From NCBI RefSeq assembly GCF_000296465.1, contig NZ_JH815205.1, positions 387,109-451,108 on the forward strand: a stretch of 64,000 nt of DNA, written 5' to 3'. The position numbers and the translations under genes were made by a program. Below, piece by piece: positions 1 through 64,000 of the stretch. The notes below the pieces were generated by a model. It had not been told where the DNA came from. It ran no database searches and saw nothing but the letters and a program-made list of their open reading frames with translations. This DNA is from Barnesiella intestinihominis YIT 11860 (lineage in GTDB: Bacteria > Bacteroidota > Bacteroidia > Bacteroidales > Barnesiellaceae). Within the stretch, counting starts at the first letter, position 1; every line of letters begins with the position of its first letter.

Positions 1-174
1 AAAGTATCTCTACCGGACATCGTGCATGGTATTATCCGCTGCGGGAATCCCAAATGCATCACGAACAACGAACCGATGGAAACCATATTTCATGTAACCG
101 ACAAAATCGATGTCCAAGTAAGATGCCATTATTGCGAACGGTCGGTAACCAAAGAAGAAATAGAAATCTGTTAA
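1..174 (+). CDS. pyrI: Aspartate carbamoyltransferase regulatory chain, C-terminal part
   Basis: Only the last 57 codons are present; the 5' part lies before the window. The fragment is the zinc-binding domain of the regulatory subunit that binds catalytic PyrB trimers in pyrimidine synthesis. The four zinc cysteines are visible as RCGNPKC (C-x4-C) and RCHYC (C-x2-C), with spacing close to that of the enterobacterial protein, and the motif NPKCITN is typical of the family. The chain ends EEIEIC. The flavin reductase gene starts 12 bases after the stop, so the two are probably cotranscribed. Confidence 0.93.
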   Translation, partial: KVSLPDIVHGIIRCGNPKCITNNEPMETIFHVTDKIDVQVRCHYCERSVTKEEIEIC

Positions 175-186
175 TTCTTCCGATAT

Positions 187-753
187 ATGAAACAAAGTTG
201 GAAACCCGGGACTACCATCTACCCGTTGCCGGCCGTTCTGGTCAGTTGCGGCAATACGCCCGAAGAGTATAACCTCATTACGGTAAGTTGGGTCGGCACG
301 CTCTGCACCAATCCCCCCATGTGCTACATATCCGTTCGACCGGAAAGACATTCCTACGAGATTCTAAGAAAAAACATGGAGTTCGTAATCAATCTCACGA
401 CCGTTCAAATGGCAAAAGCAACCGATTGGTGCGGCGTTTCCTCCGGAAAGAATTATAACAAATTCGAAAAAACAGGACTCACTCCGAAAACCGCTCAAAT
501 CGTAAAAGCCCCCTACGTCGAGGAATCTCCCCTCTGTATAGAATGTAAGGTAAGAGAAATCATCAGCCTCGGATCCCACGACATGTTCATATCCGACGTA
601 GTAAACATATTGGCCGATGATAAATATATAAATCCCAAGACAGGCGCGTTCGATATGCAAAAGGCCGATCTATTGGTCTATTCCCACGGGCATTACTATG
701 AAACAGGAAAAGAAATAGGGAAATTCGGTTGGTCTGTCCAAAAGAAAAAATAA
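187..753 (+). CDS. Flavin reductase-like (DIM6/NTAB) domain protein
   Basis: A 188-residue soluble protein with the FMN-binding split-barrel fold of the flavin reductase/flavoredoxin family. The N-terminal PLPAVLVSCG, the central VSWVGTLCTNPPMCYISVRP and the AKATDWCGVSSGKNYNKF segment are the conserved blocks of this group. Members bind FMN and shuttle electrons from NAD(P)H or a ferredoxin, but the physiological partner cannot be read from the sequence. It lies 12 bases after pyrI and 10 bases before the beta-barrel gene, suggesting one transcript leading toward glyA. The ATG directly precedes KQSWKPG; no signal peptide. Confidence 0.85.
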   Translation: MKQSWKPGTTIYPLPAVLVSCGNTPEEYNLITVSWVGTLCTNPPMCYISVRPERHSYEILRKNMEFVINLTTVQMAKATDWCGVSSGKNYNKFEKTGLTPKTAQIVKAPYVEESPLCIECKVREIISLGSHDMFISDVVNILADDKYINPKTGAFDMQKADLLVYSHGHYYETGKEIGKFGWSVQKKK

Positions 754-763
754 ATAGACAGGT

Positions 764-1453
764 ATGAAGAGAATCACTACGGTTATCTGCATGGCACTCT
801 TATGGATTCTTACAGTTCAAGCTCAAATACAAGAATTGAACGTAAGCAAACGATTCAATTGGGGAATCCGCTTGGGAGTCAATGCGCCGTTAGTCGACAT
901 AAGACATTTAACCTTGAACGGGAACAAAGTCAACGAATCCGATTCCGAATCGAGGCTGGGATTATCCGGTTCTTTTATAGGAAGATACAATTTCAAGAGG
1001 AATTACATACAACTCGAAGTGGGCATGCATCAGTTCCATACCCGGCTATATAATCCCGACTACGAATTACGTAAAATCAATACTTCGGCTTATACCCTCG
1101 ATGTTCCCATACTATATGGCTATAACATCACCAAACATGGCCCATACCTCATGAATCTTTTTGCTGGTCCCCGGGTTTCCTACATCTTTAACGAAACAAG
1201 CGGAGTAAGCACCACAGGTCGCTCACTCCGCAATCTAATCTACGATAACTCTCCAAACAGTTTTTCATTCTATTTGATCGGCGGATTGAGCACCACCATA
1301 GGACACCTATACATCGACTTCCGGTATGCCTATTGTGTAGGAAATTCCAAAGATCTATCTTTCAAAGTCGACCTCGACGAAACCCAAACCAGTCAGGTAA
1401 AACTGTCCAGAGCCGTCAACGAATTGAGCATTTCAATAGGATATCTATGGTAA
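764..1453 (+). CDS. PorT-family outer membrane beta-barrel protein
   Basis: A 229-residue exported protein: signal peptide (about residues 1-20, ending VQAQ), then alternating hydrophobic strands and a C-terminal aromatic strand (LSISIGYLW) as expected for an 8-stranded outer membrane barrel of the outer membrane beta-barrel domain family. [11 protein letters not shown] near the N terminus is typical of the 'PorT family' annotation. It is less like true PorT than the protein at 42515-43282. It sits 10 bases after the flavin reductase gene and 23 bases before glyA. Function unknown. Confidence 0.75.
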
Positions 1454-1476
1454 AAACTTTTAATACACAACACAAT

Positions 1477-2757
1477 ATGAAAAGAGACGACATTATTTTC
1501 GACATCATTGAAAAAGAGAATCAACGACAACGAAAAGGTATTGAATTGATTGCCTCGGAAAACTTTGTCAGCGATCAGGTCATGCAGGCAATGGGTTCTT
1601 GCCTGACCAACAAATACGCCGAAGGGTATCCTGGGAAACGCTACTACGGAGGTTGCGAAGTGGTAGACCAAAGCGAACAAGTCGCTATCGACCGTATCAA
1701 GAAACTGTTCAATGCCGAATGGGCGAATGTTCAACCGCATTCGGGAGCACAAGCAAACATGGCCGTATTCATGGCCGTATTGAACCCCGGTGACAAATTC
1801 TTGGGGCTGAACCTTTCACATGGAGGCCACCTTTCGCACGGAAGCCCCGTAAATTTCTCCGGACTCATGTTCCACCCATTGGAATACAGCGTGAAAGAAG
1901 ATACCGGATACGTCGATTATGACATGATGGAAGAGGTAGCCTTGCGCGAACGTCCGAAACTGATTATCGGCGGAGCCTCGGCTTACTCTCGCGAATGGGA
2001 CTATGCCCGCATGCGCAAAATAGCCGATGAAATAGGTGCCATTTTTATGGTCGATATGGCTCACCCCGCCGGGCTCATAGCCGCCGGATTGTTGGACAAT
2101 CCTTTGAAATACGCTCACATCGTCACCTCGACCACACATAAAACCCTGCGCGGGCCCCGTGGAGGTATTATCCTCATGGGCAAAGATTTTGAAAACCCAT
2201 GGGGTAAAAAAACGCCTAAGGGAGAAATCAAGAAAATGTCAGCATTACTCGATTCGGCAGTCTTTCCGGGAGTACAAGGTGGTCCGCTCGAACACGTTAT
2301 CGCAGCCAAAGCTGTATCGTTCGGCGAAGCCCTGCAACCCGAATACATCGAATACCAGACTCAGGTGAAGAAAAATGCCGCTGCTATGGCAAAAGCATTC
2401 ATGGATAAAGGATACAAAATCATATCCAACGGTACTGACAATCACTGCATGCTCATCGACTTGCGTACCAAATTCCCCGAATTAACAGGAAAAGTCGCCG
2501 AGAAAGCATTGGTTCAAGCCGACATCACGGTGAATAAAAACATGGTTCCGTTCGATAGCCGCTCTCCGTTCCAAACATCGGGTATCCGTGTGGGAACTCC
2601 GGCGATAACGACTCGTGGAGCAAAAGAAGAAATGATGTGCGAAATCGTAGAACTTATCGACACGGTTTTGGCCAATCCAGAAAGTGAAACCGTCATCAAA
2701 GCCGTTCGGGAAAAGGTCAACGGCATGATGAAAGAATACCCCATCTTTGCTTATTAA
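1477..2757 (+). CDS. glyA: Serine hydroxymethyltransferase
   Basis: A 426-residue PLP enzyme that interconverts serine and glycine with tetrahydrofolate as one-carbon acceptor. Conserved blocks: [37 protein letters not shown], the PLP-lysine motif [14 protein letters not shown] and FPGVQGGP. The reading frame is open upstream to 1333, but the family always starts near this position, so the ATG at 1477 ([14 protein letters not shown]) was chosen. It is the last gene of the run from pyrI; a strong hairpin at 2775-2800 follows. Confidence 0.97.
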
Positions 2758-2774
2758 CACCGTTTATTCATTTC

Positions 2775-2800
2775 AAGAACACTCCGAATGGAGTGTTCTT
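2775..2800 (+). terminator. Hairpin terminator after glyA
   Basis: AAGAACACTCC (2775-2785), loop GAAT, GGAGTGTTCTT (2790-2800): a perfect 11-bp stem 17 bases after the glyA stop. An in-frame ATG for the next gene lies inside the stem (2788), a reason to reject it as start. Confidence 0.75.
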
Positions 2801-2817
2801 ACTTCATTTTAAATACC

Positions 2818-3531
2818 ATGAAACTTCTATCGAAACTTTCTTTACCATTCATATTCTTTACAGCAATACTGACTCTTGAATGCGCAGCGCAAGATTGGCC
2901 CAATCTGAATCGTTATCGTGAAGCCAACAAAGCTATTATGGAAATGAGGAAAAACGACTCGGAAGATGCCCGTAAAAATTGGGTTGTCTTCATGGGTAAT
3001 TCAATTACACAAAATTGGGCCTCTCTGGATCCGCAATTCTTTTCCGAAAATGACTACATCGGAAGAGGAATCAGCGGACAAACCAGCTCTCAAATGCTTC
3101 TGCGATTCCGACAAGACGTGATACATCTGGCTCCCAAAGCAGTCGTCATATTAGCCGGGACAAACGACATAGCCGGGAATACCGGCCCGACGAGTATCGA
3201 TATGATCATGGACAATATCAAATCCATGACAGAACTAGCACAAGCCAACCATATAAAAGTCGTCTTATGTTCCGTACTCCCTGCCAATCGATATGGCTGG
3301 TCTCCCGAAGTCCAACCGGCAGATACGATTATTGCCTTGAACGAACTCATTAAAGATTACGCCCGTTCGAAACGATTGGTTTACGTCGATTTTTATACCG
3401 CCCTTGTCGATGAACAAAAAGGGTTAAACCCTAATTACGGCAGGGATAGCGTCCACCCCAATCTCGACGGATACAAAGTTATGGAACCATTGGTTGTTAA
3501 AGGAATCAAACGAGCATTATCCCGCCCATAG
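2818..3531 (+). CDS. Secreted SGNH/GDSL-family hydrolase
   Basis: A 237-residue exported esterase of the SGNH fold. A signal peptide (residues 1-24, ending CAAQ) precedes the domain. Block I is GNSIT (catalytic Ser; Asn replaces the Asp of GDS), block II GISGQTSSQ (oxyanion Gly), block III GTNDIAG (oxyanion Asn) and block V DSVHPN (catalytic Asp-x2-His). Such Bacteroidales enzymes resemble the platelet-activating-factor acetylhydrolase-like and carbohydrate esterase groups; the substrate is not determinable here. The start at 2818 was chosen because it begins a good signal peptide and the upstream ATG lies within a terminator stem. Confidence 0.88.
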   Translation: MKLLSKLSLPFIFFTAILTLECAAQDWPNLNRYREANKAIMEMRKNDSEDARKNWVVFMGNSITQNWASLDPQFFSENDYIGRGISGQTSSQMLLRFRQDVIHLAPKAVVILAGTNDIAGNTGPTSIDMIMDNIKSMTELAQANHIKVVLCSVLPANRYGWSPEVQPADTIIALNELIKDYARSKRLVYVDFYTALVDEQKGLNPNYGRDSVHPNLDGYKVMEPLVVKGIKRALSRP

Positions 3532-3556
3532 GTCGCCATCTCCAAGCGATTTCCAT

Positions 3557-3595
3557 AAAAAGAAAAAGGCTCGAATTTTTCGAGCCTTTTCTTTT
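3557..3595. terminator. Bidirectional terminator between convergent SGNH hydrolase genes
   Basis: A long hairpin with AGGCTCGAA / TTCGAGCCT core, flanked by A-rich and T-rich arms, lies between two convergent genes and can serve both strands. Confidence 0.85.
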
Positions 3596-3596
3596 A

Positions 3597-4685
3597 TCAT
3601 TTGATTCCGTATTTCTTTAATATCCTCATAATCTGAGGTTGGTATTGCTCTACCATACGATCGAATCCCAAGTCGTTAGGGTGAGTACCGTCTACCGAAC
3701 CTTCATGATCTGTCCCGATGGCATGATTGTCCCGAATCAAATACAGGTCTTTTATACCTTGTTTCTTTAACAGTTCATACTGTTTCACAAATGCCTCGCC
3801 TTGACGGGTACAACGATCGTGCACAGCTTGGTCACTATATCCGTTTTCCCTCATATAAGTCTCTATCATGATAATAGGAGTTCCCTGATGATATTTCCGA
3901 ATCGTGTTCACCAAATATTGAGTACGCTCCGTGATCTCCTCGGGAGAAGGATTCGGCATACAATCCAAAATAAAAGCATCGGCATCGATATCTTTCAACA
4001 TATCGGCCACCGCAGCCTCCATTTTACCGTTTCCGCTCAAACCGTAATTCACGAAATTGATACCCGTATTTCTCGACATTCGCGCAGGGTACGCCAACCC
4101 CGAACGACTGGCACAAGCCCCATGCAAGATACTCGATCCATACATAAGAACCGTATGACGGAACGGAGACGGCTCTGCCTCGATAAAAGACTCCTCGTCT
4201 ACTCCGATTTCCAACGAACGTACCTCTTCGAACAACGGAAGATATAACAAAAACCTATGCACCCCCGGCTTTAAATTCTTGGTGATGACCCGCTCTTGCT
4301 CCGCTTTTCCTGCCGACGGAGTGCCTGCACCCACCGGTATCCATTTCCCGCCGTCATTCATATACAAATCCAATCCTCTATCGCATATCGGCGTAACGTT
4401 TCCCATCACACCTTTTCCCTTCGTTGTCCAACGAGCGGCAACCGTCGGGCTATTGGTCTTAAAACTAACGACCAATCCGGCCGAATGCGTAAACAACCGC
4501 TTTACTTGAAACGGCATATCGTTATACTTTACCGTATCGACCCGGTGATAGACATTTTCGGGAGTCGGCATCACTTTCCCGATGAGCGTCAAACGAGACG
4601 CATCTACATACTTCAATTCCGCATTTATCGGCAAAATAAAAGCCGAAATCAAGCACAAAACTGCAATTAAATTTCTATGTTCCAT
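3597..4685 (-). CDS. Secreted SGNH/GDSL hydrolase with N-terminal GxDLY domain
   Basis: A 362-residue exported two-domain esterase: signal peptide 1-22, then a beta-rich N-terminal domain with the signature CDRGLDLYM (GxDLY), then a GDSL_3-type hydrolase domain from about residue 175. The nucleophile motif is YGSSILHGACASR, the oxyanion block NYGLSGNGKME, and the Asp-His end motif VDGTHPNDLGF. This architecture is common in Bacteroidetes and linked to deacetylation or deacylation of glycans; the substrate is unknown. It converges with the smaller SGNH hydrolase at 2818-3531, so two unrelated-length esterases share a terminator. Confidence 0.87.
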   Translation of the reverse strand: MEHRNLIAVLCLISAFILPINAELKYVDASRLTLIGKVMPTPENVYHRVDTVKYNDMPFQVKRLFTHSAGLVVSFKTNSPTVAARWTTKGKGVMGNVTPICDRGLDLYMNDGGKWIPVGAGTPSAGKAEQERVITKNLKPGVHRFLLYLPLFEEVRSLEIGVDEESFIEAEPSPFRHTVLMYGSSILHGACASRSGLAYPARMSRNTGINFVNYGLSGNGKMEAAVADMLKDIDADAFILDCMPNPSPEEITERTQYLVNTIRKYHQGTPIIMIETYMRENGYSDQAVHDRCTRQGEAFVKQYELLKKQGIKDLYLIRDNHAIGTDHEGSVDGTHPNDLGFDRMVEQYQPQIMRILKKYGIK

Positions 4686-4715
4686 GATATGATTATAAAT
4701 TAGTTATTGATTACA

Positions 4716-7181
4716 CTACATCGGGTCTACATCATAATAGAGCAACAAAGTCTTAAACCGGTCGTCCACCAACATATTTTCATAGACCTGTTTCAAAATC
4801 TCCTTTACTTTCGGCATCGATGCCGAAAGTTCCATTTTCAAAACGACCTTCCGTATATATAAAGACTGAATACGAGCCACAGGCGGATTATCGGGGCCTA
4901 ACACACGTGCGCCGAATACCTCTCTCAACAAAGATGTATATCGTACCGACAACTCCTGCAAAAGAGTCTCGTCCCTATGTTTCAGATAAATATATATCAA
5001 CCGGGTATAAGGTGGGTAAGAAAAAGCCTTTCGCTCGGACAACTGCATGTTATACATACCCTCGTAATCATGAGCGATTACCTGACGTATCAGAGGAGAT
5101 TCCGGCTGAGAAGTCTGTAATACGACCACACCTTTCCGATTTTTCCGACCGGCTCGTCCCGAAACTTGCTCCATCATCTGGAAAGCTCGCTCGTGGGCTC
5201 TGAAATCGGGATAATTCATCATCAAGTCGGCGCTCAATATCCCCACCACGCTCACATGGTCGAAGTCCAATCCCTTCGTAATCATTTGTGTGCCGATAAG
5301 GATTTTATTCTTTTTCTTTGAAAAATCTTCGATAATCTGCTCATAAGCACTGCGGGAACGAGTCGTATCCAAATCCATACGAGATACCGGTATATTCGGG
5401 AAATGTTGAGCAATATCCTCCTCTATCCGTTCCGTTCCGAAACCCATCACCCCGATCGTAGGCTGTCCGCAAGCCGGACACACTTTCGGTATCTCATACG
5501 TAAAACCGCAGTAATGGCACGTCAGCTGATTAAAACGCTTATGATAAGTCAGACTCACATCGCAATGTTCGCATTTAGGAACCCATGCACACTGTTTGCA
5601 TTCCACCATAGGCGCGAACCCCCGCCGATTTTGAAACAAAATAACTTGCTCGTCCCCGTCCAAAGCAATCTGCATGCGATTGAGCAATTCAGGTGTAAAA
5701 TTCCCTCGCATACGGTTCTTTTTCCGCATCTCCCGCACATCTACCGGGATAATTTCGGGTAACTCCACATCGTTAAATCGGCTCTTCAATTCTACCAAAC
5801 CATATTTCCCCTGCCTCGCATTGAAATAAGTTTCGATAGCCGGGGTGGCCGTTCCCAACAAAGTCTTAGCCCCATGCATCGAAGCCAAAACGATCGCAGC
5901 GTTACGAGCATGATAACGGGGAGCCGGGTCGTACTGCTTATACGAAGTTTCATGTTCCTCGTCGACAATTACCAATCCCAAATCGCCGAACGGCAGAAAA
6001 ATGGAAGACCGCACACCCAAAACGATTCGGGGAGAATGGTCGTCGAGCAATGTATTCCAAATCTCCACCCGCTCGTTATCCGAGAACTTCGAATGATAAA
6101 TCATCAATTTATCTCCGAAAATTTTGCGTAAACGATTCGTCAACTGTGTCGTCAATGCTATTTCGGGAACCAAGTATAATACCTGCCTGCCTTCGTGCAG
6201 AACACGGTCGATCAAATGAGCATAAATCTCTGTTTTTCCGCTCGATGTGACTCCATGCAACAACGTGACGGAATGCTCTTTAAATGAATCCGATATTTGC
6301 CGATATGCAACTTGTTGGGCATCGCTCAACGGAGCAGCCTCTTGAACAGTATAAACCTCCGTCTCGAAACGACTTATCTCTTTCTTATACGGTTCGAACA
6401 GCCCCTTCTCGACCATAGCACCCAAAACCGCCGAAGACACTCCCGAACGATCGAGTAAGCTCTTCCGGGAAACCTCTCTCAATTTTCCCTTTTGCATAAA
6501 CAAAGATAAATCGAGAAACGACAGTAGCATCGTCTCCTGCTTCTTGGCTTGCTTCACGCATTCAAACGCATGGCGCAAAGCCGCATCATCGCCTTGTTGG
6601 AACGTCAAACGAATATAAGTTTCCGTTTTCGGACGGTAGTTCGTCTTCAACTGTTCGGAGACAAAAACAGCCTCTCGTTCGAGCAACACCCGCAAAGTAG
6701 GTAAAATATTGCGCATTCCACTCTCCTTTTCGAGGTCCTGCACGGTCATGCGTGACTTCTTGCCCAATGCCGCCAACAGCATCCATTCGCGCTCTTTCAA
6801 ACGATTATCGTCCGGTTCCTCGAAATCTGTATTCAACGTGACCGTCGTTTCACTTTCGAGTTTCAATCCCGAAGGCAACGCCGCTTTATACACATCGCCG
6901 ACCGAACAGAGATAATAATCGGCGATCCATTCCCAGAACTGTAATTGGGGACGGCGCAAAACAGGACGCTCGTCGAGCACCGAAATAAGCTCTTTCACCT
7001 CGTATCCCTGTGGCATGACATCGTGCAACCGAACTACAATAGCCGTATAATACTTTTTCCTGCCGAAAGGAACTACGACTCGACTGCCAATTTGCAAAGC
7101 CTCCTGCAAATCGGAAGGAATCCGATACGTAAAATATTTATATAACGGCAGCGGTAATACAACGTCGGCAAGTGTGCTCAT
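4716..7181 (-). CDS. priA: Replication restart helicase PriA (primosomal protein N')
   Basis: An 821-residue superfamily 2 helicase that recognises stalled forks and reloads DnaB. The N-terminal DNA-binding domain (from residue 1, ADVVLPLPLYKYFTYRIP) precedes Walker A LLHGVTSSGKTEIY, the DEEH box VIVDEEHETSYKQ and motif TATPAIETY. The two zinc clusters appear as CKQCAWVPKCEHC and CHYCGFTY...CPACG. The frame is open upstream to 7355, but that part is repeat DNA translated by chance; ATG 7181 starts the conserved N terminus and lies 46 bases downstream of the predicted start site in the repeat-borne promoter. PriA and RecG, both fork-repair helicases, each sit behind a copy of that repeat. Confidence 0.97.
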   Translation of the reverse strand: MSTLADVVLPLPLYKYFTYRIPSDLQEALQIGSRVVVPFGRKKYYTAIVVRLHDVMPQGYEVKELISVLDERPVLRRPQLQFWEWIADYYLCSVGDVYKAALPSGLKLESETTVTLNTDFEEPDDNRLKEREWMLLAALGKKSRMTVQDLEKESGMRNILPTLRVLLEREAVFVSEQLKTNYRPKTETYIRLTFQQGDDAALRHAFECVKQAKKQETMLLSFLDLSLFMQKGKLREVSRKSLLDRSGVSSAVLGAMVEKGLFEPYKKEISRFETEVYTVQEAAPLSDAQQVAYRQISDSFKEHSVTLLHGVTSSGKTEIYAHLIDRVLHEGRQVLYLVPEIALTTQLTNRLRKIFGDKLMIYHSKFSDNERVEIWNTLLDDHSPRIVLGVRSSIFLPFGDLGLVIVDEEHETSYKQYDPAPRYHARNAAIVLASMHGAKTLLGTATPAIETYFNARQGKYGLVELKSRFNDVELPEIIPVDVREMRKKNRMRGNFTPELLNRMQIALDGDEQVILFQNRRGFAPMVECKQCAWVPKCEHCDVSLTYHKRFNQLTCHYCGFTYEIPKVCPACGQPTIGVMGFGTERIEEDIAQHFPNIPVSRMDLDTTRSRSAYEQIIEDFSKKKNKILIGTQMITKGLDFDHVSVVGILSADLMMNYPDFRAHERAFQMMEQVSGRAGRKNRKGVVVLQTSQPESPLIRQVIAHDYEGMYNMQLSERKAFSYPPYTRLIYIYLKHRDETLLQELSVRYTSLLREVFGARVLGPDNPPVARIQSLYIRKVVLKMELSASMPKVKEILKQVYENMLVDDRFKTLLLYYDVDPM

Positions 7182-7231
7182 ATCAAGTCCTGTTCTTTCC
7201 AAGAGAAATCGAAAATACCCTCTCTCTTTTA

Positions 7232-7400
7232 TGCAAAGATAGCGAAAGGTGAGAGCAGAGACAAATGGAAATTTCATTTCCGATTTGGCTATGCCGAACC
7301 GCATCCTATCTCCATAGTGACAAAGATACATATAAGCAAGAGCAGAGCAAAACAAAGCTCGCTTTAATTTTATTCTGCCGAGCGGAGGTATCTTCGAGTT
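7232..7400 (-). promoter_or_regulatory. Promoter-bearing repeat, copy 1 (drives priA)
   Basis: Read on the minus strand: palindrome GGAAAT-N3-ATTTCC (7267-7281), one base, TTTG (-33 element, 7262-7265), 20 bases, TATCTTTG (-7 element, 7234-7241), pointing at priA. Upstream in the same copy lies a second promoter, TTTG (7348-7351), 19 bases, TATCTTTG (7321-7328). The block GCTATGCCGAACCG between them is shared with the other copies. Elements match the Bacteroidetes housekeeping promoter consensus. Confidence 0.85.
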
Positions 7401-7404
7401 TCAA

Positions 7405-7510
7405 TGCAAAGATAGCGAAAGGTGAGAGCAGAGACAAATGGAAATCACATTTCCGACTTGACTATGCCGAACCGTATCTATATAAATATAGCGAAAGTCA
7501 AAGGTAGAAA
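7405..7510 (-). promoter_or_regulatory. Promoter-bearing repeat, copy 2 (tandem, upstream of copy 1)
   Basis: Minus strand: GGAAAT-N3-ATTTCC (7440-7454), one base, TTTG (7435-7438), 20 bases, TATCTTTG (7407-7414). About 36 bases covering the -7, spacer and -33 are identical to copy 1, so this is a recent direct duplication about 173 bp away. It would make priA transcription start from at least three sites. Confidence 0.85.
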
Positions 7511-8004
7511 TGAGTTTATTCGGGCACAGTAGGAAATCAGTGAGATTTGTCTCTTTACCCCCTCCCTACACCCCTCGGCGTTGCAAGACATTCACACATT
7601 CCTCCCTTGCCGTGTCCAGCCTTACGGGGGTTGCAACGCAAAGTATAGAGCGAGGTAACACAGACGGAGAATAAAAACAGTAGAACCATGTTATCGAAAG
7701 ATTTCTACTCTCCTCCCCTGCGTTTTGCAACGCAAAATATAGGGGAAGGTGGCACATAGTGACGGAGGGGTTAAAAAATATCCGCAACAGAGAAAACGTA
7801 TCAAGGTATCAACCCTCTCCCCCGATGTGCCGTAAGGAAATATAGGAGAATGCCCACAAAACAAAAAGGCCGTTCAAAGCGACGCTTTTACCCTCTCCCT
7901 CTGCTCATCGCAGATGAGATAGGGGGAGTGCCCGTAGGGCGAGGGGGTTAAAAAAACAGGGGAAAAAGGGAACCCCCGATAACAATAACAGAACTGTAAA
8001 TCAA
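7511..8004. repeat. Intergenic cluster of palindromic family C repeats
   Basis: No credible gene is present. The stretch holds family C elements: about 7711-7775 (CCTCCCCTGCG... reading as a minus-strand copy of the 43801 element), a degenerate one at 7803-7860, and 7888-7952 (ends ACCCTCTCCCTCTG and GGGCGAGGGGGTTAAA). Each folds into an imperfect hairpin with CCCTC/GAGGG outer arms. A related decayed piece lies at 7556-7660. Open frames here are by-products of the repeats. Confidence 0.75.
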
Positions 8005-8080
8005 CCTCTCCGAAAAGACTGGAATGTAGTTGTTAACAAGAAATTCATCGCTAAAATCCATATCTACATTTCCCCACTGA
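8005..8080 (-). repeat. Dispersed repeat family B, copy 1 (inverted)
   Basis: Its reverse complement matches the copies at 18931, 43674 and 46089: TCAGT(A)G..., TGGGG..., a conserved TTTTAG(C/A)GATGAAT block, and an end reading CATTCC..TCTTTTCGGAGAGG. Divergence between copies is scattered, as in old interspersed repeats. It carries no open frame. Confidence 0.75.
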
Positions 8081-8112
8081 TTACCTGCCGAACCCACATT
8101 TCCCAGACATAA

Positions 8113-8146
8113 AAAACAACGAGGCAGAGAGTTTCTCCCTGCCTCG
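8113..8146 (-). terminator. Terminator of the beta-barrel gene
   Basis: CGAGGCAG ... CTGCCTCG stem (8120-8146) followed on the minus strand by a T run (TTGTTTTTTATG), 27 bases past the stop codon at 8173. Confidence 0.8.
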
Positions 8147-8172
8147 CGATTATATTTTGAAAAAAATCCAGT

Positions 8173-8793
8173 TTAGAACAAATAAGCCGCCGTAATGGTC
8201 CATGCCCGGCTCTTACCTTTCATAACCGAATCGGGAAGGTCGTTCTTGACCTCCATGGCACTACCCAATCCCCAACCATATTGACCGGCAATCTGCAAGT
8301 GATTGAAAAGTTCGAGACCGAGGCCCACATTTATCGCCGTATCGAAACTTTTCTCTTTAAATTGCTCTTTGAAATTATCGCCCACACGGAATGCAAAACT
8401 CGGCCCGGCATATACAAAAGGAGACAATATAGAGCCGACTACCGGCAGCGAAAACTTATATTTCAAATTAATGGGAATCTCTACATAATCGACATGTTTA
8501 TTCTCCGATATACCACTGGTTATATCTTTCAATTCCGACCCCTTCCGAGTATACATCAAACTGGCATCGACCCCGATACCGATAACAGGAACCATAAACT
8601 CGGCCATCAGACCTCCCGTAAAGCTCGAAATATTATTTGCCTTGAAATTATCAGACAAATTTCCACTGAGAGAAAGAGTAGATATATTCATACCCACTTT
8701 GGGACCGAACTTAAATTGTGCATTGGCAGGAACAGCCAAAAACAAGGCAGCGACAAGAGCTACACAAAAAACTGTCTTTTTCATAAACTTCAT
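8173..8793 (-). CDS. PorT-family outer membrane beta-barrel protein
   Basis: A 206-residue exported beta-barrel protein. Signal peptide about residues 1-25 (ends VPANA), then FKFGPKVGMNISTLSLSG, a pattern typical of the small outer-membrane beta-barrel domain family, with amphipathic strands through the C-terminal AWTITAAYLF. Start at ATG 8793 (MKFMKKTVF) gives a compact signal peptide; the ATG three codons later is also possible, and the longer frame to 8838 adds a hydrophilic N terminus unlikely in an exported protein. Single-gene unit with its own terminator. Function unknown; homologues are often abundant outer membrane proteins. Confidence 0.78.
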   Translation of the reverse strand: MKFMKKTVFCVALVAALFLAVPANAQFKFGPKVGMNISTLSLSGNLSDNFKANNISSFTGGLMAEFMVPVIGIGVDASLMYTRKGSELKDITSGISENKHVDYVEIPINLKYKFSLPVVGSILSPFVYAGPSFAFRVGDNFKEQFKEKSFDTAINVGLGLELFNHLQIAGQYGWGLGSAMEVKNDLPDSVMKGKSRAWTITAAYLF

Positions 8794-8992
8794 TTTATTT
8801 TTATTTATAATCAGCCATAGGCTATTATTATAACCCATTTCTCGACCTCTATTTGCACAAAGATAAAATAAAATATATTAAAATCATAAAATTGACAGAC
8901 AAATCGACAAGAATCATAAAATTTTACAGACCCTTATCGGCTATCGAAAAAAATAGCGTATCTTCGACAAACAAAAACAAATATATATTTCT

Positions 8993-9304
8993 ATGGAGAA
9001 TAAACCAACCATCGAAGAAGAAATCGTAAAAATGCTGAGAACCGTTTACGATCCCGAAATACCGGTAAATATATACGACCTCGGGCTCATTTATAACATA
9101 GAGGAAAACGACGGAACCGTAAAAATAGAAATGACATTGACCGCTCCTAACTGTCCGGCCGCAGACTTCATCATCGAAGACGTGCGCATGAAAATCGAGA
9201 GCATCGAAAATGTGAAAAATGTGGATATCCAGTTGGTTTTCGAGCCGGAATGGGACAAAGACATGATGAGCGAAGAGGCAAAACTCGAACTTGGACTTTT
9301 ATAA
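8993..9304 (+). CDS. MIP18-family (DUF59) Fe-S cluster assembly protein
   Basis: A 103-residue protein of the MIP18/DUF59 family, which includes SufT- and PaaD-like proteins acting in maturation of Fe-S proteins. Conserved features: VYDPEIPVNIYDLGLIY and MTLTAPNCPAADFI, containing the family cysteine in the TAPNCP motif. The acidic C terminus (EPEWDKDMMSEEAKLELG) is the usual end of the family. It lies 7 bases before the lpxH-like gene, so they are probably cotranscribed. The exact client protein is unknown. Confidence 0.9.
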   Translation: MENKPTIEEEIVKMLRTVYDPEIPVNIYDLGLIYNIEENDGTVKIEMTLTAPNCPAADFIIEDVRMKIESIENVKNVDIQLVFEPEWDKDMMSEEAKLELGLL

Positions 9305-9311
9305 CACAATC

Positions 9312-10061
9312 ATGCCGGGGAAAAAAATTTACTTTGCATCCGACTTTCATTTGGGAGCAAGATATATCGAGAATCCCATTGAATACGAACGTCGTATCGT
9401 TAGATGGCTCGACAGCATAAAACAAGATGCCGGAACGCTCTATTTATTGGGCGATATTCTGGACTACTGGTATGAATACCGGTATGTAGTCCCCAAAGGA
9501 TTCACCCGTTTTTTCGGCAAGCTGGCCGAGCTAAGCGACAACGACATTGACATACACTGGTTTATCGGGAACCACGACATCTGGATTTTCGATTATCTCC
9601 CTCATGAATTGGGCATTACGATACACGACGGAACCTTGATAACCGAAATTGGGGGAAAACGTTTCTTCCTCTCGCATGGAGACAACGTCGGAAAAAGACC
9701 CATGACACTTCGCTTCCTCAGAAAAATATTTCGAAACCGCTTCTGCCAATATCTTTACGCGGCCATACACCCCCGGTGGACCGTTGCTTTTGCATTGCGA
9801 TGGTCGGCCCATAGTAGAAAGGCCGGAGATGACTACGCCGAATATCAAGGCGAGAAAAACGAGCACTTGGTATGCTTTGCCAAAGAATTTAGGAAAACGA
9901 ATAAAATCGATTTTTTCATATTCGGTCATCGACATATCCTGCTCGATCTTGCACTCCCCCATCAGAGTCGCATCATTATTTTAGGGGATTGGATCAAGCA
10001 TCCTTCCTATGCAGTTTTTGACGAGACAGGACTAAATCTGTTCGACTACATCGAGGAATAA
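9312..10061 (+). CDS. lpxH: UDP-2,3-diacylglucosamine diphosphatase-like metallophosphatase (LpxH family)
   Basis: A 249-residue calcineurin-type phosphoesterase. All metal-binding motifs of LpxH-like enzymes are present: ASDFHLG, LGDILDYWYEY, FIGNHDIW, LSHGD and FGHRH. In lipid A synthesis LpxH removes UMP from UDP-diacylglucosamine. Bacteroidetes carry several close paralogues of this fold, so the symbol is a best guess. The preferred ATG is 9312 (MPGKKIYFASDFHLG), not the in-frame one at 9291, because the latter would overlap the upstream gene and adds a nonconserved heptapeptide. Confidence 0.85.
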   Translation: MPGKKIYFASDFHLGARYIENPIEYERRIVRWLDSIKQDAGTLYLLGDILDYWYEYRYVVPKGFTRFFGKLAELSDNDIDIHWFIGNHDIWIFDYLPHELGITIHDGTLITEIGGKRFFLSHGDNVGKRPMTLRFLRKIFRNRFCQYLYAAIHPRWTVAFALRWSAHSRKAGDDYAEYQGEKNEHLVCFAKEFRKTNKIDFFIFGHRHILLDLALPHQSRIIILGDWIKHPSYAVFDETGLNLFDYIEE

Positions 10062-10595
10062 CAAGCAAAAAGTTACCGGCAAGTACGCATTTAATATTTT
10101 TTATACATTCGAAGTATTCAAACAAAACAGTGCGAAAGAAACTATTTATCAATAGTTTATCATATAAGAATCAAAAAAGTATTTATAAAAGCATATTGTA
10201 TAACATATTATTTTGTTTGTTTATCTGCAAAAAAAGGTTGTCCTTTGTCTCAATAACCTAAAACAATCTTTTTTACCTTAAAAAAATTAATACCTATTGA
10301 AAACCTATAAAAAAGAGCTTTTGAGAAAAAGTTCTTTTTTGTTTTTATATCCACACAGTTTATCGCTACCTCATACAACCTATCTCTCGATGTGTAACTC
10401 CGTTTACGACATGCACTATTTTCTGTCCAATACGTTACGGAGAAATATATTTTATCGCTTAACCATTTCAAAACCCTACATTTCGATAAAAAAACGAAGA
10501 TTTTAGTATCAATTTTTCAAAAACATTTCTATATTTGCAAAAAATAAAAATATAATATTATTATTTCATATAATTCTTTTCTAATTGTTTTAATT
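10062..10595. other. AT-rich intergenic region with terminator and promoter
   Basis: No gene seen in about 530 bases. AAAAAAGAGCTTTT / AAAAGTTCTTTTTT (10309-10340) forms a hairpin with T tract that could end the lpxH transcript. TATATTTG about 65 bases before the next ATG is a likely -7 element for the large cargo gene; no clear -33 TTG is seen. A small AAACTATT/AATAGTTT hairpin lies near 10140. Confidence 0.5.
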
Positions 10596-13500
10596 ATGAA
10601 AAAATCTTACACTTTCACTTGGATTGGGATTGTAATATGTTTACTGGGACTGTCGCCGGTAAGTTACGCCCAAGCTATCGAAATCACCGATAGCGCCCCA
10701 TTTTTTGAAAATTTTAACGAAATCTCCTCTTCCGAAGAAAATTTTGGATTAAGCGGTTGGACTCTAAAATCGGGATATGCGACAGGAAGCACTGCGACCA
10801 AATGGTCGGTAAATACATCAAGTTCAAATGCATGTGATGGCTACTCATTAAAAGCCGATGATGCCAGAGCTACCTCAACGGCAATATTAGTGACCCCGAA
10901 ACTGTCTTTTGCCTCTGGACGAACCGCTAAAATTTCATTCTTCATGAATCGAGATACAGGTACGCGCCAGCCCAATGAGGGATTTAAAATATATGTCAAC
11001 CCCATAGGCGATATTTACAGCTATGACGATGATAACAAAGTAATTATCAACGGAGACCAAACCGTTACGACTCTAAGTGAACCCATTCTTCACGCCAAAA
11101 GATACGCAGGCACTGAGATTACTAAAACCGGAATGTACGAAATGTCGGTCAACATACCGTCCGAAATGGCCGGGCAAGAATTTTACGTTATCTTCGAAGC
11201 GATCCAAGAATATGGAAACGCCAATTATATCGACAATATCAAAATCGAATTGATATCGGAGCAACCCAAATTAATCAACGAAACGAAAAATATCGATCTG
11301 GGTATGGTGAAAGCCGGAGAATCGGCATCACAAGAATTTATACTTTCCAACGAGGGAATAAACACGTTGAATGCTACCCTTTCCGTAGAAAACGGCGAAT
11401 CGTCGCCTTTCTCCGTTACTCCGACAATGACCGATATCGCTTTCAACGAACAAAAAACAATTACTGTTAACTTCTCGTCGGCAGAAGTAAATTCATTTAC
11501 CGGGAAATTATACATCGACTCTAACGGAGGAAAAGACACGATTACCCTATCGGCCGAGACCTATCCGGCAACAGCCTACTACGAAACATTCGACGAACTA
11601 TCCAAACTTCCAGACGAATGGGTGGTCGTTAAAAACGGAAATGAAACTACCTATTCCATCAACAGTAGTAAAGGTGTAAACGGATCAAAATGTTTAAGCG
11701 GTTCTATCGGCTCTTGGGGAGATGAATCGACCATCGACACGATATTTACCCCTGTCATATCGGGAAAAGTAACATTCGATTTCAAGAAAGCCGGAGGCTC
11801 TTCCGATGCTATTCAAGCGTATATCGTAACAGCCGACGGTACGCAGACCGCAATAAATACGGGAACAGGCTCTTCGTCATCTTGGACAACAGTCAATGTC
11901 GACGATGTACCCGAAGGATCACGCATAGCCTTCACACTGAACAATGTCTATGTAGATAACTTCATAGCATTCACTCGGCAGGAAATTTCCAAAGGTATAC
12001 AGCTGGTTAAAGAAGCCAACAACAGACCTAGTAGTTGGATGACATTATATGCAGGCCCCGACAAAGCCACTCAAAACACATTGCAATTTGCAGTTAAGAA
12101 CATCGGGACTCAAACAGTCTCAGCCGACAGCTATAATTTCACGACCCAATTAGTGAACGAGAACAATACCGTAGCCGAAGGCGTCTCCTACAAAACTTAC
12201 ATCATTAACGGAGAAGACACAACCTTATACGAAGACAATGTTATCCCCGGGCCTGAAATAGCCGCAGGCGCAGAAACTACAATCAAGGGTTATCTGCTCA
12301 TTAGCAGCAATGACGAAAAAAGCAAACTATCGTTCAATGTAAAAGTAAACAACGTCGAAAATACACATTTCACCCAAGTAAAAACGGGCGATAATATAAC
12401 TATCAAGCCCAATAAGGGGGATGCCTCCTTATCGGCTATAAACTTTGGATTGGTAAACAAAGCGACGACATTGGATTATGTAATCAAAAACAACAGTAAC
12501 AACGGAGCATTGACCGTATCGAAAATCACAGTGCCATCGGGGTCAGCATTCTCGGTAAATGCAGCACTGCCATTGGTTATACCCAGTAGCAAATCCGATA
12601 CGATCCAAATCACTTTCAATGCCGAACCGGGCATATATAACGATAATATCACGGTAGAACATGACGGTATAGGCAATACGGAATTTACCGCCTCCGGTAC
12701 AATGCTATCGGCTACGGCTTTATTAGAATCGTTCGAAGGCGAAACCTTCCCACCAATCCTTTGGGATATGAAACAAGGACTTTGGGAAAGAAATACGACG
12801 ACTAAACATCATGGTGAAACCAGCATTGTCAATACAGAATCCACAGTCGATACGATCATCACCCCCTTGCTCCATCTCTCGGCAGGAGACTCTATTGCAT
12901 TCTCTGTAAGAGCGACCTCATCTTCTGGATATAACACAGATATTCTATATTCCGCAGACGGAAAGACATGGAACCTGTTAAAATCTTTCGCCATTTATGC
13001 CAATTATTGGAGTGACTGGGCTGAGATGGCGGCTTATATGCCCGAAGACTTTACCGAAGGTGATTATTATATCGGATTCGCCAGCAAAAAAACTTATATC
13101 GACTTGGTTTACGGCCCACAAGTAGTTTATCAAGAGCACCGCATCGACATTAAAGGATTTACCGGAGAGAACAAAGGTATGGTAAACTACACTCAAAACT
13201 TTACCATCGACGTGGCTTGCTTGGGCACAGCCGGAGAAACGGCCGAAAGCTATTCGATTGCCTTGATGAACGGCGAAGAAAACATCGGCAACTACACAGT
13301 AGAACCTATGATATTGGGCGACATGAAAAGCTACACTTGTTCGTGGACCCCGAGAGCCGCCGGCGAAGCATCGATCTATGCACTGCTTACACTCGACGAT
13401 GTAGTGACCTCGACCGACACGATTACGGTATCTGTTGCCGAGGAAAGCCTGATTTCTACCGTTATGATAGGCGATTTATCGACAGAAAAGTCAACTCCTA

Positions 13501-14507
13501 ACTACACTAACTATCTATATGAGATACTCTACACCCCGGAAGATCTTGTAGGATTACAAGCTGGCGACGTGATTGAAACGGTAAATATCCCCTATTACGC
13601 CACAGATGCAGCCATAAAAGGATATCGAATAAATATCTGGATAGGCAATACCGAAAAAACGGCTCTCACTACCGACAAAATGAGCGAAGCGGACATAACA
13701 GGATTAAGCCATATCGGAGCGAACTTACGATACGAAGCGGGAGGAAGCAAAGAATCGCCTCTATATTTCGAAATGAGACCCGAAATTCCTATTACCTATG
13801 AAGGAGGTAATCTCAGTTTAATCATCTCGGTAGACTCCACTAGATATAAATCAGGAGCTAAATTCTTCATCAAAGAGGTATCGACCCAATCGATGAAGAC
13901 ATACCAAAAAGATGGTTATATTGCTGATTATATGGATATGTGGACCAATGGTTCTTACACACCCAGCTTAAAAAATGAAATCATGGTGATGGAACTGGGA
14001 TTGGCAACCGAAGCGCCGGTCGTACACGGCATTGTAACCCGGAAAGATAACCAAGCCCCGATAGAGGGTGCTACGGTAACCATGCAATCGGGCGAAGTCA
14101 TTTACACCGCTACTACCGATGAAACGGGAGCTTACAACATTTCCGTAATGCAACCGGGAAAAGAATATGAAATGACGGTTAGCAAAGATAACTATACAGG
14201 TGTGGACGGTGTGCTCGTGACAGTAAACGAAGATACCGAACAGAATTTCGAATTAACGATTATCAGTGGAATAGACCATACGACAGAAAATGCGACGAAA
14301 ATATTCACCGACCGCACGGGAAACATTCATGTCGTAGCCGATGCCGTTATCGAAACGATAAAAGTATACTCGACGAGCGGAAGCCTCTGCATAACCGAAA
14401 CCCCGGCAAGTGAATCGGCCGTTATAAATGCCGGTGATCTGAAAGGTATTTATGTGGTAGAAGTCCAAACAGCAGGCAGTGTGAAGCGCGCAAAAGTAAG
14501 GCTATAA
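10596..14507 (+). CDS. Large multidomain extracellular protein with T9SS C-terminal sorting domain
   Basis: A 1303-residue exported protein. Signal peptide 1-26 (ends SYAQ). Jelly-roll 'choice-of-anchor J'-like domains, as in cleaved adhesins of oral Bacteroidetes, are suggested around residues 30-215, 325-460 and 705-850 (FFENFNEISS..., YETFDELSK..., LESFEGETFPP...). Two ASH/HYDIN-like Ig domains (LGMVKAGESASQEFILSNEG near 230; INFGLVNKATTLDYVIKNNS near 615) and CARDB-like segments lie between. Near 1145-1220 is a carboxypeptidase-regulatory-like domain (GIVTRKDNQAPIEGATVTM). The last about 75 residues (IKVYSTSGSLCITE... GIYVVEVQTAGSVKRAKVRL) form a type A sorting domain. Probably a surface adhesin or binding protein; no catalytic motif recognised. 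Confidence 0.88.
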   Translation: MKKSYTFTWIGIVICLLGLSPVSYAQAIEITDSAPFFENFNEISSSEENFGLSGWTLKSGYATGSTATKWSVNTSSSNACDGYSLKADDARATSTAILVTPKLSFASGRTAKISFFMNRDTGTRQPNEGFKIYVNPIGDIYSYDDDNKVIINGDQTVTTLSEPILHAKRYAGTEITKTGMYEMSVNIPSEMAGQEFYVIFEAIQEYGNANYIDNIKIELISEQPKLINETKNIDLGMVKAGESASQEFILSNEGINTLNATLSVENGESSPFSVTPTMTDIAFNEQKTITVNFSSAEVNSFTGKLYIDSNGGKDTITLSAETYPATAYYETFDELSKLPDEWVVVKNGNETTYSINSSKGVNGSKCLSGSIGSWGDESTIDTIFTPVISGKVTFDFKKAGGSSDAIQAYIVTADGTQTAINTGTGSSSSWTTVNVDDVPEGSRIAFTLNNVYVDNFIAFTRQEISKGIQLVKEANNRPSSWMTLYAGPDKATQNTLQFAVKNIGTQTVSADSYNFTTQLVNENNTVAEGVSYKTYIINGEDTTLYEDNVIPGPEIAAGAETTIKGYLLISSNDEKSKLSFNVKVNNVENTHFTQVKTGDNITIKPNKGDASLSAINFGLVNKATTLDYVIKNNSNNGALTVSKITVPSGSAFSVNAALPLVIPSSKSDTIQITFNAEPGIYNDNITVEHDGIGNTEFTASGTMLSATALLESFEGETFPPILWDMKQGLWERNTTTKHHGETSIVNTESTVDTIITPLLHLSAGDSIAFSVRATSSSGYNTDILYSADGKTWNLLKSFAIYANYWSDWAEMAAYMPEDFTEGDYYIGFASKKTYIDLVYGPQVVYQEHRIDIKGFTGENKGMVNYTQNFTIDVACLGTAGETAESYSIALMNGEENIGNYTVEPMILGDMKSYTCSWTPRAAGEASIYALLTLDDVVTSTDTITVSVAEESLISTVMIGDLSTEKSTPNYTNYLYEILYTPEDLVGLQAGDVIETVNIPYYATDAAIKGYRINIWIGNTEKTALTTDKMSEADITGLSHIGANLRYEAGGSKESPLYFEMRPEIPITYEGGNLSLIISVDSTRYKSGAKFFIKEVSTQSMKTYQKDGYIADYMDMWTNGSYTPSLKNEIMVMELGLATEAPVVHGIVTRKDNQAPIEGATVTMQSGEVIYTATTDETGAYNISVMQPGKEYEMTVSKDNYTGVDGVLVTVNEDTEQNFELTIISGIDHTTENATKIFTDRTGNIHVVADAVIETIKVYSTSGSLCITETPASESAVINAGDLKGIYVVEVQTAGSVKRAKVRL

Positions 14508-14529
14508 CATTGACTTGAATCACATAGCG

Positions 14530-14568
14530 ACAGGCGGAAGAACTCTGGTTCTTCCGCCTGTCTTTTTC
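14530..14568 (+). terminator. Strong terminator after the 1303-residue protein gene
   Basis: ACAGGCGGAAGAAC (14530-14543), loop TCTG, GTTCTTCCGCCTGT (14548-14561), then CTTTTTCTTT: perfect 14-bp stem with T tract. Confidence 0.92.
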
Positions 14569-14649
14569 TTTCCCCTTTTCCCTTCATTCCCCTCGAAACC
14601 GCCCTTCGCTCTGTACGCACAAGAGAGAATATTTCTCCATACAGAAATA

Positions 14650-14825
14650 AATCCTTATATTTGTAGAATATAGGAGGCGGTTCGACATAGTCAAATCGGA
14701 AATGTGATTTCCGCTTGCCTTTGCACTCTCCTTTCGCTATATTTGCCTTACGGGTGGAAACAGGCTGCGCTTCGGTACAACCGAATAAATTTGTTTCTGC
14801 TCTCGCTTTGTACTATTTTTGTAAT
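14650..14825 (+). promoter_or_regulatory. Promoter-bearing repeat, copy 3 (drives ispD-recG)
   Basis: Plus strand: palindrome GGAAAT-N3-ATTTCC (14698-14712), two bases, TTG (14715-14717; the full tetramer reads CTTG), 20 bases, TATATTTG (14738-14745). A second promoter follows: TTTG (14790-14793), 20 bases, TATTTTTG (14814-14821), 24 bases before the ispD ATG. Upstream, GTAGAATATAGG matches the equivalent part of copy 4. The segment GGTTCGACATAGTCAAATC corresponds to GGTTCGGCATAGCCAAATC of copy 1. Confidence 0.85.
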
Positions 14826-14845
14826 CATAGGAAAAGAAGCCATCG

Positions 14846-15514
14846 ATGAAACGATATGCGATCATAGTAGCCGGAGGAAAAGGAACTCGTATGGGAAACG
14901 ACATTCCCAAACAATTCATCGAAATAGCCGGCAAACCGATATTAGCCCATACGATAGAAAATTTCTACCGATTCGATCCGAATATCGATTTAATAATCGT
15001 ACTTCCTCAAAACCAACAAGAATATTGGAAACGGCTATGCTCGATTCACCGAATCACAATTCCCCATCTCGTTGTCAAAGGGGGAGAAACACGTTTTCAT
15101 TCGGTTCTTAACGGACTATCTCTTATCCCGGACGAAGGGATTGTCGCTATCCACGACGGGGTACGCCCGCTCACGGCTCATCGCGTAATAGAAAATTGTT
15201 TTCATGTCGCAGAAGAAAAAGGCGGAGCCATACCCGTTCTTCCTCTAACCGATTCATTAAGACAAATATTTCCCGACAAATCCAGCAAGGCCGTCAACCG
15301 CACGGCATTCGTGGCGGTACAAACTCCGCAGACATTCCGGGTCGAAGAAATAAAAAAGGCATACAAGCTCCCTTATAACGACACTTTCACCGACGATGCC
15401 TCGGTGTACGAGGCTGCCGGATACATTCCCGAATTGGTCGAAGGGAATCGGGAAAACTTGAAAATAACTCTGCCGGTCGACTTGGCAATCGCCGAAATAG
15501 GATTGAAGGAATGA
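14846..15514 (+). CDS. ispD: 2-C-methyl-D-erythritol 4-phosphate cytidylyltransferase
   Basis: A 222-residue nucleotidyltransferase of the non-mevalonate isoprenoid pathway, forming CDP-ME from MEP and CTP. Motifs: IVAGGKGTRMGNDIPKQF (nucleotide-binding loop), VKGGETRFHSVLNGL, VAIHDGVRPL, VQTPQTFR and FTDDASVYE, all at expected positions. The stop overlaps the recG start (ATGA), so translation is coupled. Transcription is predicted from a repeat-borne promoter ending 24 bases upstream. Confidence 0.96.
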   Translation: MKRYAIIVAGGKGTRMGNDIPKQFIEIAGKPILAHTIENFYRFDPNIDLIIVLPQNQQEYWKRLCSIHRITIPHLVVKGGETRFHSVLNGLSLIPDEGIVAIHDGVRPLTAHRVIENCFHVAEEKGGAIPVLPLTDSLRQIFPDKSSKAVNRTAFVAVQTPQTFRVEEIKKAYKLPYNDTFTDDASVYEAAGYIPELVEGNRENLKITLPVDLAIAEIGLKE

Positions 15515-17607
15515 CAGATTTAGCCAGTTTAAATATCAAATACCTTCCCGGGGTCGGCCCTAAACGCGCCGAACTCCTAAACAAAGAATTAGAGATATTC
15601 ACCTATCTCGACCTGCTGCACTATTATCCGTATAAATATATCGACCGAAGCAAGACCTACAAAATAAACGAAATCGACGGTTCGATGCCTTATATTCAGT
15701 TACGAGGTAAAATCGTTTCATACACCACTCACGGAGAAGGGGCACGCCGGCGGCTCACCGCTCTGTTCTCCGACGGTTCGGGAGTCATAGAGCTCGTTTG
15801 GTTCAAAGGAATACGCTATATCACAGACCGTTACAAACCGGGAACGGAATATACGCTTTTCGGGAAACCCACTCTTTTCAACGGGAAATTCAACATCGCC
15901 CACCCCGAGCTCGACCCGATAGACGATCGCATAGACAACACGACCGGACTACAAGGGTACTATACCACGACCGAAAAAATGAAAAATGCTTTCCTCAACT
16001 CGAAAGCCATACAGAAAATGGTATATACCCTTCTCTCCGGAATACAAAACCCACTGCCCGAAACATTGCCCCTTCCCATTATCTCGCGAATGCAACTCAT
16101 GAGTTCGACCGATGCCCTACGCAACATTCACTTTCCGGTGACGATAGGCCACCTGAGGCGGGCAGAATTCAGGCTCAAATTCGAAGAGTTATTCTACCTG
16201 CAATTACACATTCTACGATATACCCGGTTACGGAACCTGAAATTGGGAGGATTCCGTTTCGACCACATCGGGAATTATTTCAACGACTTTTATCATCAAG
16301 TGTTGCCCTTCGAACTCACCCAAGCTCAAAAACGAGTCATCAAAGAGATTCGAGCCGATATGGGCAGCGGCAGACAAATGAACAGACTGTTACAGGGAGA
16401 TGTAGGCAGTGGAAAAACATTGGTCGCGCTCATGAGTATGCTCATCGCCGTAGACAACGGTTACCAAGCCTGTCTAATGGCTCCCACCGAAATATTGGCC
16501 ACCCAGCATTACGAAGGGCTGAAAAAGATGGTAGAGCCGTTAGGACTACGTATTGAACTACTCACGGGGTCGGTATCTAAAAAACGAAGAGCTCCTATTT
16601 TAGAAGGGCTCCTCACCGGAGAAATAAACCTGCTGATAGGAACCCATGCCCTTCTGGAAGACTCGGTAAATTTTGCGAATCTGGGTTTTGTCGTCATCGA
16701 TGAGCAACATCGGTTCGGGGTAGAGCAACGGGCTCGGCTTTGGAGAAAAAATAAAATTCCGCCACACATTTTGGTCATGACTGCCACCCCCATTCCCCGG
16801 ACTTTGGCCATGACCGTTTATGGCGATCTCGACGTATCGGTCATCGACCAACTGCCCCCCGGACGCAAACCCATACAAACACTCCTTCAATACGATAACA
16901 AAAGAGCCCAGCTATACGCTTCTTTGCGCAAGCAACTACAAATCGGGAGACAAGCCTATATCGTGTATCCGCTCATACAGGAAAGCGAGAAAAGCGACTT
17001 GAAAAATTTAGAAGAAGGATATGAACACATTCGGGAAATTTTCCCCGAATATCAAGTGTGCATGGTACATGGAAAAATGAAAGCGGCCGAAAAGGAAACC
17101 GAGATGCAAAAATTCGTATCGGGAGAAGCCCGCATTATGGTGGCGACTACGGTCATAGAAGTCGGGGTGAACGTACCCAATGCATCGGTCATGATCATCG
17201 AAAACGCCGAACGTTTCGGTCTGGCTCAGCTACACCAGCTCAGAGGGCGTGTAGGTCGTGGCGCCGAACAATCGTATTGTATCTTGATGACATCTTATAA
17301 AATCAACCAAGACACCCAAAAAAGGCTCGAAATCATGGCAGAAACCAATGACGGGTTTCGCATTGCCGAAGCCGACATGCAAATGAGGGGACCGGGGGAT
17401 ATGGAAGGGACTCAGCAAAGTGGAATTGCATTCAATTTACAAATCGCCAACTTGGCAAAAGATGCACAAATATTGCAAGTAGCTCGCGATGAAGCAGGTA
17501 AACTGCTAGATTCCGATGAATTGTTAGAACGACCCGAAAACCAAATCGTACGAAAAGAACTAAACCGCATTTTCGAAAAACAAAAAAACTGGGGATTAAT
17601 CAGTTAA
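15511..17607 (+). CDS. recG: ATP-dependent DNA helicase RecG
   Basis: A 698-residue superfamily 2 helicase that remodels forks and Holliday junctions. An N-terminal wedge/OB domain (about 1-220, beginning IKYLPGVGPKRAELL) is followed by the helicase core: LLQGDVGSGKTLVAL (Walker A), PTEILATQHYE, VIDEQHRFGVEQR (DEQH box), MTATPIPRTLAM, and the C-terminal HQLRGRVGRG motif VI and MRGPGDMEGTQQSG (TRG region). Length is normal. It overlaps ispD by four bases; the operon probably ends after it. Confidence 0.97.
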   Translation: MTDLASLNIKYLPGVGPKRAELLNKELEIFTYLDLLHYYPYKYIDRSKTYKINEIDGSMPYIQLRGKIVSYTTHGEGARRRLTALFSDGSGVIELVWFKGIRYITDRYKPGTEYTLFGKPTLFNGKFNIAHPELDPIDDRIDNTTGLQGYYTTTEKMKNAFLNSKAIQKMVYTLLSGIQNPLPETLPLPIISRMQLMSSTDALRNIHFPVTIGHLRRAEFRLKFEELFYLQLHILRYTRLRNLKLGGFRFDHIGNYFNDFYHQVLPFELTQAQKRVIKEIRADMGSGRQMNRLLQGDVGSGKTLVALMSMLIAVDNGYQACLMAPTEILATQHYEGLKKMVEPLGLRIELLTGSVSKKRRAPILEGLLTGEINLLIGTHALLEDSVNFANLGFVVIDEQHRFGVEQRARLWRKNKIPPHILVMTATPIPRTLAMTVYGDLDVSVIDQLPPGRKPIQTLLQYDNKRAQLYASLRKQLQIGRQAYIVYPLIQESEKSDLKNLEEGYEHIREIFPEYQVCMVHGKMKAAEKETEMQKFVSGEARIMVATTVIEVGVNVPNASVMIIENAERFGLAQLHQLRGRVGRGAEQSYCILMTSYKINQDTQKRLEIMAETNDGFRIAEADMQMRGPGDMEGTQQSGIAFNLQIANLAKDAQILQVARDEAGKLLDSDELLERPENQIVRKELNRIFEKQKNWGLIS

Positions 17608-17871
17608 ATAAAGAGTTTTTACTATTTTATGTTGTAAAACATGTTTACACATAAAGACATATAAATCAATGTTTTATACGAAAAAGCACAAACAAATCGG
17701 CTTACTGGATACCTAAATTTTGTTAACCAACCAGAACACATTCCTCCAAAATTCATTATCTTTGAAAAGTGTGTGCAAAAATATACGCATCTTTCTTTGG
17801 TGGGCTTAATAAAAAGGCTACTTCGACTATTTATTTTAGGACGCGGCTTATGCCAGAATTAGATAAATAAA

Positions 17872-18801
17872 ATGTATTTCGGAAAAACAAAACATTACAT
17901 TCTACCTCTCCTGCTTGCATTCTCGCTAGGTAACTTAAATGCCCAGCACAATAGGAATCTCTCCACTCACCTACACTCCAAACAACACCAAGACCTCATC
18001 GCAGGGCAACAAAACATACACAAAGAAATAAACTTGGTCGATTCCATCGCCCTACTCGAAATGCTCGAAGAAGAGGAAGAGGAGTTTCCCGGTATTGATA
18101 TTTATGGAGAAAATTGGGATCAAACATGGGTAAACCCATACAAAGTCCCAATAGACAAATTGCCCGAATCCGCTACTATCGACGTCTCGGAATATTGTAT
18201 GCCCATCATTGGTCATATTACATCGAACTACGGTTGGCGACGCAGACGCATGCACAGAGGAGTGGATTTGTCGCTTCATATCGGAGATACAGTACGTGCG
18301 GCCTTCTCCGGGAAAGTGAGATTAACACGATATGAACGCAGAGGATATGGATACTACGTAATCATTCGTCACAGCAACGGCCTCGAAACCATATACGGCC
18401 ATCTCTCCAAATTCTTGGTTAAGCCCGATCAAATCGTAAAAGTGGGAGAACCCATTGCTTTGGGAGGTAACACGGGACGCTCCACGGGCCCTCATTTGCA
18501 CTTCGAAACGCGCTATTTGGGAATGGACATCAATCCCAATAAGATTTTCGACTTTGTAAATCAAGTGCCTCATACCGACCAATATACTTTCAATCCGAAA
18601 GAATTAGCCAGCAGCTTGGGATACGGCAGATACAAGGGCAGTAACAACGGAGCGAAATACGTATCCTATCGAGTTAGAAAAGGAGATTCACTATCAAGGA
18701 TAGCCAATAAATACGGTGTCTCGATCAGTCATCTGTGCAAGCTCAACGGGATTAAGCGAAACGGAGTATTGCGCGAAGGCAAAATCTTACGAATAAAATA
18801 A
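17872..18801 (+). CDS. M23 family metallopeptidase with C-terminal LysM domain
   Basis: A 309-residue exported protein. Signal peptide 1-24 (ends LNAQ). Residues about 95-220 are a LytM/M23 domain with the zinc motifs MHRGVDLS (H-x3-D) and GPHLHFE (H-x-H), plus TIYGHLSK. Residues about 262-309 are a LysM peptidoglycan-binding repeat (YRVRKGDSLSRIANKYGVS). Such proteins cut peptide cross-links or act as non-catalytic activators of amidases; both metal motifs are intact, so catalysis is likely. TATCTTTG at 17757-17764 is a plausible -7 element about 110 bases upstream. Confidence 0.9.
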   Translation: MYFGKTKHYILPLLLAFSLGNLNAQHNRNLSTHLHSKQHQDLIAGQQNIHKEINLVDSIALLEMLEEEEEEFPGIDIYGENWDQTWVNPYKVPIDKLPESATIDVSEYCMPIIGHITSNYGWRRRRMHRGVDLSLHIGDTVRAAFSGKVRLTRYERRGYGYYVIIRHSNGLETIYGHLSKFLVKPDQIVKVGEPIALGGNTGRSTGPHLHFETRYLGMDINPNKIFDFVNQVPHTDQYTFNPKELASSLGYGRYKGSNNGAKYVSYRVRKGDSLSRIANKYGVSISHLCKLNGIKRNGVLREGKILRIK

Positions 18802-18853
18802 AATACAAAAAGAAATAATTTCATTTCCACTAAAACAAATTGCTTCTTTCTAT

Positions 18854-18887
18854 AAAAGGCATTAACCGAAGGGTTAATGCCTTTTTT
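18854..18887 (+). terminator. Terminator of the M23/LysM peptidase gene
   Basis: AAAAGGCATTAACC (18854-18867), loop GAAG, GGTTAATGCCTTTT (18872-18885) and further T residues: perfect 14-bp stem. Confidence 0.92.
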
Positions 18888-18930
18888 AATACATTCGACT
18901 CGGCTGCCGAGGGCTTTGCCAGAAATTTCG

Positions 18931-19019
18931 ATTCAGTAGAAAATTCGTGGGGCAGGCTTGAATCTTAGCGACGAATCTCTTATCTACAACCACATTCCAA
19001 TCTTTTCGGAGAGTGGTTA
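18931..19019 (+). repeat. Dispersed repeat family B, copy 2
   Basis: Starts ATTCAGTAGAAAATTCGTGG, contains CTTGAATCTTAGCGACGAAT and ends TCTTTTCGGAGAG. Nearly colinear with the copies at 43674 and 46089 and, inverted, with 8005-8080. It directly follows a terminator and precedes family C repeats, the same order as at 43.67-43.87 kb. Confidence 0.8.
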
Positions 19020-19050
19020 AAAAGTAGCTGAATAGATTTTCGATAAAATT

Positions 19051-19216
19051 CAGCCTCCCCCTCTGTTCATCACAGATAAGATAGGGAGAGTACCCGCAAA
19101 GCGAGAAGTATAAAATCTATCCTTATGCCAAAACAAGAAATACCACTTTTAAACCTCTCCCTCTGTGTTTCCGTAAGGGAATATAGGGGGAGTGCCCGCA
19201 GGGCGAGGGGGTTAAA
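19051..19216. repeat. Two palindromic family C repeats
   Basis: Copies at 19051-19111 (CCTCCCCCTCTGTTCATCAC ... AGGGAGAGTACCCGC) and 19150-19216 (AAACCTCTCCCTCTG ... GGGCGAGGGGGTTAAA). The second closely matches 7888-7952 in its ends but differs in its centre, as expected when pairing within the arms is what is kept. The 303-bp frame spanning this region is not credible as a gene. Confidence 0.75.
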
Positions 19217-19414
19217 TTCTACAATCAAAAAATCCTATACCCCAAAAACGATGACAGCCTTTTCAATCTCTGCGCAAAAATTACCGTTCCTTCGGCAGCC
19301 CCTCTACATCGCAGCAAGAAAAGTGCAAAGAACCGATAACTCCAAAAATATAAATATCTCCCTCTTTTTTCTAAAAAAGTTCGATCATGCCATAAACAAC
19401 AGACATACCGGTTC

Positions 19415-19422
19415 TACATTTG
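19415..19422 (+). promoter_or_regulatory. -7 element for the 153-residue hypothetical gene
   Basis: TACATTTG matches TAnnTTTG and lies 17 bases before the ATG at 19440. No clear -33 TTG is present at 19-21 bases. Confidence 0.5.
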
Positions 19423-19439
19423 CCTGAAAAAACAGACGT

Positions 19440-19901
19440 ATGGAAACACAAGAACAGATTCTGAAAGAACAACGATTGAGAATAGAAGTGTTGAGACATC
19501 AACTCCTATTACGTTATTACGAACTGCTGCTCTCGTTAGACGTACTGGCACAAGCTGCGGAAGTAAAAACTTTGATGGGCTACATCAACACCCTCGAACG
19601 ATATGCCAAGCGATTCGAGAATAAGCCCTCGAAGAAAGAAGCCGAGAAGAAAGGACGGAAAAATACGGCCGACGAGACGACTGCCGATGATATCCACCCC
19701 GAAACCTCTATCTCTCTATCCGAACACGCAAAGGAACTCTTCGATATGATGGCTCTTGACGACAACCTGCCATCGGAAGAAAACGAATTGCCTGCTGACA
19801 TCGACGACTTCCTAAAAGCCGGATATGCCCGTTTTCTCAAACAGCACAAACTACGAGCCCATAAAAATACGCCACATATCGAAGACAACCCGTCCCGATA
19901 A
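19440..19901 (+). CDS. Hypothetical protein, helical and charged
   Basis: A 153-residue protein I do not recognise. No signal peptide. Residues 1-60 are predicted helical and leucine-rich (LRIEVLRHQLLLRYYELLLS), possibly a coiled coil; residues 60-90 are lysine- and acid-rich; residues 95-150 contain an acidic stretch (LDDNLPSEENELPADIDDF) followed by a basic tail. A promoter-like TACATTTG lies just upstream, supporting it as a real gene. Its stop codon coincides with a solo IS-type inverted-repeat end (19899-19916), so the natural C terminus may have been altered by insertion of that fragment. Confidence 0.6.
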   Translation: METQEQILKEQRLRIEVLRHQLLLRYYELLLSLDVLAQAAEVKTLMGYINTLERYAKRFENKPSKKEAEKKGRKNTADETTADDIHPETSISLSEHAKELFDMMALDDNLPSEENELPADIDDFLKAGYARFLKQHKLRAHKNTPHIEDNPSR

Positions 19902-19916
19902 ATTTAAAACAGCTTC
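19899..19916. repeat. Solo copy of an IS/MITE terminal repeat
   Basis: TAAATTTAAAACAGCTTC is identical to 18 bases of the 20-bp inverted repeats that bound the element at 37121-37220. Only one end is present here. Confidence 0.65.
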
Positions 19917-20006
19917 TAAGAAAAATCCTTATCCAAAGATTTATACGATTTTACCGGGCTCAACAAAAAATTTAAATATGGCGTCCTAAAAACATATTTA
20001 TTTAAA

Positions 20007-20014
20007 TATCTTTG
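20007..20014 (+). promoter_or_regulatory. -7 element upstream of the 47-codon gene
   Basis: TATCTTTG matches the consensus TAnnTTTG and lies 37 bases before ATG 20052. No obvious -33 TTG was found. Confidence 0.45.
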
Positions 20015-20051
20015 TAATACAATTAATCCACAGAGAACAATTCGACCCATT

Positions 20052-20195
20052 ATGAATTTAAACGAGATAATAGCAAATATTGTTATACCGGCAGCAATAG
20101 CAGGAATATTGACACCCATTATAATGAAAGGAATCCTAAAAACATCATGGGGACAGAAAATATTCAAACATAAAGACAATGCATCAGAACCGTAA
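20052..20195 (+). CDS. Small single-pass membrane protein (47 aa)
   Basis: A short open frame: residues 5-28 (IIANIVIPAAIAGILTPII) form one clear transmembrane helix, followed by a basic tail with a tryptophan (KGILKTSWGQKIFKHK). A TATCTTTG element lies 37 bases upstream. The shape (short, one helix, positive C-terminal side) is shared by regulatory micropeptides, phage holin-like proteins and type I toxins, but nothing here decides among them. It converges on the TPR gene, whose stop is 27 bases away. No antisense RNA can be confirmed from the sequence. Confidence 0.5.
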   Translation: MNLNEIIANIVIPAAIAGILTPIIMKGILKTSWGQKIFKHKDNASEP

Positions 20196-20221
20196 AATAA
20201 AAAAACGGCGCGGACTTGCAA

Positions 20222-21820
20222 CTATTTACCGAACAAGGCACGATATTTATACAGCAAATCGCTGTACTGCGACAAATGTCTGATGGGTAATAGCGATACC
20301 GGAGAGTAGCGGTCGACATGAATACGATAATAATCGCCATATCCGTTTTGCAACGCCTTGTCGAGATAAGAAATCGACTTGTCGACATCAAAACCGGCGT
20401 ACATACAAGCTAAATAAAAATAATCGATATTACGAACCGACCCGGAAGCCAAAAGCGAACGCTCCCACTCCTCGGCCTGTTTTTTCAAATGAAGTTTCGC
20501 AAATGCGATTCCTTTCAAATTATCGCCATAAGCGGCAGACGTACCGTCCAAGCTAAGTACTTTGCGGTAATCCGCCTCAGCAGCTATACGATTTTCCATA
20601 CCATATTCTTGCGTATAAGCCCGTGCCAAATAAGAATACGGTTCATCGGGAGCTGCGACGACAGCCTCGTTATAACAACTTATCGCCTGCCCGAAGTCGC
20701 CTTCGTCATAGGCTATCATTCCCCTTTCCAGACAAATCGCCACATTCGACGGGTCATATACCGCCGCTTGCCGAACAGCTTGTTCGGCGGCAACAAGATT
20801 GCCGTCTCCCCTCTCGATTTCAGACAACAATCGATAATATTCGGCATTCTGCGAATCTTTCTCTATCGCTCTTTTTATATCGGCTCTCGCTTCGTCGAAT
20901 CGGGTCAACCTCGACAGACAAAAGGCCCGGTTATAATAGACCGTATGAAAATTGAAAAAGTTCTCCTCCACGATCGTATTCCAATCACGCAAAGAAGATG
21001 CATAATCATAATGGTCTTTATAAATGGTGGCACGCACATAATAAAGCATACCCTGCCGGGGAGAACGTTCGATATTCCGATTCAACCCTTCGATAACGCC
21101 GTTATACGACTCGTTACTATAAGCGACCAGCTTTTGTATCGCTCCCGAATGCCCGTCATCGAGCGAGACGGCATAGACCAAATCATCGACTGCTTCGGGC
21201 ATCATGTCCATCTCCTTATAAATCTCGCTGCGCTCCAAATAAATCTTCGGATCTTTGGGCGAGAGATTGACAGCCTGAGCTAATAAATCTTTCGCTCTCA
21301 CAGGCTGACCGGTATGAGCCTCGACTCGCGCCAATCCCATAAATGCGCTTTGACTGCGAGTATCCATGCGCAACAAATGGTTATAGTCGATTTTAGCCAT
21401 ATCGTATTGTCCCAACCGGCACAGCAGATCTCCCCGGTCTTTCAGAGCCAACCGATGGTTAGGGACTAATCGTAAAGCACTGTTCAAATCGGTCAAAGCA
21501 GACTTGGTCTCTCCCCTTTCCGACAGAATCTTGGCTCTCAACAAATAAGCCTGTGCCAAATCGTCCTTCTCTTTTCGAGGAAAATATTTAATCGCATTGT
21601 CGATATCCGACAAAGCCTTTTTCATATCCCCCTGTCCGAAATAAGCCATAGCCCGGCTATAATACGTTCTGTAATCCTGTGGATTGGCAGCCAATTCCTC
21701 GGCATATACCTCCATCATGGCTTTCACCAAATCATCGTTTTCCGTCGCATGAAGAGCAAACGACGACGTGAAAAAACAAAATAAGATACCCCCTATAAAA
21801 CACCTGAGTCGAGAAACCAT
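20222..21820 (-). CDS. Exported tetratricopeptide repeat protein
   Basis: A 532-residue protein with a signal peptide (about 1-25, FFTSSFALHA) followed by at least ten TPR units covering nearly the whole length (for example YYSRAMAYFGQGDMKKALSD, AYLLRAKILSERGETKSALT, AICLERGMIAYDEGDFGQAI). TPR arrays mediate protein contacts; the periplasm or outer envelope is the likely location. ATG 21820 was preferred to a TTG two codons upstream. It lies 20 bases after kdsA and is probably the last gene of the MFS-rsmE-kdsA-TPR unit. No enzymatic domain. Confidence 0.85.
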   Translation of the reverse strand: MVSRLRCFIGGILFCFFTSSFALHATENDDLVKAMMEVYAEELAANPQDYRTYYSRAMAYFGQGDMKKALSDIDNAIKYFPRKEKDDLAQAYLLRAKILSERGETKSALTDLNSALRLVPNHRLALKDRGDLLCRLGQYDMAKIDYNHLLRMDTRSQSAFMGLARVEAHTGQPVRAKDLLAQAVNLSPKDPKIYLERSEIYKEMDMMPEAVDDLVYAVSLDDGHSGAIQKLVAYSNESYNGVIEGLNRNIERSPRQGMLYYVRATIYKDHYDYASSLRDWNTIVEENFFNFHTVYYNRAFCLSRLTRFDEARADIKRAIEKDSQNAEYYRLLSEIERGDGNLVAAEQAVRQAAVYDPSNVAICLERGMIAYDEGDFGQAISCYNEAVVAAPDEPYSYLARAYTQEYGMENRIAAEADYRKVLSLDGTSAAYGDNLKGIAFAKLHLKKQAEEWERSLLASGSVRNIDYFYLACMYAGFDVDKSISYLDKALQNGYGDYYRIHVDRYSPVSLLPIRHLSQYSDLLYKYRALFGK

Positions 21821-21840
21821 TGTCAAACAGCTTTTATATG

Positions 21841-22668
21841 TTACTTATCTTTACTACCCAAAGACATTACAGCCTGCCGAATGCACACTAACCTTGTCAG
21901 CAAGCCTTCCAAAAGATCCAACGGCAACATATTGGCTCCGTCCGATTTAGCTTTACACGGTTCGGGGTGAGTCTCCATAAACAACCCATCGACACCCACA
22001 GCGATACCTGCCCGGGCGATAGTCTCTATCAATTCCGGCATTCCTCCGGTCACGCCTGAATCTTGATTGGGCCTTTGCAACGAATGGGTAGCATCGAGAA
22101 TAACCGGGAAACCGAACTTCTGCATAATCGGAATGCCCCGATAGTCGACCAACAGATCTTGATAACCGAAAGAAGTTCCCCGTTCTGTAATCATCACATC
22201 GTTATTCCCCGCATCCACGACCTTTTGAGCGGCAAACTTCATGGCCTCGGGCGACAGGAATTGGCCTTTCTTGATATTCACCACTCGCCCTGTTTTTGCA
22301 GCAGCCACCAACAAATCGGTCTGGCGGCACAAAAATGCCGGAATTTGCAACACATCGACATACTCGGCAGCCATCTTAGCCTCCTCGGCCGTATGAATAT
22401 CGGTAACGACAGGTATTTTGTATGTATCGGCGACTTTCCGTAATATTTTCAAAGCCTTCTCATCGCCTATCCCGGTAAACGAATCAAGGCGAGAACGGTT
22501 GGCCTTGCGATAAGAGCCCTTGAAAATATAGGGTATCTGCAACGATTCTGTTATCCCGACGATCTTTTCCGCAATATCCATCGCCATGTACTCTCCTTCT
22601 ATGACACAAGGACCTGCCAACAGAAAGAAATTACCGCTATCGGTATATTTAAGATTTTCGAGTTTCAT
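21841..22668 (-). CDS. kdsA: 3-deoxy-8-phosphooctulonate synthase (KDO-8-P synthase)
   Basis: A 275-residue enzyme joining PEP and arabinose-5-phosphate to KDO-8-phosphate for the lipopolysaccharide inner core. Motifs: FFLLAGPCVIEGEYMA, FKGSYRKANRSRLDSF, VVTDIHTAEEA, IPAFLCRQTDLL, NIKKGQFLSPEAM and FMETHPEPCKAKSDG. The Asn in VNIKKGQF is typical of the metal-independent class. The longer frame to 22776 overlaps rsmE; ATG 22668 overlaps the rsmE stop by one base (TAATG), indicating coupling. Confidence 0.96.
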   Translation of the reverse strand: MKLENLKYTDSGNFFLLAGPCVIEGEYMAMDIAEKIVGITESLQIPYIFKGSYRKANRSRLDSFTGIGDEKALKILRKVADTYKIPVVTDIHTAEEAKMAAEYVDVLQIPAFLCRQTDLLVAAAKTGRVVNIKKGQFLSPEAMKFAAQKVVDAGNNDVMITERGTSFGYQDLLVDYRGIPIMQKFGFPVILDATHSLQRPNQDSGVTGGMPELIETIARAGIAVGVDGLFMETHPEPCKAKSDGANMLPLDLLEGLLTRLVCIRQAVMSLGSKDK

Positions 22669-23381
22669 TATTTCGATTTTAACTGATTCAACACTTGTAT
22701 CGTATGGCAGGCAACTACTCCGGCCGTTTCCGTACGCAACCGGCTCTGCCCCAACATCACCGGCTGAAATCCACAAGCAATAGCTTGCTCTACCTCTTCG
22801 AGGCTGAAATCGCCCTCAGGACCTATCAAAATCAAAGCATTCTCTCCCGGGCGATATACCTCGGAGAGTTCTTTCCGCTCGCCCTCCGCATAGCAATGAG
22901 CAATGAATTTCTGTCCATCGAAAGGACGGGCGACAAAGTCCGAAAAGGCCTCCATTTCGGACAATCGGGGCAAAACAACTTTTAAGGATTGCTTCATCGC
23001 CGAAATCAGAATTTTGTTCAGACGATCGAGTTTTAACTCTTTCCGTTCAGAGAATCGGCATTTCAACAAAGCAATCGAATCAATGCCTATCTCCGTGACT
23101 TTTTCGGCAAACCACTCCATTCTATCGAGATTCTTCGTCGGCGCAATCGCTACATGCACTTGTGCCCGCCACGGATTGGGAACTTTCGATTTTTTCAATA
23201 TCCGTATGCCACAACGCTTCGGATGCACCAGAACGATTTCGGCCAGATATTTATTTCCTCCCCCATCGACAATTCCAATCTCGTCACCTTCGCCCATACG
23301 CAAAACTCTGACACAATGCTGGCTTTCCGCCTCAGGGAGCTCATGCACACTTTCAATATCGGGAGCATAAAATATCTGCAT
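22668..23381 (-). CDS. rsmE: 16S rRNA m3U1498 methyltransferase
   Basis: A 237-residue SPOUT-class methyltransferase acting on 16S rRNA near the decoding centre. N-terminal PUA-like domain (EAESQHCVRVLRMGEGDEI), then the knot domain with IGPEGDFSLEEVE and LGQSRLRTETAGVVA, which bind S-adenosylmethionine. Length is normal. It follows the MFS gene by 17 bases and overlaps kdsA by one base. Confidence 0.95.
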   Translation of the reverse strand: MQIFYAPDIESVHELPEAESQHCVRVLRMGEGDEIGIVDGGGNKYLAEIVLVHPKRCGIRILKKSKVPNPWRAQVHVAIAPTKNLDRMEWFAEKVTEIGIDSIALLKCRFSERKELKLDRLNKILISAMKQSLKVVLPRLSEMEAFSDFVARPFDGQKFIAHCYAEGERKELSEVYRPGENALILIGPEGDFSLEEVEQAIACGFQPVMLGQSRLRTETAGVVACHTIQVLNQLKSK

Positions 23382-23398
23382 AGGACCTCGTTAAAAGA

Positions 23399-24661
23399 TT
23401 AAACTTTCTCTGCCTTGACTTTGGCTTGATGTTTATAGTGGAACGTCAATGCAAACAAAATACCGATTACACAAGCATAAGCCGCAAAGATAGTCCAACA
23501 TGCCGGCCAGTCGGTCACCACGCCATTCTCGCTATGATAAGCGATAACCAACCCAGCACCGTAACCGCCCACGATAGAGCCCAGTCCATTCGTCATCATC
23601 ATGAAGATACCCTGAGCACTGGCTTTTATGGAAGCGGGAGCCTCATCGGCAATGAAAAGAGAACCCGACACATTGAAGAAATCGAAGGCCATACCATATA
23701 CGATCATCGATAATACCAAGAATACGACCGGGAAGCCCTCGGGACCGCCGATTGCGAAGAATCCAAAACGCAATACCCATGCCATGAAACTGATGATCAT
23801 CACCCTCTTAATACCGTATCGGCTCATAAAAAACGGTATCGCCAGAATAAAAAGAGTTTCCGATACCTGAGAAAGAGAAGAGAGTATGACCGAATATTTC
23901 ACAGCCCAAGCCTCGGGGTGAGTCGCCTTGAAGCTATCGAGAAAAGGAACGCCATACATATTGGTCACTTGAAGGGCTGCCCCCAACAAAAAAGAGAAAA
24001 GCAAGAATACGGCTGTACGGTAATTCTTAAACAAGACCAAAGCATCCAATCCCAACACAGACATGAGCCCGTTATTCTTCATCGCCTTAGCCGGAGGACA
24101 AGCCGGTAAAGTGAAGCAATAAAGTCCCATTGCGGCAGAAGCGCACGCAGCCATAATCAACTGCCCATTATTGGAGCTGAACCCGGTGAGGTTATCTATC
24201 CACATAGCGACGATAAACCCTATCGTTCCCCAAACTCTCACGGGAGGATAGTCCTTAATGCGATCCAATCCGGCTTTATCGATAGCATTATATGCAACGG
24301 TATATGACAATGACAGAGTGGGCATATAGGCCAGCATATTGACCAACATCGCTATTTTGAACAAATCATAATCGGTAACGAACGCCGCACAAAAAAGAGA
24401 AATAGCTCCGACCCAATGCAGAACTCCCATCAACCGTTCGGCATTCACCCACTTATCGGAAACCACGCCTATAAGCGCAGGCATAATAAGAGAAGCTATA
24501 CCCGATAGAGCAAACACACTGCCCACGAGTGCACCGTCGAAAGCCAAGCCCCCGTCTTCAACGGGTGTCGTCATATATAATCCCAATGTACAGAGCCATG
24601 ATCCCCAGATAAAAAACTGGAGAAAATTCATGACTATCAGTCGAATTTTTACACTTTCCAT
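23399..24661 (-). CDS. MFS nucleoside:H+ symporter-like transporter
   Basis: A 420-residue integral membrane protein with about 12 hydrophobic helices of the NupG-like nucleoside symporter family. Features: QFFIWGSWLCTLGLYM in helix 1, GVVSDKWVNAERLMG in the loop after helix 2, PPVRVWGTIGFI in the middle and YGMAFDFFNVSGSLFI near the C terminus. It probably imports nucleosides across the inner membrane. It is preceded by its own promoter, which overlaps the 3' end of the DUF151 gene, and starts the MFS-rsmE-kdsA-TPR unit. Confidence 0.88.
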   Translation of the reverse strand: MESVKIRLIVMNFLQFFIWGSWLCTLGLYMTTPVEDGGLAFDGALVGSVFALSGIASLIMPALIGVVSDKWVNAERLMGVLHWVGAISLFCAAFVTDYDLFKIAMLVNMLAYMPTLSLSYTVAYNAIDKAGLDRIKDYPPVRVWGTIGFIVAMWIDNLTGFSSNNGQLIMAACASAAMGLYCFTLPACPPAKAMKNNGLMSVLGLDALVLFKNYRTAVFLLFSFLLGAALQVTNMYGVPFLDSFKATHPEAWAVKYSVILSSLSQVSETLFILAIPFFMSRYGIKRVMIISFMAWVLRFGFFAIGGPEGFPVVFLVLSMIVYGMAFDFFNVSGSLFIADEAPASIKASAQGIFMMMTNGLGSIVGGYGAGLVIAYHSENGVVTDWPACWTIFAAYACVIGILFALTFHYKHQAKVKAEKV

Positions 24662-24795
24662 ATTCTTGCGTTTGTGTTGTAATAATTTCCTTTTTTACAG
24701 GACATGGTTTAGATTATCTGTCAAAAATAAAGCCGATCGAGCACTGGAATACCTCACTTGTCCGAGCATCTTACCGACATGCGGCTTATTTCATG

Positions 24796-24826
24796 CAAAT
24801 CTAAAAAAATATCGGTGTTCTTACAA
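24796..24826 (-). promoter_or_regulatory. Promoter of the MFS-rsmE-kdsA-TPR unit
   Basis: Minus strand: TTG (24824-24826), 20 bases, TAGATTTG (24796-24803). The -33 element lies in the last codons of the DUF151 gene. Leader to the MFS ATG is about 130 bases. Confidence 0.65.
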
Positions 24827-25405
24827 GTTATTATCTCTTTTATTCAGCTCATCTTGAATACGAGCGGCTTCTTCATAAGCCTCGGAAGCAATAGCCTTTT
24901 CCAAGCGTTCTTTAAGTTCCTTACGGGAACAATTCGACAAACTCTTTTCTTCGGGGAGTTCTTCTGTCTCTACGACTTCTTTACCTTCATTTTCTTCATA
25001 AACAAATCCTGCCTCGTCTATAATATTCTGCATGACATATATGTCGGACCGTGTACGCAAAGCTATGGCTATTGCATCGGAAGTACGGGCATCGATACGA
25101 ATCTCACGCGTACCATCGTCAAAAAGCATTTCCGAGGAAAAAACTCCATTCTCAAATTTATAAATACAAACCTCTCTCAAACGAATACCGAACCCGTGAG
25201 AGAAACTCACAAAAAGATCATGAGTAATCGGACGAGGCGGAACAATACCTTCCAAAGATATAGCTATAGACTGAGCCTCGGACACTCCTATCACGACAGG
25301 AATACGACGAGGCCCATTTTCTTCGGCAAGCACCAAAGCATACGCACCTTTTTGTACTTGACTGTAAGTCAACCCCAACACCTTTAATTTTATACGAGTA
25401 TCCAC
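24821..25405 (-). CDS. Bifunctional nuclease-family (DUF151) protein with UVR motif
   Basis: A 194-residue protein. Residues 1-125 form the DUF151/BFN domain (GPRRIPVVIGVSEAQSIAI, GTREIRIDARTSDAIAIAL), named from a plant nuclease with RNase and DNase activity. Residues about 155-190 form a UVR/UvrB-type helical hairpin (LEKAIASEAYEEAARIQDEL). This combination is usual in Bacteroidetes; its role is not established. Start codon is GTG (25405), only 17 bases from the expected start site of the repeat-borne promoter (copy 4). Confidence 0.88.
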   Translation of the reverse strand: MDTRIKLKVLGLTYSQVQKGAYALVLAEENGPRRIPVVIGVSEAQSIAISLEGIVPPRPITHDLFVSFSHGFGIRLREVCIYKFENGVFSSEMLFDDGTREIRIDARTSDAIAIALRTRSDIYVMQNIIDEAGFVYEENEGKEVVETEELPEEKSLSNCSRKELKERLEKAIASEAYEEAARIQDELNKRDNNL

Positions 25406-25426
25406 GTCACCACATTTTTAATCATA

Positions 25427-25545
25427 CAAATATAGCGAAAGGCGAGTGCAAAGACAAACGGAAATCACATTTCCGACTTGACTCTGCCGAACCGTATCCT
25501 ATATTCTACAAATATAATGAAAGGTGTGTGCAGAATAAAACAAAT
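25427..25545 (-). promoter_or_regulatory. Promoter-bearing repeat, copy 4 (drives the DUF151 gene)
   Basis: Minus strand: palindrome GGAAAT-N3-ATTTCC (25460-25474), one base, TTTG (25455-25458), 20 bases, TATATTTG (25427-25434). A second -7-like TATATTTG lies at 25509-25516 but its -33 partner is poor (TTTG at 24 bases). The shared block CTGCCGAACCG is present at 25485-25495. The remaining bases up to mnmA (25546-25663) hold no recognised feature. Confidence 0.83.
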
Positions 25546-25663
25546 ACGCTTGTTTTTCATACCGAATCGTATCTTATCTCTCGGTTTGGCAAAGATCTCC
25601 TCCTCTTTTGTTCAGGCTCAGAGGGAACTATTATTTATTCTATTCCGAATACAAGAAGCATCG

Positions 25664-26725
25664 TTACAAAGTAATTACTCCACTACCGACGCAAATATGG
25701 CGTTCCTTATCGTACACGACAGCAAATTGTCCGGGAGCGATACCCTGTACCGGTTCCTTCGAAGAGATAGAATACGACTTGCCCTCCTTAATTAAGAGAC
25801 CTGACGTAAAATCGGGGGTATGCCTGTTCTTAAAAGTTATCTCGACAGGCGATTCCATCTCTCCCCACGGGTCATCTGTAATAAAATGGAACTCCGCCAA
25901 CTTTAAAACCTTCCCATATTGTTTCTCCGTTCCATACCCGTTCGATACGAATATCGTATTGGTATCGACATCTTTCGCCACGACGTACCACGGACCGCCA
26001 CTCAATCCGAGTCCCTTCCGTTGTCCTATCGTATGAAACCAATATCCCTTGTGAAATCCCAATATCTTACCGGTTTCGAGCTCTACTATCGCCCCTTGTC
26101 GTTCGCCCAAATGTCGACGGATAAACGCATTGTAGTCGATATTCCCCAAAAAGCAAATACCTTGACTGTCACGTCTGGAAGCATTAGGGAGCTTAGCCGA
26201 AACAGCCATCTCCCGAACCTCCTGTTTCAATAAATCGCCGATAGGAAATAGCAAATGGGAGACCTGAACAGAGTCTATCTGTGCCAGAAAATCGGTCTGA
26301 TCTTTCTTTTTATCTCTTGCCGTGGAGAGATAAATTTTACCATTCCTCTCGGTCGTCGTAGCATAATGGCCGGTAGCCGTTTTATCGAACGCATGCCCCC
26401 AACGTTCCTCAAAGAAACCGAATTTGATCATTTTGTTACACATCATATCGGGATTAGGGGTTAATCCGAGTTTCACCGTTCGCAAAGCATATTCCATAAC
26501 ATGGTCCCAATATTCCCTATGGAGAGATACGACTTCAAACGGAAGTCCGTACTTACGCGCAATATAAGTACACATTTCTATATCCTCCTCGGCCGAACAG
26601 TCGCCTTCGTCATTGTCCATTCCTATGCGAATGTAAAATAAAGTCGGGTCTATCCCTTGCTCTTTCAGCCGATGCACAACAACGGCACTATCCACTCCCC
26701 CAGATAATAATACGGCTACGTTCAT
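25664..26725 (-). CDS. mnmA: tRNA-specific 2-thiouridylase
   Basis: A 353-residue ATP pyrophosphatase that thiolates U34 of Lys, Glu and Gln tRNAs. PP-loop [12 protein letters not shown]; first catalytic cysteine in [13 protein letters not shown]; second in [27 protein letters not shown] is the conserved central motif. Bacteroidales usually carry two MnmA paralogues; which one this is cannot be said. Upstream doxX ends 46 bases before the start. Confidence 0.93.
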
Positions 26726-26771
26726 CTATTCGTTCTCTAATTCCGGTTCCGGTGATACCTGTCTTTCAAAA

Positions 26772-27233
26772 TTAAACTTCTTCCATGCTTTCTGACGAGG
26801 TTTCTAAATGAAAAGTCTTCACGAAGAAGGCATCCGCAGAATATCGTCCGGGACCCGCAAGCAGTATAAAAGTATAAATTCCCAAATAAAGCATCGGTAA
26901 TTCTGCCGTCGACAGGCTAATCGGAGAAAAGGTAAAAAAAGCTGCAATAATCATAGAAAACATCAACGGTAAAACCGCCAACCTTGTCATAAATCCCAAC
27001 AGCACCAACGAGGAACAACCAACCTCTACCAATATGATAAGGATTAACGACAGCTCACTACTCATTCCCATAGTTGCAGGAAACGTAGATTTCAAAGTAT
27101 CGAACTGTTCTATTTTGGCGATGCCGTGAGTCAGCATCATGAAACCGATAAACACCCGTAACCCTAGTTTTGCCCAATCGGACAATCGTTCACACAACAA
27201 AAAGCGGGAGACCGTTTTAGCGAAATTCTTCAT
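26772..27233 (-). CDS. DoxX-family membrane protein
   Basis: A 153-residue membrane protein with four hydrophobic helices. DoxX signature parts: LGLRVFIGFMMLTHGIAKIE in the first helix and VEVGCSSLVLLGFMTRLAVL in the third. Relatives are subunits of quinone-linked oxidoreductases or act in thiosulfate/redox metabolism, but most are uncharacterised. ATG 27233 is preferred to a TTG two codons upstream. Preceded by a thioredoxin-like gene and an unusual inverted-repeat region. Confidence 0.82.
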   Translation of the reverse strand: MKNFAKTVSRFLLCERLSDWAKLGLRVFIGFMMLTHGIAKIEQFDTLKSTFPATMGMSSELSLILIILVEVGCSSLVLLGFMTRLAVLPLMFSMIIAAFFTFSPISLSTAELPMLYLGIYTFILLAGPGRYSADAFFVKTFHLETSSESMEEV

Positions 27234-27293
27234 ATTCAATTTTGTTAATTCAATATTTAAATAACAACCGAATTGCTCAAATAGATTAAATAG

Positions 27294-27423
27294 AAAAGAC
27301 TTTGTGGTCGATTCTTCCTTTTTCAGGTGTTATTGGGTCAAAAAAACCTATGCTCACGCACAGAGGGGATCTCAAATGGACGATTCACATCGTTTACACA
27401 GAATCAAAACCACAAAGTCTTTT
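27294..27423. repeat. 130-bp element bounded by 15-bp perfect inverted repeats
   Basis: AAAAGACTTTGTGGT (27294-27308) and ACCACAAAGTCTTTT (27409-27423) are exact inverted repeats, extended by GATTC/GAATC (27310-27314 / 27401-27405). The 95-base interior has no open frame worth calling. The right arm abuts the stop codon of the thioredoxin-like gene. It could be a MITE or a long-loop bidirectional terminator. Confidence 0.6.
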
Positions 27424-28313
27424 TACTTATTTTCCTTCAATATCTTTTCTACTTCTTCCAGCGAAGTATTGCGCAATATTATTTTCTTATCTTTATCCAC
27501 CAAATACAAAGCAGGCATAATCCTCAAATCGAAATAACGGTCTCCATTTTCCATAGAAGCCACCACCCACTCTTTGGGATATTTCTCAACACTGCCCAAC
27601 CATTCGTCCGTCTCTCCATCGGGATAAACCGACAAAATAACGAGTCGTCCTTCTCTTATTTCCTTCAATAAGGCCTGCGAAACACTCAACCTCAAAGTAG
27701 TCAACGAGCAATCATCGCATTCGGGATCGTTAATATATAACAGGACAAAAGGAGCTTTTAATTTCTTAACACGGAACTTCTTTTCTTTTCCCGGTAATTT
27801 ATATTCAAAGTCGGTCAATTCCATTCCCAATTGGTTTTTAGTCAAAACATCATATTGATAGGAATAACGCAACTTACGTAACTTATCCACTTTTTTCGAA
27901 TCGAGCACCGCTTTTACAAACGGCAAATAGGCTTCCTCGCTAACTAAATGCCCCTCTCCACTATATAGATATTTATCGGCTATATCGGCATACATCAACA
28001 ATATATCTTCATCGCTCGAAGCCCGCCTCAATAAAATATCAATAGATTTCAATGTGCTCTCTCGTGAAGCGATACGCATAATAGAGGTAAAATCGACGAA
28101 AGCCTGTTCCGGAATTTCCCTCGCATCCAAATATGCGCGGTTTTCAATATCAAAATTATCCCAATAATGGGCAATTAAATATTCGCTTCTAACATCGGGC
28201 GTCACCAAACTATCGGGAATATCGGGCAACTGATATGGACGGACAGACTCTTCTTGTGCCTCCGACATTACAAAGGTACATGCGAATATACACAACAGAA
28301 TTTTTCTTACCAT
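27423..28313 (-). CDS. Exported thioredoxin-like protein with DUF5106-type N-terminal region
   Basis: A 296-residue protein with a signal peptide (MVRKILLCIFACTFVMSEA), an alpha-helical domain (residues 30-165; SEYLIAHYWDNFDIENRAYL is typical of DUF5106 proteins) and a thioredoxin-fold domain (about 170-296). The redox centre region reads YINDPECDDCSLTT, a C-x2-C pair in the position of the thioredoxin CxxC. The frame opens at 28406, upstream of the promoter's predicted start site, so an internal ATG must be used; 28313 gives the cleanest signal peptide, 28325 is also possible. Probably periplasmic disulfide exchange. Confidence 0.8.
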   Translation of the reverse strand: MVRKILLCIFACTFVMSEAQEESVRPYQLPDIPDSLVTPDVRSEYLIAHYWDNFDIENRAYLDAREIPEQAFVDFTSIMRIASRESTLKSIDILLRRASSDEDILLMYADIADKYLYSGEGHLVSEEAYLPFVKAVLDSKKVDKLRKLRYSYQYDVLTKNQLGMELTDFEYKLPGKEKKFRVKKLKAPFVLLYINDPECDDCSLTTLRLSVSQALLKEIREGRLVILSVYPDGETDEWLGSVEKYPKEWVVASMENGDRYFDLRIMPALYLVDKDKKIILRNTSLEEVEKILKENK

Positions 28314-28395
28314 AAAATTTCCCATATAACTAACCCAAGAGTAGGAGCAAACACCCTTGACTATATCGATGTATAATCCGTTTTTGCATCGGTTG

Positions 28396-28425
28396 CAAAT
28401 ATACACAAATTATCGTAAACAGCAA
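28396..28425 (-). promoter_or_regulatory. Promoter of the thioredoxin-like gene
   Basis: Minus strand: TTG (28423-28425), 19 bases, TATATTTG (28396-28403). Predicted start site about 28389, which excludes the GTG at 28406 as translation start. Confidence 0.65.
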
Positions 28426-28511
28426 CCCATTTGACTTTTATATTTAGTTCATTCGTACTAAATATAAAATATTAAATAATTTCTATACTAAAAAACAGCC
28501 CGATTATTTTT

Positions 28512-29852
28512 TTAGATTTTTTTATTTTCCCACTTTCCCCATTTCATATAAGCCGCCGAAAATAAAAGGATTCCAATGGCATAGATATGCTCTGTCGTCC
28601 AGCAAATAGCAACATCGACCCTCAGATAAAATATCATAATCGCCACATAGACGACATAGAGCACCAGCGCCATCAGTTCCAAAATAAACGCAGCACGAGT
28701 ATTGCCTGTCCCCGAAACCGACTGAAAATAGACATTCCCCGGAACTATAAAAATATAGGCAGAACAAAGGACAAACAGAGACGGAAGCGATGCCGAAATA
28801 AGATCGGGCATATCGGTGTAAATGCGCAAGATCCAATTGGGACAAAGGATAAAAAACAATATAATCAGAAACACAAACAAATATGCCATACGGATACACT
28901 GATTCAACGTGCCCCGTACATAGCGAGTATTTCCAGCTCCTATCAAATTACTGATGAGCGTACTACATGTCGAAGAGAACGTAATGACAATCATAAAAGG
29001 CAGGGCCGATACGTTACGAATAATATTCGTTATGGCCAACGATCGCTCGCCCAGATGTTCCACAGCGATAAAAAACAGGAACCACGTAGACATGGATATA
29101 AAATTTTGAACCATCGTCCATACAGAAATATTCAAAATATTTCCCAAAGGTTCTCCATTCCGCAAACCGAAGCGATTTAATCCATATTTTTTGACATCGA
29201 CTCGTACACGAGTGTAAACGACAAAGAAAATTACCGATACCAACTCGGCCAAAGAAGAACCGATGGCGGCTCCTGCAATTCCCATAGCCGGAAATCCCAA
29301 TTTCCCGAAAACCAGAATGTAATTAAACACGACATTCGACAATACCATGACAATCGAATTGAGTGTCAGAGTCTTTGTTTGGGTTGTTCCCACGAAAAAG
29401 GCGCGGAACATCACGGCTACGAATGAAAAGAAAAATCCATATACCCGCCAGCGAATATAACTTACGGCAGCTTCATGAACATGAGGCGAATCGATAAATC
29501 GTTCGAGAATCAAAGGCGAAACGAAATGAGAAGAGACAAACAGCACCAACGCTACTCCCAGCAAAAAATAGGTTCCCTTATAAAATATCGGGCCTATCTT
29601 CGCATAATTTCCTTCTCCGTTTCTCCGCCCCATAATGATTTGCGCTCCCAAGCTAAACCCGAAAGCAATCATATAAAATGTCATGTAATAGACTCCGGCA
29701 ATGGCCGAAGCTCCCAATTCGACTTCACCGACACGCCCCATAAAGGCGGTATCGGTCATGCCGATGAGTTGCTCCATAACGAGACTGATAAGAATCGGAT
29801 AGGCAATGAACCAAATCTGTTTATAGCTGAATTTTACCGGATTATTTCCCAT
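28512..29852 (-). CDS. MATE-family efflux transporter
   Basis: A 446-residue inner membrane protein with about 12 hydrophobic helices in two homologous halves. MATE hallmarks: YPILISLVMEQLIGMTDTAF at helix 1 and GTTQTKTLTLNSIVMVLSNV around helix 5; the second half begins about residue 240. Members expel organic cations or drugs using H+ or Na+ gradients; substrate unknown. The start overlaps the end of the DUF3109 gene by 11 bases, so the two are translationally linked. Confidence 0.93.
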   Translation of the reverse strand: MGNNPVKFSYKQIWFIAYPILISLVMEQLIGMTDTAFMGRVGEVELGASAIAGVYYMTFYMIAFGFSLGAQIIMGRRNGEGNYAKIGPIFYKGTYFLLGVALVLFVSSHFVSPLILERFIDSPHVHEAAVSYIRWRVYGFFFSFVAVMFRAFFVGTTQTKTLTLNSIVMVLSNVVFNYILVFGKLGFPAMGIAGAAIGSSLAELVSVIFFVVYTRVRVDVKKYGLNRFGLRNGEPLGNILNISVWTMVQNFISMSTWFLFFIAVEHLGERSLAITNIIRNVSALPFMIVITFSSTCSTLISNLIGAGNTRYVRGTLNQCIRMAYLFVFLIILFFILCPNWILRIYTDMPDLISASLPSLFVLCSAYIFIVPGNVYFQSVSGTGNTRAAFILELMALVLYVVYVAIMIFYLRVDVAICWTTEHIYAIGILLFSAAYMKWGKWENKKI

Positions 29853-30450
29853 ACTCTTTCAAATAAGCCTCGGCGGCTTCACAAAGATCGTTATACCACT
29901 TTTCTCCAAACCTGCGAATCAACGGTTCTTTCAAAAATTCGTAAACCCTCACTTTTTCCCGGCGGCCCAATACTTCGGCGGCCTTGCAAATTTTCCAACG
30001 GTGATAATTTACCGCCGCAAAGTCTTTGTATTCTTTCAAACGCACAGGATACAGATGACAGGAAACAGGCTTGTAAAAATCGATTTTCCCCTCTCGAAAC
30101 GCTTTCTCTACGGCACATTGGCACATTCCGTTTTTACCGTAACAGGTAAAAACACAATCCTTACCATTCACGATAGATGTCACCAAATCGCCCTCTTCAT
30201 CGACATAGGCAACTCCTTGCCGTTCGATAACGGCCTTCGCTTCGGGTAACAAATCGTCCCAGATAACCGGAAGAATTTCTTTCAGTTTACGACATTCTTC
30301 CTCGGAGACCGGAGCGCCGGCATCTCCCTCAATACAGCATGCCCCCAAACATTTTTCGAGATCACAGATAAAAAAGCGTTCTATGACATCGAGGCTCACC
30401 AGCGCACTACCTACTTGCAGCATAATTTCTTCGGATTCTATCGTTTTCAT
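29842..30450 (-). CDS. DUF3109 family cysteine-rich protein
   Basis: A 202-residue cytosolic protein rich in conserved cysteines: FFICDLEKCLGACC near residue 30, DCVFTCYGKNGMCQCAVE near 105, KPVSCHLYPVR near 130 and WKICKA near 150. The arrangement resembles the YkgJ/Fe-S or zinc-binding group. Function unknown. It overlaps the MATE gene and follows the gpmI terminator, so it probably starts a two-gene unit. ATG 30450 was used; an in-frame ATG nine codons later is an alternative. Confidence 0.85.
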   Translation of the reverse strand: MKTIESEEIMLQVGSALVSLDVIERFFICDLEKCLGACCIEGDAGAPVSEEECRKLKEILPVIWDDLLPEAKAVIERQGVAYVDEEGDLVTSIVNGKDCVFTCYGKNGMCQCAVEKAFREGKIDFYKPVSCHLYPVRLKEYKDFAAVNYHRWKICKAAEVLGRREKVRVYEFLKEPLIRRFGEKWYNDLCEAAEAYLKEYGK

Positions 30451-30461
30451 CTATCTTTATG

Positions 30462-30498
30462 AGGAAGAAAAGCCGGAACGCAAAGCATACGTTCCGGC
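30462..30498 (-). terminator. Terminator of gpmI
   Basis: GCCGGAACG (30472-30480) pairs with CGTTCCGGC (30490-30498); on the minus strand TTTTCTTCC follows the stem. Confidence 0.8.
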
Positions 30499-30520
30499 AT
30501 ATCGTCATCGTCGATCGTTG

Positions 30521-32035
30521 TTATTTCAACAAATCATGTCCTGTCATTTCGGCCGGCTGAGGCAATCCCATGATGTGGCAAATCGAGGGAGCTACATCGG
30601 CCAAAATACCATCTTCGACCCGTGCGTTCTTGTTCTCCGTCACATAAACGAAAGGCACAGGATTCAACGAGTGAGCCGTATTGGGTGTTCCATCGGCATT
30701 CTCGGCATTGTCAGCATTACCGTGATCAGCTATGATAATCACTTCGTAACCGTTGGCCTTAGCAGCCTCGACGGTATCGCGCACACAAGCATCGATAGCC
30801 ACGACAGCTTTTTCGATAGCCGAATAGACACCTGTATGTCCCACCATATCGCCGTTAGCATAGTTCACGACAATGAAGTCGTATTTATTTTCGTCGATGG
30901 CGGCTACCAATTTATCTTTCACTTCATAGGCACTCATCTCGGGTTTCAAGTCATAGGTAGCTACTTTGGGAGAAGGAACCAAAATACGATCCTCTCCCTC
31001 GAACGGAGTTTCGCGACCGCCGTTAAAGAAGAAAGTAACATGGGCGTATTTCTCGGTTTCGGCAATGTGCAACTGGGTTTTATGCGATTTCGACAAATAC
31101 TCGCCCAACGTGTTATGTACATTCTCTTTGTCGAAAAGAATATGAACACCCTTGAACGAGGCATCGTAAGGCGTCATGCAATAGTATTGCAAACCGGGAA
31201 TCGTGTGCATACCGGCCTCGGGCATATCTTGCTGCGTGAGCACAATCGTCAGCTCTTTGGCGCGGTCGTTACGGTAATTGAAGAAAATAACCACGTCGCC
31301 CTCCTTGATTCGCCCGTCGCAAGTCGTGTTTACGATAGGTTTGATAAATTCGTCGGTTACATCGGCATCATACGATTCCTGCATGGCTTGCACCATATTA
31401 TCCGATTTACGACCGATACCGTTTACCAAAAGGTCATAGGCTTCTTTCACCCGCTCCCAGCGTTTGTCGCGGTCCATCGCATAATATCGTCCGATAATAG
31501 AGGCTATCTTTCCGGCCGATTTAGCGCAATGAGCCTCCAACTCCTCGATAAATCCTTTACCGCTGCGAGGATCGGTGTCACGACCGTCCATGAAGCAGTG
31601 GATAAACGTATTTTCCAAACCATATTCTTTGGCGATGTCGCACAACTTGAACAAATGATCCAGCGAACTGTGCACCCCTCCATTAGAGGTCAGCCCCATA
31701 AAGTGGATATTCTTACCGTTGTCACGCGCATAAGAGAACGCAGAGACAATTTCTTTGTTCTGTAAAATGGAATTGTCGGCACAGGCTTTGTTGATCTTCA
31801 CCAAATCTTGATAGACGATACGTCCTGCACCGATATTGAGGTGACCTACTTCGGAATTTCCCATCTGACCATCGGGCAAACCCACATTCTCGCCACTTGC
31901 TTGCAACTGCGAATGAGGATAGGTTTTCAACAAATAGTCCCAATAAGGAGTGGGGGTATTATAAATCACATCTGCGTGCGAATGATTACCGATGCCCCAG
32001 CCGTCGAGAATCATCAATAGTGCTTTTTTACTCAT
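30521..32035 (-). CDS. gpmI: 2,3-bisphosphoglycerate-independent phosphoglycerate mutase
   Basis: A 504-residue manganese enzyme of glycolysis interconverting 3- and 2-phosphoglycerate. [19 protein letters not shown] carries the first metal aspartate; [18 protein letters not shown] holds the catalytic serine; [25 protein letters not shown] and [11 protein letters not shown] supply the rest of the metal and substrate site. Transcription is expected from repeat copy 5, leader about 120 bases. A 460-codon frame on the opposite strand is an antisense shadow. Confidence 0.96.
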
Positions 32036-32163
32036 CTTCTATATCTATTTAGAGTTATCTAATTTCATATATCAACCGACAAAAACAATGCCGAACTTTC
32101 CGAAGAGAAACTCTCTACCCCGACATCTTTGCTTTCTCCGGATATCCCCTGCCAAATTGCGGG

Positions 32164-32330
32164 ACAAAGATAGCGAAAGATGAACACAGAGACAAACGGA
32201 AATCTCATTTCCGACTTGGCTATGCCGAACCGTATCCTATCTTCGTAGTGACAAAGATACGAAAAACCAAGAGCAGAAACAAATTTACTTGATTATACCG
32301 AGAGGAATATTATATTCAATTTATTTCAAC
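32164..32330 (-). promoter_or_regulatory. Promoter-bearing repeat, copy 5 (drives gpmI)
   Basis: Minus strand: palindrome GGAAAT-N3-ATTTCC (32198-32212), one base, TTTG (32193-32196), 20 bases, TATCTTTG (32165-32172). Second promoter: TTTG (32280-32283), 20 bases, TATCTTTG (32252-32259). The 100 bases around GGCTATGCCGAACCG and TAGTGACAAAGATAC align with copy 1 almost base for base. Confidence 0.85.
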
Positions 32331-32357
32331 AATCTTTTTAACTTCTGCCCCAAAAAC

Positions 32358-32398
32358 AAAAATCCCCGAAGGTTGCTTTACACCCCCCGAGGATTTTT
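32358..32398. terminator. Terminator of the leucine-rich repeat protein gene
   Basis: AAAAATCC (32358-32365) pairs with GGATTTTT (32391-32398) around a GC-rich imperfect loop, 12 bases beyond the stop codon of the minus-strand gene. Confidence 0.65.
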
Positions 32399-32410
32399 CC
32401 TATCGTGCAT

Positions 32411-34555
32411 TTACCGCTTTACGATTTTATACGTCCTGTTCTGGATACGACACAAGTACACACCTCGTTTGAGAGCCGACATGTCGAAAGTCATAGCCCC
32501 ACCGTAGGCCCTGTCCGAAAGCACCAACCGACCGGTCATATCGTACAAGGTAATAGATGTTCCCGTGGTTACCCCCTCGATATGCAACATATCGTCTACG
32601 GGATTGGGATAAATCGACACTTGGTCTGCTTCATGCTCCTCCACGGCATCGACATAGTGCACCGACACATGGCAAGTAGCCGTCAGTGCCCCATCGTTCA
32701 ACGATACGGTAATATCGGCCTCGCCCTCTTTGTTTGAATGAACAATCCCGGTTTCAGAAACCGTGGCTACCATCTCGTTACTGCTTGTCCAACGAAGGCC
32801 CGAAAAAGTAGCATGCTCGGGATAGACCGTAGCCAACAGAGACAAGGCTTCATCTTCACGGGTTATCTGGTAACTCTCTATATCGAGTATTAACTTTGTA
32901 GGAGCCACATCAGGGAAAGTCTCTATCGTATAGAAAAAACGCCACGGAGCCGTACGACGATAAACCTCCTCGGCCGATGCCGGCACCACCAGAGTGCCAT
33001 CGAGAGTAACTGTTGAAAATGTAGTCATCGTCGCTTCCGGGGGAGTAGCGCCCAAGCAAATAACCTTTGACAAATTTTTACAACCCGAAACATCTTGCAT
33101 GGTCAATATCATACTACCAACTGTCAACGTCGACAAATAGGCACACTCATTAAACTGCGGCGCACCACTAATCTTCCGCCCTATATATAGTGTATCAATC
33201 ATCATATTGCCACCATTGAAACACTTGCCTTCAATCAAAATAGGCCGATTCCCATCTTTTAGTTCCAATGATGAAACAGAGTCACAGTCCACAAACGACG
33301 AAAGAATAGAATCTACCGAAGCGGGTATAGACAAAGACTTTAACCGTCTACACTCCCCAAAAGCCTCAACACCTATTTTTTTAACTGAATTACCTATCGC
33401 AAGGTACTTCATATTGCTACACCCCTTAAAAGCATAGTCTTCTATACGTTCTACCTCATCGGGAATGGAAACAGATTGCAAACGACTACAAGAAGCAAAG
33501 GCAGATGTGCCTATGGTTGTTACACACTGAGGTATGTTTACTACTGTCAATCCTGTACAACCTTGAAAGAGAGAAGCCTCTATCCGCAATAAATTTTCTG
33601 GCAAAACGACACTTGTTAAACCGGTACAACCCTCGAAAGCACCTTCTCCAATATCCTTAATATTCATCAAATCGAGGGTACCCTGCAAAGGACAACCCTT
33701 ATATGCATAAGCTCCTATTTGCGAAACGCTCTTTGGAAGAGAAATCTGCTTCAACTGAGTGCAACCATAAAAGGCCGTGTCACCTATTACTTCCAAACCC
33801 TCGGGCAATACAATCTCAGTTAATTGGTTACAATTTCTAAAAGCCGATTTACCTATCCGTTTCACCTCTTCGGCTACTCGATAAATCCCCGAAAAATTTT
33901 TAGGGCAATACAACAATTCTCTCTTATCCTTACTATACAGCACGCCATCCTCAACCATAAAATAGGGATTCTCTTCGTCAACAGTAATCGAGGTCAAAGA
34001 ATCGGAGTTCAAAAATACATTCTCCCCTATCGTTTCTACCGATTTTCCCAAATGCACATGAGTCAGTCCAATACAGTTAGCAAACGCATAATTGCCTATT
34101 GTCTTTACCTTATCGGGAATAACAAGATCTCGCAACGAATAACACCCATAAAATCCATAATCACTTATTCCTAATAAGGCTTCCGGTAAATCAATTGATT
34201 TAATTCGACTGTAAGCCAAACTACCCAAAGAGCTGAGTGTATTCGGCAATTCCAGAGACGTTATCTTACTCACACAGGAATAATAATCCGGATAACTCGA
34301 TGAAAAACTTGTAACTCTAAAAACTTGCCTATTATAAGTTATAGTTTCAGGGATCGTTACAGCACCTCTATAAACAAACGGTTGCCAACCCACTCTAAAT
34401 TCCATATAAAGAGTCACAACGTTTGCTGTTTTTTCACTTTCAAAAACATAATACATTATATTATCAGATTGATAATAAGGATATTCTGGTGGATATCCAA
34501 ACGAAGGTGACATGTACAACATGGACAAAATCAACAACACCACTACTTTTTTCAT
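32411..34555 (-). CDS. BspA-like leucine-rich repeat protein with Big2 domain and T9SS sorting domain
   Basis: A 714-residue exported protein. Signal peptide 1-20 (ends PSFG), a beta-rich N-terminal part, then roughly 20 LRR_5/BspA repeats (for example LVIPDKVKTIGNYAFANC, IVLPEGLEVIGDTAFYGC) to about residue 545. A bacterial Ig-like Big2 domain follows (about 555-640; LSLLATVYPEHATFSGLRWT), then a clear T9SS type A domain (SIYPNPVDDMLHIEG ... LYDMTGRLV ... GVYLCRIQNRTYKIVKR). BspA proteins bind matrix proteins or other bacteria. ATG 34555 is preceded by AAGGAGG six bases upstream, an unusually good Shine-Dalgarno sequence for this phylum; the longer frame to 34636 lacks a signal peptide. Confidence 0.92.
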   Translation of the reverse strand: MKKVVVLLILSMLYMSPSFGYPPEYPYYQSDNIMYYVFESEKTANVVTLYMEFRVGWQPFVYRGAVTIPETITYNRQVFRVTSFSSSYPDYYSCVSKITSLELPNTLSSLGSLAYSRIKSIDLPEALLGISDYGFYGCYSLRDLVIPDKVKTIGNYAFANCIGLTHVHLGKSVETIGENVFLNSDSLTSITVDEENPYFMVEDGVLYSKDKRELLYCPKNFSGIYRVAEEVKRIGKSAFRNCNQLTEIVLPEGLEVIGDTAFYGCTQLKQISLPKSVSQIGAYAYKGCPLQGTLDLMNIKDIGEGAFEGCTGLTSVVLPENLLRIEASLFQGCTGLTVVNIPQCVTTIGTSAFASCSRLQSVSIPDEVERIEDYAFKGCSNMKYLAIGNSVKKIGVEAFGECRRLKSLSIPASVDSILSSFVDCDSVSSLELKDGNRPILIEGKCFNGGNMMIDTLYIGRKISGAPQFNECAYLSTLTVGSMILTMQDVSGCKNLSKVICLGATPPEATMTTFSTVTLDGTLVVPASAEEVYRRTAPWRFFYTIETFPDVAPTKLILDIESYQITREDEALSLLATVYPEHATFSGLRWTSSNEMVATVSETGIVHSNKEGEADITVSLNDGALTATCHVSVHYVDAVEEHEADQVSIYPNPVDDMLHIEGVTTGTSITLYDMTGRLVLSDRAYGGAMTFDMSALKRGVYLCRIQNRTYKIVKR

Positions 34556-34686
34556 AGTAAACCTCCTTATATTTTGTGTTTTGTAAAAGTAAGAAAAAAT
34601 CTGTTTTTCACAATAATCGGCAGCCACTTTTTTCAAAAATATTTTATATTATATCATCATGCCATAAAATCACTTCTTCCCGATTC

Positions 34687-34694
34687 TACTTTTG
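34687..34694 (+). promoter_or_regulatory. -7 element of the beta-helix protein gene
   Basis: TACTTTTG fits TAnnTTTG and lies 29 bases before ATG 34724. No convincing -33 element. Confidence 0.5.
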
Positions 34695-34723
34695 CCGTGT
34701 ATTAATCATTAAATTTTTTAATT

Positions 34724-37099
34724 ATGACAGCAAATGAAATTTTAGCGGATATCGAAAATTACGAAAAGTTCGATCCGGTTAAAGGAACAGTCGAAGGGAA
34801 AACTTATGTAGTAGTCCCGACTACTACAAAAACAGACAAAGATTCAGACGTCGTTATCAATAGGCATATCACCTTAGCCCACAACACAACGTTGATTTTT
34901 GCCGGAGGAAAAATCTCAGGGACAGGCACACTCACCGGCGACAATACTCGGTTGATAGCCCCTATCACCCAAATTTTTGGCGAAGACATCACAGTCGACG
35001 GCATTTGGGTAATGGATCGCGCCTATCCTCAATGGTTCGGGGCAAGAAACGATATTTCCAACAATGAATTTTGGCATCTGCGCGTTGCCTGCGAAGCAGC
35101 CAAATCTACCGAAGAGAACCCTCTCGCCCCCGAAGCTGAAAAAGACAAGATTGAAAAAGCTCGCGATACGGCCTTAAAAAACTTAAAAGCATGGAAAGTA
35201 GACTCCTCCGATGCCATCAACAAGGCCATGAAGCTGAAACATGCCGGAGAAGTATTTCTGCCCAAAGGAGAGTACGCCATTTGTAAAACTTTGAAAGTTC
35301 CTTATGGTATTGTACTTCGAGGAGAATTGGCCGACTATCGTTTTAACATAAGCGACGGACAATTGCCTGCCGGTGATTATCCATTAGGAGGAGACACTAC
35401 TCCCGACGACCTTTCGTCTTATTATAAATTGGGGACTGTTATTCGCCCCTTAAACACCAACTATCCGCTCACAGTCGATAGTGACGGGACGCCTATCACT
35501 TCGTTCGACAACAATTTTGCGGTTGTCATCAACCCCAACATTCACCCGAACGAGAATCATAATAAGGCATGGGAACAGGAATTTCCTCCTGCTTTCACTA
35601 CGATACGAGATATCCAGTTTAACAATTTTTGGACAGAGACTCCCAGCATGCGGGGAATCTATGCGATAGGCGGCATGAAAATCGAGAATGTCAGTTGGAG
35701 TCAATTCGTGCAAGCCGTAGCCACACCCGACGATATGTATTGCGACGGAAAGACCATTATCAACTGTGGTTTTAGTGCTCCTACGGGCTGCATATTCAAG
35801 GACTTTGTCTTCGAAACCTTAGTAGAAGAGCCCAAGAAAATAATAAAACGATTTGCTCAGGACCAAAAAGAGTATTACGCTTTCGATCTAAATGGATTAG
35901 GCGATAATCTCTACTTCCATCGGAATCACATGAATATGAATGAAATCGCCGGAGGATTGAAATTGTCGAAATCGAATGGGGCTCAAATTAGTTGCAATAT
36001 TATCAACGACAATATTACATTCTATGATTGCAAAGGCATTTCTTTTTCTGCCAACCACTGCGAAAATGGTATTCAAGTAAAAATATCCAATTCTCAAATC
36101 GTTTTTTCCAGTAACTATTTCCATAAAGGGTCAAAACCGACATTTCTCATTAGAGATAACAATGCGCGAGGATCGGTCAATGTGCAATCGTCTACAATAA
36201 CCCTACAAAACAACTCTTTGGTTTTCTTAGACCACGAAGATGAAAGTTCCAACCTTTATATCGGAAATATCAGTCCTTACGATATCCAAACCGACGGGTA
36301 TCTATCCTTGTCGATACAAAACACCTATCGATACCGTACTCCCAGAAATGCCGCAGGAAGCATGCACGGGTGTGGACTGGCCATTCTTAAAGAGATTTGG
36401 ACTATTGGAGAACCTGAGCCTGAATTGATTCCGTTTACCGAGTTCAACGATTTGAGTTATCTCTTATCCGGGAGCTCACTTATCAAGCCCAACTTCCATA
36501 TCGTACACAACCATGTGGTGAACAACACGCAATTTTTCCGAGCCTCGGCTATGCCCAACAACAATATCGTATGGTTCCTCGAAAAAGGCGCATACCATTA
36601 CCGCATGCAGACTATTTGGGATAAGAAACGACTAATCGGCAGTTCAACTTTAACCTTAGGCGATTTCAATTTAGGAGAAATTGGTTCTAATCCCAACATG
36701 GGAAAACCGCAAGGTCTCTTGTTGAATATAGGGGCTAATTCTTATGACGGTCCCAGCGACGGAAATGGCAACCAAGTAGTCATTCGACTCATGCGAGCCC
36801 GTGCGAACGGGAATACAGCTTATCACAGTATTGAAATTCCCGTTTGCGGAACCCGCTTCCTATATGACAATGGTCTGTCGGTATGCGGCTTCAAATGGAA
36901 GCAAGAAACATCGATCGCCCCGTTGACAGTCAACACCATGATCCAATCTATCCACTTTGTCGGCGACAACGTTGTCTGCAAAGGAACCGCTTGTCCTACC
37001 GTTGGCGAGTGGACTGTGGGTGACATTGTTTACAACACAGGTACGGCATCGAACAATGCCATGTGGATATACACTGCAAACGGCTGGCAAGCCCGATAA
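34724..37099 (+). CDS. Orphan right-handed beta-helix (pectate-lyase-3-like) protein without signal peptide
   Basis: A 791-residue protein starting MTANEILADIENYEKFDPVKG with no hydrophobic leader. Residues about 25-100 resemble a capping domain (INRHITLAHNTTLIFAGGKI). RAYPQWFGARNDIS at about 103 matches the 'WFGA' entry motif of pectate-lyase-3/tailspike helices, here separated by a helical charged insert (about 125-160) from SSDAINKAMKLKHAGEVFLPKGEY. Residues 200-520 carry beta-helix rungs (GAQISCNIINDNITFYDCKG). The C terminus ends TGTASNNAMWIYTANGWQAR, like phage fibre/spike tails. It could be a tailspike-like depolymerase, a prophage relic or a non-classically exported protein. An IS remnant starts 22 bases downstream. 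Confidence 0.7.
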   Translation: MTANEILADIENYEKFDPVKGTVEGKTYVVVPTTTKTDKDSDVVINRHITLAHNTTLIFAGGKISGTGTLTGDNTRLIAPITQIFGEDITVDGIWVMDRAYPQWFGARNDISNNEFWHLRVACEAAKSTEENPLAPEAEKDKIEKARDTALKNLKAWKVDSSDAINKAMKLKHAGEVFLPKGEYAICKTLKVPYGIVLRGELADYRFNISDGQLPAGDYPLGGDTTPDDLSSYYKLGTVIRPLNTNYPLTVDSDGTPITSFDNNFAVVINPNIHPNENHNKAWEQEFPPAFTTIRDIQFNNFWTETPSMRGIYAIGGMKIENVSWSQFVQAVATPDDMYCDGKTIINCGFSAPTGCIFKDFVFETLVEEPKKIIKRFAQDQKEYYAFDLNGLGDNLYFHRNHMNMNEIAGGLKLSKSNGAQISCNIINDNITFYDCKGISFSANHCENGIQVKISNSQIVFSSNYFHKGSKPTFLIRDNNARGSVNVQSSTITLQNNSLVFLDHEDESSNLYIGNISPYDIQTDGYLSLSIQNTYRYRTPRNAAGSMHGCGLAILKEIWTIGEPEPELIPFTEFNDLSYLLSGSSLIKPNFHIVHNHVVNNTQFFRASAMPNNNIVWFLEKGAYHYRMQTIWDKKRLIGSSTLTLGDFNLGEIGSNPNMGKPQGLLLNIGANSYDGPSDGNGNQVVIRLMRARANGNTAYHSIEIPVCGTRFLYDNGLSVCGFKWKQETSIAPLTVNTMIQSIHFVGDNVVCKGTACPTVGEWTVGDIVYNTGTASNNAMWIYTANGWQAR

Positions 37100-37118
37100 A
37101 AAATAGATGAGCTCTACT

Positions 37119-37222
37119 TAGAAGCTGTTTTAAATTTATTGAGAAATAACATTATCATTGCAAGCAGGTATGTTCCGGCCATATTGAGCCCCCGTCTCGG
37201 AATAAATTTAAAACAGCTTCTT
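37119..37222 (-). mobile_element. Deleted IS remnant (MITE-like) with 20-bp inverted repeats
   Basis: GAAGCTGTTTTAAATTTATT (37121-37140) and AATAAATTTAAAACAGCTTC (37201-37220) are perfect inverted repeats around 60 bp. On the minus strand the interior runs in one open frame into the distal repeat, giving NMAGTYLLAMIMLFLNKFKT followed by ASK and a stop, which looks like the C terminus of an IS transposase whose tail is encoded by the inverted repeat. Thus it seems to be an IS deleted for almost all of its transposase. Confidence 0.7.
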
Positions 37223-37229
37223 AAAACAT

Positions 37230-37262
37230 AAAAACCGCACCGAATATTCGGTGCGGTTTTTA
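37230..37262 (-). terminator. Terminator of rplS
   Basis: AAAAACCGCACCGAA / TTCGGTGCGGTTTTT, a perfect palindromic hairpin 19 bases after the rplS stop. Confidence 0.92.
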
Positions 37263-37280
37263 TATGCCTTGTAAGAAAGA

Positions 37281-37628
37281 TTAAACTCTTCTTTCTTTAA
37301 TACGGGCTTTTTTACCGGTCAACGCACGCAGATAATAAAGTTTAGCGCGACGTACTTTACCGCGACGGTTCACTACAATCTCTTCGATGAAAGGCGACTC
37401 GATGGGGAAAATTCTTTCCACACCTACATTACCCGACATTTTACGAACCGTGAAACGCTTTTTGTTACCGTGACCCGAGATACGGATAACATCTCCGCGG
37501 AATTGCTGGATACGCTCTTTGTTACCCTCTTTGATACGGTAAGATACGGTAACAGTGTCACCACTACGAAACTCGGGGTGCTCTTTACCGCATGCGAATG
37601 CTTCTTCTGCAATCTTTACTAAATCCAT
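37281..37628 (-). CDS. rplS: 50S ribosomal protein L19
   Basis: A 115-residue ribosomal protein at the 30S-50S interface. Conserved parts: [39 protein letters not shown] and [20 protein letters not shown]. Full length, single-gene unit with its own terminator. The 250 bases between it and the divergent metallophosphatase gene must hold both promoters; no perfect consensus was found there. Confidence 0.98.
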
Positions 37629-37879
37629 TTTTAATAGCTATTTAAAATGTTCATACTGAAACGTAATTTAACAGGCCACTTCTCCTGCCAGAGATTACGA
37701 AAAGCGGGGCAAAGTAACGACTTTTTCGCCACATAAACAAATATGCCGTCGATTTTTTCAGACAAACCGCTCTTGCAAGGTTAACAAAATTCAATCTTGG
37801 GAACAATTTTTGATATATTATCTTCAAATTTGTAATTTCGTCCAAGAGAAAAAAACGACATACTAACATTCTTCACATC

Positions 37880-38755
37880 ATGATAAGAAAACTCATAGGA
37901 ATAACGGCCATATATTTGTCCGTTTCTTTGTGCGGACTGGCACAAACCGAACGCATCGTCATTCTGCACACCAACGACACTCACAGCCAAATGGAACCTT
38001 TCGCAGCCACCCACAAAACATACGGAGGTTTGGGAGGAGTGATGCGGCGTATGGCTATTATAGACAGTATCCGCAATGCCGAACCTAACGTATTATTAGT
38101 CGATGCCGGTGACGCTATTCAAGGGACACCCTATTTCAACCTTTTCAAAGGCGATGCCGAATTCGAAGCGATGAACGCCATGCGTTACGATATTCGCACT
38201 ATCGGAAACCATGAATTTGATGCGGGTATGACCAAACTGGCTCAACTGATAAAAAACTCGACAGCCGATTTTATCTCTTCCAACTACGACGTATCCCATA
38301 CACCTTTGCACGGGACCTTGCAACCGTGGGTCATCAAAAAAGTCGGGAAATATAAAATAGGATTTTTAGCCTTGAACGTCAATCCCGATAATCTCATTCC
38401 TTCGGAATCGTGTAAAGGGGTGATATTCCACGATCCTATCCAAGCAGCCAATGAAACCGCAGCTTTGCTTAAACAAAAAGGTGCGGATATCGTTGTGGCC
38501 GTATCGCATTTAGGATACACGGCACAAGACAAAAAAGACGTCACCGACCCACAAATAGCGGCAGCGAGCAGCGACATAGACATCATCATCGGGGGACATT
38601 CGCATACGGTCATCAATCCCGACAGTATAGACAATAATCCTCTCTCTACCCTACAATACCAAGTTAAAAACAAAGATGGGAAAAACGTACTCATCGCTCA
38701 AACCGGAATGAGCGGAGCTTACTTGGGTTGCATTACCATAGAACCTCGAAACTAA
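37880..38755 (+). CDS. Exported metallophosphatase, 5'-nucleotidase N-terminal half
   Basis: A 291-residue exported calcineurin-like phosphatase with a signal peptide (1-21, ends GLAQ). The metal motifs of UshA-type 5'-nucleotidases are present: LHTNDTHSQ, DAGDAIQGTP, IGNHEFDAG, VAVSHLGY and GGHSHT. In most bacteria this domain is fused to a C-terminal substrate-binding domain; here that half is the next gene, 13 bases downstream. The two probably assemble to hydrolyse nucleotides or related phosphate esters in the periplasm. Confidence 0.92.
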   Translation: MIRKLIGITAIYLSVSLCGLAQTERIVILHTNDTHSQMEPFAATHKTYGGLGGVMRRMAIIDSIRNAEPNVLLVDAGDAIQGTPYFNLFKGDAEFEAMNAMRYDIRTIGNHEFDAGMTKLAQLIKNSTADFISSNYDVSHTPLHGTLQPWVIKKVGKYKIGFLALNVNPDNLIPSESCKGVIFHDPIQAANETAALLKQKGADIVVAVSHLGYTAQDKKDVTDPQIAAASSDIDIIIGGHSHTVINPDSIDNNPLSTLQYQVKNKDGKNVLIAQTGMSGAYLGCITIEPRN

Positions 38756-38768
38756 CTACTAAATCGTT

Positions 38769-39542
38769 ATGAAGAAATTAAATACATACTGTTCCATCGG
38801 CTGTCTTTCGGTCGTTTTGTCAATCCTCTCGTCCTGCTCCACGTCCCGACAGGAATTCGACATTTCTTACAAACTCATTCCCGTCGATGCCCGTTGGGAC
38901 AAGACTCCCGAACCGCTAATGGAACAAATAGTCGATAAATACAAGACAAGTGTCGATAGCATAATGAGTATCGTCATCGGGAAATCGAGCCAATACATGG
39001 CTCCGGGCAGACCTGAAACCTCATTGACCAACCTCTCGGCCGACATCATAAAAACCGAAGTTCAACGAGATTTCGGTCAACCGATCGATTTCGCAATCAT
39101 CAATACAGGGGGGATACGCAATCCACTCATGCAGGGAGATATTACATTGGGCGAAATATATTCTATCTTCCCTTTCGATAATACATTATGTCTCATAAAA
39201 CTAAAAGGTTCCGATGTACGCGAGTTACTCAATATCGTAGCTTCCCGGAACGGAGAGGCCGTGAGCAAAGATGTACACATGACTATTGCCGACGAAAAAG
39301 CCATCGAACCGACCATCAACGGCAGACCTATCGACGACGATCGTATCTATTCCATCGCCACGATAGACTATGTAGCCAACGGCGGGGACCACATGACCCC
39401 GTTCCTGAATGCAATAGAACGAAAAAACAGCAACACTTTCATGAGAGATGCCGTTATAAATTTCATCGAGAGAGAAAACCGGGAGGGACACACCATCGCA
39501 CCTCCCAAAGGGGGACGCATAATCTCATCGAATAACAAGTAA
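38769..39542 (+). CDS. 5'-nucleotidase C-terminal domain lipoprotein
   Basis: A 257-residue protein with a lipoprotein signal (SILSSCSTS; lipidated Cys about residue 22) and the 5_nucleotid_C substrate-binding domain: TNLSADIIKTEVQ, FAIINTGGIRNPLMQGDIT, FPFDNTLCLIKLKGSDVREL and YVANGGDHM. It lacks the metal-binding half, which is encoded just upstream. Splitting this enzyme in two genes is common in Bacteroidales. It lies six bases before the GH3 fusion gene. Confidence 0.92.
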   Translation: MKKLNTYCSIGCLSVVLSILSSCSTSRQEFDISYKLIPVDARWDKTPEPLMEQIVDKYKTSVDSIMSIVIGKSSQYMAPGRPETSLTNLSADIIKTEVQRDFGQPIDFAIINTGGIRNPLMQGDITLGEIYSIFPFDNTLCLIKLKGSDVRELLNIVASRNGEAVSKDVHMTIADEKAIEPTINGRPIDDDRIYSIATIDYVANGGDHMTPFLNAIERKNSNTFMRDAVINFIERENREGHTIAPPKGGRIISSNNK

Positions 39543-39548
39543 CCAGAC

Positions 39549-42527
39549 ATGAAAAAGATAATTGCCTGTATCGGGACGTTTTTTGCTTTGGTAGCCCTAT
39601 CTACGCAAGCTAAAAACCCGTATCTACTTCAAACGGCCGATCGGTCGGCTATGGAGCACTGGGTCGACTCGGTGTTCGAATCGCTTTCTCCCAAAGAGCG
39701 AATTGCACAACTGTTAGTTATTACAGTGCGCAACAGCGATACCCCGCAAAACCGTAAAACGTTACAAAGACTCATACAAGAACAAAAAATCGGGGGACTG
39801 CTTTTCGACTCAGGAACAGCAAAAGACCAAGCCAACTTAACAAACTACTGTCAGTCCTTATCCAAAGTTCCCCTGATGATCACTCTTGACGGAGAATGGG
39901 GGCTCGCCATGCGTTTGTCCGATACTCCGCGCTTTCCGGTCAACATGATGTTAGGAGCCGTTCAAAACGATTCTCTCCTCTACGAATACGGCCGTGCCGT
40001 AGGGAAGCAATGCAGGTGCATGGGCATACATGTCAATTTCGCTCCGGTTCTCGACATCAACAGCAACCCGCGTAATCCGGTAATCGGCAAACGTTCTTTC
40101 GGAGAGTCTTTAAAAAATGTCTCGTCCAAAGCTATCGCATACGCCAAAGGATTGGAATCCGTAGGAGTCATGGCCGTTGCCAAACATTTCCCGGGCCACG
40201 GAGACACCTCGGAAGACTCGCATAAGACACTCCCCCTTGTTCCTCATAGCAAGGGAAGGCTCATGAGTACCGAAATACCTCCATTCAAAGCATATATCGA
40301 CAGCGGGCTATCGGGCATAATGGTGGGGCATCTGAATATTCCTGCATGGGATGCCACCAATACCCCCTCTTCCTTATCGCCGATTATCACCCGCGAACTT
40401 TTATGCGACTCCTTAAATTTCGAGGGGTTAATATTCACCGATGCTTTAAAAATGAAGGGAGCATCGAAATTCGGCAATACGGCACTACGAGCCATACTCG
40501 CCGGGAACGACATCGCTCTGAACCCATCGAAACCCGAAGAACAGTTGAACAGCATTTTATCGGCTATCGAGCAAGGAAAGATAACTCAACAGGCCATCGA
40601 TGAAAAATGTAAAAAAGTGCTACGCTACAAATACGTTTTCGGATTAGCAAACTATACACCCATAAAAACCAAAAACCTTATCGAAGATTTGAACGCTCCC
40701 GAATACGATGCCCTTAACCGAAAGCTCAACAGCGAGGCCATGACCTTGCTACGTAACAGTCAAAATCTAATTCCTATCACACATTTGAACAAGGGCAGAA
40801 TCGCCGTTGTATCCGTGGGGAACGACACGGAATCGGTTTTCCAGAAAACAATAACGCTATACGCCGACAACGTAGGCCGTTTCGACGACAGCAATCCTCT
40901 GCCTTCATTGCTGGACACACTGAAACATTATGATAAAATCATACTGGCTGTACATAGCGGCAAAGCCGAACATAGAGCCAGAATCGGCCGTATATGCCAA
41001 ACCGGGAAAGCAATAGTCGCATGCTTTCTCTCCCCTTATCAGATGAATCGGTTAAGTCACGAATTGACTCATTGCAAAACGCTTTTATTAGCCTACGAAA
41101 ATACCTCGTTGGCACAAGAATATGCAGCACAAGCCCTATTCGGAGGATATGCCATAAAGGGAAAATTACCCGTAAGTTTAGAAGGTTCGTTCAAACTGGA
41201 AGAAGGCATATATATTCCAAAGTGCCGATTGGGATATGCGATTCCCGAATCGGTCGACATGGACAGCCGGATATTGTCTGCTGTCGATTCCATTATAGCA
41301 CAAGGGATTAAAGAAGAAGCATTCCCGGGCTGTCAATTATTGGTTGCCCGACAAGGAACAGTAGTCTGGAACAAGGCTTACGGATACTTCGACTACGAAA
41401 CTCACCGCCATGCAGTCGCCACAAACGACCTCTATGACTTGGCATCCGTCTCGAAAGCGACTGGTACTTTACCGGCTATCATGAAGGCTTATGACAACGG
41501 ACGTATAGACTTAAACAAACCGATGAGCAAATACTTCGCTCCACTGCGAAATACCGATAAAAAAAGTCTGACGATCAAGGAAGCTCTTTTACATGAAACC
41601 GGTATGCCTGCCTCATTGCAAATGACTTCGGTCATTATCGACCCCAACAGCTTCACGAAACCATTAATCAAGCGTAGGAAAAGTAGCATCTACTCCATAC
41701 AAATAGGGAATAACGCTTTTGCCAACTGCAATGCCCAACTACGCAAAGACCTACTATCCTCTCGGAAATCGGATCGATTTCCCATGATAATCGCCCAGAA
41801 TTTATATGGTTCGAAATCTTTACCCGATACCCTTATCAACCATATCATCGAGTGCAAATTACGCCCCTCCAAACGATACTTATATAGCTGCCTGAATTTC
41901 GTCTTATTGAAAGAGACTGTCGAAAGCGCCACCGGCATTGCAATGGACAAATATTTGCAGCAAAACATCTACGGACCCTTAGGCATGCAAACGACCGGAT
42001 ATCGCCCTCTCGACCGATTTCCAACCGAAAGAATCGCACCGACAGAATGCGACAACTTCTACCGGAAGCAACAACTGATAGGGTATGTCCATGACGAAAC
42101 AGCATGTTTTTTCGGAGGCGTACAAGGCAATGCCGGACTCTTTTCCAACGCCAACGATTTGGCTAAACTATGCCAAATGTGGCTAAACAAAGGGACATAT
42201 GGAAACGAAAGAATTTTATCCCCGAAAACCGTAGAACTGTTTCTGACAGAAAAAAGCTCGACCAGCCGCAGGGGGCTGGGATTCGACAAGCCCGATATGG
42301 AAAACCCGGAAAAGAGCCCTACGGCCATCGAAGCATCGGCCTCGACCATCGGTCATTTAGGCTTCACCGGCACTTGCTTTTGGATAGATCCCGAACAAGA
42401 ACTCATCTATATATTTTTATGTAACCGGGTATATCCCTCCCGCACGCATGATGCGCTATCTCAATTGAATATACGTCCCGAATTATTCTCGACCATTTAC
42501 AGGTCCATAAAAAATCATTCGAAATAG
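39549..42527 (+). CDS. GH3 beta-N-acetylhexosaminidase fused to a serine beta-lactamase-fold hydrolase
   Basis: A 992-residue exported two-enzyme fusion. Signal peptide 1-21. Residues about 35-375 form a GH3 NagZ-like domain: AKHFPGHGDTSEDSHKTLP contains the mobile His/Asp loop and GLIFTDALKMKGA the nucleophile Asp. Residues 375-580 form a GH3 C-terminal-like linker domain. Residues about 590-985 form a beta-lactamase/PBP-like domain with SVSK (S-x-x-K), YSC where YSN or YSD is usual, and GHLGFTGT as third motif. It may process muropeptides: a glucosaminidase linked to a peptidase or esterase. Same operon as the split nucleotidase. The Cys in the second motif may lower or change activity. Confidence 0.9.
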   Translation: MKKIIACIGTFFALVALSTQAKNPYLLQTADRSAMEHWVDSVFESLSPKERIAQLLVITVRNSDTPQNRKTLQRLIQEQKIGGLLFDSGTAKDQANLTNYCQSLSKVPLMITLDGEWGLAMRLSDTPRFPVNMMLGAVQNDSLLYEYGRAVGKQCRCMGIHVNFAPVLDINSNPRNPVIGKRSFGESLKNVSSKAIAYAKGLESVGVMAVAKHFPGHGDTSEDSHKTLPLVPHSKGRLMSTEIPPFKAYIDSGLSGIMVGHLNIPAWDATNTPSSLSPIITRELLCDSLNFEGLIFTDALKMKGASKFGNTALRAILAGNDIALNPSKPEEQLNSILSAIEQGKITQQAIDEKCKKVLRYKYVFGLANYTPIKTKNLIEDLNAPEYDALNRKLNSEAMTLLRNSQNLIPITHLNKGRIAVVSVGNDTESVFQKTITLYADNVGRFDDSNPLPSLLDTLKHYDKIILAVHSGKAEHRARIGRICQTGKAIVACFLSPYQMNRLSHELTHCKTLLLAYENTSLAQEYAAQALFGGYAIKGKLPVSLEGSFKLEEGIYIPKCRLGYAIPESVDMDSRILSAVDSIIAQGIKEEAFPGCQLLVARQGTVVWNKAYGYFDYETHRHAVATNDLYDLASVSKATGTLPAIMKAYDNGRIDLNKPMSKYFAPLRNTDKKSLTIKEALLHETGMPASLQMTSVIIDPNSFTKPLIKRRKSSIYSIQIGNNAFANCNAQLRKDLLSSRKSDRFPMIIAQNLYGSKSLPDTLINHIIECKLRPSKRYLYSCLNFVLLKETVESATGIAMDKYLQQNIYGPLGMQTTGYRPLDRFPTERIAPTECDNFYRKQQLIGYVHDETACFFGGVQGNAGLFSNANDLAKLCQMWLNKGTYGNERILSPKTVELFLTEKSSTSRRGLGFDKPDMENPEKSPTAIEASASTIGHLGFTGTCFWIDPEQELIYIFLCNRVYPSRTHDALSQLNIRPELFSTIYRSIKNHSK

Positions 42528-43282
42528 AACGACAATATCACCATATTCGATGTCGCTTTCTTCAAGGACTGAGTAAATTTAATATCGGCCAGATCCCTCA
42601 AATCATTTCGTTTCCGGTTAATGACGTCTGTAAGTCCGAAACAGAATTTCAATTCGGGAATCAATTTAAAATATGGTAAATAAAAGTCACAACCGAGGCC
42701 GATAGTCAAATAACCGTCGAATGTATTCAGTTTAAGCAAATCGTTTCTCTTTTTCGATACGTCGGCCGTTCCCATGACTCCCCCGATCAAGTATGGACGG
42801 AAATTATTACAACGCAAAGCACTGAACTTCAATTCGAGAGGAACGACGATATAATTCGATTTAATGTCTTGTGTCCGATATTCCTGCGTCGCCGTCTCTC
42901 TAAACTTCACCACTTTATTCCCGAAAAATATACCCGGCGAAAATCTCAAATTCAAATGGGGGCACAAATAAAGGTCGGCCATCAAATTCACATTGAACCC
43001 GGGTGAAAAATCGGGAATATCCATGTACCAACTTTCTCCACCATCGGTAACGAAACCCGAATGTACAAACTTCATATCTTGCACATGCGTACCAATAGAA
43101 AAGCCCAAATGCAAGAGTTTATGATCTGCATACGGTAAATTCTGTACTTTACGAGGTTGAGCACATACACATACCGGCCACAACAACGCTATGCACGCCA
43201 CGAAAACGTACAATCGTCCCACGTATCTACGGACCGTAAATCCATGTAATACTTTCCCTTGTATATCACTACCTCTATTCAT
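42515..43282 (-). CDS. porT: T9SS component PorT (SprT-like) outer membrane beta-barrel
   Basis: A 255-residue beta-barrel protein. After a long N-region with basic residues and a signal segment (LYVFVACIALLWPVCVCAQ), the mature protein begins with NLPYADHKLLHLGFSIGTHV, which corresponds to the PorT/SprT N-terminal signature (Pro-x-Tyr-Asp-x-Lys-...-HFGF-x-LG). PorT is required for type IX secretion in Porphyromonas. Six proteins in this window carry T9SS sorting domains, which agrees with this call. Its 3' end overlaps the convergent GH3 fusion gene by 13 bases. ATG 43282 chosen; the frame to 43378 adds a basic non-signal extension. Confidence 0.8.
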   Translation of the reverse strand: MNRGSDIQGKVLHGFTVRRYVGRLYVFVACIALLWPVCVCAQPRKVQNLPYADHKLLHLGFSIGTHVQDMKFVHSGFVTDGGESWYMDIPDFSPGFNVNLMADLYLCPHLNLRFSPGIFFGNKVVKFRETATQEYRTQDIKSNYIVVPLELKFSALRCNNFRPYLIGGVMGTADVSKKRNDLLKLNTFDGYLTIGLGCDFYLPYFKLIPELKFCFGLTDVINRKRNDLRDLADIKFTQSLKKATSNMVILSFYFE

Positions 43283-43371
43283 AGTACGATAACTATTTAT
43301 CAAACGGAAAAACAAGCGGTATATTGTTCCACAGGAATTGTATTTGACACACAAATTCCTACTCCTTTTCT

Positions 43372-43401
43372 TTTGCAATAGAGATAAAAATGCTACTTTT
43401 G
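43372..43401 (+). promoter_or_regulatory. Promoter of the ferredoxin gene
   Basis: TTTG (43372-43375), 18 bases, TACTTTTG (43394-43401), 44 bases before ATG 43446. Confidence 0.55.
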
Positions 43402-43445
43402 TGTCGCAATTAGATCTAATTATTTCAAACTAAAAACTAAAAACA

Positions 43446-43613
43446 ATGGCTTACGTAATTAATGACAACTGTGTGGCTTGCGGTTCTTGCATTAGCGAGT
43501 GTCCGGTAGAAGCGATTTCGGAAGGTGATATCTACAAAATCGATGCAGACAAATGTTTGAGCTGCGGTACTTGCGCTGAGGTTTGTCCTAACGACGCTAT
43601 CCACGAAGCATAA
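43446..43613 (+). CDS. 2[4Fe-4S] ferredoxin
   Basis: A 55-residue electron carrier. Two classic cluster motifs: CVACGSCISECP and CLSCGTCAEVCP (C-x2-C-x2-C-x3-C-P twice), joined by the usual acidic linker (VEAISEGDIYKIDADK). Typical of clostridial-type ferredoxins that serve pyruvate:ferredoxin oxidoreductase and hydrogenases in anaerobes. It is a stand-alone gene with its own promoter and terminator. Base composition is more GC-rich than the surroundings, as for highly expressed genes. Confidence 0.97.
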   Translation: MAYVINDNCVACGSCISECPVEAISEGDIYKIDADKCLSCGTCAEVCPNDAIHEA

Positions 43614-43636
43614 GCACACCGGTAAAAAAATTAAAG

Positions 43637-43670
43637 AAAAGGCTACTTGGTAAAACCAAGTAGCCTTTTT
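43637..43670 (+). terminator. Terminator of the ferredoxin gene
   Basis: AAAAGGCTACTTGG (43637-43650), loop TAAAA, CCAAGTAGCCTTTT (43656-43669): perfect 14-bp stem with T tract. Confidence 0.92.
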
Positions 43671-43673
43671 TAA

Positions 43674-43760
43674 TTCAGCAGAAAATTCGTAGGAGTAGAC
43701 TTGAATTTTAGAGATGAATCTCTTGCCGACAGCCTTATTCCAAATCTTCTTCGGAGAGGA
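43674..43760 (+). repeat. Dispersed repeat family B, copy 3
   Basis: TTCAGCAGAAAATTCGTAGG, GACTTGAATTTTAGAGATGA and CTTATTCCAAATCTTC...GGAGAGGAG align with copies 2 and 4. It begins just after the ferredoxin terminator, as copy 2 does after the M23 terminator. Confidence 0.8.
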
Positions 43761-43800
43761 GTTGGGAAAGACAACATAGGAGTTTTCGATTGTAGGACTT

Positions 43801-44127
43801 AACCCCTCCGTCACTTCGTGACACCTCCCCTGTGTTTTGCGACGCAAAATATAGGGGAGGAGTTTTAACACACCGTAAGGGCACGAGAGACGACCAGAGA
43901 GGAGGTTTAATACCCTTCTAACGCATTTTTTAGCGAATAAGTGGATTGTGTTTGTCCTCCTCCTTGCATTGCAGTGCAATAAAGGGAAGACATCGAAGAA
44001 ACAACAGTTGCTGAGGAGAGGGGTTAAAAAGCAGCCAAATCGACTTTTGACAAAACTCAACCCCTCCGTCACTCATGTGACACCTCCCCTATATTTTGTG
44101 TCGCAAAACACAGGGGAGGAGGTTAAA
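43801..44127. repeat. Palindromic family C cluster
   Basis: Two near-identical elements at 43801-43868 and 44059-44127, both starting AACCCCTCCGTCACT and ending in an AGGGGAGG hairpin arm, with swapped inner arms (GTGTTTTGCGACGCAAAATA versus ATATTTTGTGTCGCAAAACA), plus a decayed piece near 43965-44035. The sequence GGTTAAAAAGCAGCC at 44024 also matches 19016. No gene in this stretch. Confidence 0.8.
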
Positions 44128-44202
44128 CAAGGACGATCTCCACGGATCACCTATTGAGCTTATTTTTTTATTATCACAAAACTCCAATTTACAAAACAGA
44201 AA

Positions 44203-44239
44203 ATAAAAAACGTGACAACTCATATCCGAGAAGTCACGC
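44203..44239 (-). terminator. Terminator of rplU-rpmA
   Basis: CGTGAC (44211-44216) pairs with GTCACG (44233-44238) with a long loop; the minus strand continues TTTTTTATTTT. Confidence 0.65.
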
Positions 44240-44264
44240 TTTCTATAAATAGTTATAACTCTTA

Positions 44265-44528
44265 TCAGTTATTATCCGCCGGTTTCACCGATACATACGA
44301 ACGGTTTTCTTTACATTTACGGAACACTACCGTACCGTTTACCAATGCGAACAACGTATGGTCTTTTCCAATACCCACGTTTTCTCCGGGATGATGAACA
44401 GTACCTCTCTGACGAACCAAAATATTACCGGCCTTAGCATATTGTCCACCGAATATTTTGATACCCAATCGTTTGCTTTCCGATTCACGACCGTTCTTCG
44501 AACTACCAACACCTTTCTTATGTGCCAT
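44265..44528 (-). CDS. rpmA: 50S ribosomal protein L27
   Basis: An 87-residue ribosomal protein near the peptidyl transferase centre. [20 protein letters not shown] is the standard N terminus, without the cleaved extension found in Firmicutes; [19 protein letters not shown] and GKDHTLFAL follow. It starts 21 bases after rplU, the universal L21-L27 pair. Confidence 0.98.
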
Positions 44529-44549
44529 TTTCTTAGAAGTTTAATAGGG

Positions 44550-44885
44550 TTAAGCAACAATTTCTTTAACTAACACTTCGGTGAAATATTGGCGGTGACC
44601 GTTCAATCTACGGTAACCTTTTCTTCTTTTCTTCTTGAAAACAAGAATTCTTTCACCTTTCACGAGGCCTTTTTTACCGAAACCGTCGTTCGAAACGACC
44701 TCACACACGACTTTCGCACCTTCCACGGTGGGAGTGCCCACAGTTACAGCTCCGTCTTTATCGACGAGCAATACTTTGTCAAATTCGAGAACAGCTCCAT
44801 GCTCTGCTCCCAGATAGTGGACAAACAATTTCTTTCCATTTTCTACTTTGAATTGTTGTCCTTGAATCTCAACAATAACGTACAT
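44550..44885 (-). CDS. rplU: 50S ribosomal protein L21
   Basis: A 111-residue ribosomal protein; [20 protein letters not shown] and [20 protein letters not shown] are the family ends. The frame extends to 44969 but L21 always starts at this methionine, and the predicted promoter (TACTTTTG at 44967-44974) lies over the upstream part. Cotranscribed with rpmA. Confidence 0.97.
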
Positions 44886-44966
44886 TATATTTTTATTTTT
44901 ACGTTCTCTCTGCCGGGCGGGGTCAACCGAGACACCTCTTTTTGAGCCCATATCAGAATCAGCCCA

Positions 44967-44998
44967 CAAAAGTACTACAAAAAATCATTCCGCACAAA
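44967..44998 (-). promoter_or_regulatory. Promoter of rplU-rpmA
   Basis: Minus strand: TTTG (44995-44998), 20 bases, TACTTTTG (44967-44974); about 75-base leader before rplU. Confidence 0.75.
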
Positions 44999-45050
44999 CA
45001 TTCCGCCGATTTTCTCTGAAAAAGAAAATCAATACCTCCACAATCAATTC

Positions 45051-45932
45051 CTAAACAAAAATCTTTTTCTTGTAATATATTTCTCGGAACTCTTTGGGCG
45101 AACACCCTTTTTTCTTCTTAAATATGCGATTGAAATTCGACAGGTTATTAAATCCGCATTCATAGCATATTTCGGCAACCGTTTTCGTCGAATCGACCAA
45201 CTGTCTTGTTGCATGTCCCAAACGTATATCGATAATATAATCCGACAGACTTTTTCCTGTTCTTAATTTGAAAAATCGGCTGAAAGAGACCGACGTCATA
45301 TCGGTAAGCTCCGCCAATTGCGACAACCTGATTTCTTCCGTATAATGTAAATTGATATACTCCTCCACTTTTTGTACCCGACGACTATCCGACACAGTCT
45401 TGGATCTCGCGAAAGAACTGCTCGACAACGTGCGGGCATCATCACAAATCGACAATTCATACAGGATTGTCAAAAATTTTACGAACTGATAAAATCCCGG
45501 TTCTCCCTTTAACAAAGAGTCTATTGTCGAATAGACTTTCATCACCGCATGCAGAGGGAACGACAATCCCTTTTGCGCCCTATCGAGCATTTTACGGATA
45601 GACGTGAATTGCTTCTTGTCAATAAAATTATTGGAAAACAAATCCGGAGAAAACTGTATAGTAATTTCCCGAATCTGCTTGGATTGACAGCTTCCTTGTT
45701 CCCATACATGCTCCAAATTATCCCCGCAAAGCAAGACCAAATCATAATCGCCGATCTCTTCTACCGAATCTCCGACAATCCGCCTTACTCCTGCTCCATT
45801 CTCGACGAAATTCAGCTCGTATTCCTTATGATTGTGCAAAGGATACGTAAACTCCGTTTTGTATCGTTCCACAATAAACAAGCAATCTTTTTCCGACAAT
45901 GGAGATATTTCTGTAATGATATGCTTATTCAT
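45051..45932 (-). CDS. AraC-family transcriptional regulator
   Basis: A 293-residue regulator. N-terminal cupin-like sensing domain (about 1-160; YPLHNHKEYELNFVENGAG) and a C-terminal double helix-turn-helix (about 190-290): VEEYINLHYTEEIRLSQLAE, SFSRFFKLRTGKSLSDYI and IRLGHATRQL, IAEICYECGFNNLSNFNRIF with the family end GCSPKEFREIY. Sugar-responsive regulators often have this form. Isolated between rplU and the tRNAs, so its target is not obvious. ATG 45932; TATCTTTA just upstream is a near-consensus -7. Confidence 0.9.
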   Translation of the reverse strand: MNKHIITEISPLSEKDCLFIVERYKTEFTYPLHNHKEYELNFVENGAGVRRIVGDSVEEIGDYDLVLLCGDNLEHVWEQGSCQSKQIREITIQFSPDLFSNNFIDKKQFTSIRKMLDRAQKGLSFPLHAVMKVYSTIDSLLKGEPGFYQFVKFLTILYELSICDDARTLSSSSFARSKTVSDSRRVQKVEEYINLHYTEEIRLSQLAELTDMTSVSFSRFFKLRTGKSLSDYIIDIRLGHATRQLVDSTKTVAEICYECGFNNLSNFNRIFKKKKGCSPKEFREIYYKKKIFV

Positions 45933-46088
45933 GCTATAACCATATAAATGAGGGTATAAAGATACATATTCCATTCAGCATTCAAAATTATAAGTACAAT
46001 TTTTATACCTCACCTCCAAAGAATTAACACCCATTCGGAATTGATTAAAAACCCAAATGCAAAAAAAACTCTCTTGACCCAATAAGCT

Positions 46089-46155
46089 GATTCAGTAGAA
46101 AATTAGTGGGGATAGACTTGAATTTTAGAGATGAGTCTCTTGTCTATAATCCCCT
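46089..46155 (+). repeat. Dispersed repeat family B, copy 4
   Basis: ATTCAGTAGAAAATTAGTGG and GACTTGAATTTTAGAGATGA match copy 3 nearly base for base, then the match fades after TCTTGTCTATAA, so this copy is truncated at its 3' end. Confidence 0.75.
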
Positions 46156-46242
46156 CTGAGTACCTATTGAACCGACATACTCTTTAATTATCGACTAAGT
46201 CAATAATCTCCCGTATTTCTCCCGGTCGCATTTAAACAAACA

Positions 46243-46275
46243 AGCCCAATTTATTGTATTTCAATAAATTGGGCT
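46243..46275 (-). terminator. Terminator of tRNA-Pro
   Basis: AGCCCAATTTATTG (46243-46256) and CAATAAATTGGGCT (46262-46275): perfect 14-bp stem just downstream of the tRNA on its strand. Confidence 0.8.
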
Positions 46276-46283
46276 AAAATCAG

Positions 46284-46357
46284 TCGGGGTGAGACGACTC
46301 GAACGTCCGACCTCCACGTCCCGAACGTGGCGCGCTAACCAACTGTGCTACACCCCG
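46284..46357 (-). tRNA. tRNA-Pro (CGG)
   Basis: 74 nt. Acceptor CGGGGTG pairs with CACCCCG, discriminator A; anticodon arm CCACG-TTCGGGA-CGTGG gives anticodon CGG; T loop TTCGAGT. CCA is not encoded. TATCTTTG lies on the same strand 18 bases upstream (46376-46383). Confidence 0.95.
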
Positions 46358-46496
46358 CACTTAGTTTTGCGGGGACAAAGATACACAAAGTTTGGAAAAA
46401 GTAAAACGAATCTTTCAAAAATCTATATTTAAAATAGAAATATCTTCTTTTTTCATTTTTACGGTAAAAAATTAGGAAGATAATCAAAAATAATTC

Positions 46497-46504
46497 TATC
46501 TTTG
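46497..46504 (+). promoter_or_regulatory. -7 element of tRNA-Phe
   Basis: TATCTTTG followed by C, 16 bases before the tRNA 5' end. The -33 region reads TTAGG, a partial match. Confidence 0.6.
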
Positions 46505-46520
46505 CACACGCAAAAATGAT

Positions 46521-46593
46521 GGTGCCATAGCTCAGTTGGTAGAGCAAAGGACTGAAAATCCTTGTGTCACTGGTTCGATTCCCGTTGGCACCA
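46521..46593 (+). tRNA. tRNA-Phe (GAA)
   Basis: 73 nt. Acceptor GGTGCCA/TGGCACC, discriminator A; anticodon loop CTGAAAA gives GAA; T loop TTCGATT. CCA is not encoded. It is followed by a GACTCGT-AAAA-ACGAGTC terminator. Confidence 0.97.
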
Positions 46594-46603
46594 CACAAAA
46601 AAG

Positions 46604-46628
46604 GACTCGTAAAAACGAGTCTTTTTTT
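46604..46628 (+). terminator. Terminator of tRNA-Phe
   Basis: GACTCGT, loop AAAA, ACGAGTC and a run of seven T. Confidence 0.9.
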
Positions 46629-46729
46629 GTATTCGGACATTACTCACGACCAAGACACTCGGCAACATACAAAATATAGAGGAGCAGCGAAGACATTTCG
46701 ACGAGTGTGAATATAATGCTTCCCTCTTC

Positions 46730-48259
46730 TCAAAATAAAAACGATAACCCGGCACAAACATCAGTCGCTACGATATCCGTGTTATAACGGTATTGTCCCC
46801 CTTTCAAATCAAGTTGCAACAGGTACTTCTTTCCTACTTGTCGAGAGCAGGTAAAAACGGCATAATAACCGACGTAATCGGAAGAAAGATTCTTGTAATT
46901 ATAACACCATGCGGATAGAAGGGCGGCATCGTCAATCGAGGAAGGAGTATGAAATAACCGACTATCAAAAGTCATAGCATAATTCCCACCTATTTCCAGT
47001 CGTAAAAACCAATCTTTCGACATGCGGGAAACAGACAGCGCTACCTCTGGCGTAACTTCTCTCACACTCATTTCCCGCAACGGATAGACATACTCAGCTT
47101 TTACTCGCCCATAATTTACTCGTGGCTGTACAGAATAATTCCACCCTTTTCTACGAACCGCTTCATAGAATCCCGAAAGGGAGAGTCTGTATGCATGACT
47201 ACTATACTGTTCGGCTTCTCCAATTTTCGGATAAATCTGGTTCGCCGCATCACCGAAAATATTTTCGGTCCCCAATTTCAATTCATAATTCCCAGTCAAT
47301 TTTATACCCCAGCTCTCAATACCCGACAAACTTTTCCGATACAACCACTCTCCGGCGAAAGTATGCCGCCCAATCCGAGCCATAGGCAATTCGTTCAAGG
47401 AAGATATAATCTTTTCACACGAGAAATAACGATACGCCACATTCCCCACGAAACCGGTCGAACGCGAAGTGTGCACACCCAAACTTCCTCCCCATTCGTA
47501 TCCGTTATAATACGTGGAATAATTATTTCCGGCAAATCGGTTATAATGCATTCCCAACCCGGTGAGATGATAGACTTTCGAAACACCCAGCTCACTATAA
47601 AATTTAATTCCGTTGGTTTGCTTGTACTTTCGTCCTGAGACCGAAATATCGAACAAATAGGAAGGAGATACCGGTATCGACAAACCTAAGGAAAGCGACA
47701 AATCCGACGTGGTGTTTTTAGGTCTCGGATCTATTCCTCGATAAGCGACGGAGGCCTCGTACGAAAAATCACCGCCCCATGTTATCGATTCATAACGAGC
47801 GGCATATCCCCCGGTAAAGCTATAAATCTCTTTCGACAAGTCTCCGCCCACCGAATCGGCCAACAAATAGGGATACAACAGCTCCCAATCGGAGGTCTCG
47901 TTCCACTTCAAATTTTTCACACGTCCATTTCTATACAACGCATTTCCCCACAAACAATAATTCTTTTTTCGTATGTACGAATCGGCTTGAAAGCCTATCG
48001 ACTTTTCACCGTCTCCCGATTGTAACAACACAGGCTCGCTCTCCGAAGTATATTGTCCGTCGACGGTTGCCCGCGTAAGAGACGAAGAATATCGGTCATA
48101 GCGTACCGCAGGATTACGATACGACAATTCGATAAAAGATGCAACTACCGATCGATGTTCCCACAGACGATCCCATATAGAAACCCGAACCGTATCTCCG
48201 GCTCGTAACTCACAGAGACACACCAAGCATAATACGCAAAAGACACACAACTTTTTCAT
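46730..48259 (-). CDS. DUF6850-type outer membrane beta-barrel protein
   Basis: A 509-residue exported protein. Signal peptide 1-20 (CLCELRAG). The mature part is dominated by amphipathic aromatic strands (SIGFQADSYIRKKNYCLWGN, YEWGGSLGVHTSRSTGFVGN) and ends VCAGLSFLF, a barrel C terminus. I match it to the DUF6850 family by memory of the context: third gene after a TonB receptor and a DUF4876 lipoprotein. Probably a partner porin or accessory barrel of that receptor. Starts 14 bases after the DUF4876 gene. Confidence 0.78.
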   Translation of the reverse strand: MKKLCVFCVLCLVCLCELRAGDTVRVSIWDRLWEHRSVVASFIELSYRNPAVRYDRYSSSLTRATVDGQYTSESEPVLLQSGDGEKSIGFQADSYIRKKNYCLWGNALYRNGRVKNLKWNETSDWELLYPYLLADSVGGDLSKEIYSFTGGYAARYESITWGGDFSYEASVAYRGIDPRPKNTTSDLSLSLGLSIPVSPSYLFDISVSGRKYKQTNGIKFYSELGVSKVYHLTGLGMHYNRFAGNNYSTYYNGYEWGGSLGVHTSRSTGFVGNVAYRYFSCEKIISSLNELPMARIGRHTFAGEWLYRKSLSGIESWGIKLTGNYELKLGTENIFGDAANQIYPKIGEAEQYSSHAYRLSLSGFYEAVRRKGWNYSVQPRVNYGRVKAEYVYPLREMSVREVTPEVALSVSRMSKDWFLRLEIGGNYAMTFDSRLFHTPSSIDDAALLSAWCYNYKNLSSDYVGYYAVFTCSRQVGKKYLLQLDLKGGQYRYNTDIVATDVCAGLSFLF

Positions 48260-48273
48260 ATCCCTCTAATCTA

Positions 48274-49563
48274 TCAACTCTTGACCTCTACTCCGTCATA
48301 GGTTTCCGTTTCGGCCTTCGTACCATTTGCATCTATCGCCGTATGCTGTTGCTCTATCAAAGAGGGCACACACTCGGTATTGAAATCGGCAGACGAATCG
48401 TTGGTATCCTTCAATACCCGACGACCGTCACGGGTGAGATAAAGCATTTTTCGACGCACACTTTTGAAATAGCGAGTCTTATCGTGGTCTATCGTACCAC
48501 AGTGTGTCCACCCCCGGTCCAACGAAGGGGCCGTGACATTCCACACATACTCCGATTGTACACTGGTATTCACTGCATCGATAATCCATTCGTTCGGTAC
48601 TTTATAGGCGGTTTGCTCCATCGGGAAAGTCCCGGCCGGTAAAACCATAACATAGGAATAGGTATATAAATTTTCGGTCAAGAATTTTTCTTTTTCAATG
48701 GGAATTCTCGCTATGGCAAATCCCCTGAATCCCCGATTGTGGAGAACCCAAAAACTTTTCGTGTAACAATACCACTTATCGAGATTAGGAACGGTCGGAC
48801 TGTCTATATCCAAATGAGCAGGAACCGAGGATTCGTCATACCACTCATAATCCGCCCGACTCAAATCAAATGAATTGGGATTCGCGATACGATGGTCTAT
48901 ACCCGTATCGCAAAGAATAAACGACTCTCCGGGAGCGACCGGATGGTCTGTCCCGCTACCGGGGATTACATACACAGCCTGTACAGTCATGTGAGTGCTC
49001 ATAATATCGGGTGTATAATCGAATTTTTGGGTCGTAACAAATTTCGACTCCATCAAAGCGACCCCATCGGCATATAGCATGTGATCGGTATTGTTATAGA
49101 TTTTCACATAACCATCTCCATAGTATTGTTTTCCAGAAGACTGCAATGTCCCGGTAAAAAATATTTCCTCTATAATGAAGTCGTCTTTATTCTCTACCTG
49201 ATAACTACCGATAGAAACACTTCCTTGTGCTCCCATAAGCTCCAATGACCTAGCATACCCGGATAACGAAGTATGAATTGTGCTATCGGCAGTCTGATAA
49301 GTTATCGCAGCTTCATAAGAACAATCGTATAATCCCTCGGGCAATGTAATTCCTTTACGGGTCGTAAAACTGGTAACCATACCCGACGTAATATTTCGAA
49401 ATTCAAAGGTTTCACTTTCCACAGAAATCCCCGACAAATCCGACGGATACTGGACATCGATTTCGACAGTCGTCCAACGTATATCCCGTTCCTCGTCGCA
49501 ACTGCAAAACAAAGCCAACATGCATAAGGAAACATAGAGTGTAATTCTATTCATATATTTCAT
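48274..49563 (-). CDS. DUF4876 surface lipoprotein
   Basis: A 429-residue lipoprotein: signal ends LALFCSCDEE, with the lipid cysteine followed by acidic residues like the Bacteroides surface-export signal. Residues about 30-120 look like a beta-sandwich domain (TVEIDVQYPSDLSGISVESE); from about 125 the DUF4876 region (FIIEEIFFTGTLQSSGKQYY, KIYNNTDHMLYADGVALMES) follows. Likely the substrate-binding partner of the TonB receptor encoded 18 bases upstream. The ligand is not known; similar operons are often thought to serve metal or cofactor uptake. ATG 49563; a TTG two codons upstream is less likely. Confidence 0.82.
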   Translation of the reverse strand: MKYMNRITLYVSLCMLALFCSCDEERDIRWTTVEIDVQYPSDLSGISVESETFEFRNITSGMVTSFTTRKGITLPEGLYDCSYEAAITYQTADSTIHTSLSGYARSLELMGAQGSVSIGSYQVENKDDFIIEEIFFTGTLQSSGKQYYGDGYVKIYNNTDHMLYADGVALMESKFVTTQKFDYTPDIMSTHMTVQAVYVIPGSGTDHPVAPGESFILCDTGIDHRIANPNSFDLSRADYEWYDESSVPAHLDIDSPTVPNLDKWYCYTKSFWVLHNRGFRGFAIARIPIEKEKFLTENLYTYSYVMVLPAGTFPMEQTAYKVPNEWIIDAVNTSVQSEYVWNVTAPSLDRGWTHCGTIDHDKTRYFKSVRRKMLYLTRDGRRVLKDTNDSSADFNTECVPSLIEQQHTAIDANGTKAETETYDGVEVKS

Positions 49564-49581
49564 AATCAAAAATTTAATCTA

Positions 49582-52401
49582 TCATAACGTAAAATTAAGT
49601 TCCATACCGAAATAAGGATCCACATTGCGCCGTATGAGCAGACCATTCATCTTATATGAAGGAAGATAATCTAGAATACGATTAGCGAACAATGACAATC
49701 TCAACCATTTGCCTATCGTTTTGGTCGCTTTCAGGTTTACATAAACGGCCGTGGGTATTGTCTGTTTTTTATACAAATCGTCGTTATATGTCTTTATAAG
49801 AAACTGCAATTTAGGATCGGCAGCTGACTCCTCGGTATAGGGATATAACTTTCCGTCGCTTGCTGCCATATAGCTCACCGGGACTCCATTTTTCCACATT
49901 ACCCGAGTCGAAACAAACCACATGCACTGTACCGATGTGGAAAAAATCAACCCCCATTCGGGTATTTGAGTATCTAACTGAAAATTAGTATTAAACTGTT
50001 CGTTTACTCGACCGTCGTTCCAATCGTACAAACCCACGTATTCTTCCGAAACCGGACGATTGTCCACTACATCGGCCACAGTCTCGAACATAGGACGACT
50101 ATTCGTATATACCGAACGGAACCAAGCTCCGTTTATAACGACGGCAGTCCTCAGTGCCGATATACGTTGTGAAGTAAATTGAAACTCGATACCCTGTTTA
50201 TCGATGCGGCTCCCATTGGCCGACTGTCTATAACCGTTCAACGCCTTCATATCGGTATAAGGAATGTCTTCCAAAGCAGGAGGCCCTTGTAACCCAGAGG
50301 CATCGACTGCCGAATGGTCATACTTCCGATAACTGAACGGAGCATAAAAAGAGGAAGTCCGAAATCCCGATGTAAGATTTTCATGAAAATAAGTTACCGA
50401 CAACCGGTTTCCCTCAAATGAAATATCGCCTCGTACTTCCCACTTATGATTACGAGCCGGTTTCAAATCATAATTGGTTATATCTTCGATATAAGTAATT
50501 ATATTTACCCGACTATATTCGAGCGGTTTATTCACATCGTAATAATTGAGTTGCACTATGTCGTTATACCACAAATCGGGATAAAGATAGTCGAGCGTAG
50601 GCATCTTGGTCGTCACACCATAACCTCCCGAAATCGAAATGTGCAAGTCTTTCCCAGCGACGGGAATCGCAGGGAAGCTCCATTGTGCATTCGCACGAGG
50701 ATCTATATAAGGCTTTCCTTGTAACAAATATCGCTCGCTCATTCCTATCTGTGTCACAGAACGAGCTCCTACTTGCAGTTCCAATTTATTCTTCCCCAGC
50801 AAGAACAATGTATTTCCTTCCAAAAAGAACGACAGATTCTGCAAGGCCGGAATATCGCTATAAGCCCGAGGGCGAGCCCCCCAGCTCGTCGAAATAGGGT
50901 GGGATAAATCATAAACTTGCCCCTTCCCGAAATTTTTGGAATAATTCCATTCTCCACCGGCTTTGGCGTTCAACCGATATTTTGCGCCTTCCCAGCCGAA
51001 CTCCCCTTTGGCTTTCAGAAAAGCATTCACCGGTTTCCCATCGCATAAATAATCTGCCACATACTCCGAAAAAAGATAAGTACCGTCATGAACCCCGGGC
51101 TCTTTACCGGTAGGTGCAACCGTCGCTCGCTGAGGACTAATAAGCTTCGTCCTTTTCAACTGATCGGACTGAGCGCTCACCGACGCATCGAGATTTACCG
51201 TTTTTATCCATTTTAACCAAGGAAACGTCCATTTGAAATTGTTTGTCAAAGAAGCTCTGTTATACGACGATTTATATTTGTCTATTTTTTGATAGCTCAA
51301 ATTGGGATCTGTCTTCACGTTATCGAAAGATCCCGTATAATCCGCACTCGGTGTCCATGTCATCTCCCACTTATCCCGCCTCCATAACTTCGAAATGCGA
51401 ACAGAAAAATTCACTCGCTTATAATTTTCAAGATTATTCCGGGGATCTACTTTCGAGTCCAAAAAAACGCCGTCGACATTCAATGTGAAATCATGGTTGG
51501 GAACTGTAAAACCTTTCCCCACCGAAAACAATTTGCTATATTCATCGGCTTTAAAACGAGCTGTAAGGGGTGTCGCCTTTCTCACTCTCTTTATATTTAC
51601 CATACCACTGGTAAGATTTCCGTATTCGGCCGAAGGTATACCCCGCACAATCTCGACACTTTCTATATCGTCTGTTGTCAGCGTGCGCATATCTACCCCT
51701 TTGTTCGTCATGTTTCTGAGCGATTCCGGCGAGGTCCCGTCCGAAGAAGTTCCCCCGGGAATATATTGCAGATTCGCATCACCGTTAAGAGGAGCCCCAT
51801 CTACTAAAAAAAGAGTACCCAACGATGTAATGGCATAATCGGGATTGGAATATTGTTCTCCCGATGAGTTCAATGTTCCCGTTTCTCTCAACTGTATGGA
51901 ATTGACCTGTCCCATCGAAGGGGTCTTGGATATATTCCCCGGAAGCAGCTCCAATAAATCGCTAAAACTGGTAGGCTGCAAATGGGTCATCATTTCGCGA
52001 TTTATCTTCGACGAGCTTACCAGCCCCTGCGACTCCCGCGCCGTCACGACAATTTCGTTCAACGAATTTCCCGAAGGGGCCATTTTTACGGTCAGCTTCG
52101 TATCCCGTTTCAGTGTAACCCGTTTTTCATAACGATCGTATCCCACATAAGTAATACGCAGTATATAGTCGCCCGGATGCACAGAGGGAAAAGAAAATAC
52201 TCCATTATCTTTGGACAATACCGAATGGACCTCATCTCCATGCAGTAATTGTACCGTTGCAAACGATAACGGGTCTTTCGAACCTATATCCGAAATTACC
52301 CCCTCGAAAGAAACCGTAGCTACTTGCGATACATTCACAGAGTACATAGTCTCTATTCCCACATAACTTATTAATATAATGAAAAATAATCGAAGTCGCA
52401 T
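49582..52401 (-). CDS. TonB-dependent outer membrane receptor with carboxypeptidase-like N domain
   Basis: A 939-residue receptor. Signal peptide 1-20; carboxypeptidase-D-regulatory-like domain about 30-110 (VISDIGSKDPLSFATVQLLH); plug domain about 115-280 (LNEIVVTARESQGLVSSSKI, VDMRTLTTDDIESVEIVRGI, PSAEYGNLTSGMVNIK); then a barrel ending DPYFGMELNFTL. It differs from SusC proteins by its shorter length and plug motifs. First gene of the three-gene unit with the DUF4876 and DUF6850 genes. TATTTTTG at 52419-52426 is a -7 candidate on the minus strand. Confidence 0.93.
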   Translation of the reverse strand: MRLRLFFIILISYVGIETMYSVNVSQVATVSFEGVISDIGSKDPLSFATVQLLHGDEVHSVLSKDNGVFSFPSVHPGDYILRITYVGYDRYEKRVTLKRDTKLTVKMAPSGNSLNEIVVTARESQGLVSSSKINREMMTHLQPTSFSDLLELLPGNISKTPSMGQVNSIQLRETGTLNSSGEQYSNPDYAITSLGTLFLVDGAPLNGDANLQYIPGGTSSDGTSPESLRNMTNKGVDMRTLTTDDIESVEIVRGIPSAEYGNLTSGMVNIKRVRKATPLTARFKADEYSKLFSVGKGFTVPNHDFTLNVDGVFLDSKVDPRNNLENYKRVNFSVRISKLWRRDKWEMTWTPSADYTGSFDNVKTDPNLSYQKIDKYKSSYNRASLTNNFKWTFPWLKWIKTVNLDASVSAQSDQLKRTKLISPQRATVAPTGKEPGVHDGTYLFSEYVADYLCDGKPVNAFLKAKGEFGWEGAKYRLNAKAGGEWNYSKNFGKGQVYDLSHPISTSWGARPRAYSDIPALQNLSFFLEGNTLFLLGKNKLELQVGARSVTQIGMSERYLLQGKPYIDPRANAQWSFPAIPVAGKDLHISISGGYGVTTKMPTLDYLYPDLWYNDIVQLNYYDVNKPLEYSRVNIITYIEDITNYDLKPARNHKWEVRGDISFEGNRLSVTYFHENLTSGFRTSSFYAPFSYRKYDHSAVDASGLQGPPALEDIPYTDMKALNGYRQSANGSRIDKQGIEFQFTSQRISALRTAVVINGAWFRSVYTNSRPMFETVADVVDNRPVSEEYVGLYDWNDGRVNEQFNTNFQLDTQIPEWGLIFSTSVQCMWFVSTRVMWKNGVPVSYMAASDGKLYPYTEESAADPKLQFLIKTYNDDLYKKQTIPTAVYVNLKATKTIGKWLRLSLFANRILDYLPSYKMNGLLIRRNVDPYFGMELNFTL

Positions 52402-52497
52402 GTCTTAATTTTTGTGGACAAAAATACAAAATGCATAAATCTCGCACCCTCACCAAAAATGGCTATTCTATGTCTAAAAAATACCTATATATTATTA

Positions 52498-52528
52498 TTG
52501 TAGCCCAATTATGCAGAAAATAACTTTG
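52498..52528 (+). promoter_or_regulatory. Promoter of the 594-residue T9SS cargo gene
   Basis: TTG (52498-52500), 20 bases, TAACTTTG (52521-52528), 26 bases before ATG 52555. Consensus in both boxes and spacing. Confidence 0.8.
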
Positions 52529-52554
52529 CGGTGTCGAATTAAAAAAAATTTGTT

Positions 52555-54339
52555 ATGAAAAAATTCTTACTTTCTACACTCCTCTTTATCGGAGGAATTT
52601 TAGGATCGATACAGGCAGAGGGTCCTGTATTTCAATGGGCGAAATCCTTAGATGGAAATCCCGGGAACGGAGGTGACAATGCTCACAGTTTGATAAAGAG
52701 CAGCGACGGAAAAATTCTGGCGCTCGCACAATTCGGGTCGATGAAAGACAACGATCCTGTTTACTATGGAGATGACATTGTCGGCTACGGTTGTGCTACT
52801 CAGGCAAACTCCGACAATTGTAATATCGTTCTTCTCAAATTAGATTCGGACGGGTCTAAAATATGGAGCCTATATAGCTTCTCCGGCGATGTAAGCATCT
52901 CTTCGAGTTCCATTGCCGCCACTTCTGACGGAGGTGCTGTCTTAGCATTAAAAATGAGATATGCATCCGGTATGACCGATAAAACCCCAGCATTCAAGGA
53001 TGCCAAAAACAACACCGTGACCATACAAAACTGGAATACCGGTTACCGTACATACTATGCGGTTCTACTAAAAGTCAGCTCGGAAGGAGTTATCGAATGG
53101 AACAAATACATCGAAATAGACAACAGCCCCGAAGCCGCCGCTACTTATTACACAGAAGGTACACCAGACGGCATTTACCCTTATGCTACCACCACCGACG
53201 AGAACGGGAACATCTATTTAGCCGGGAATTATCGTAAAACCATGACTTTTTACACGGCAGAAAATTCGCCTGTACAACTAATCCCTCACAACACCGTAAA
53301 CTGGAACGGTGATTCTCAAAAGACAGTAGGAGACTTGTTTATCGTAAAACTCGACGACAAAGGGAATTATTTGGGCCACTTTACAACCACAGTCTCCGGC
53401 ACAATCGAAAGAGAACAAATAACCCATCTCATCTACGACAACGGTAAACTCTATTTCTACGGAACTGTAAAAAACAGTAACGAAGGCTCGATCAATTTAG
53501 GCTCGATCAACCTCATGCCTTCGTCGTTCGACGACATTCTCATCGGGGAAATCGATACCAACTTAGACGTGAAATGGGCAAAATTAATAACAGCATTCGG
53601 AGCCAGCGACAGCAAGCACACAACCCAGACCAAGAACATGGACTATATAAACGGAAGTCTTTACCTTTCGGGAATGATGAAAGGAGGGTTCGCCCCTTAT
53701 GGAGAAGAGAAAGCCCGAATAGCCTCTAAATCTACTCCGCTCAATGGGTTTGTAATCAAATGCGATGCTTCAAACGGAGAATGGTTAGGAGGTGTCTCTG
53801 CCGACGAACAAGGTATCGGTGGTTATTTCGGAGTAGCCAAAGGGAAAGAAAACAATCTCTATGCCTACGGGTATAGCTGGGCAACCCCTAATAAAGGTAT
53901 TTGCCTAACCACGATAGATGAATCCAGTTGGGAAAAAACAGAAAAGATAGCCCTCATAACCGAAACCGGTATGGGTACAGCTTGGAGCTGTTTGGCAGAC
54001 GGTACAAATTTCTACTCCTTTTCAAGAGGTAATAAAGCCGTCAATTTCTATAATTCCGAATTTACCTTACCTGCACCCACTGGTTGGGGAATGTTCATAT
54101 CGAGCTGGAAACTCGACGATATAGCCACAGGGATAGAAACTCCAAATTTAGCCGGAAACGATACACGAATATACGGAGTGCAAGGAGGAGTAGTCGTCAA
54201 TACCGAAGAACCTATCGATGTGTATATCTACAACATCACCGGCGCACTGGTTAAACAAATAAAAGTAACCGGCAACGAAACAATAGAACTTCCCAAAGGT
54301 ATATATATCGCCAATAAGCAAAAAGTCATGGTTTACTAA
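52555..54339 (+). CDS. Exported propeller-like protein with T9SS C-terminal sorting domain
   Basis: A 594-residue exported protein. Signal peptide 1-21 (IQAEG). The body has repeated units of the type 'aspartate-glycine ... NIVLLKLDSDGSKIWSLYSF', 'YAVLLKVSSEGVIEWNKYIE' and 'LFIVKLDDKGNYLGHFTTT', the pattern of SBBP/YVTN-like beta-propeller repeats found in Bacteroidetes surface proteins. The last about 60 residues (GVQGGVVVNTEEPIDVYIYN ... LPKGIYIANKQKVMVY) form a type A sorting domain. Single-gene unit with promoter and terminator. Function unknown, likely cell-surface binding. Confidence 0.85.
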   Translation: MKKFLLSTLLFIGGILGSIQAEGPVFQWAKSLDGNPGNGGDNAHSLIKSSDGKILALAQFGSMKDNDPVYYGDDIVGYGCATQANSDNCNIVLLKLDSDGSKIWSLYSFSGDVSISSSSIAATSDGGAVLALKMRYASGMTDKTPAFKDAKNNTVTIQNWNTGYRTYYAVLLKVSSEGVIEWNKYIEIDNSPEAAATYYTEGTPDGIYPYATTTDENGNIYLAGNYRKTMTFYTAENSPVQLIPHNTVNWNGDSQKTVGDLFIVKLDDKGNYLGHFTTTVSGTIEREQITHLIYDNGKLYFYGTVKNSNEGSINLGSINLMPSSFDDILIGEIDTNLDVKWAKLITAFGASDSKHTTQTKNMDYINGSLYLSGMMKGGFAPYGEEKARIASKSTPLNGFVIKCDASNGEWLGGVSADEQGIGGYFGVAKGKENNLYAYGYSWATPNKGICLTTIDESSWEKTEKIALITETGMGTAWSCLADGTNFYSFSRGNKAVNFYNSEFTLPAPTGWGMFISSWKLDDIATGIETPNLAGNDTRIYGVQGGVVVNTEEPIDVYIYNITGALVKQIKVTGNETIELPKGIYIANKQKVMVY

Positions 54340-54369
54340 ATCATGGTTTATGAAATGTTTATATTTATA

Positions 54370-54399
54370 GAACGGTGGCGCATGCCACCGTTCTTTTTG
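54370..54399 (+). terminator. Terminator of the 594-residue protein gene
   Basis: GAACGGTGGC, loop GCAT, GCCACCGTTC, then TTTTT: perfect 10-bp stem. Confidence 0.92.
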
Positions 54400-54482
54400 C
54401 ATCAATCGAACAAACCAAAAATCCCGAACAGAGGAAACCTCTGCCCGGGATTGGGATCACATATCCTACCTATCTAACAACT

Positions 54483-55685
54483 TTATCGATTATTCTCTTT
54501 ATCGATTGCGGCTAACCGTGCATACATTTCTACCATAGCGAACTGTGTCAACAGCCACTTCGAATCGTTTTTCGTTTTTCCGCTCCAATCATCGTTAAAC
54601 AAGCCGTTTTTCTCACGCATTTCCGTCCAAGCGAAATCCAGATTTTCTCTAAAAGCATCGATATACAAACTATTATGATCTATACCATACAGCTCAACGA
54701 ATCCCCTAAACATAATAGCGGTAAACCAAACATCACCCCGATTCAGTACTTTATATTTACGCCCCGACTGCGAATCGTGGCTAAAAAAACGATTGTAACA
54801 GGCGGCGGCCAGCCGTTGGGCCTCCTGCAAATATTTTTTTTCACCTGTAATTCGATACAAAAGCGCTGCCGATTGCATCATTTGTCCACTGTTATAAGCA
54901 AACTTCGCCCTACCGATTTCTCCGTTCAAACTCTTATTATCGAAATATAAACCGTCTGCGGGATCTTGCAGATTTTCTTTCGTCCACTCATACAATCGAA
55001 TTCCTGCTTGTAAGTAGGAACTATCGCCGGTCGCTAAAAAGAGTTTCGAAGCATACACCGACCCCGGAGCATTGGAACAGGTATTTTTCCCGTTCTTTTT
55101 CTGCTCGCACCAATATATGCCATATCCCAATTTATCATCGGTTCCACTTTCTATAAACCGCCAAACCATCTTGGCTTGCGAGAGATATTCTTTTTTCCCG
55201 GTCAATAAATACAAGTCGGTAAAATCGAGCCCTATCCAAATATTATCGTCATAGAATCTATCGGAAACCGGAGCCGTGTTTATATACGAAGCATACGCTG
55301 TCGGAGTTCTCTGCGTGTCGAGATACATTTCCAGCCCGGGACGAACCGTTTTAGTCAATACCTTTCGGAAATCGGACTTCGGTTTTACTTCCAGAAGAGC
55401 CGTAACGGCCGACAGGCTCCCCGAAAAAGGCCACAGATAGGAATATAGTTTCTGTTGCTCGGCCTGTTCTTGATTAGAAAGATAGGAGACTTTCAAATGG
55501 TTGTCAAAGGGATAAGTCTCCCTGAATAAAGGGACATCTTCAACTCCATAAAGTTTTTCAATGGCCTTGAACGTATCGGCCGCACGAGTATAGTTATCGT
55601 TCCCTGCAAAACTTTTTCCTGAAAAGAACAAAAGAAAAGCGAGCGCAAAGCAACGACCAAGCATAATTGAGAATAATTTCTTCAT
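54483..55685 (-). CDS. Glycoside hydrolase family 76 enzyme (alpha-1,6-mannanase-like)
   Basis: A 400-residue exported enzyme of the (alpha/alpha)6-barrel fold. Signal peptide 1-27 (GKSFAG). The adjacent aspartates typical of GH76 catalysis appear in RFYDDNIWIGLDFTDLYLLT; other family blocks are YSYLWPFSGSLSA, GYGIYWCEQKKNGKNTCSNA, and NSGQMMQSAALLYRITGEKK. GH76 enzymes cut alpha-1,6-mannan backbones of yeast and plant-pathogen glycans. It is the last gene of the minus-strand glycan cluster, 124 bases after the SusF-like gene, so a separate promoter is possible. No lipobox and no T9SS domain: probably periplasmic. Confidence 0.9.
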   Translation of the reverse strand: MKKLFSIMLGRCFALAFLLFFSGKSFAGNDNYTRAADTFKAIEKLYGVEDVPLFRETYPFDNHLKVSYLSNQEQAEQQKLYSYLWPFSGSLSAVTALLEVKPKSDFRKVLTKTVRPGLEMYLDTQRTPTAYASYINTAPVSDRFYDDNIWIGLDFTDLYLLTGKKEYLSQAKMVWRFIESGTDDKLGYGIYWCEQKKNGKNTCSNAPGSVYASKLFLATGDSSYLQAGIRLYEWTKENLQDPADGLYFDNKSLNGEIGRAKFAYNSGQMMQSAALLYRITGEKKYLQEAQRLAAACYNRFFSHDSQSGRKYKVLNRGDVWFTAIMFRGFVELYGIDHNSLYIDAFRENLDFAWTEMREKNGLFNDDWSGKTKNDSKWLLTQFAMVEMYARLAAIDKENNR

Positions 55686-55809
55686 ACGATTTTACAATTT
55701 TCCTTTCGGGGAAATTTCTGTTTCCCGGCTTTTTCCATCGATATAAAAACGAGCAAAAAAAATCACCGAGCAGAGGACACCCCCCGGCCCGGTGAAAAAC
55801 AGAAAGATA

Positions 55810-57174
55810 TTATTTAACTATTACTTTATTGGAATACACAGCGTTACCGCAATTTACCCGAACAATGTACACGCCGCCATGAGCCATATCGAAAGAACAA
55901 TCGGAAACCATCGCTGTCGAAGCGACACAATTGCCCAACAAATCGAACACCATAACGTCATCGACAACAGCGCCATTGGTCAAAACCTGAATAGTCGACC
56001 CACTGACTGTCACAACGGGCTTAACAGCTGCCGAAACTTCCTCAATGGCAGTAGGATCGCCTTGTTCTACCAACAGAGTCAACGCATTGAGATCGACCGT
56101 CAACTTGTAATAGCCATCGGAGGGAACGGTAAACTTATTGTCATGGTTACCGGCAGTAAAATAGGAAATCGTATACGTTTCACCTAACGTAATGAGTTGA
56201 TTTCCCTCTTTTGTTTGATCGAATACAAAACAGTTTTCCCAATTTCCGGCAATGAGTTGATTGATAAATTTGAATTCCGTATCACCGTCTTCGGTGTTCT
56301 TGGCATACAAAAATCCATTCCATGTAAACACGCCTTCGCTTACTCTTGTCATTTCAATTCCGTCCTCGGTTTTCCAAGCTCCCGGTTCTCCTTTCATGGC
56401 ACTACCGATCAGATATAAATGATCATAGTCGATTTTTGTAACCTCCATTTTCACGGTATTCAAATCGATCGTAATCGTATAAGTGGCCGTAGAAGCAATT
56501 TGGTATTCCGCAGTGGCGACTCCATCGGCACTGAAAACCGGTGTATAAGTGCCCGATTTAACCTCCGATGCATTCGCAGGATTCAAAGATTGGCTATTGT
56601 CGTTACTTACGATATAGAAACCGGTCACGGGTTCTCCCACTTCAAGTTTTCCTTTCCATGTATAAACGCCGTTCGCTTCTTTCGTCATAGCGACTCTTTC
56701 GGGGAATGCGCTACCGGCTAAATAGGCCTGTCCGAATTTCTCGACATCAAGAATGTCCAAAGAACTTTCTGTCAAAGTCATCGTTTCTGCATCCAAGTCG
56801 ATCGTAATCGTGTATACCCCGGTTTTTTCTACTTGGAAAGAGGTGTCATAACCTCCGTGTTCGCCTTTGTCATACAACTTTGCGGGAACACCCGGAGTGA
56901 CAATTTCGTGATCGGGCACATCGGGATTAGGTGCAAGACAAGGATCCCAGCCTCTTCCTACCAAGAATTTGAATCGACGGTCTCCCGTTTTATCCAATAA
57001 CTCTCCCGTCCATGTAAATTGGCCGTCTCCGACCTTCGTCATTTCAAGAGCATCCTTAGGGCTCCAACCTGCTGCACAAGCATCTCCGACAACATACAAA
57101 TTGTCATAATGATTGATAGCCGACATACCGAATACGGCCAACAAACACGCGATTAAAAATGTAATCTTTTTCAT
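55810..57174 (-). CDS. SusF/SusE-like starch/glycan-binding protein with T9SS sorting domain
   Basis: A 454-residue exported protein with three CBM-type repeats, each a sandwich with the pattern 'LY(V/L)(V/I)G-A ... M-K-x-G-x-(F/Y)-TW-G' (NHYDNLYVVGDACAAGW, KFGQAYLAGSAFPERVAMTK, DYDHLYLIGSAMKGEPGAWK). This is the SusE/SusF repeat. The signal peptide (AVFGMSAINHYD) has no lipidation cysteine, unlike classical SusE/F lipoproteins; instead the C terminus is a T9SS type A domain (VMVFDLLGNCVAST ... GGVYIVRVNCGNAVYSNKVI). So it is probably surface-attached by T9SS. It lies 35 bases after GH97. Confidence 0.88.
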   Translation of the reverse strand: MKKITFLIACLLAVFGMSAINHYDNLYVVGDACAAGWSPKDALEMTKVGDGQFTWTGELLDKTGDRRFKFLVGRGWDPCLAPNPDVPDHEIVTPGVPAKLYDKGEHGGYDTSFQVEKTGVYTITIDLDAETMTLTESSLDILDVEKFGQAYLAGSAFPERVAMTKEANGVYTWKGKLEVGEPVTGFYIVSNDNSQSLNPANASEVKSGTYTPVFSADGVATAEYQIASTATYTITIDLNTVKMEVTKIDYDHLYLIGSAMKGEPGAWKTEDGIEMTRVSEGVFTWNGFLYAKNTEDGDTEFKFINQLIAGNWENCFVFDQTKEGNQLITLGETYTISYFTAGNHDNKFTVPSDGYYKLTVDLNALTLLVEQGDPTAIEEVSAAVKPVVTVSGSTIQVLTNGAVVDDVMVFDLLGNCVASTAMVSDCSFDMAHGGVYIVRVNCGNAVYSNKVIVK

Positions 57175-57209
57175 AATTTTTATTATTAAGTTTAACAAAA
57201 GAATCTACT

Positions 57210-59708
57210 TTACCGACCTATCAATACCTTTTTGGTAAATACCTTATCCTCAGTATGCACCTTTACGAGATAAACTCCTTTCTCATCTACCGACAAAGAA
57301 GCCCGACCACCGTCGAAACTGCCTTCTTTAAGGATTTGTCCGAGCGAATTATAGACCCAATAATCGGTAGAAGAAGACTGCTCGATAACGATATGTTTGT
57401 CAAGAGCATAAACCTTCCCCACCGGCTCGGCGCTCTCAGGGGTCTCGATAGCGGTAGTACCATCGGCATATTTCGACAGAGTCATGCGGTCTATATTAGG
57501 GCCATACTCCGAATTATTCCCGATTTCCACCGTATTGCTTGCCGTGTGATCGAGGTCTACCCATATAGTTTTATGGGCCAAATTACCGCCGCTCGTTCCT
57601 CCTGTACCGACAAATGAGACCTCTTGCCAAGAATCCATATTACCGTTCATCTTTACATAGGCCGTACAAGGGGCATCGGACATATAGTAAACGGTCATCG
57701 CATAAGTGCCCGATTCAGGGACTTTTACATCGTTGAAAGTAATGGAACGTCCATTTCCTATCGAAGCCACATATTTCCCACCCGAGCACAAACTATCTGT
57801 ATCGGTCTTAACCGGTACACCGAACGGAATCGTATTGCCATCGGCCTCAGCCTCATATTTCATGAAAATAGGTTTAGGAAGTTGCGAAGACGTAGAGAAC
57901 AAAACAGCCGCTCCCCCATGTTTTAACAAATCGATCGACACCGTATCTTTCGATGTCAAATTTCCTTTCCATTCGAATTGAATTTCCGACGGACATTCAC
58001 CATCTTTATAAATGTACGCATTGTATCGTTCACCGGAGGATAAAAACGAAAGAGGCACGGACACGGTGCGGGCATCGTGTGTCAGCGAAGCGAAATACCA
58101 CTCATTGCCTTTGCAGCGTACGATACTTACATATTCGTCGGGAACAGCTTCAAGGCAGCGGGTATCGTCCCATGCAGCCGGTACAGTCTTTAAAAATTCC
58201 CGGGCAATGTTATATTCGATATTTTCGGGAGCGTCGCCGATATGTTGTACTCCCGATTCAAAAACTACCGATAAAGCCAACTGGTGCGCTGCTGTCGTCT
58301 TTTGATGGATGCACCCGTTTTTATCGGCAAAATCTACCGGGACATAATCGGTCGACCCGATAGCCCCTCGGATAATCGCCGAGTTTATATTGTGGATATC
58401 GGGAAAAGTCGTAAAAACCGTATTCTCCAACACGGCCTCAGATGTCAGCAAATGCGGCCATGTTCTCCTCAAACCGGTCGGTTTAGTACAGGCATGTAAA
58501 TTAAGTAACAACTGCTTTTCGGCCGTTACCTTCAAAAGCAAATCGTATTTCTTCATCATAGCCTGATCGTCACTTTCCCAAAAATCGACTTTCAACCCTT
58601 TAACTCCTTGTGCCTTCCAATTCTGTACCATAGAAGCCATCGCCGACTCATCGGAAGGAAGCGAGTTTTGATTCACCCATACGAACACTCCCACCGATTT
58701 GGAGGATGCATAATCCACTACCTCTTTCAACGAAACACCGTTCTGCTCCCAGCATTTGTCCAATGTGAAATATTCCCAACCTTGCTGTTTAGCCCAATCT
58801 ATATATTTCTTAATGTTACTCATGCTAAGATAATCGGAGTGGAAGTCTTCTCCGCCGAAATTCCATACAGCACGTCCGGGTTTTACCCACGACAGATTAG
58901 TCAAGGCCGTTTTATCGTTCAAATTTTCCAATATAACCGACTCTGCTATCGATTCTAAGGAACCCACCATGAGAACTCTCCACGGCGTATACAAGGGAAG
59001 GGTAGCAGCGACATTCCCAACCAGCCGGTAACCGTAGGCTTTCGTCTCTTCATTCACAAACAACGAGCTTCCACAATAATTCCCATTGACCATCGCTTCG
59101 GTCAACAACAGATAATCGCTTCCCGTATGAACCAGCAATGGCAACGGGGTATATAGTTCACATGCCATAAATTCTGTATCGTTCTCTTCATAAAGAGCCT
59201 GATTATTTTTGGTATATTGCTGTGAATAAACTTTTTCCTGTCTTACCGGCAAACATTCGCTATTTTCGGCATAAACCGAAATGTCTCCGCTACCGAGAAT
59301 CGCATAGCGGTAAGCCACGCCATCATCATACACCCGAAAAATAAATTGTACGGTATGTCCGTCTTTATTACATGAAACTGTCGCCTCTTTATATGTATTA
59401 TCATATCGACTGCGCTTTCCCGACGGTAAGCTATACGAATCGTCCACCAAACGTTCGGTAAAAGAGGGTTCGCTCAATCCCGTTGAAAAATCGCCTACCG
59501 AAGTGGTAATTCCCAAAGCCGATTTTTCCACAATAGAGGTAACCCCTTTCACGACCTTATAATACAAAGCATCGTTATCGCTCACGACAACAAGTTTTAT
59601 AGAATCGGAGGGAGAGACGGTTTCTCCGACGACAGTCTCACCCCATACCGGGCAGGCTCCTGCCATCATCGCGCCGACCAAAAGACCATATATACATTTA
59701 TTTTTCAT
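57210..59708 (-). CDS. Glycoside hydrolase family 97 enzyme with CBM35-like module and T9SS sorting domain
   Basis: An 832-residue exported enzyme. Signal peptide about 1-23. N-terminal GH97 beta-sandwich (25-280), catalytic barrel (about 285-560: WEYFTLDKCWEQNGV, GLKVDFWESDDQAMMKKYDL, HACTKPTGLRRTWPHLLTSE), C-terminal GH97 domain (560-640). GLKVDF places an Asp where retaining GH97 alpha-galactosidases have their nucleophile, so a retaining mechanism is suggested. Then a CBM35-like module (about 640-760, MKYEAEADGNTIPFGVPV) and a T9SS domain (WVYNSLGQILKEGS ... GVYLVKVHTEDKVFTKKVL). SusB-type GH97 enzymes are periplasmic; this one is predicted outside the cell. ATG 59708 preferred to an upstream TTG. 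Confidence 0.92.
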   Translation of the reverse strand: MKNKCIYGLLVGAMMAGACPVWGETVVGETVSPSDSIKLVVVSDNDALYYKVVKGVTSIVEKSALGITTSVGDFSTGLSEPSFTERLVDDSYSLPSGKRSRYDNTYKEATVSCNKDGHTVQFIFRVYDDGVAYRYAILGSGDISVYAENSECLPVRQEKVYSQQYTKNNQALYEENDTEFMACELYTPLPLLVHTGSDYLLLTEAMVNGNYCGSSLFVNEETKAYGYRLVGNVAATLPLYTPWRVLMVGSLESIAESVILENLNDKTALTNLSWVKPGRAVWNFGGEDFHSDYLSMSNIKKYIDWAKQQGWEYFTLDKCWEQNGVSLKEVVDYASSKSVGVFVWVNQNSLPSDESAMASMVQNWKAQGVKGLKVDFWESDDQAMMKKYDLLLKVTAEKQLLLNLHACTKPTGLRRTWPHLLTSEAVLENTVFTTFPDIHNINSAIIRGAIGSTDYVPVDFADKNGCIHQKTTAAHQLALSVVFESGVQHIGDAPENIEYNIAREFLKTVPAAWDDTRCLEAVPDEYVSIVRCKGNEWYFASLTHDARTVSVPLSFLSSGERYNAYIYKDGECPSEIQFEWKGNLTSKDTVSIDLLKHGGAAVLFSTSSQLPKPIFMKYEAEADGNTIPFGVPVKTDTDSLCSGGKYVASIGNGRSITFNDVKVPESGTYAMTVYYMSDAPCTAYVKMNGNMDSWQEVSFVGTGGTSGGNLAHKTIWVDLDHTASNTVEIGNNSEYGPNIDRMTLSKYADGTTAIETPESAEPVGKVYALDKHIVIEQSSSTDYWVYNSLGQILKEGSFDGGRASLSVDEKGVYLVKVHTEDKVFTKKVLIGR

Positions 59709-59741
59709 TGTCAATATTTACTTCCTGTTTCTACAATAAAG

Positions 59742-61325
59742 CTACTTCACGATTACTTTTTGCACGACTTGTTCTTGCTGTACAATTATTCCCACCAGAT
59801 AAGCACCGGGCGGAACAGGTATTCTATTCACACGACCTGTTATCTCGCTCTCGTACACAATTTGGCCGGACAAGTTCACTACTTTACAAAATCCATCGGA
59901 ATCCATAGTAATTACAATCTCGTGATTCTGCGTAGCGACATCGATTCCTTCGGTTACCGGTTTTGTAACAGAAGACGGTTTGTCACTGCCGAACAACTGC
60001 CATTTCAAAAGCTGAAAGGAGTCGGCTCCGTTATTTTCGACCGTTCTCAAACGATAGCCTTTATATAATTTAGTACCATTTACTGCGAATTTCATAGTTG
60101 CATACCGGCAAGGGAATACAAATCCATTGACTTCGCTTACGGCTTCCCAGTCTTTGTCAAAGCCTTCGACGACCCAACTCTTAGGGTCTCTCTCAGGATA
60201 ATCCTGACACGAAGTCAACGTATAATAGTCCAATCGATACGGTTTATCCAGTTCTACCTCGACATTGAATACCGGGCTTTCGTCGCTATAATACTTCCGT
60301 TGCATATCCCGGTCGAAAAGATTAAAATATCTTTCGTCGGCAATCGTAAAGGCTCCGAGCGGAGAACCTATCACATTGGAAAAGACATCGACATTTTCGG
60401 TAATATCTGCCGGGAAATTTTTATGATCGGCCGATTCGTAATAAGGTATCCCGAACAATTGTATTTCCCCGACATTCCGCCCTTTCGTATCGATACGATA
60501 ATATCGGGCTGCCTTGCCTGCATCCGCATGGGGTTGACGGCTTATCGTAAACAAGGTAGCCGCGCTGTAACGGGTAGAGCCTCCGGAATTCAATTGCGAG
60601 TAATTTCTCCCGTCGACCGAATATTCAAGGCTCCATGAATCGACATTTTGAGATGTCACTTCTCCCTCGGAAAATAGATAACCCGTAACCAGACAAGGGT
60701 CTGTACAGGTAACATATATGTAATCCGAAGCAGCCTGTAAATCATAAACCGTGTATTCATCGTTATCATTCAGGGCAGACCCGGAAATATCTTTTCCACC
60801 AATCGTGATTGCAGCATTGTCGGTAAGGTCGTAAGCGTAAGCTGCTTTCATCTTTTCGGGCTTCGGCATTTTAACCTCGGTCTCCCAGATTTCAAATTTA
60901 TCTATATTAGGGCCACCGCCATTGTAAGGAGTGATTTTTATCGTATTATCGCCCTTATCGAGATAAATATACGAAAGCATCATACCGACCGGAGGGCGGT
61001 TCCAATCTTCTGTCGTCTCCGTCATACCTATCACCACCGGTGCATAAAATCCCGTTTGGACGGCTATGGAACGTATGAACATGCTCGTGTAATAGGTACG
61101 GAACTCATAAGTGCCCTCCTTATCGACATAGACATTCCTAAACAAAATCTCGGATCCATTGTCGTTGTCCCCCACATAGGCATCTCCCGAATATCCATTC
61201 ACATATTTGACCTTTACCGGAGGTGTGAGAACCGCATCCTCTGCTTCCAAGACTAAAAGCGGATTTTGAGCGCACAAGCCGGCAGCAGGCAACAAAGAGA
61301 GTAATAAAATCTTAAATTTTTTCAT
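59742..61325 (-). CDS. Carbohydrate-binding protein (CBM35-like and discoidin-like domains) with T9SS sorting domain
   Basis: A 527-residue exported protein. Signal peptide 1-20 (AAGLCAQ). Residues 22-150 form a CBM35/CBM6-like sandwich (LVLEAEDAVLTPPVKVKYVN, GGGPNIDKFEIWE). A discoidin/F5-8-like region, probably in two parts (about 175-300 and 330-445), contains SWSLEYSVDGRNYSQLNSGG and SWVVEGFDKDWEAVSEVNGF. The C terminus (CKVVNLSGQIVYESEITGRV ... GAYLVGIIVQQEQVVQKVIV) is a type A sorting domain. No catalytic domain: probably a surface glycan-binding partner of GH97, whose gene follows 33 bases downstream. ATG 61325 starts a proper signal peptide. Confidence 0.85.
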   Translation of the reverse strand: MKKFKILLLSLLPAAGLCAQNPLLVLEAEDAVLTPPVKVKYVNGYSGDAYVGDNDNGSEILFRNVYVDKEGTYEFRTYYTSMFIRSIAVQTGFYAPVVIGMTETTEDWNRPPVGMMLSYIYLDKGDNTIKITPYNGGGPNIDKFEIWETEVKMPKPEKMKAAYAYDLTDNAAITIGGKDISGSALNDNDEYTVYDLQAASDYIYVTCTDPCLVTGYLFSEGEVTSQNVDSWSLEYSVDGRNYSQLNSGGSTRYSAATLFTISRQPHADAGKAARYYRIDTKGRNVGEIQLFGIPYYESADHKNFPADITENVDVFSNVIGSPLGAFTIADERYFNLFDRDMQRKYYSDESPVFNVEVELDKPYRLDYYTLTSCQDYPERDPKSWVVEGFDKDWEAVSEVNGFVFPCRYATMKFAVNGTKLYKGYRLRTVENNGADSFQLLKWQLFGSDKPSSVTKPVTEGIDVATQNHEIVITMDSDGFCKVVNLSGQIVYESEITGRVNRIPVPPGAYLVGIIVQQEQVVQKVIVK

Positions 61326-61548
61326 TCCTTCGCAAACTACAATTAAGCATAAGAACCACTTAGAATCTTTCCTAAACCAAAGACTCCAACAAGGATACTT
61401 CACAGTCGAAAAGGATAGAGAAACAACCGTTGTCCGAACAATATCTGTACTTACACGAGTTTTTCATGTTGGTAACATTCCAAGGGTTTTACATATCTAT
61501 GACACAAAAAACATCATACACCCTTATACCAAATGAAAAAAAATTTTA

Positions 61549-62100
61549 CTACCACAAATAGCTGTACTGATCGCCTAAAAATTTTTTGATTTTTTTCAAG
61601 GCCGTGGTTATCTGACCCTCAACGGTTTTTACCGAAATATTCAACCTCCGAGCTATTTCCTGATTCGTAAGATTCTCACTTCGGCTAAGCAAAAAAATGT
61701 TCCGACATTTGTCCGGTAAAGAAAAAACAGCCTCCTGAATCAAACGATATAATTCCTCGGTTTCAAGAGTAGACACACTGGTATTGATCGTAGAGACTTC
61801 CACTCCGTCGAGACCTACCGTCTCTTTCTTTTTTCTCAATTCATTCAAACACTTATTTTTCGCTGCTTGGAACAAATAGGCTTTCAGTGAAAGCTGTATC
61901 TGAAATGTCTCTCTGTTTTCCCATAAATAAATAAAAATATCCATCGCCAACTCTTCTGCCACATTCTTATCGTCCAAATGGAGATATATGAAACGGCACA
62001 AAGGAGTAAAATATGTTTCAAATAAAGATTTGAACGCATCCTCATTTCCTTCACGAATCTGCCTAAGCAATGATATGTCATTAGTGATATTCGCTACCAT
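61549..62100 (-). CDS. RNA polymerase ECF-type sigma factor
   Basis: A 183-residue sigma-70 family protein of the ECF group common in Bacteroidetes glycan loci. Region 2 (about 20-85): FETYFTPLCRFIYLHLDDKN, AEELAMDIFIYLWENRETF. Region 4 (about 115-175): LPDKCRNIFLLSRSENLTNQ, EIARRLNISVKTVEGQITTAL. The gene is divergent from fecR, whereas such pairs are normally in one direction. It faces the GH97/SusF cluster, 223 bases upstream of the first cluster gene. ATG 62100 (MVANITND) was preferred to 62121. Confidence 0.92.
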   Translation of the reverse strand: MVANITNDISLLRQIREGNEDAFKSLFETYFTPLCRFIYLHLDDKNVAEELAMDIFIYLWENRETFQIQLSLKAYLFQAAKNKCLNELRKKKETVGLDGVEVSTINTSVSTLETEELYRLIQEAVFSLPDKCRNIFLLSRSENLTNQEIARRLNISVKTVEGQITTALKKIKKFLGDQYSYLW

Positions 62101-62335
62101 TATTACAGGAAAACTATGCAAAGAAAATAATATTATTCAAGATAAAAAAATAATATTCACAGCAAAAATAAAAAAATATAAAAGCCTCGAAAGATTTCTA
62201 CTTATTGATTACAAAGTAATTATAAAATGGATATCTATACCAATCAGACATTTTTTCTTTTTTATTATCTACACATATAAGGGTCAAGCCCGATTTTTGT
62301 GTCTAAGTAATTGAAATCTTAAAATTCCATCAAAC
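62101..62335. promoter_or_regulatory. Divergent control region between sigma and fecR genes
   Basis: 235 AT-rich bases with no gene. It must contain promoters for both the ECF sigma gene and fecR. Neither strand has a full TTTG-N20-TAnnTTTG match, which is consistent with an alternative (ECF-dependent or weak) promoter; GATTTTTG at about 62291 is the nearest -7-like sequence toward fecR. Confidence 0.4.
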
Positions 62336-63361
62336 ATGAATAATAATCTTCCGTGGGATATAATCATCGCTAAATTCGAAGGAATCTCCCTATCAGAAGA
62401 AGAGCAATCGCAGCTACAAAACTGGTTAGCGGCCGATAACAAAAACAAACTTCTTTTCGATGAACTGAAAACCCTTTGGGATAGCATCCAAGCAAAATCT
62501 GCCAACTACAATCCCGATGTAGATTATTATTGGAAAAAATTCCAAGCCTATATTCACAAAGATACTATACAGAAAGAACCTATAAAGGTAAAAAAGATTG
62601 TTCCCCGGTTACATTTCGGCAAGAAACTAAACCGCATTGCCGCAGCTATCAGTTTATTATTAATCGTTTCGGGGATAGGGTATTATTTCTTTTCCAGCAA
62701 CAAATCTTTGAACAGAGAGACAATTGTCCAAACTTATTCGACAATTACAGGAAAATCGAAATTCATACTTCCCGATGGCAGTGAAGTATGGTTAAATTCA
62801 CATTCGAAGCTGGAATACAAAAATCTTCATGCCGACATGCGAGAAGTCGAATTGAAAGGCGAGGCTTTTTTTAAAGTTCAGCACGATGAAAGGCCGTTCA
62901 TTGTCAAGACCAGCGACATAGCGGTAAAAGTACATGGTACACAATTCAACGTAAGCGCCTACCATACTGACGAAAAATCGGTAGTGAGCCTATACGAAGG
63001 TTCGGTATCGATGCATGTATTGGGCGACGATAGCTCGAACTGTTATCTGAAACCGGGGGAAGAAGGCTTTCTCGATAAAAAAGACAAAACAATTCGGGTT
63101 GAAAAAGGAGACGTAGAATTTGCAAAAATGTGGACTAACGAAAAAGTCAAACTGGAAAACAAAAATCTTCATGAAGTTTGCAAATATCTTTCCAAATGGT
63201 ATAACGTGAACATCATCATCGACCCGGCTTTGCCCGACGATCAATCTTACACGTTTACCCTCCATGACCAAAGTCTCGAAGATATCATTCGTATCATGTC
63301 GAACATATCTTCGATAAACTACTACTTTACAGAAGACAACACATTAATGATAACCCTTTAA
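62336..63361 (+). CDS. FecR-family anti-sigma factor
   Basis: A 341-residue single-pass inner membrane regulator. Residues 1-95 form the cytoplasmic anti-sigma domain (GISLSEEEQSQLQNWLAADN, FDELKTLWDS); a transmembrane helix spans about 100-120 (IAAAISLLLIVSGIGYYFF); residues 135-260 are the FecR domain (YSTITGKSKFILPDGSEVWL, NSHSKLEYKN, VELKGEAFFKVQ, FNVSAYHTDEKSVVSLYEGS); residues 275-341 form a secretin/TonB-type STN-like fold (NLHEVCKYLSKWYNVNIII). It would hold the neighbouring sigma factor inactive until a signal comes from the SusC receptor encoded 134 bases downstream. Confidence 0.94.
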   Translation: MNNNLPWDIIIAKFEGISLSEEEQSQLQNWLAADNKNKLLFDELKTLWDSIQAKSANYNPDVDYYWKKFQAYIHKDTIQKEPIKVKKIVPRLHFGKKLNRIAAAISLLLIVSGIGYYFFSSNKSLNRETIVQTYSTITGKSKFILPDGSEVWLNSHSKLEYKNLHADMREVELKGEAFFKVQHDERPFIVKTSDIAVKVHGTQFNVSAYHTDEKSVVSLYEGSVSMHVLGDDSSNCYLKPGEEGFLDKKDKTIRVEKGDVEFAKMWTNEKVKLENKNLHEVCKYLSKWYNVNIIIDPALPDDQSYTFTLHDQSLEDIIRIMSNISSINYYFTEDNTLMITL

Positions 63362-63495
63362 CACATTATTGCCTATGACGATACATTAAAGACAAACCAC
63401 CTATGTAGAATGAATGATTAAAAATTTTTATTCTTAAACCCAAAAACAAAAAAAAGAAAGAGAACTTATTAAGTTAACTTTAATATACCCATGAT

Positions 63496-64000
63496 ATGAA
63501 TCTAAAGAAAAAATTGGCTGTATTTCTAGCCATTTTATTCTCCTTGAACTTGTTTGCTCAAGCACCGGGAGAAACCATAACAATTTCTTTTCAAAACATT
63601 CCATTATCCGAGGCTATCAAAAAAATAGAAAGTGTAAGTAAATACACGTTCTTTTACGATGCCTTAAAATTGAATGTCGATCAAAAAGTATCGCTGAACG
63701 CCCAAAAGACACCTATTCAACAAGCAATATCCCAAATGCTTGGAAATTCGGGTATTAAATTTGAAATTAAACAGTCTCAAATCATCTTATATAACAAAAA
63801 CGTATCCTCTGATGAAAAAAAGATTTCCATACGAGGAAACGTTACAGATGTCAACGGCGAGCCGCTTATCGGTGTAACCGTCTCGGTAAAGGACAATCCC
63901 TCTATCGTGACTATCACCAATGTAGATGGTATCTATGACATAAAAGTGCCCGATAAAAGTGCCATACTACAATTCAAATACATCGGGTTCGCTTCTCGTG
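63496..64000 (+). CDS. SusC/RagA-family TonB-dependent receptor, N-terminal part (cut by window end)
   Basis: 168 codons are visible. Signal peptide 1-22 (LFSLNLFAQ), STN (secretin/TonB short N-terminal) domain about 25-95 (NIPLSEAIKKIESVSKYTFF, QAISQMLGNSGIKFEI) which contacts FecR in signalling receptors, and a carboxypeptidase-like domain from about 112 (ISIRGNVTDVNGEPLIGVTV, VDGIYDIKVPDKSAILQFKY). The TonB plug and barrel lie beyond the window and a SusD gene probably follows. The STN domain marks it as the transducing receptor of the adjacent FecR/ECF pair. Confidence 0.93.
   Translation, partial: MNLKKKLAVFLAILFSLNLFAQAPGETITISFQNIPLSEAIKKIESVSKYTFFYDALKLNVDQKVSLNAQKTPIQQAISQMLGNSGIKFEIKQSQIILYNKNVSSDEKKISIRGNVTDVNGEPLIGVTVSVKDNPSIVTITNVDGIYDIKVPDKSAILQFKYIGFASR

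Follow-up and report, generated by a model that had tools for sequence, protein, structure and literature searches.

T9SS sorting domains appear alongside lipoprotein anchors in a divergent polysaccharide utilization locus of Barnesiella intestinihominis

The surface glycan binders of polysaccharide utilization loci (PULs) are usually treated as lipoproteins. In the starch system of Bacteroides (SusC-SusG), which combines SusC and SusD with two binders of the SusE/F family, SusE and SusF are both lipoproteins. The available text of PMC7618045 calls SusE, SusF, and SusG lipoproteins and sets the precedent of a four-part utilisome for levan and dextran. For example, the dextran PUL of Bacteroides thetaiotaomicron (BT3087-BT3090) is there made up of SusC, SusD, one SusE/F-family binder, and an endo-acting glycoside hydrolase (GH), with outer-membrane parts that are either lipoproteins or SusC. 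Enzymes delivered by T9SS are also already known from PULs. The chitin PUL of Flavobacterium johnsoniae has SusC/D pairs, sends its key enzyme ChiA through T9SS, and encodes a predicted lipoprotein, ChiB (PMC5127042, in the portion available). The cellulase cluster of "Candidatus Paraporphyromonas polyenzymogenes" brings together Cel5A, C, and D, which carry T9SS C-terminal sorting domains (CTDs), and the lipoprotein Cel5B (PMC5831590, likewise in part). Tannerella forsythia SusE is listed in vesicles with no CTD mark in the accessible portion of PMC4604654, in line with the lipoprotein class. Our literature search, mostly at the level of abstract openings, found no SusE/F-family protein borne by T9SS and no anchor swap within that family.

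How does the Barnesiella locus compare? The stretch of DNA analyzed, hereafter the window, spans 64,000 nucleotides of the B. intestinihominis YIT 11860 genome. Its SusF-like, GH97, and binding-protein genes form one arm of a divergent PUL (Table 1). The window border falls within this PUL, and the remaining genes lie beyond the window end. The plus arm, which continues there (locus L044), encodes SusC, three lipoproteins (SusD, SusE, and GH76), a GH31 that lacks a CTD, a carbohydrate-binding (CBM) protein with a CTD, and a GH3 with a CTD. The two arms together thus hold a SusC/SusD pair, CAZymes of families GH76, GH97, GH31, and GH3, and a SusF-like gene in the SusC/D neighborhood. The plus-arm SusE, with PF14292 and two PF16411 domains, belongs to the same PF16411 family as the SusF-like protein. 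Both arms are syntenic in a sister genome (G003), where SusD, SusE, and GH76 are likewise lipoproteins.

Table 1. Features of the window; the start codons of the SusF-like, GH97, and binding-protein ORFs are the ATG ahead of the signal peptide, picked by eye
Feature	Position	Strand	Details
PorT/SprT, T9SS component, outside PUL	42515..43378	-	NF052311
GH76	54483..55685	-	PF03663 E 5.8e-38
SusF-like glycan-binding protein (predicted)	55810..57174	-	Signal peptide, 3 PF16411 domains immediately after, CTD ~55813-56004
GH97, retaining type (predicted)	57210..59708	-	PF10566, PF14508, PF14509; C-terminal galactose-binding-like module; CTD ~57219-57395
Carbohydrate-binding protein (CBM6 / F5/8-like, predicted)	59742..61328	-	CTD ~59745-59894
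ECF sigma factor, center of divergent PUL	61549..62121	-	PF07638, PF08281, PF04542; 80% identity to G003
FecR-type anti-sigma factor	62336..63361	+	PF04773, PF16344; 75% identity to G003
SusC, start only	63496..64000	+	STN + carboxypeptidase-regulatory domains; 93% identity to G003

Several features set this PUL apart from the systems described above. Unlike BT3087-BT3090, it adds a second binder and several enzymes with T9SS CTDs, and its endo-enzyme is a GH76. Whereas both SusE and SusF of the starch system are lipid anchored, here SusE alone is a lipoprotein; its SusF-like partner carries a CTD and lacks an N-terminal spacer domain. In the F. johnsoniae chitin PUL, as covered by the available text, the T9SS cargo is an enzyme rather than a SusE/F-family glycan binder. 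The "Ca. Paraporphyromonas polyenzymogenes" genome is described in the portion consulted as having no archetypal SusC/D PULs, whereas the Barnesiella cargo is embedded in one.

Do the three window proteins carry T9SS type A sorting domains? In a TIGR04183 search of the genome itself, the SusF-like protein, GH97, and the binding protein scored 28.6, 36.7, and 26.9 bits against a curated cut-off of 23, with a profile of imperfect specificity that had matches in 2 of 14 control genomes and exceeded the cut-off in 1. By hmmscan on whole proteins, the same profile gave 27.1, 31.8, and 22.0 bits, the last just below cut-off. Our own CTD profile, derived from 22 further tails in the same genome, returned 32.1, 25.1, and 24.3 bits; at 10 bits or more it matched 63 of the 472 ORFs in the examined loci versus none of 472 reversed and none of 472 tail-shuffled sequences. 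At the sequence level, the SusF-like tail matched solved RgpB CTDs weakly (best E 0.0022), and a profile of the three window tails did so at E 2.7e-5, with one unrelated chain scoring better (5.6e-6). When the SusF-like tail was modeled with AlphaFold2 (pLDDT 87), four Foldseek matches reached E <= 0.001, all of them CTDs (RemZ, RemA, and RgpB twice); a single-sequence model of the full-length protein was of low quality (pLDDT 51) and was left unused.

Could the tails instead be ordinary Ig-like C-terminal domains, devoid of sorting signals, on proteins that stay in the periplasm? The tail model does resemble other Ig-like folds, for instance those of DUF3244 proteins and beta-glucuronidase domains, and Pfam PF18962, whose cut-off is 27 bits, scores the SusF-like protein at 20.8, with no listed match for GH97 or the binding protein. 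Such a reading is nonetheless highly improbable given the silent reversed and shuffled controls, the identity of all significant fold matches, the location of the tails at the extreme C terminus, and their retention in the G003 orthologs (30.2, 17.5, and 22.9 bits for the SusF-like protein, GH97, and binding protein). The original assignment of a T9SS type A C terminus to all three proteins is thus borne out by two profiles, the fold, and the controls, with the binding protein borderline in one test.

At the other end of the proteins, signal peptides and lipoboxes were called by visual inspection or with a simple rule prone to misfire. The type I signal peptide predicted for all three was seen by eye. 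The GH97 N terminus carries a lipobox-like MAGAC. It was rejected as a lipoprotein because the sister GH97 (71% identical) lacks the cysteine at that site and retains the CTD. The simple rule also fires on the binding-protein ortholog in G003 (LLAAC), and not on the window protein. In the SusF-like protein, there is no lipobox with a hydrophilic stretch behind it, as a lipoprotein binder would have, and a CTD is present instead. The window GH76 has a signal peptide by eye and the YDD aspartate pair; neither a lipobox nor a CTD was seen, there was no TIGR04183 match, and the G003 PUL holds no separate match to it. Both this GH76 and the plus-arm GH31, which has no lipobox or CTD, are expected to be periplasmic.

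The export machinery required by such tails is encoded in the genome. The search covered SprA, PorU, PorV, PorK-N, PorP, and PorT, and SprA, two PorU, PorL, PorK, PorM, PorN, PorP, PorV, and PorT all scored above curated cut-offs. These are the core genes of a functional T9SS, and the absence of such genes, which would have spoken against the original prediction, does not apply. The porT gene at 42515, which had been cited in its favor, was identified correctly (225 bits versus a cut-off of 125).

Putting the two ends together, we favor, at a probability of about 0.7, a single divergent PUL with two delivery routes to the surface, a lipoprotein uptake core and a T9SS-delivered tier. As judged from sequence, SusC and the lipoproteins SusD, SusE, and GH76 make up the outer-membrane core, and the SusF-like binder, GH97, two CBM proteins, and GH3 make up another group, marked by type I signal peptides together with T9SS CTDs. 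The gene set of a four-component utilisome is present, and its products (transporter, lid, glycan binder, and endo-enzyme) may form a putative complex. SprA and PorV would export the T9SS cargo, and PorU would remove the CTD. The cargo, probably located at or outside the cell surface, could then capture glycan and trim side chains away from the transporter.

A distinctly less likely, though credible, alternative is that the CTD proteins end up free in the medium, where they would serve as public enzymes and binders, with no cell-surface tier. ChiA of F. johnsoniae sets the example, being a fully secreted, soluble form in the available part of PMC5127042, and the Barnesiella cargo, whose surface attachment is putative, could be released likewise. 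However, a glycan binder without an enzyme domain would be of little benefit if lost, and the two PorU sortase homologs of the genome might allow attachment.

If the two-tier design is true, PUL models for T9SS-bearing gut Bacteroidales require a second extracellular compartment. Localization pipelines that use N-terminal signals only, as in the accessible text of PMC8636109, would label these CTD proteins periplasmic. How a two-binder PUL fits one SusCD transporter is a question raised for starch in the portion of PMC7618045 consulted. The two Barnesiella binders appear to exit by separate export machineries, and a mutation in T9SS could therefore tell the one from the other.

Does T9SS replace lipid anchoring, as originally predicted, or add to it? 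For single proteins such as the SusF-like binder, replacement fits: in this lineage, one of the two SusE/F-family binders would have exchanged its lipid anchor for a CTD, and the core binder would have remained a lipoprotein. For the locus, the word is too strong because predicted lipid and T9SS routes coexist in it; T9SS appears to supplement the customary lipid anchoring rather than simply replace it. That T9SS took over capture and hydrolysis altogether might seem to follow from the CTDs on all three proteins first noted, and of 16 SusD loci sampled in the genome, 5 have a CTD protein encoded next, in the usual lipoprotein slot, so slot-level replacement may occur elsewhere in the genome. 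At this locus the idea was rejected as improbable because the SusD, SusE, and GH76 lipoproteins sit directly beyond the window, in the same PUL, as they do in G003. The same design recurs in a dextran-type PUL with GH66, present in seven Barnesiella genomes and in G045, with SusD, SusE, and GH66 as lipoproteins and a SusF-like protein with a CTD. All 11 loci of the two PUL types that encode a CTD binder also encode a lipoprotein SusE.

GH76 occupies the position held by GH66 in the dextran-type PUL. As for the substrate of the PUL described here, GH76, retaining GH97, GH31, and GH3 might, with low confidence, point to a branched alpha-1,6-linked polymer, for example decorated alpha-mannan.

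The identities of the three window proteins refine the comparison further. The SusF-like protein matches PF16411 in three copies (E 3.8e-21, above cut-off) and is 60% identical to its G003 ortholog. Its nearest solved structure is the dextran binder BT3088 (E 1.8e-16), with no SusF chain among the matches listed, and with its tail removed, a comparison against the 98 other genomes of the class sample gave no relative at E <= 1e-15. GH97 had been likened to periplasmic SusB, which was not like with like because its closest chains are 5XFM (E 8.8e-50) and the retaining enzyme 3A24 (E 2.6e-49), with SusB (2D73) far weaker at 6.7e-25. It retains Asp375 and Glu428, which we take to be the positions of the nucleophile and acid/base of BT1871, and is thus predicted to be of the retaining type, not SusB-type; its C-terminal module matches 2WZ8. 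Pfam gave no match for the binding protein. It does match CBM6-type chains and a GH92 F5/8 region, CBM6 and F5/8-type domains occur in its relatives, and it is 35% identical to a CBM6/F5-8 paralog in the G003 PUL.

Is the choice of anchor exclusive across the family? Among 99 PF16411 proteins (a set that excludes one genus match, G002:C26:23119), 65 are lipoproteins, 34 have a CTD (two weakly), and none has both, after curation of four. The impression that CTD binders are all but absent beyond the genus, from a survey of the order at E <= 1e-7 (1 of 27 resolved non-genus proteins), was discarded as partly a threshold effect; inspection of G045 exposed a CTD binder missed at that threshold, and for this reason the survey was rerun at E <= 0.001. 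SprA was tested in 33 genomes, a set from which 17 genomes of the looser survey, including CTD-bearing G049 and G076, were left out.

A single origin of the CTD class was rejected, as the class does not form one clade in a tree of 56 domains, which were drawn from 19 proteins of the 99. Its well-supported branches require at least 3 anchor changes, parsimony gives 10, and a FastTree of all 258 domains gives 15 changes versus a shuffled mean of 72; these trees rest on short domains with few columns and some long branches, and the direction and exact number of changes are not claimed. Tentatively, and at somewhat less than even odds, Barnesiella and some other T9SS-bearing Bacteroidales would share a two-tier glycan surface, in which a four-part lipoprotein utilisome imports oligosaccharides alongside T9SS-delivered binders and exo-enzymes of the same PUL, and SusE/F-family binders would have switched between lipid anchor and CTD on more than one occasion, in every case carrying one or the other. 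Three CTD binders of 441-442 aa, and likewise two of 455-460 aa, lie in examined stretches that lack SusC/D, so CTD binders occur away from PULs too.

The three reported genes, encoding a SusF-like protein, a GH97 enzyme, and a binding protein, make up the minus-strand arm of a single divergent polysaccharide utilization locus (PUL) with an ECF sigma factor and FecR at its center. The window stops 0.5 kb into SusC; in the adjoining stretch, L044, the order is SusD, SusE, GH76, GH31, a CBM6/F5-8 protein, and GH3. SusD, SusE, and GH76 each carry a lipobox, the CBM protein and GH3 end in T9SS type A C-terminal sorting domains (CTDs; 21.2 and 24.0 bits with our own profile), and GH31 has neither. 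The original prediction held that sorting domains appear to replace lipoprotein anchoring at this locus. They do not, because the plus arm encodes a lipoprotein, SusE, from the same family as the SusF-like protein. We read the locus instead, with a probability of roughly 0.7, as one PUL served by two delivery routes, lipoprotein export and the T9SS. What is directly observed here is the sequence classes and their conservation. The architecture was compared within Barnesiella, to which genomes G003 and G004 both belong, and G003 keeps the arrangement, minus a counterpart of the GH76 at 54483, in a comparison made without SusD and GH31, whose frames are hidden by longer opposite-strand ORFs. Adjoining the PUL are DUF6850 and DUF4876 proteins (46730-52401, minus strand), downstream of an ORF (49582-52401) that by eye resembles a TonB-dependent receptor.

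How secure are the sorting domains themselves? All three ORFs were found where predicted, and the assignment of type A domains to them stands. In a genome search with TIGR04183 (cut-off, 23 bits; among 14 control genomes, one also had a match over it), the SusF-like protein, GH97, and binding protein scored 28.6, 36.7, and 26.9 bits; whole-protein scans gave 27.1, 31.8, and 22.0 bits, making the binding protein borderline there. The Pfam tail model was under its cut-off or had no match. Our own profile, built from 22 further tails found in the genome, matched all three (see the table), while none of 472 reversed and 472 tail-shuffled controls reached 10 bits. In Foldseek, the predicted SusF-like tail (pLDDT, 87) had four matches at an E value of ≤0.001, namely, the CTDs of RemZ, RemA, and RgpB (twice). 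Absence of the core T9SS genes had been named as grounds for refutation; among the core parts searched, SprA, two PorU homologs, PorL, PorK, PorM, PorN, PorP, PorV, and PorT are present over curated cut-offs, and 81 of 85 TIGR04183 matches in the genome are over cut-off. The PorU homologs are full length, and the 1.4 kb separating them holds two small ORFs. In the peptidase region, a Cys and a His align in both, and PorV comes after the second.

Coordinates of the reported genes, further ORFs with CTD-like tails, and the PorU homologs (window positions, except for L048, a stretch elsewhere in the same genome, G000)
Feature	Position	Strand	Score or identity
SusF-like protein	55810-57174	-	own profile, 32.1 bits
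GH97	57210-59708	-	own profile, 25.1 bits
Binding protein	59742-61328	-	own profile, 24.3 bits
CTD-like tail ORF	10596-14507	+	own profile, 21.4 bits
CTD-like tail ORF	32411-34636	-	own profile, 67.2 bits
CTD-like tail ORF, adjoins PUL, no Pfam match	52555-54339	+	own profile, 14.5 bits
PorU homologs	L048 6613-10047 and 11450-14860 (G000 C3, about 291.6-299.9 kb)		40% identical (452/1120)

The comparison with SusB-type GH97 fails: the enzyme is of the retaining type, and its routing is therefore no contradiction to a periplasmic SusB. The SusF-like protein has three domains of the SusE/F glycan-binding family PF16411, the first directly behind the signal peptide, and its nearest solved structure is the dextran binder BT3088.

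A survey of PF16411 proteins covering 9 genomes from the genus and 119 from the order yielded 99 distinct proteins with a readable ORF (one more genus match was left out). Rules classed 64 as lipoproteins, 31 as CTD proteins, 1 as both, and 3 as neither. The single "both" call came from the rule misfiring on a cysteine that follows a type I signal peptide; among the "neither" proteins, the rule overlooked a plain lipobox in one, and the other two end in CTD-like sequences that score very low (0.9 and 1.8 bits). Curation by eye gave 65 lipoproteins, 34 CTD proteins, and none with both. Because these proteins are related, the anchor-independence test does not yield a probability. Lipoproteins make up 14/43 within the genus and 51/56 outside it (41 genomes), where CTD-bearing members occur in G017, G045, G049, and G076. 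Might possession of a T9SS by itself explain the shift? SprA was found in all 33 genomes tested, so possessing the system is not enough to route PF16411 proteins through it.

The design of the GH76-bearing window PUL is repeated in a second type, a GH66 dextran PUL found in seven Barnesiella genomes and G045. SusD, SusE, and GH66 are lipoproteins in 8/8, a CTD SusF-like protein sits upstream of SusC, and GH31 has a CTD in 8/8 (in one, the stretch ends within the gene); in the five loci with GH97 in view, it carries no CTD. G017 has SusC, lipoprotein SusD, SusE, and GH66, plus a CTD binder whose clustering with one domain of the SusE encoded alongside it is not strongly supported. Altogether, a lipoprotein SusE is present in 11/11 SusC/D loci of these two types with a CTD binder (the window, G003, the seven dextran-type loci, G045, and G017). 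Five further CTD binders (three of 441-442 aa and two of 455-460 aa) had no SusC/D in the stretches fetched. G023 and G026 have the dextran-type PUL with no CTD binder within the stretch fetched. Nor was one seen in the stretch examined (L183) of the draft genome of "Candidatus Phocaeicola faecipullorum," where PorM was sought and not found; its syntenic dextran-type PUL encodes one longer SusE lipoprotein with four PF16411 domains.

How might two routes serve one PUL? The lipoprotein core would form a utilisome like the dextran utilisome described in PMC7618045. The T9SS cargo could act as a second tier, catching and trimming glycan outside that core, and might be either retained on the cell or released, as ChiA is according to PMC5127042. 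The complete two-tier scheme, in which anchors were exchanged more than once, is a tentative proposal that we hold somewhat less probable than its opposite. PMC5127042 and PMC5831590 already report PUL enzymes exported by the T9SS as well as clusters in which CTD enzymes stand beside lipoprotein ones. What a search of the open-access literature did not turn up is a SusE/F-family binder with a CTD whose partner stays a lipoprotein.

The T9SS is woven into PULs of this genome beyond the reported locus. Fifty-four stretches, most picked around CTD genes and hence no guide to the rate across all PULs, contained 16 SusD genes, each followed on its strand by an ORF that encodes a lipoprotein in eight cases, a CTD protein in five (L050, L198, L203, L212, and L222), and neither in three. 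These five CTD proteins, directly after SusD in the usual slot of the lipoprotein binder, are a GH123, an endonuclease/exonuclease/phosphatase-family protein, an FG-GAP protein, and two with no named domain besides the tail. One of the latter (L050, 13919-15217) is a candidate for true replacement of the lipoprotein binder. PF16411 also occurs in this genome as the N-terminal module of CTD-borne enzymes, an esterase-like alpha/beta hydrolase (L045, 9609-11018) and a GH92 (L046, 7475-11227).
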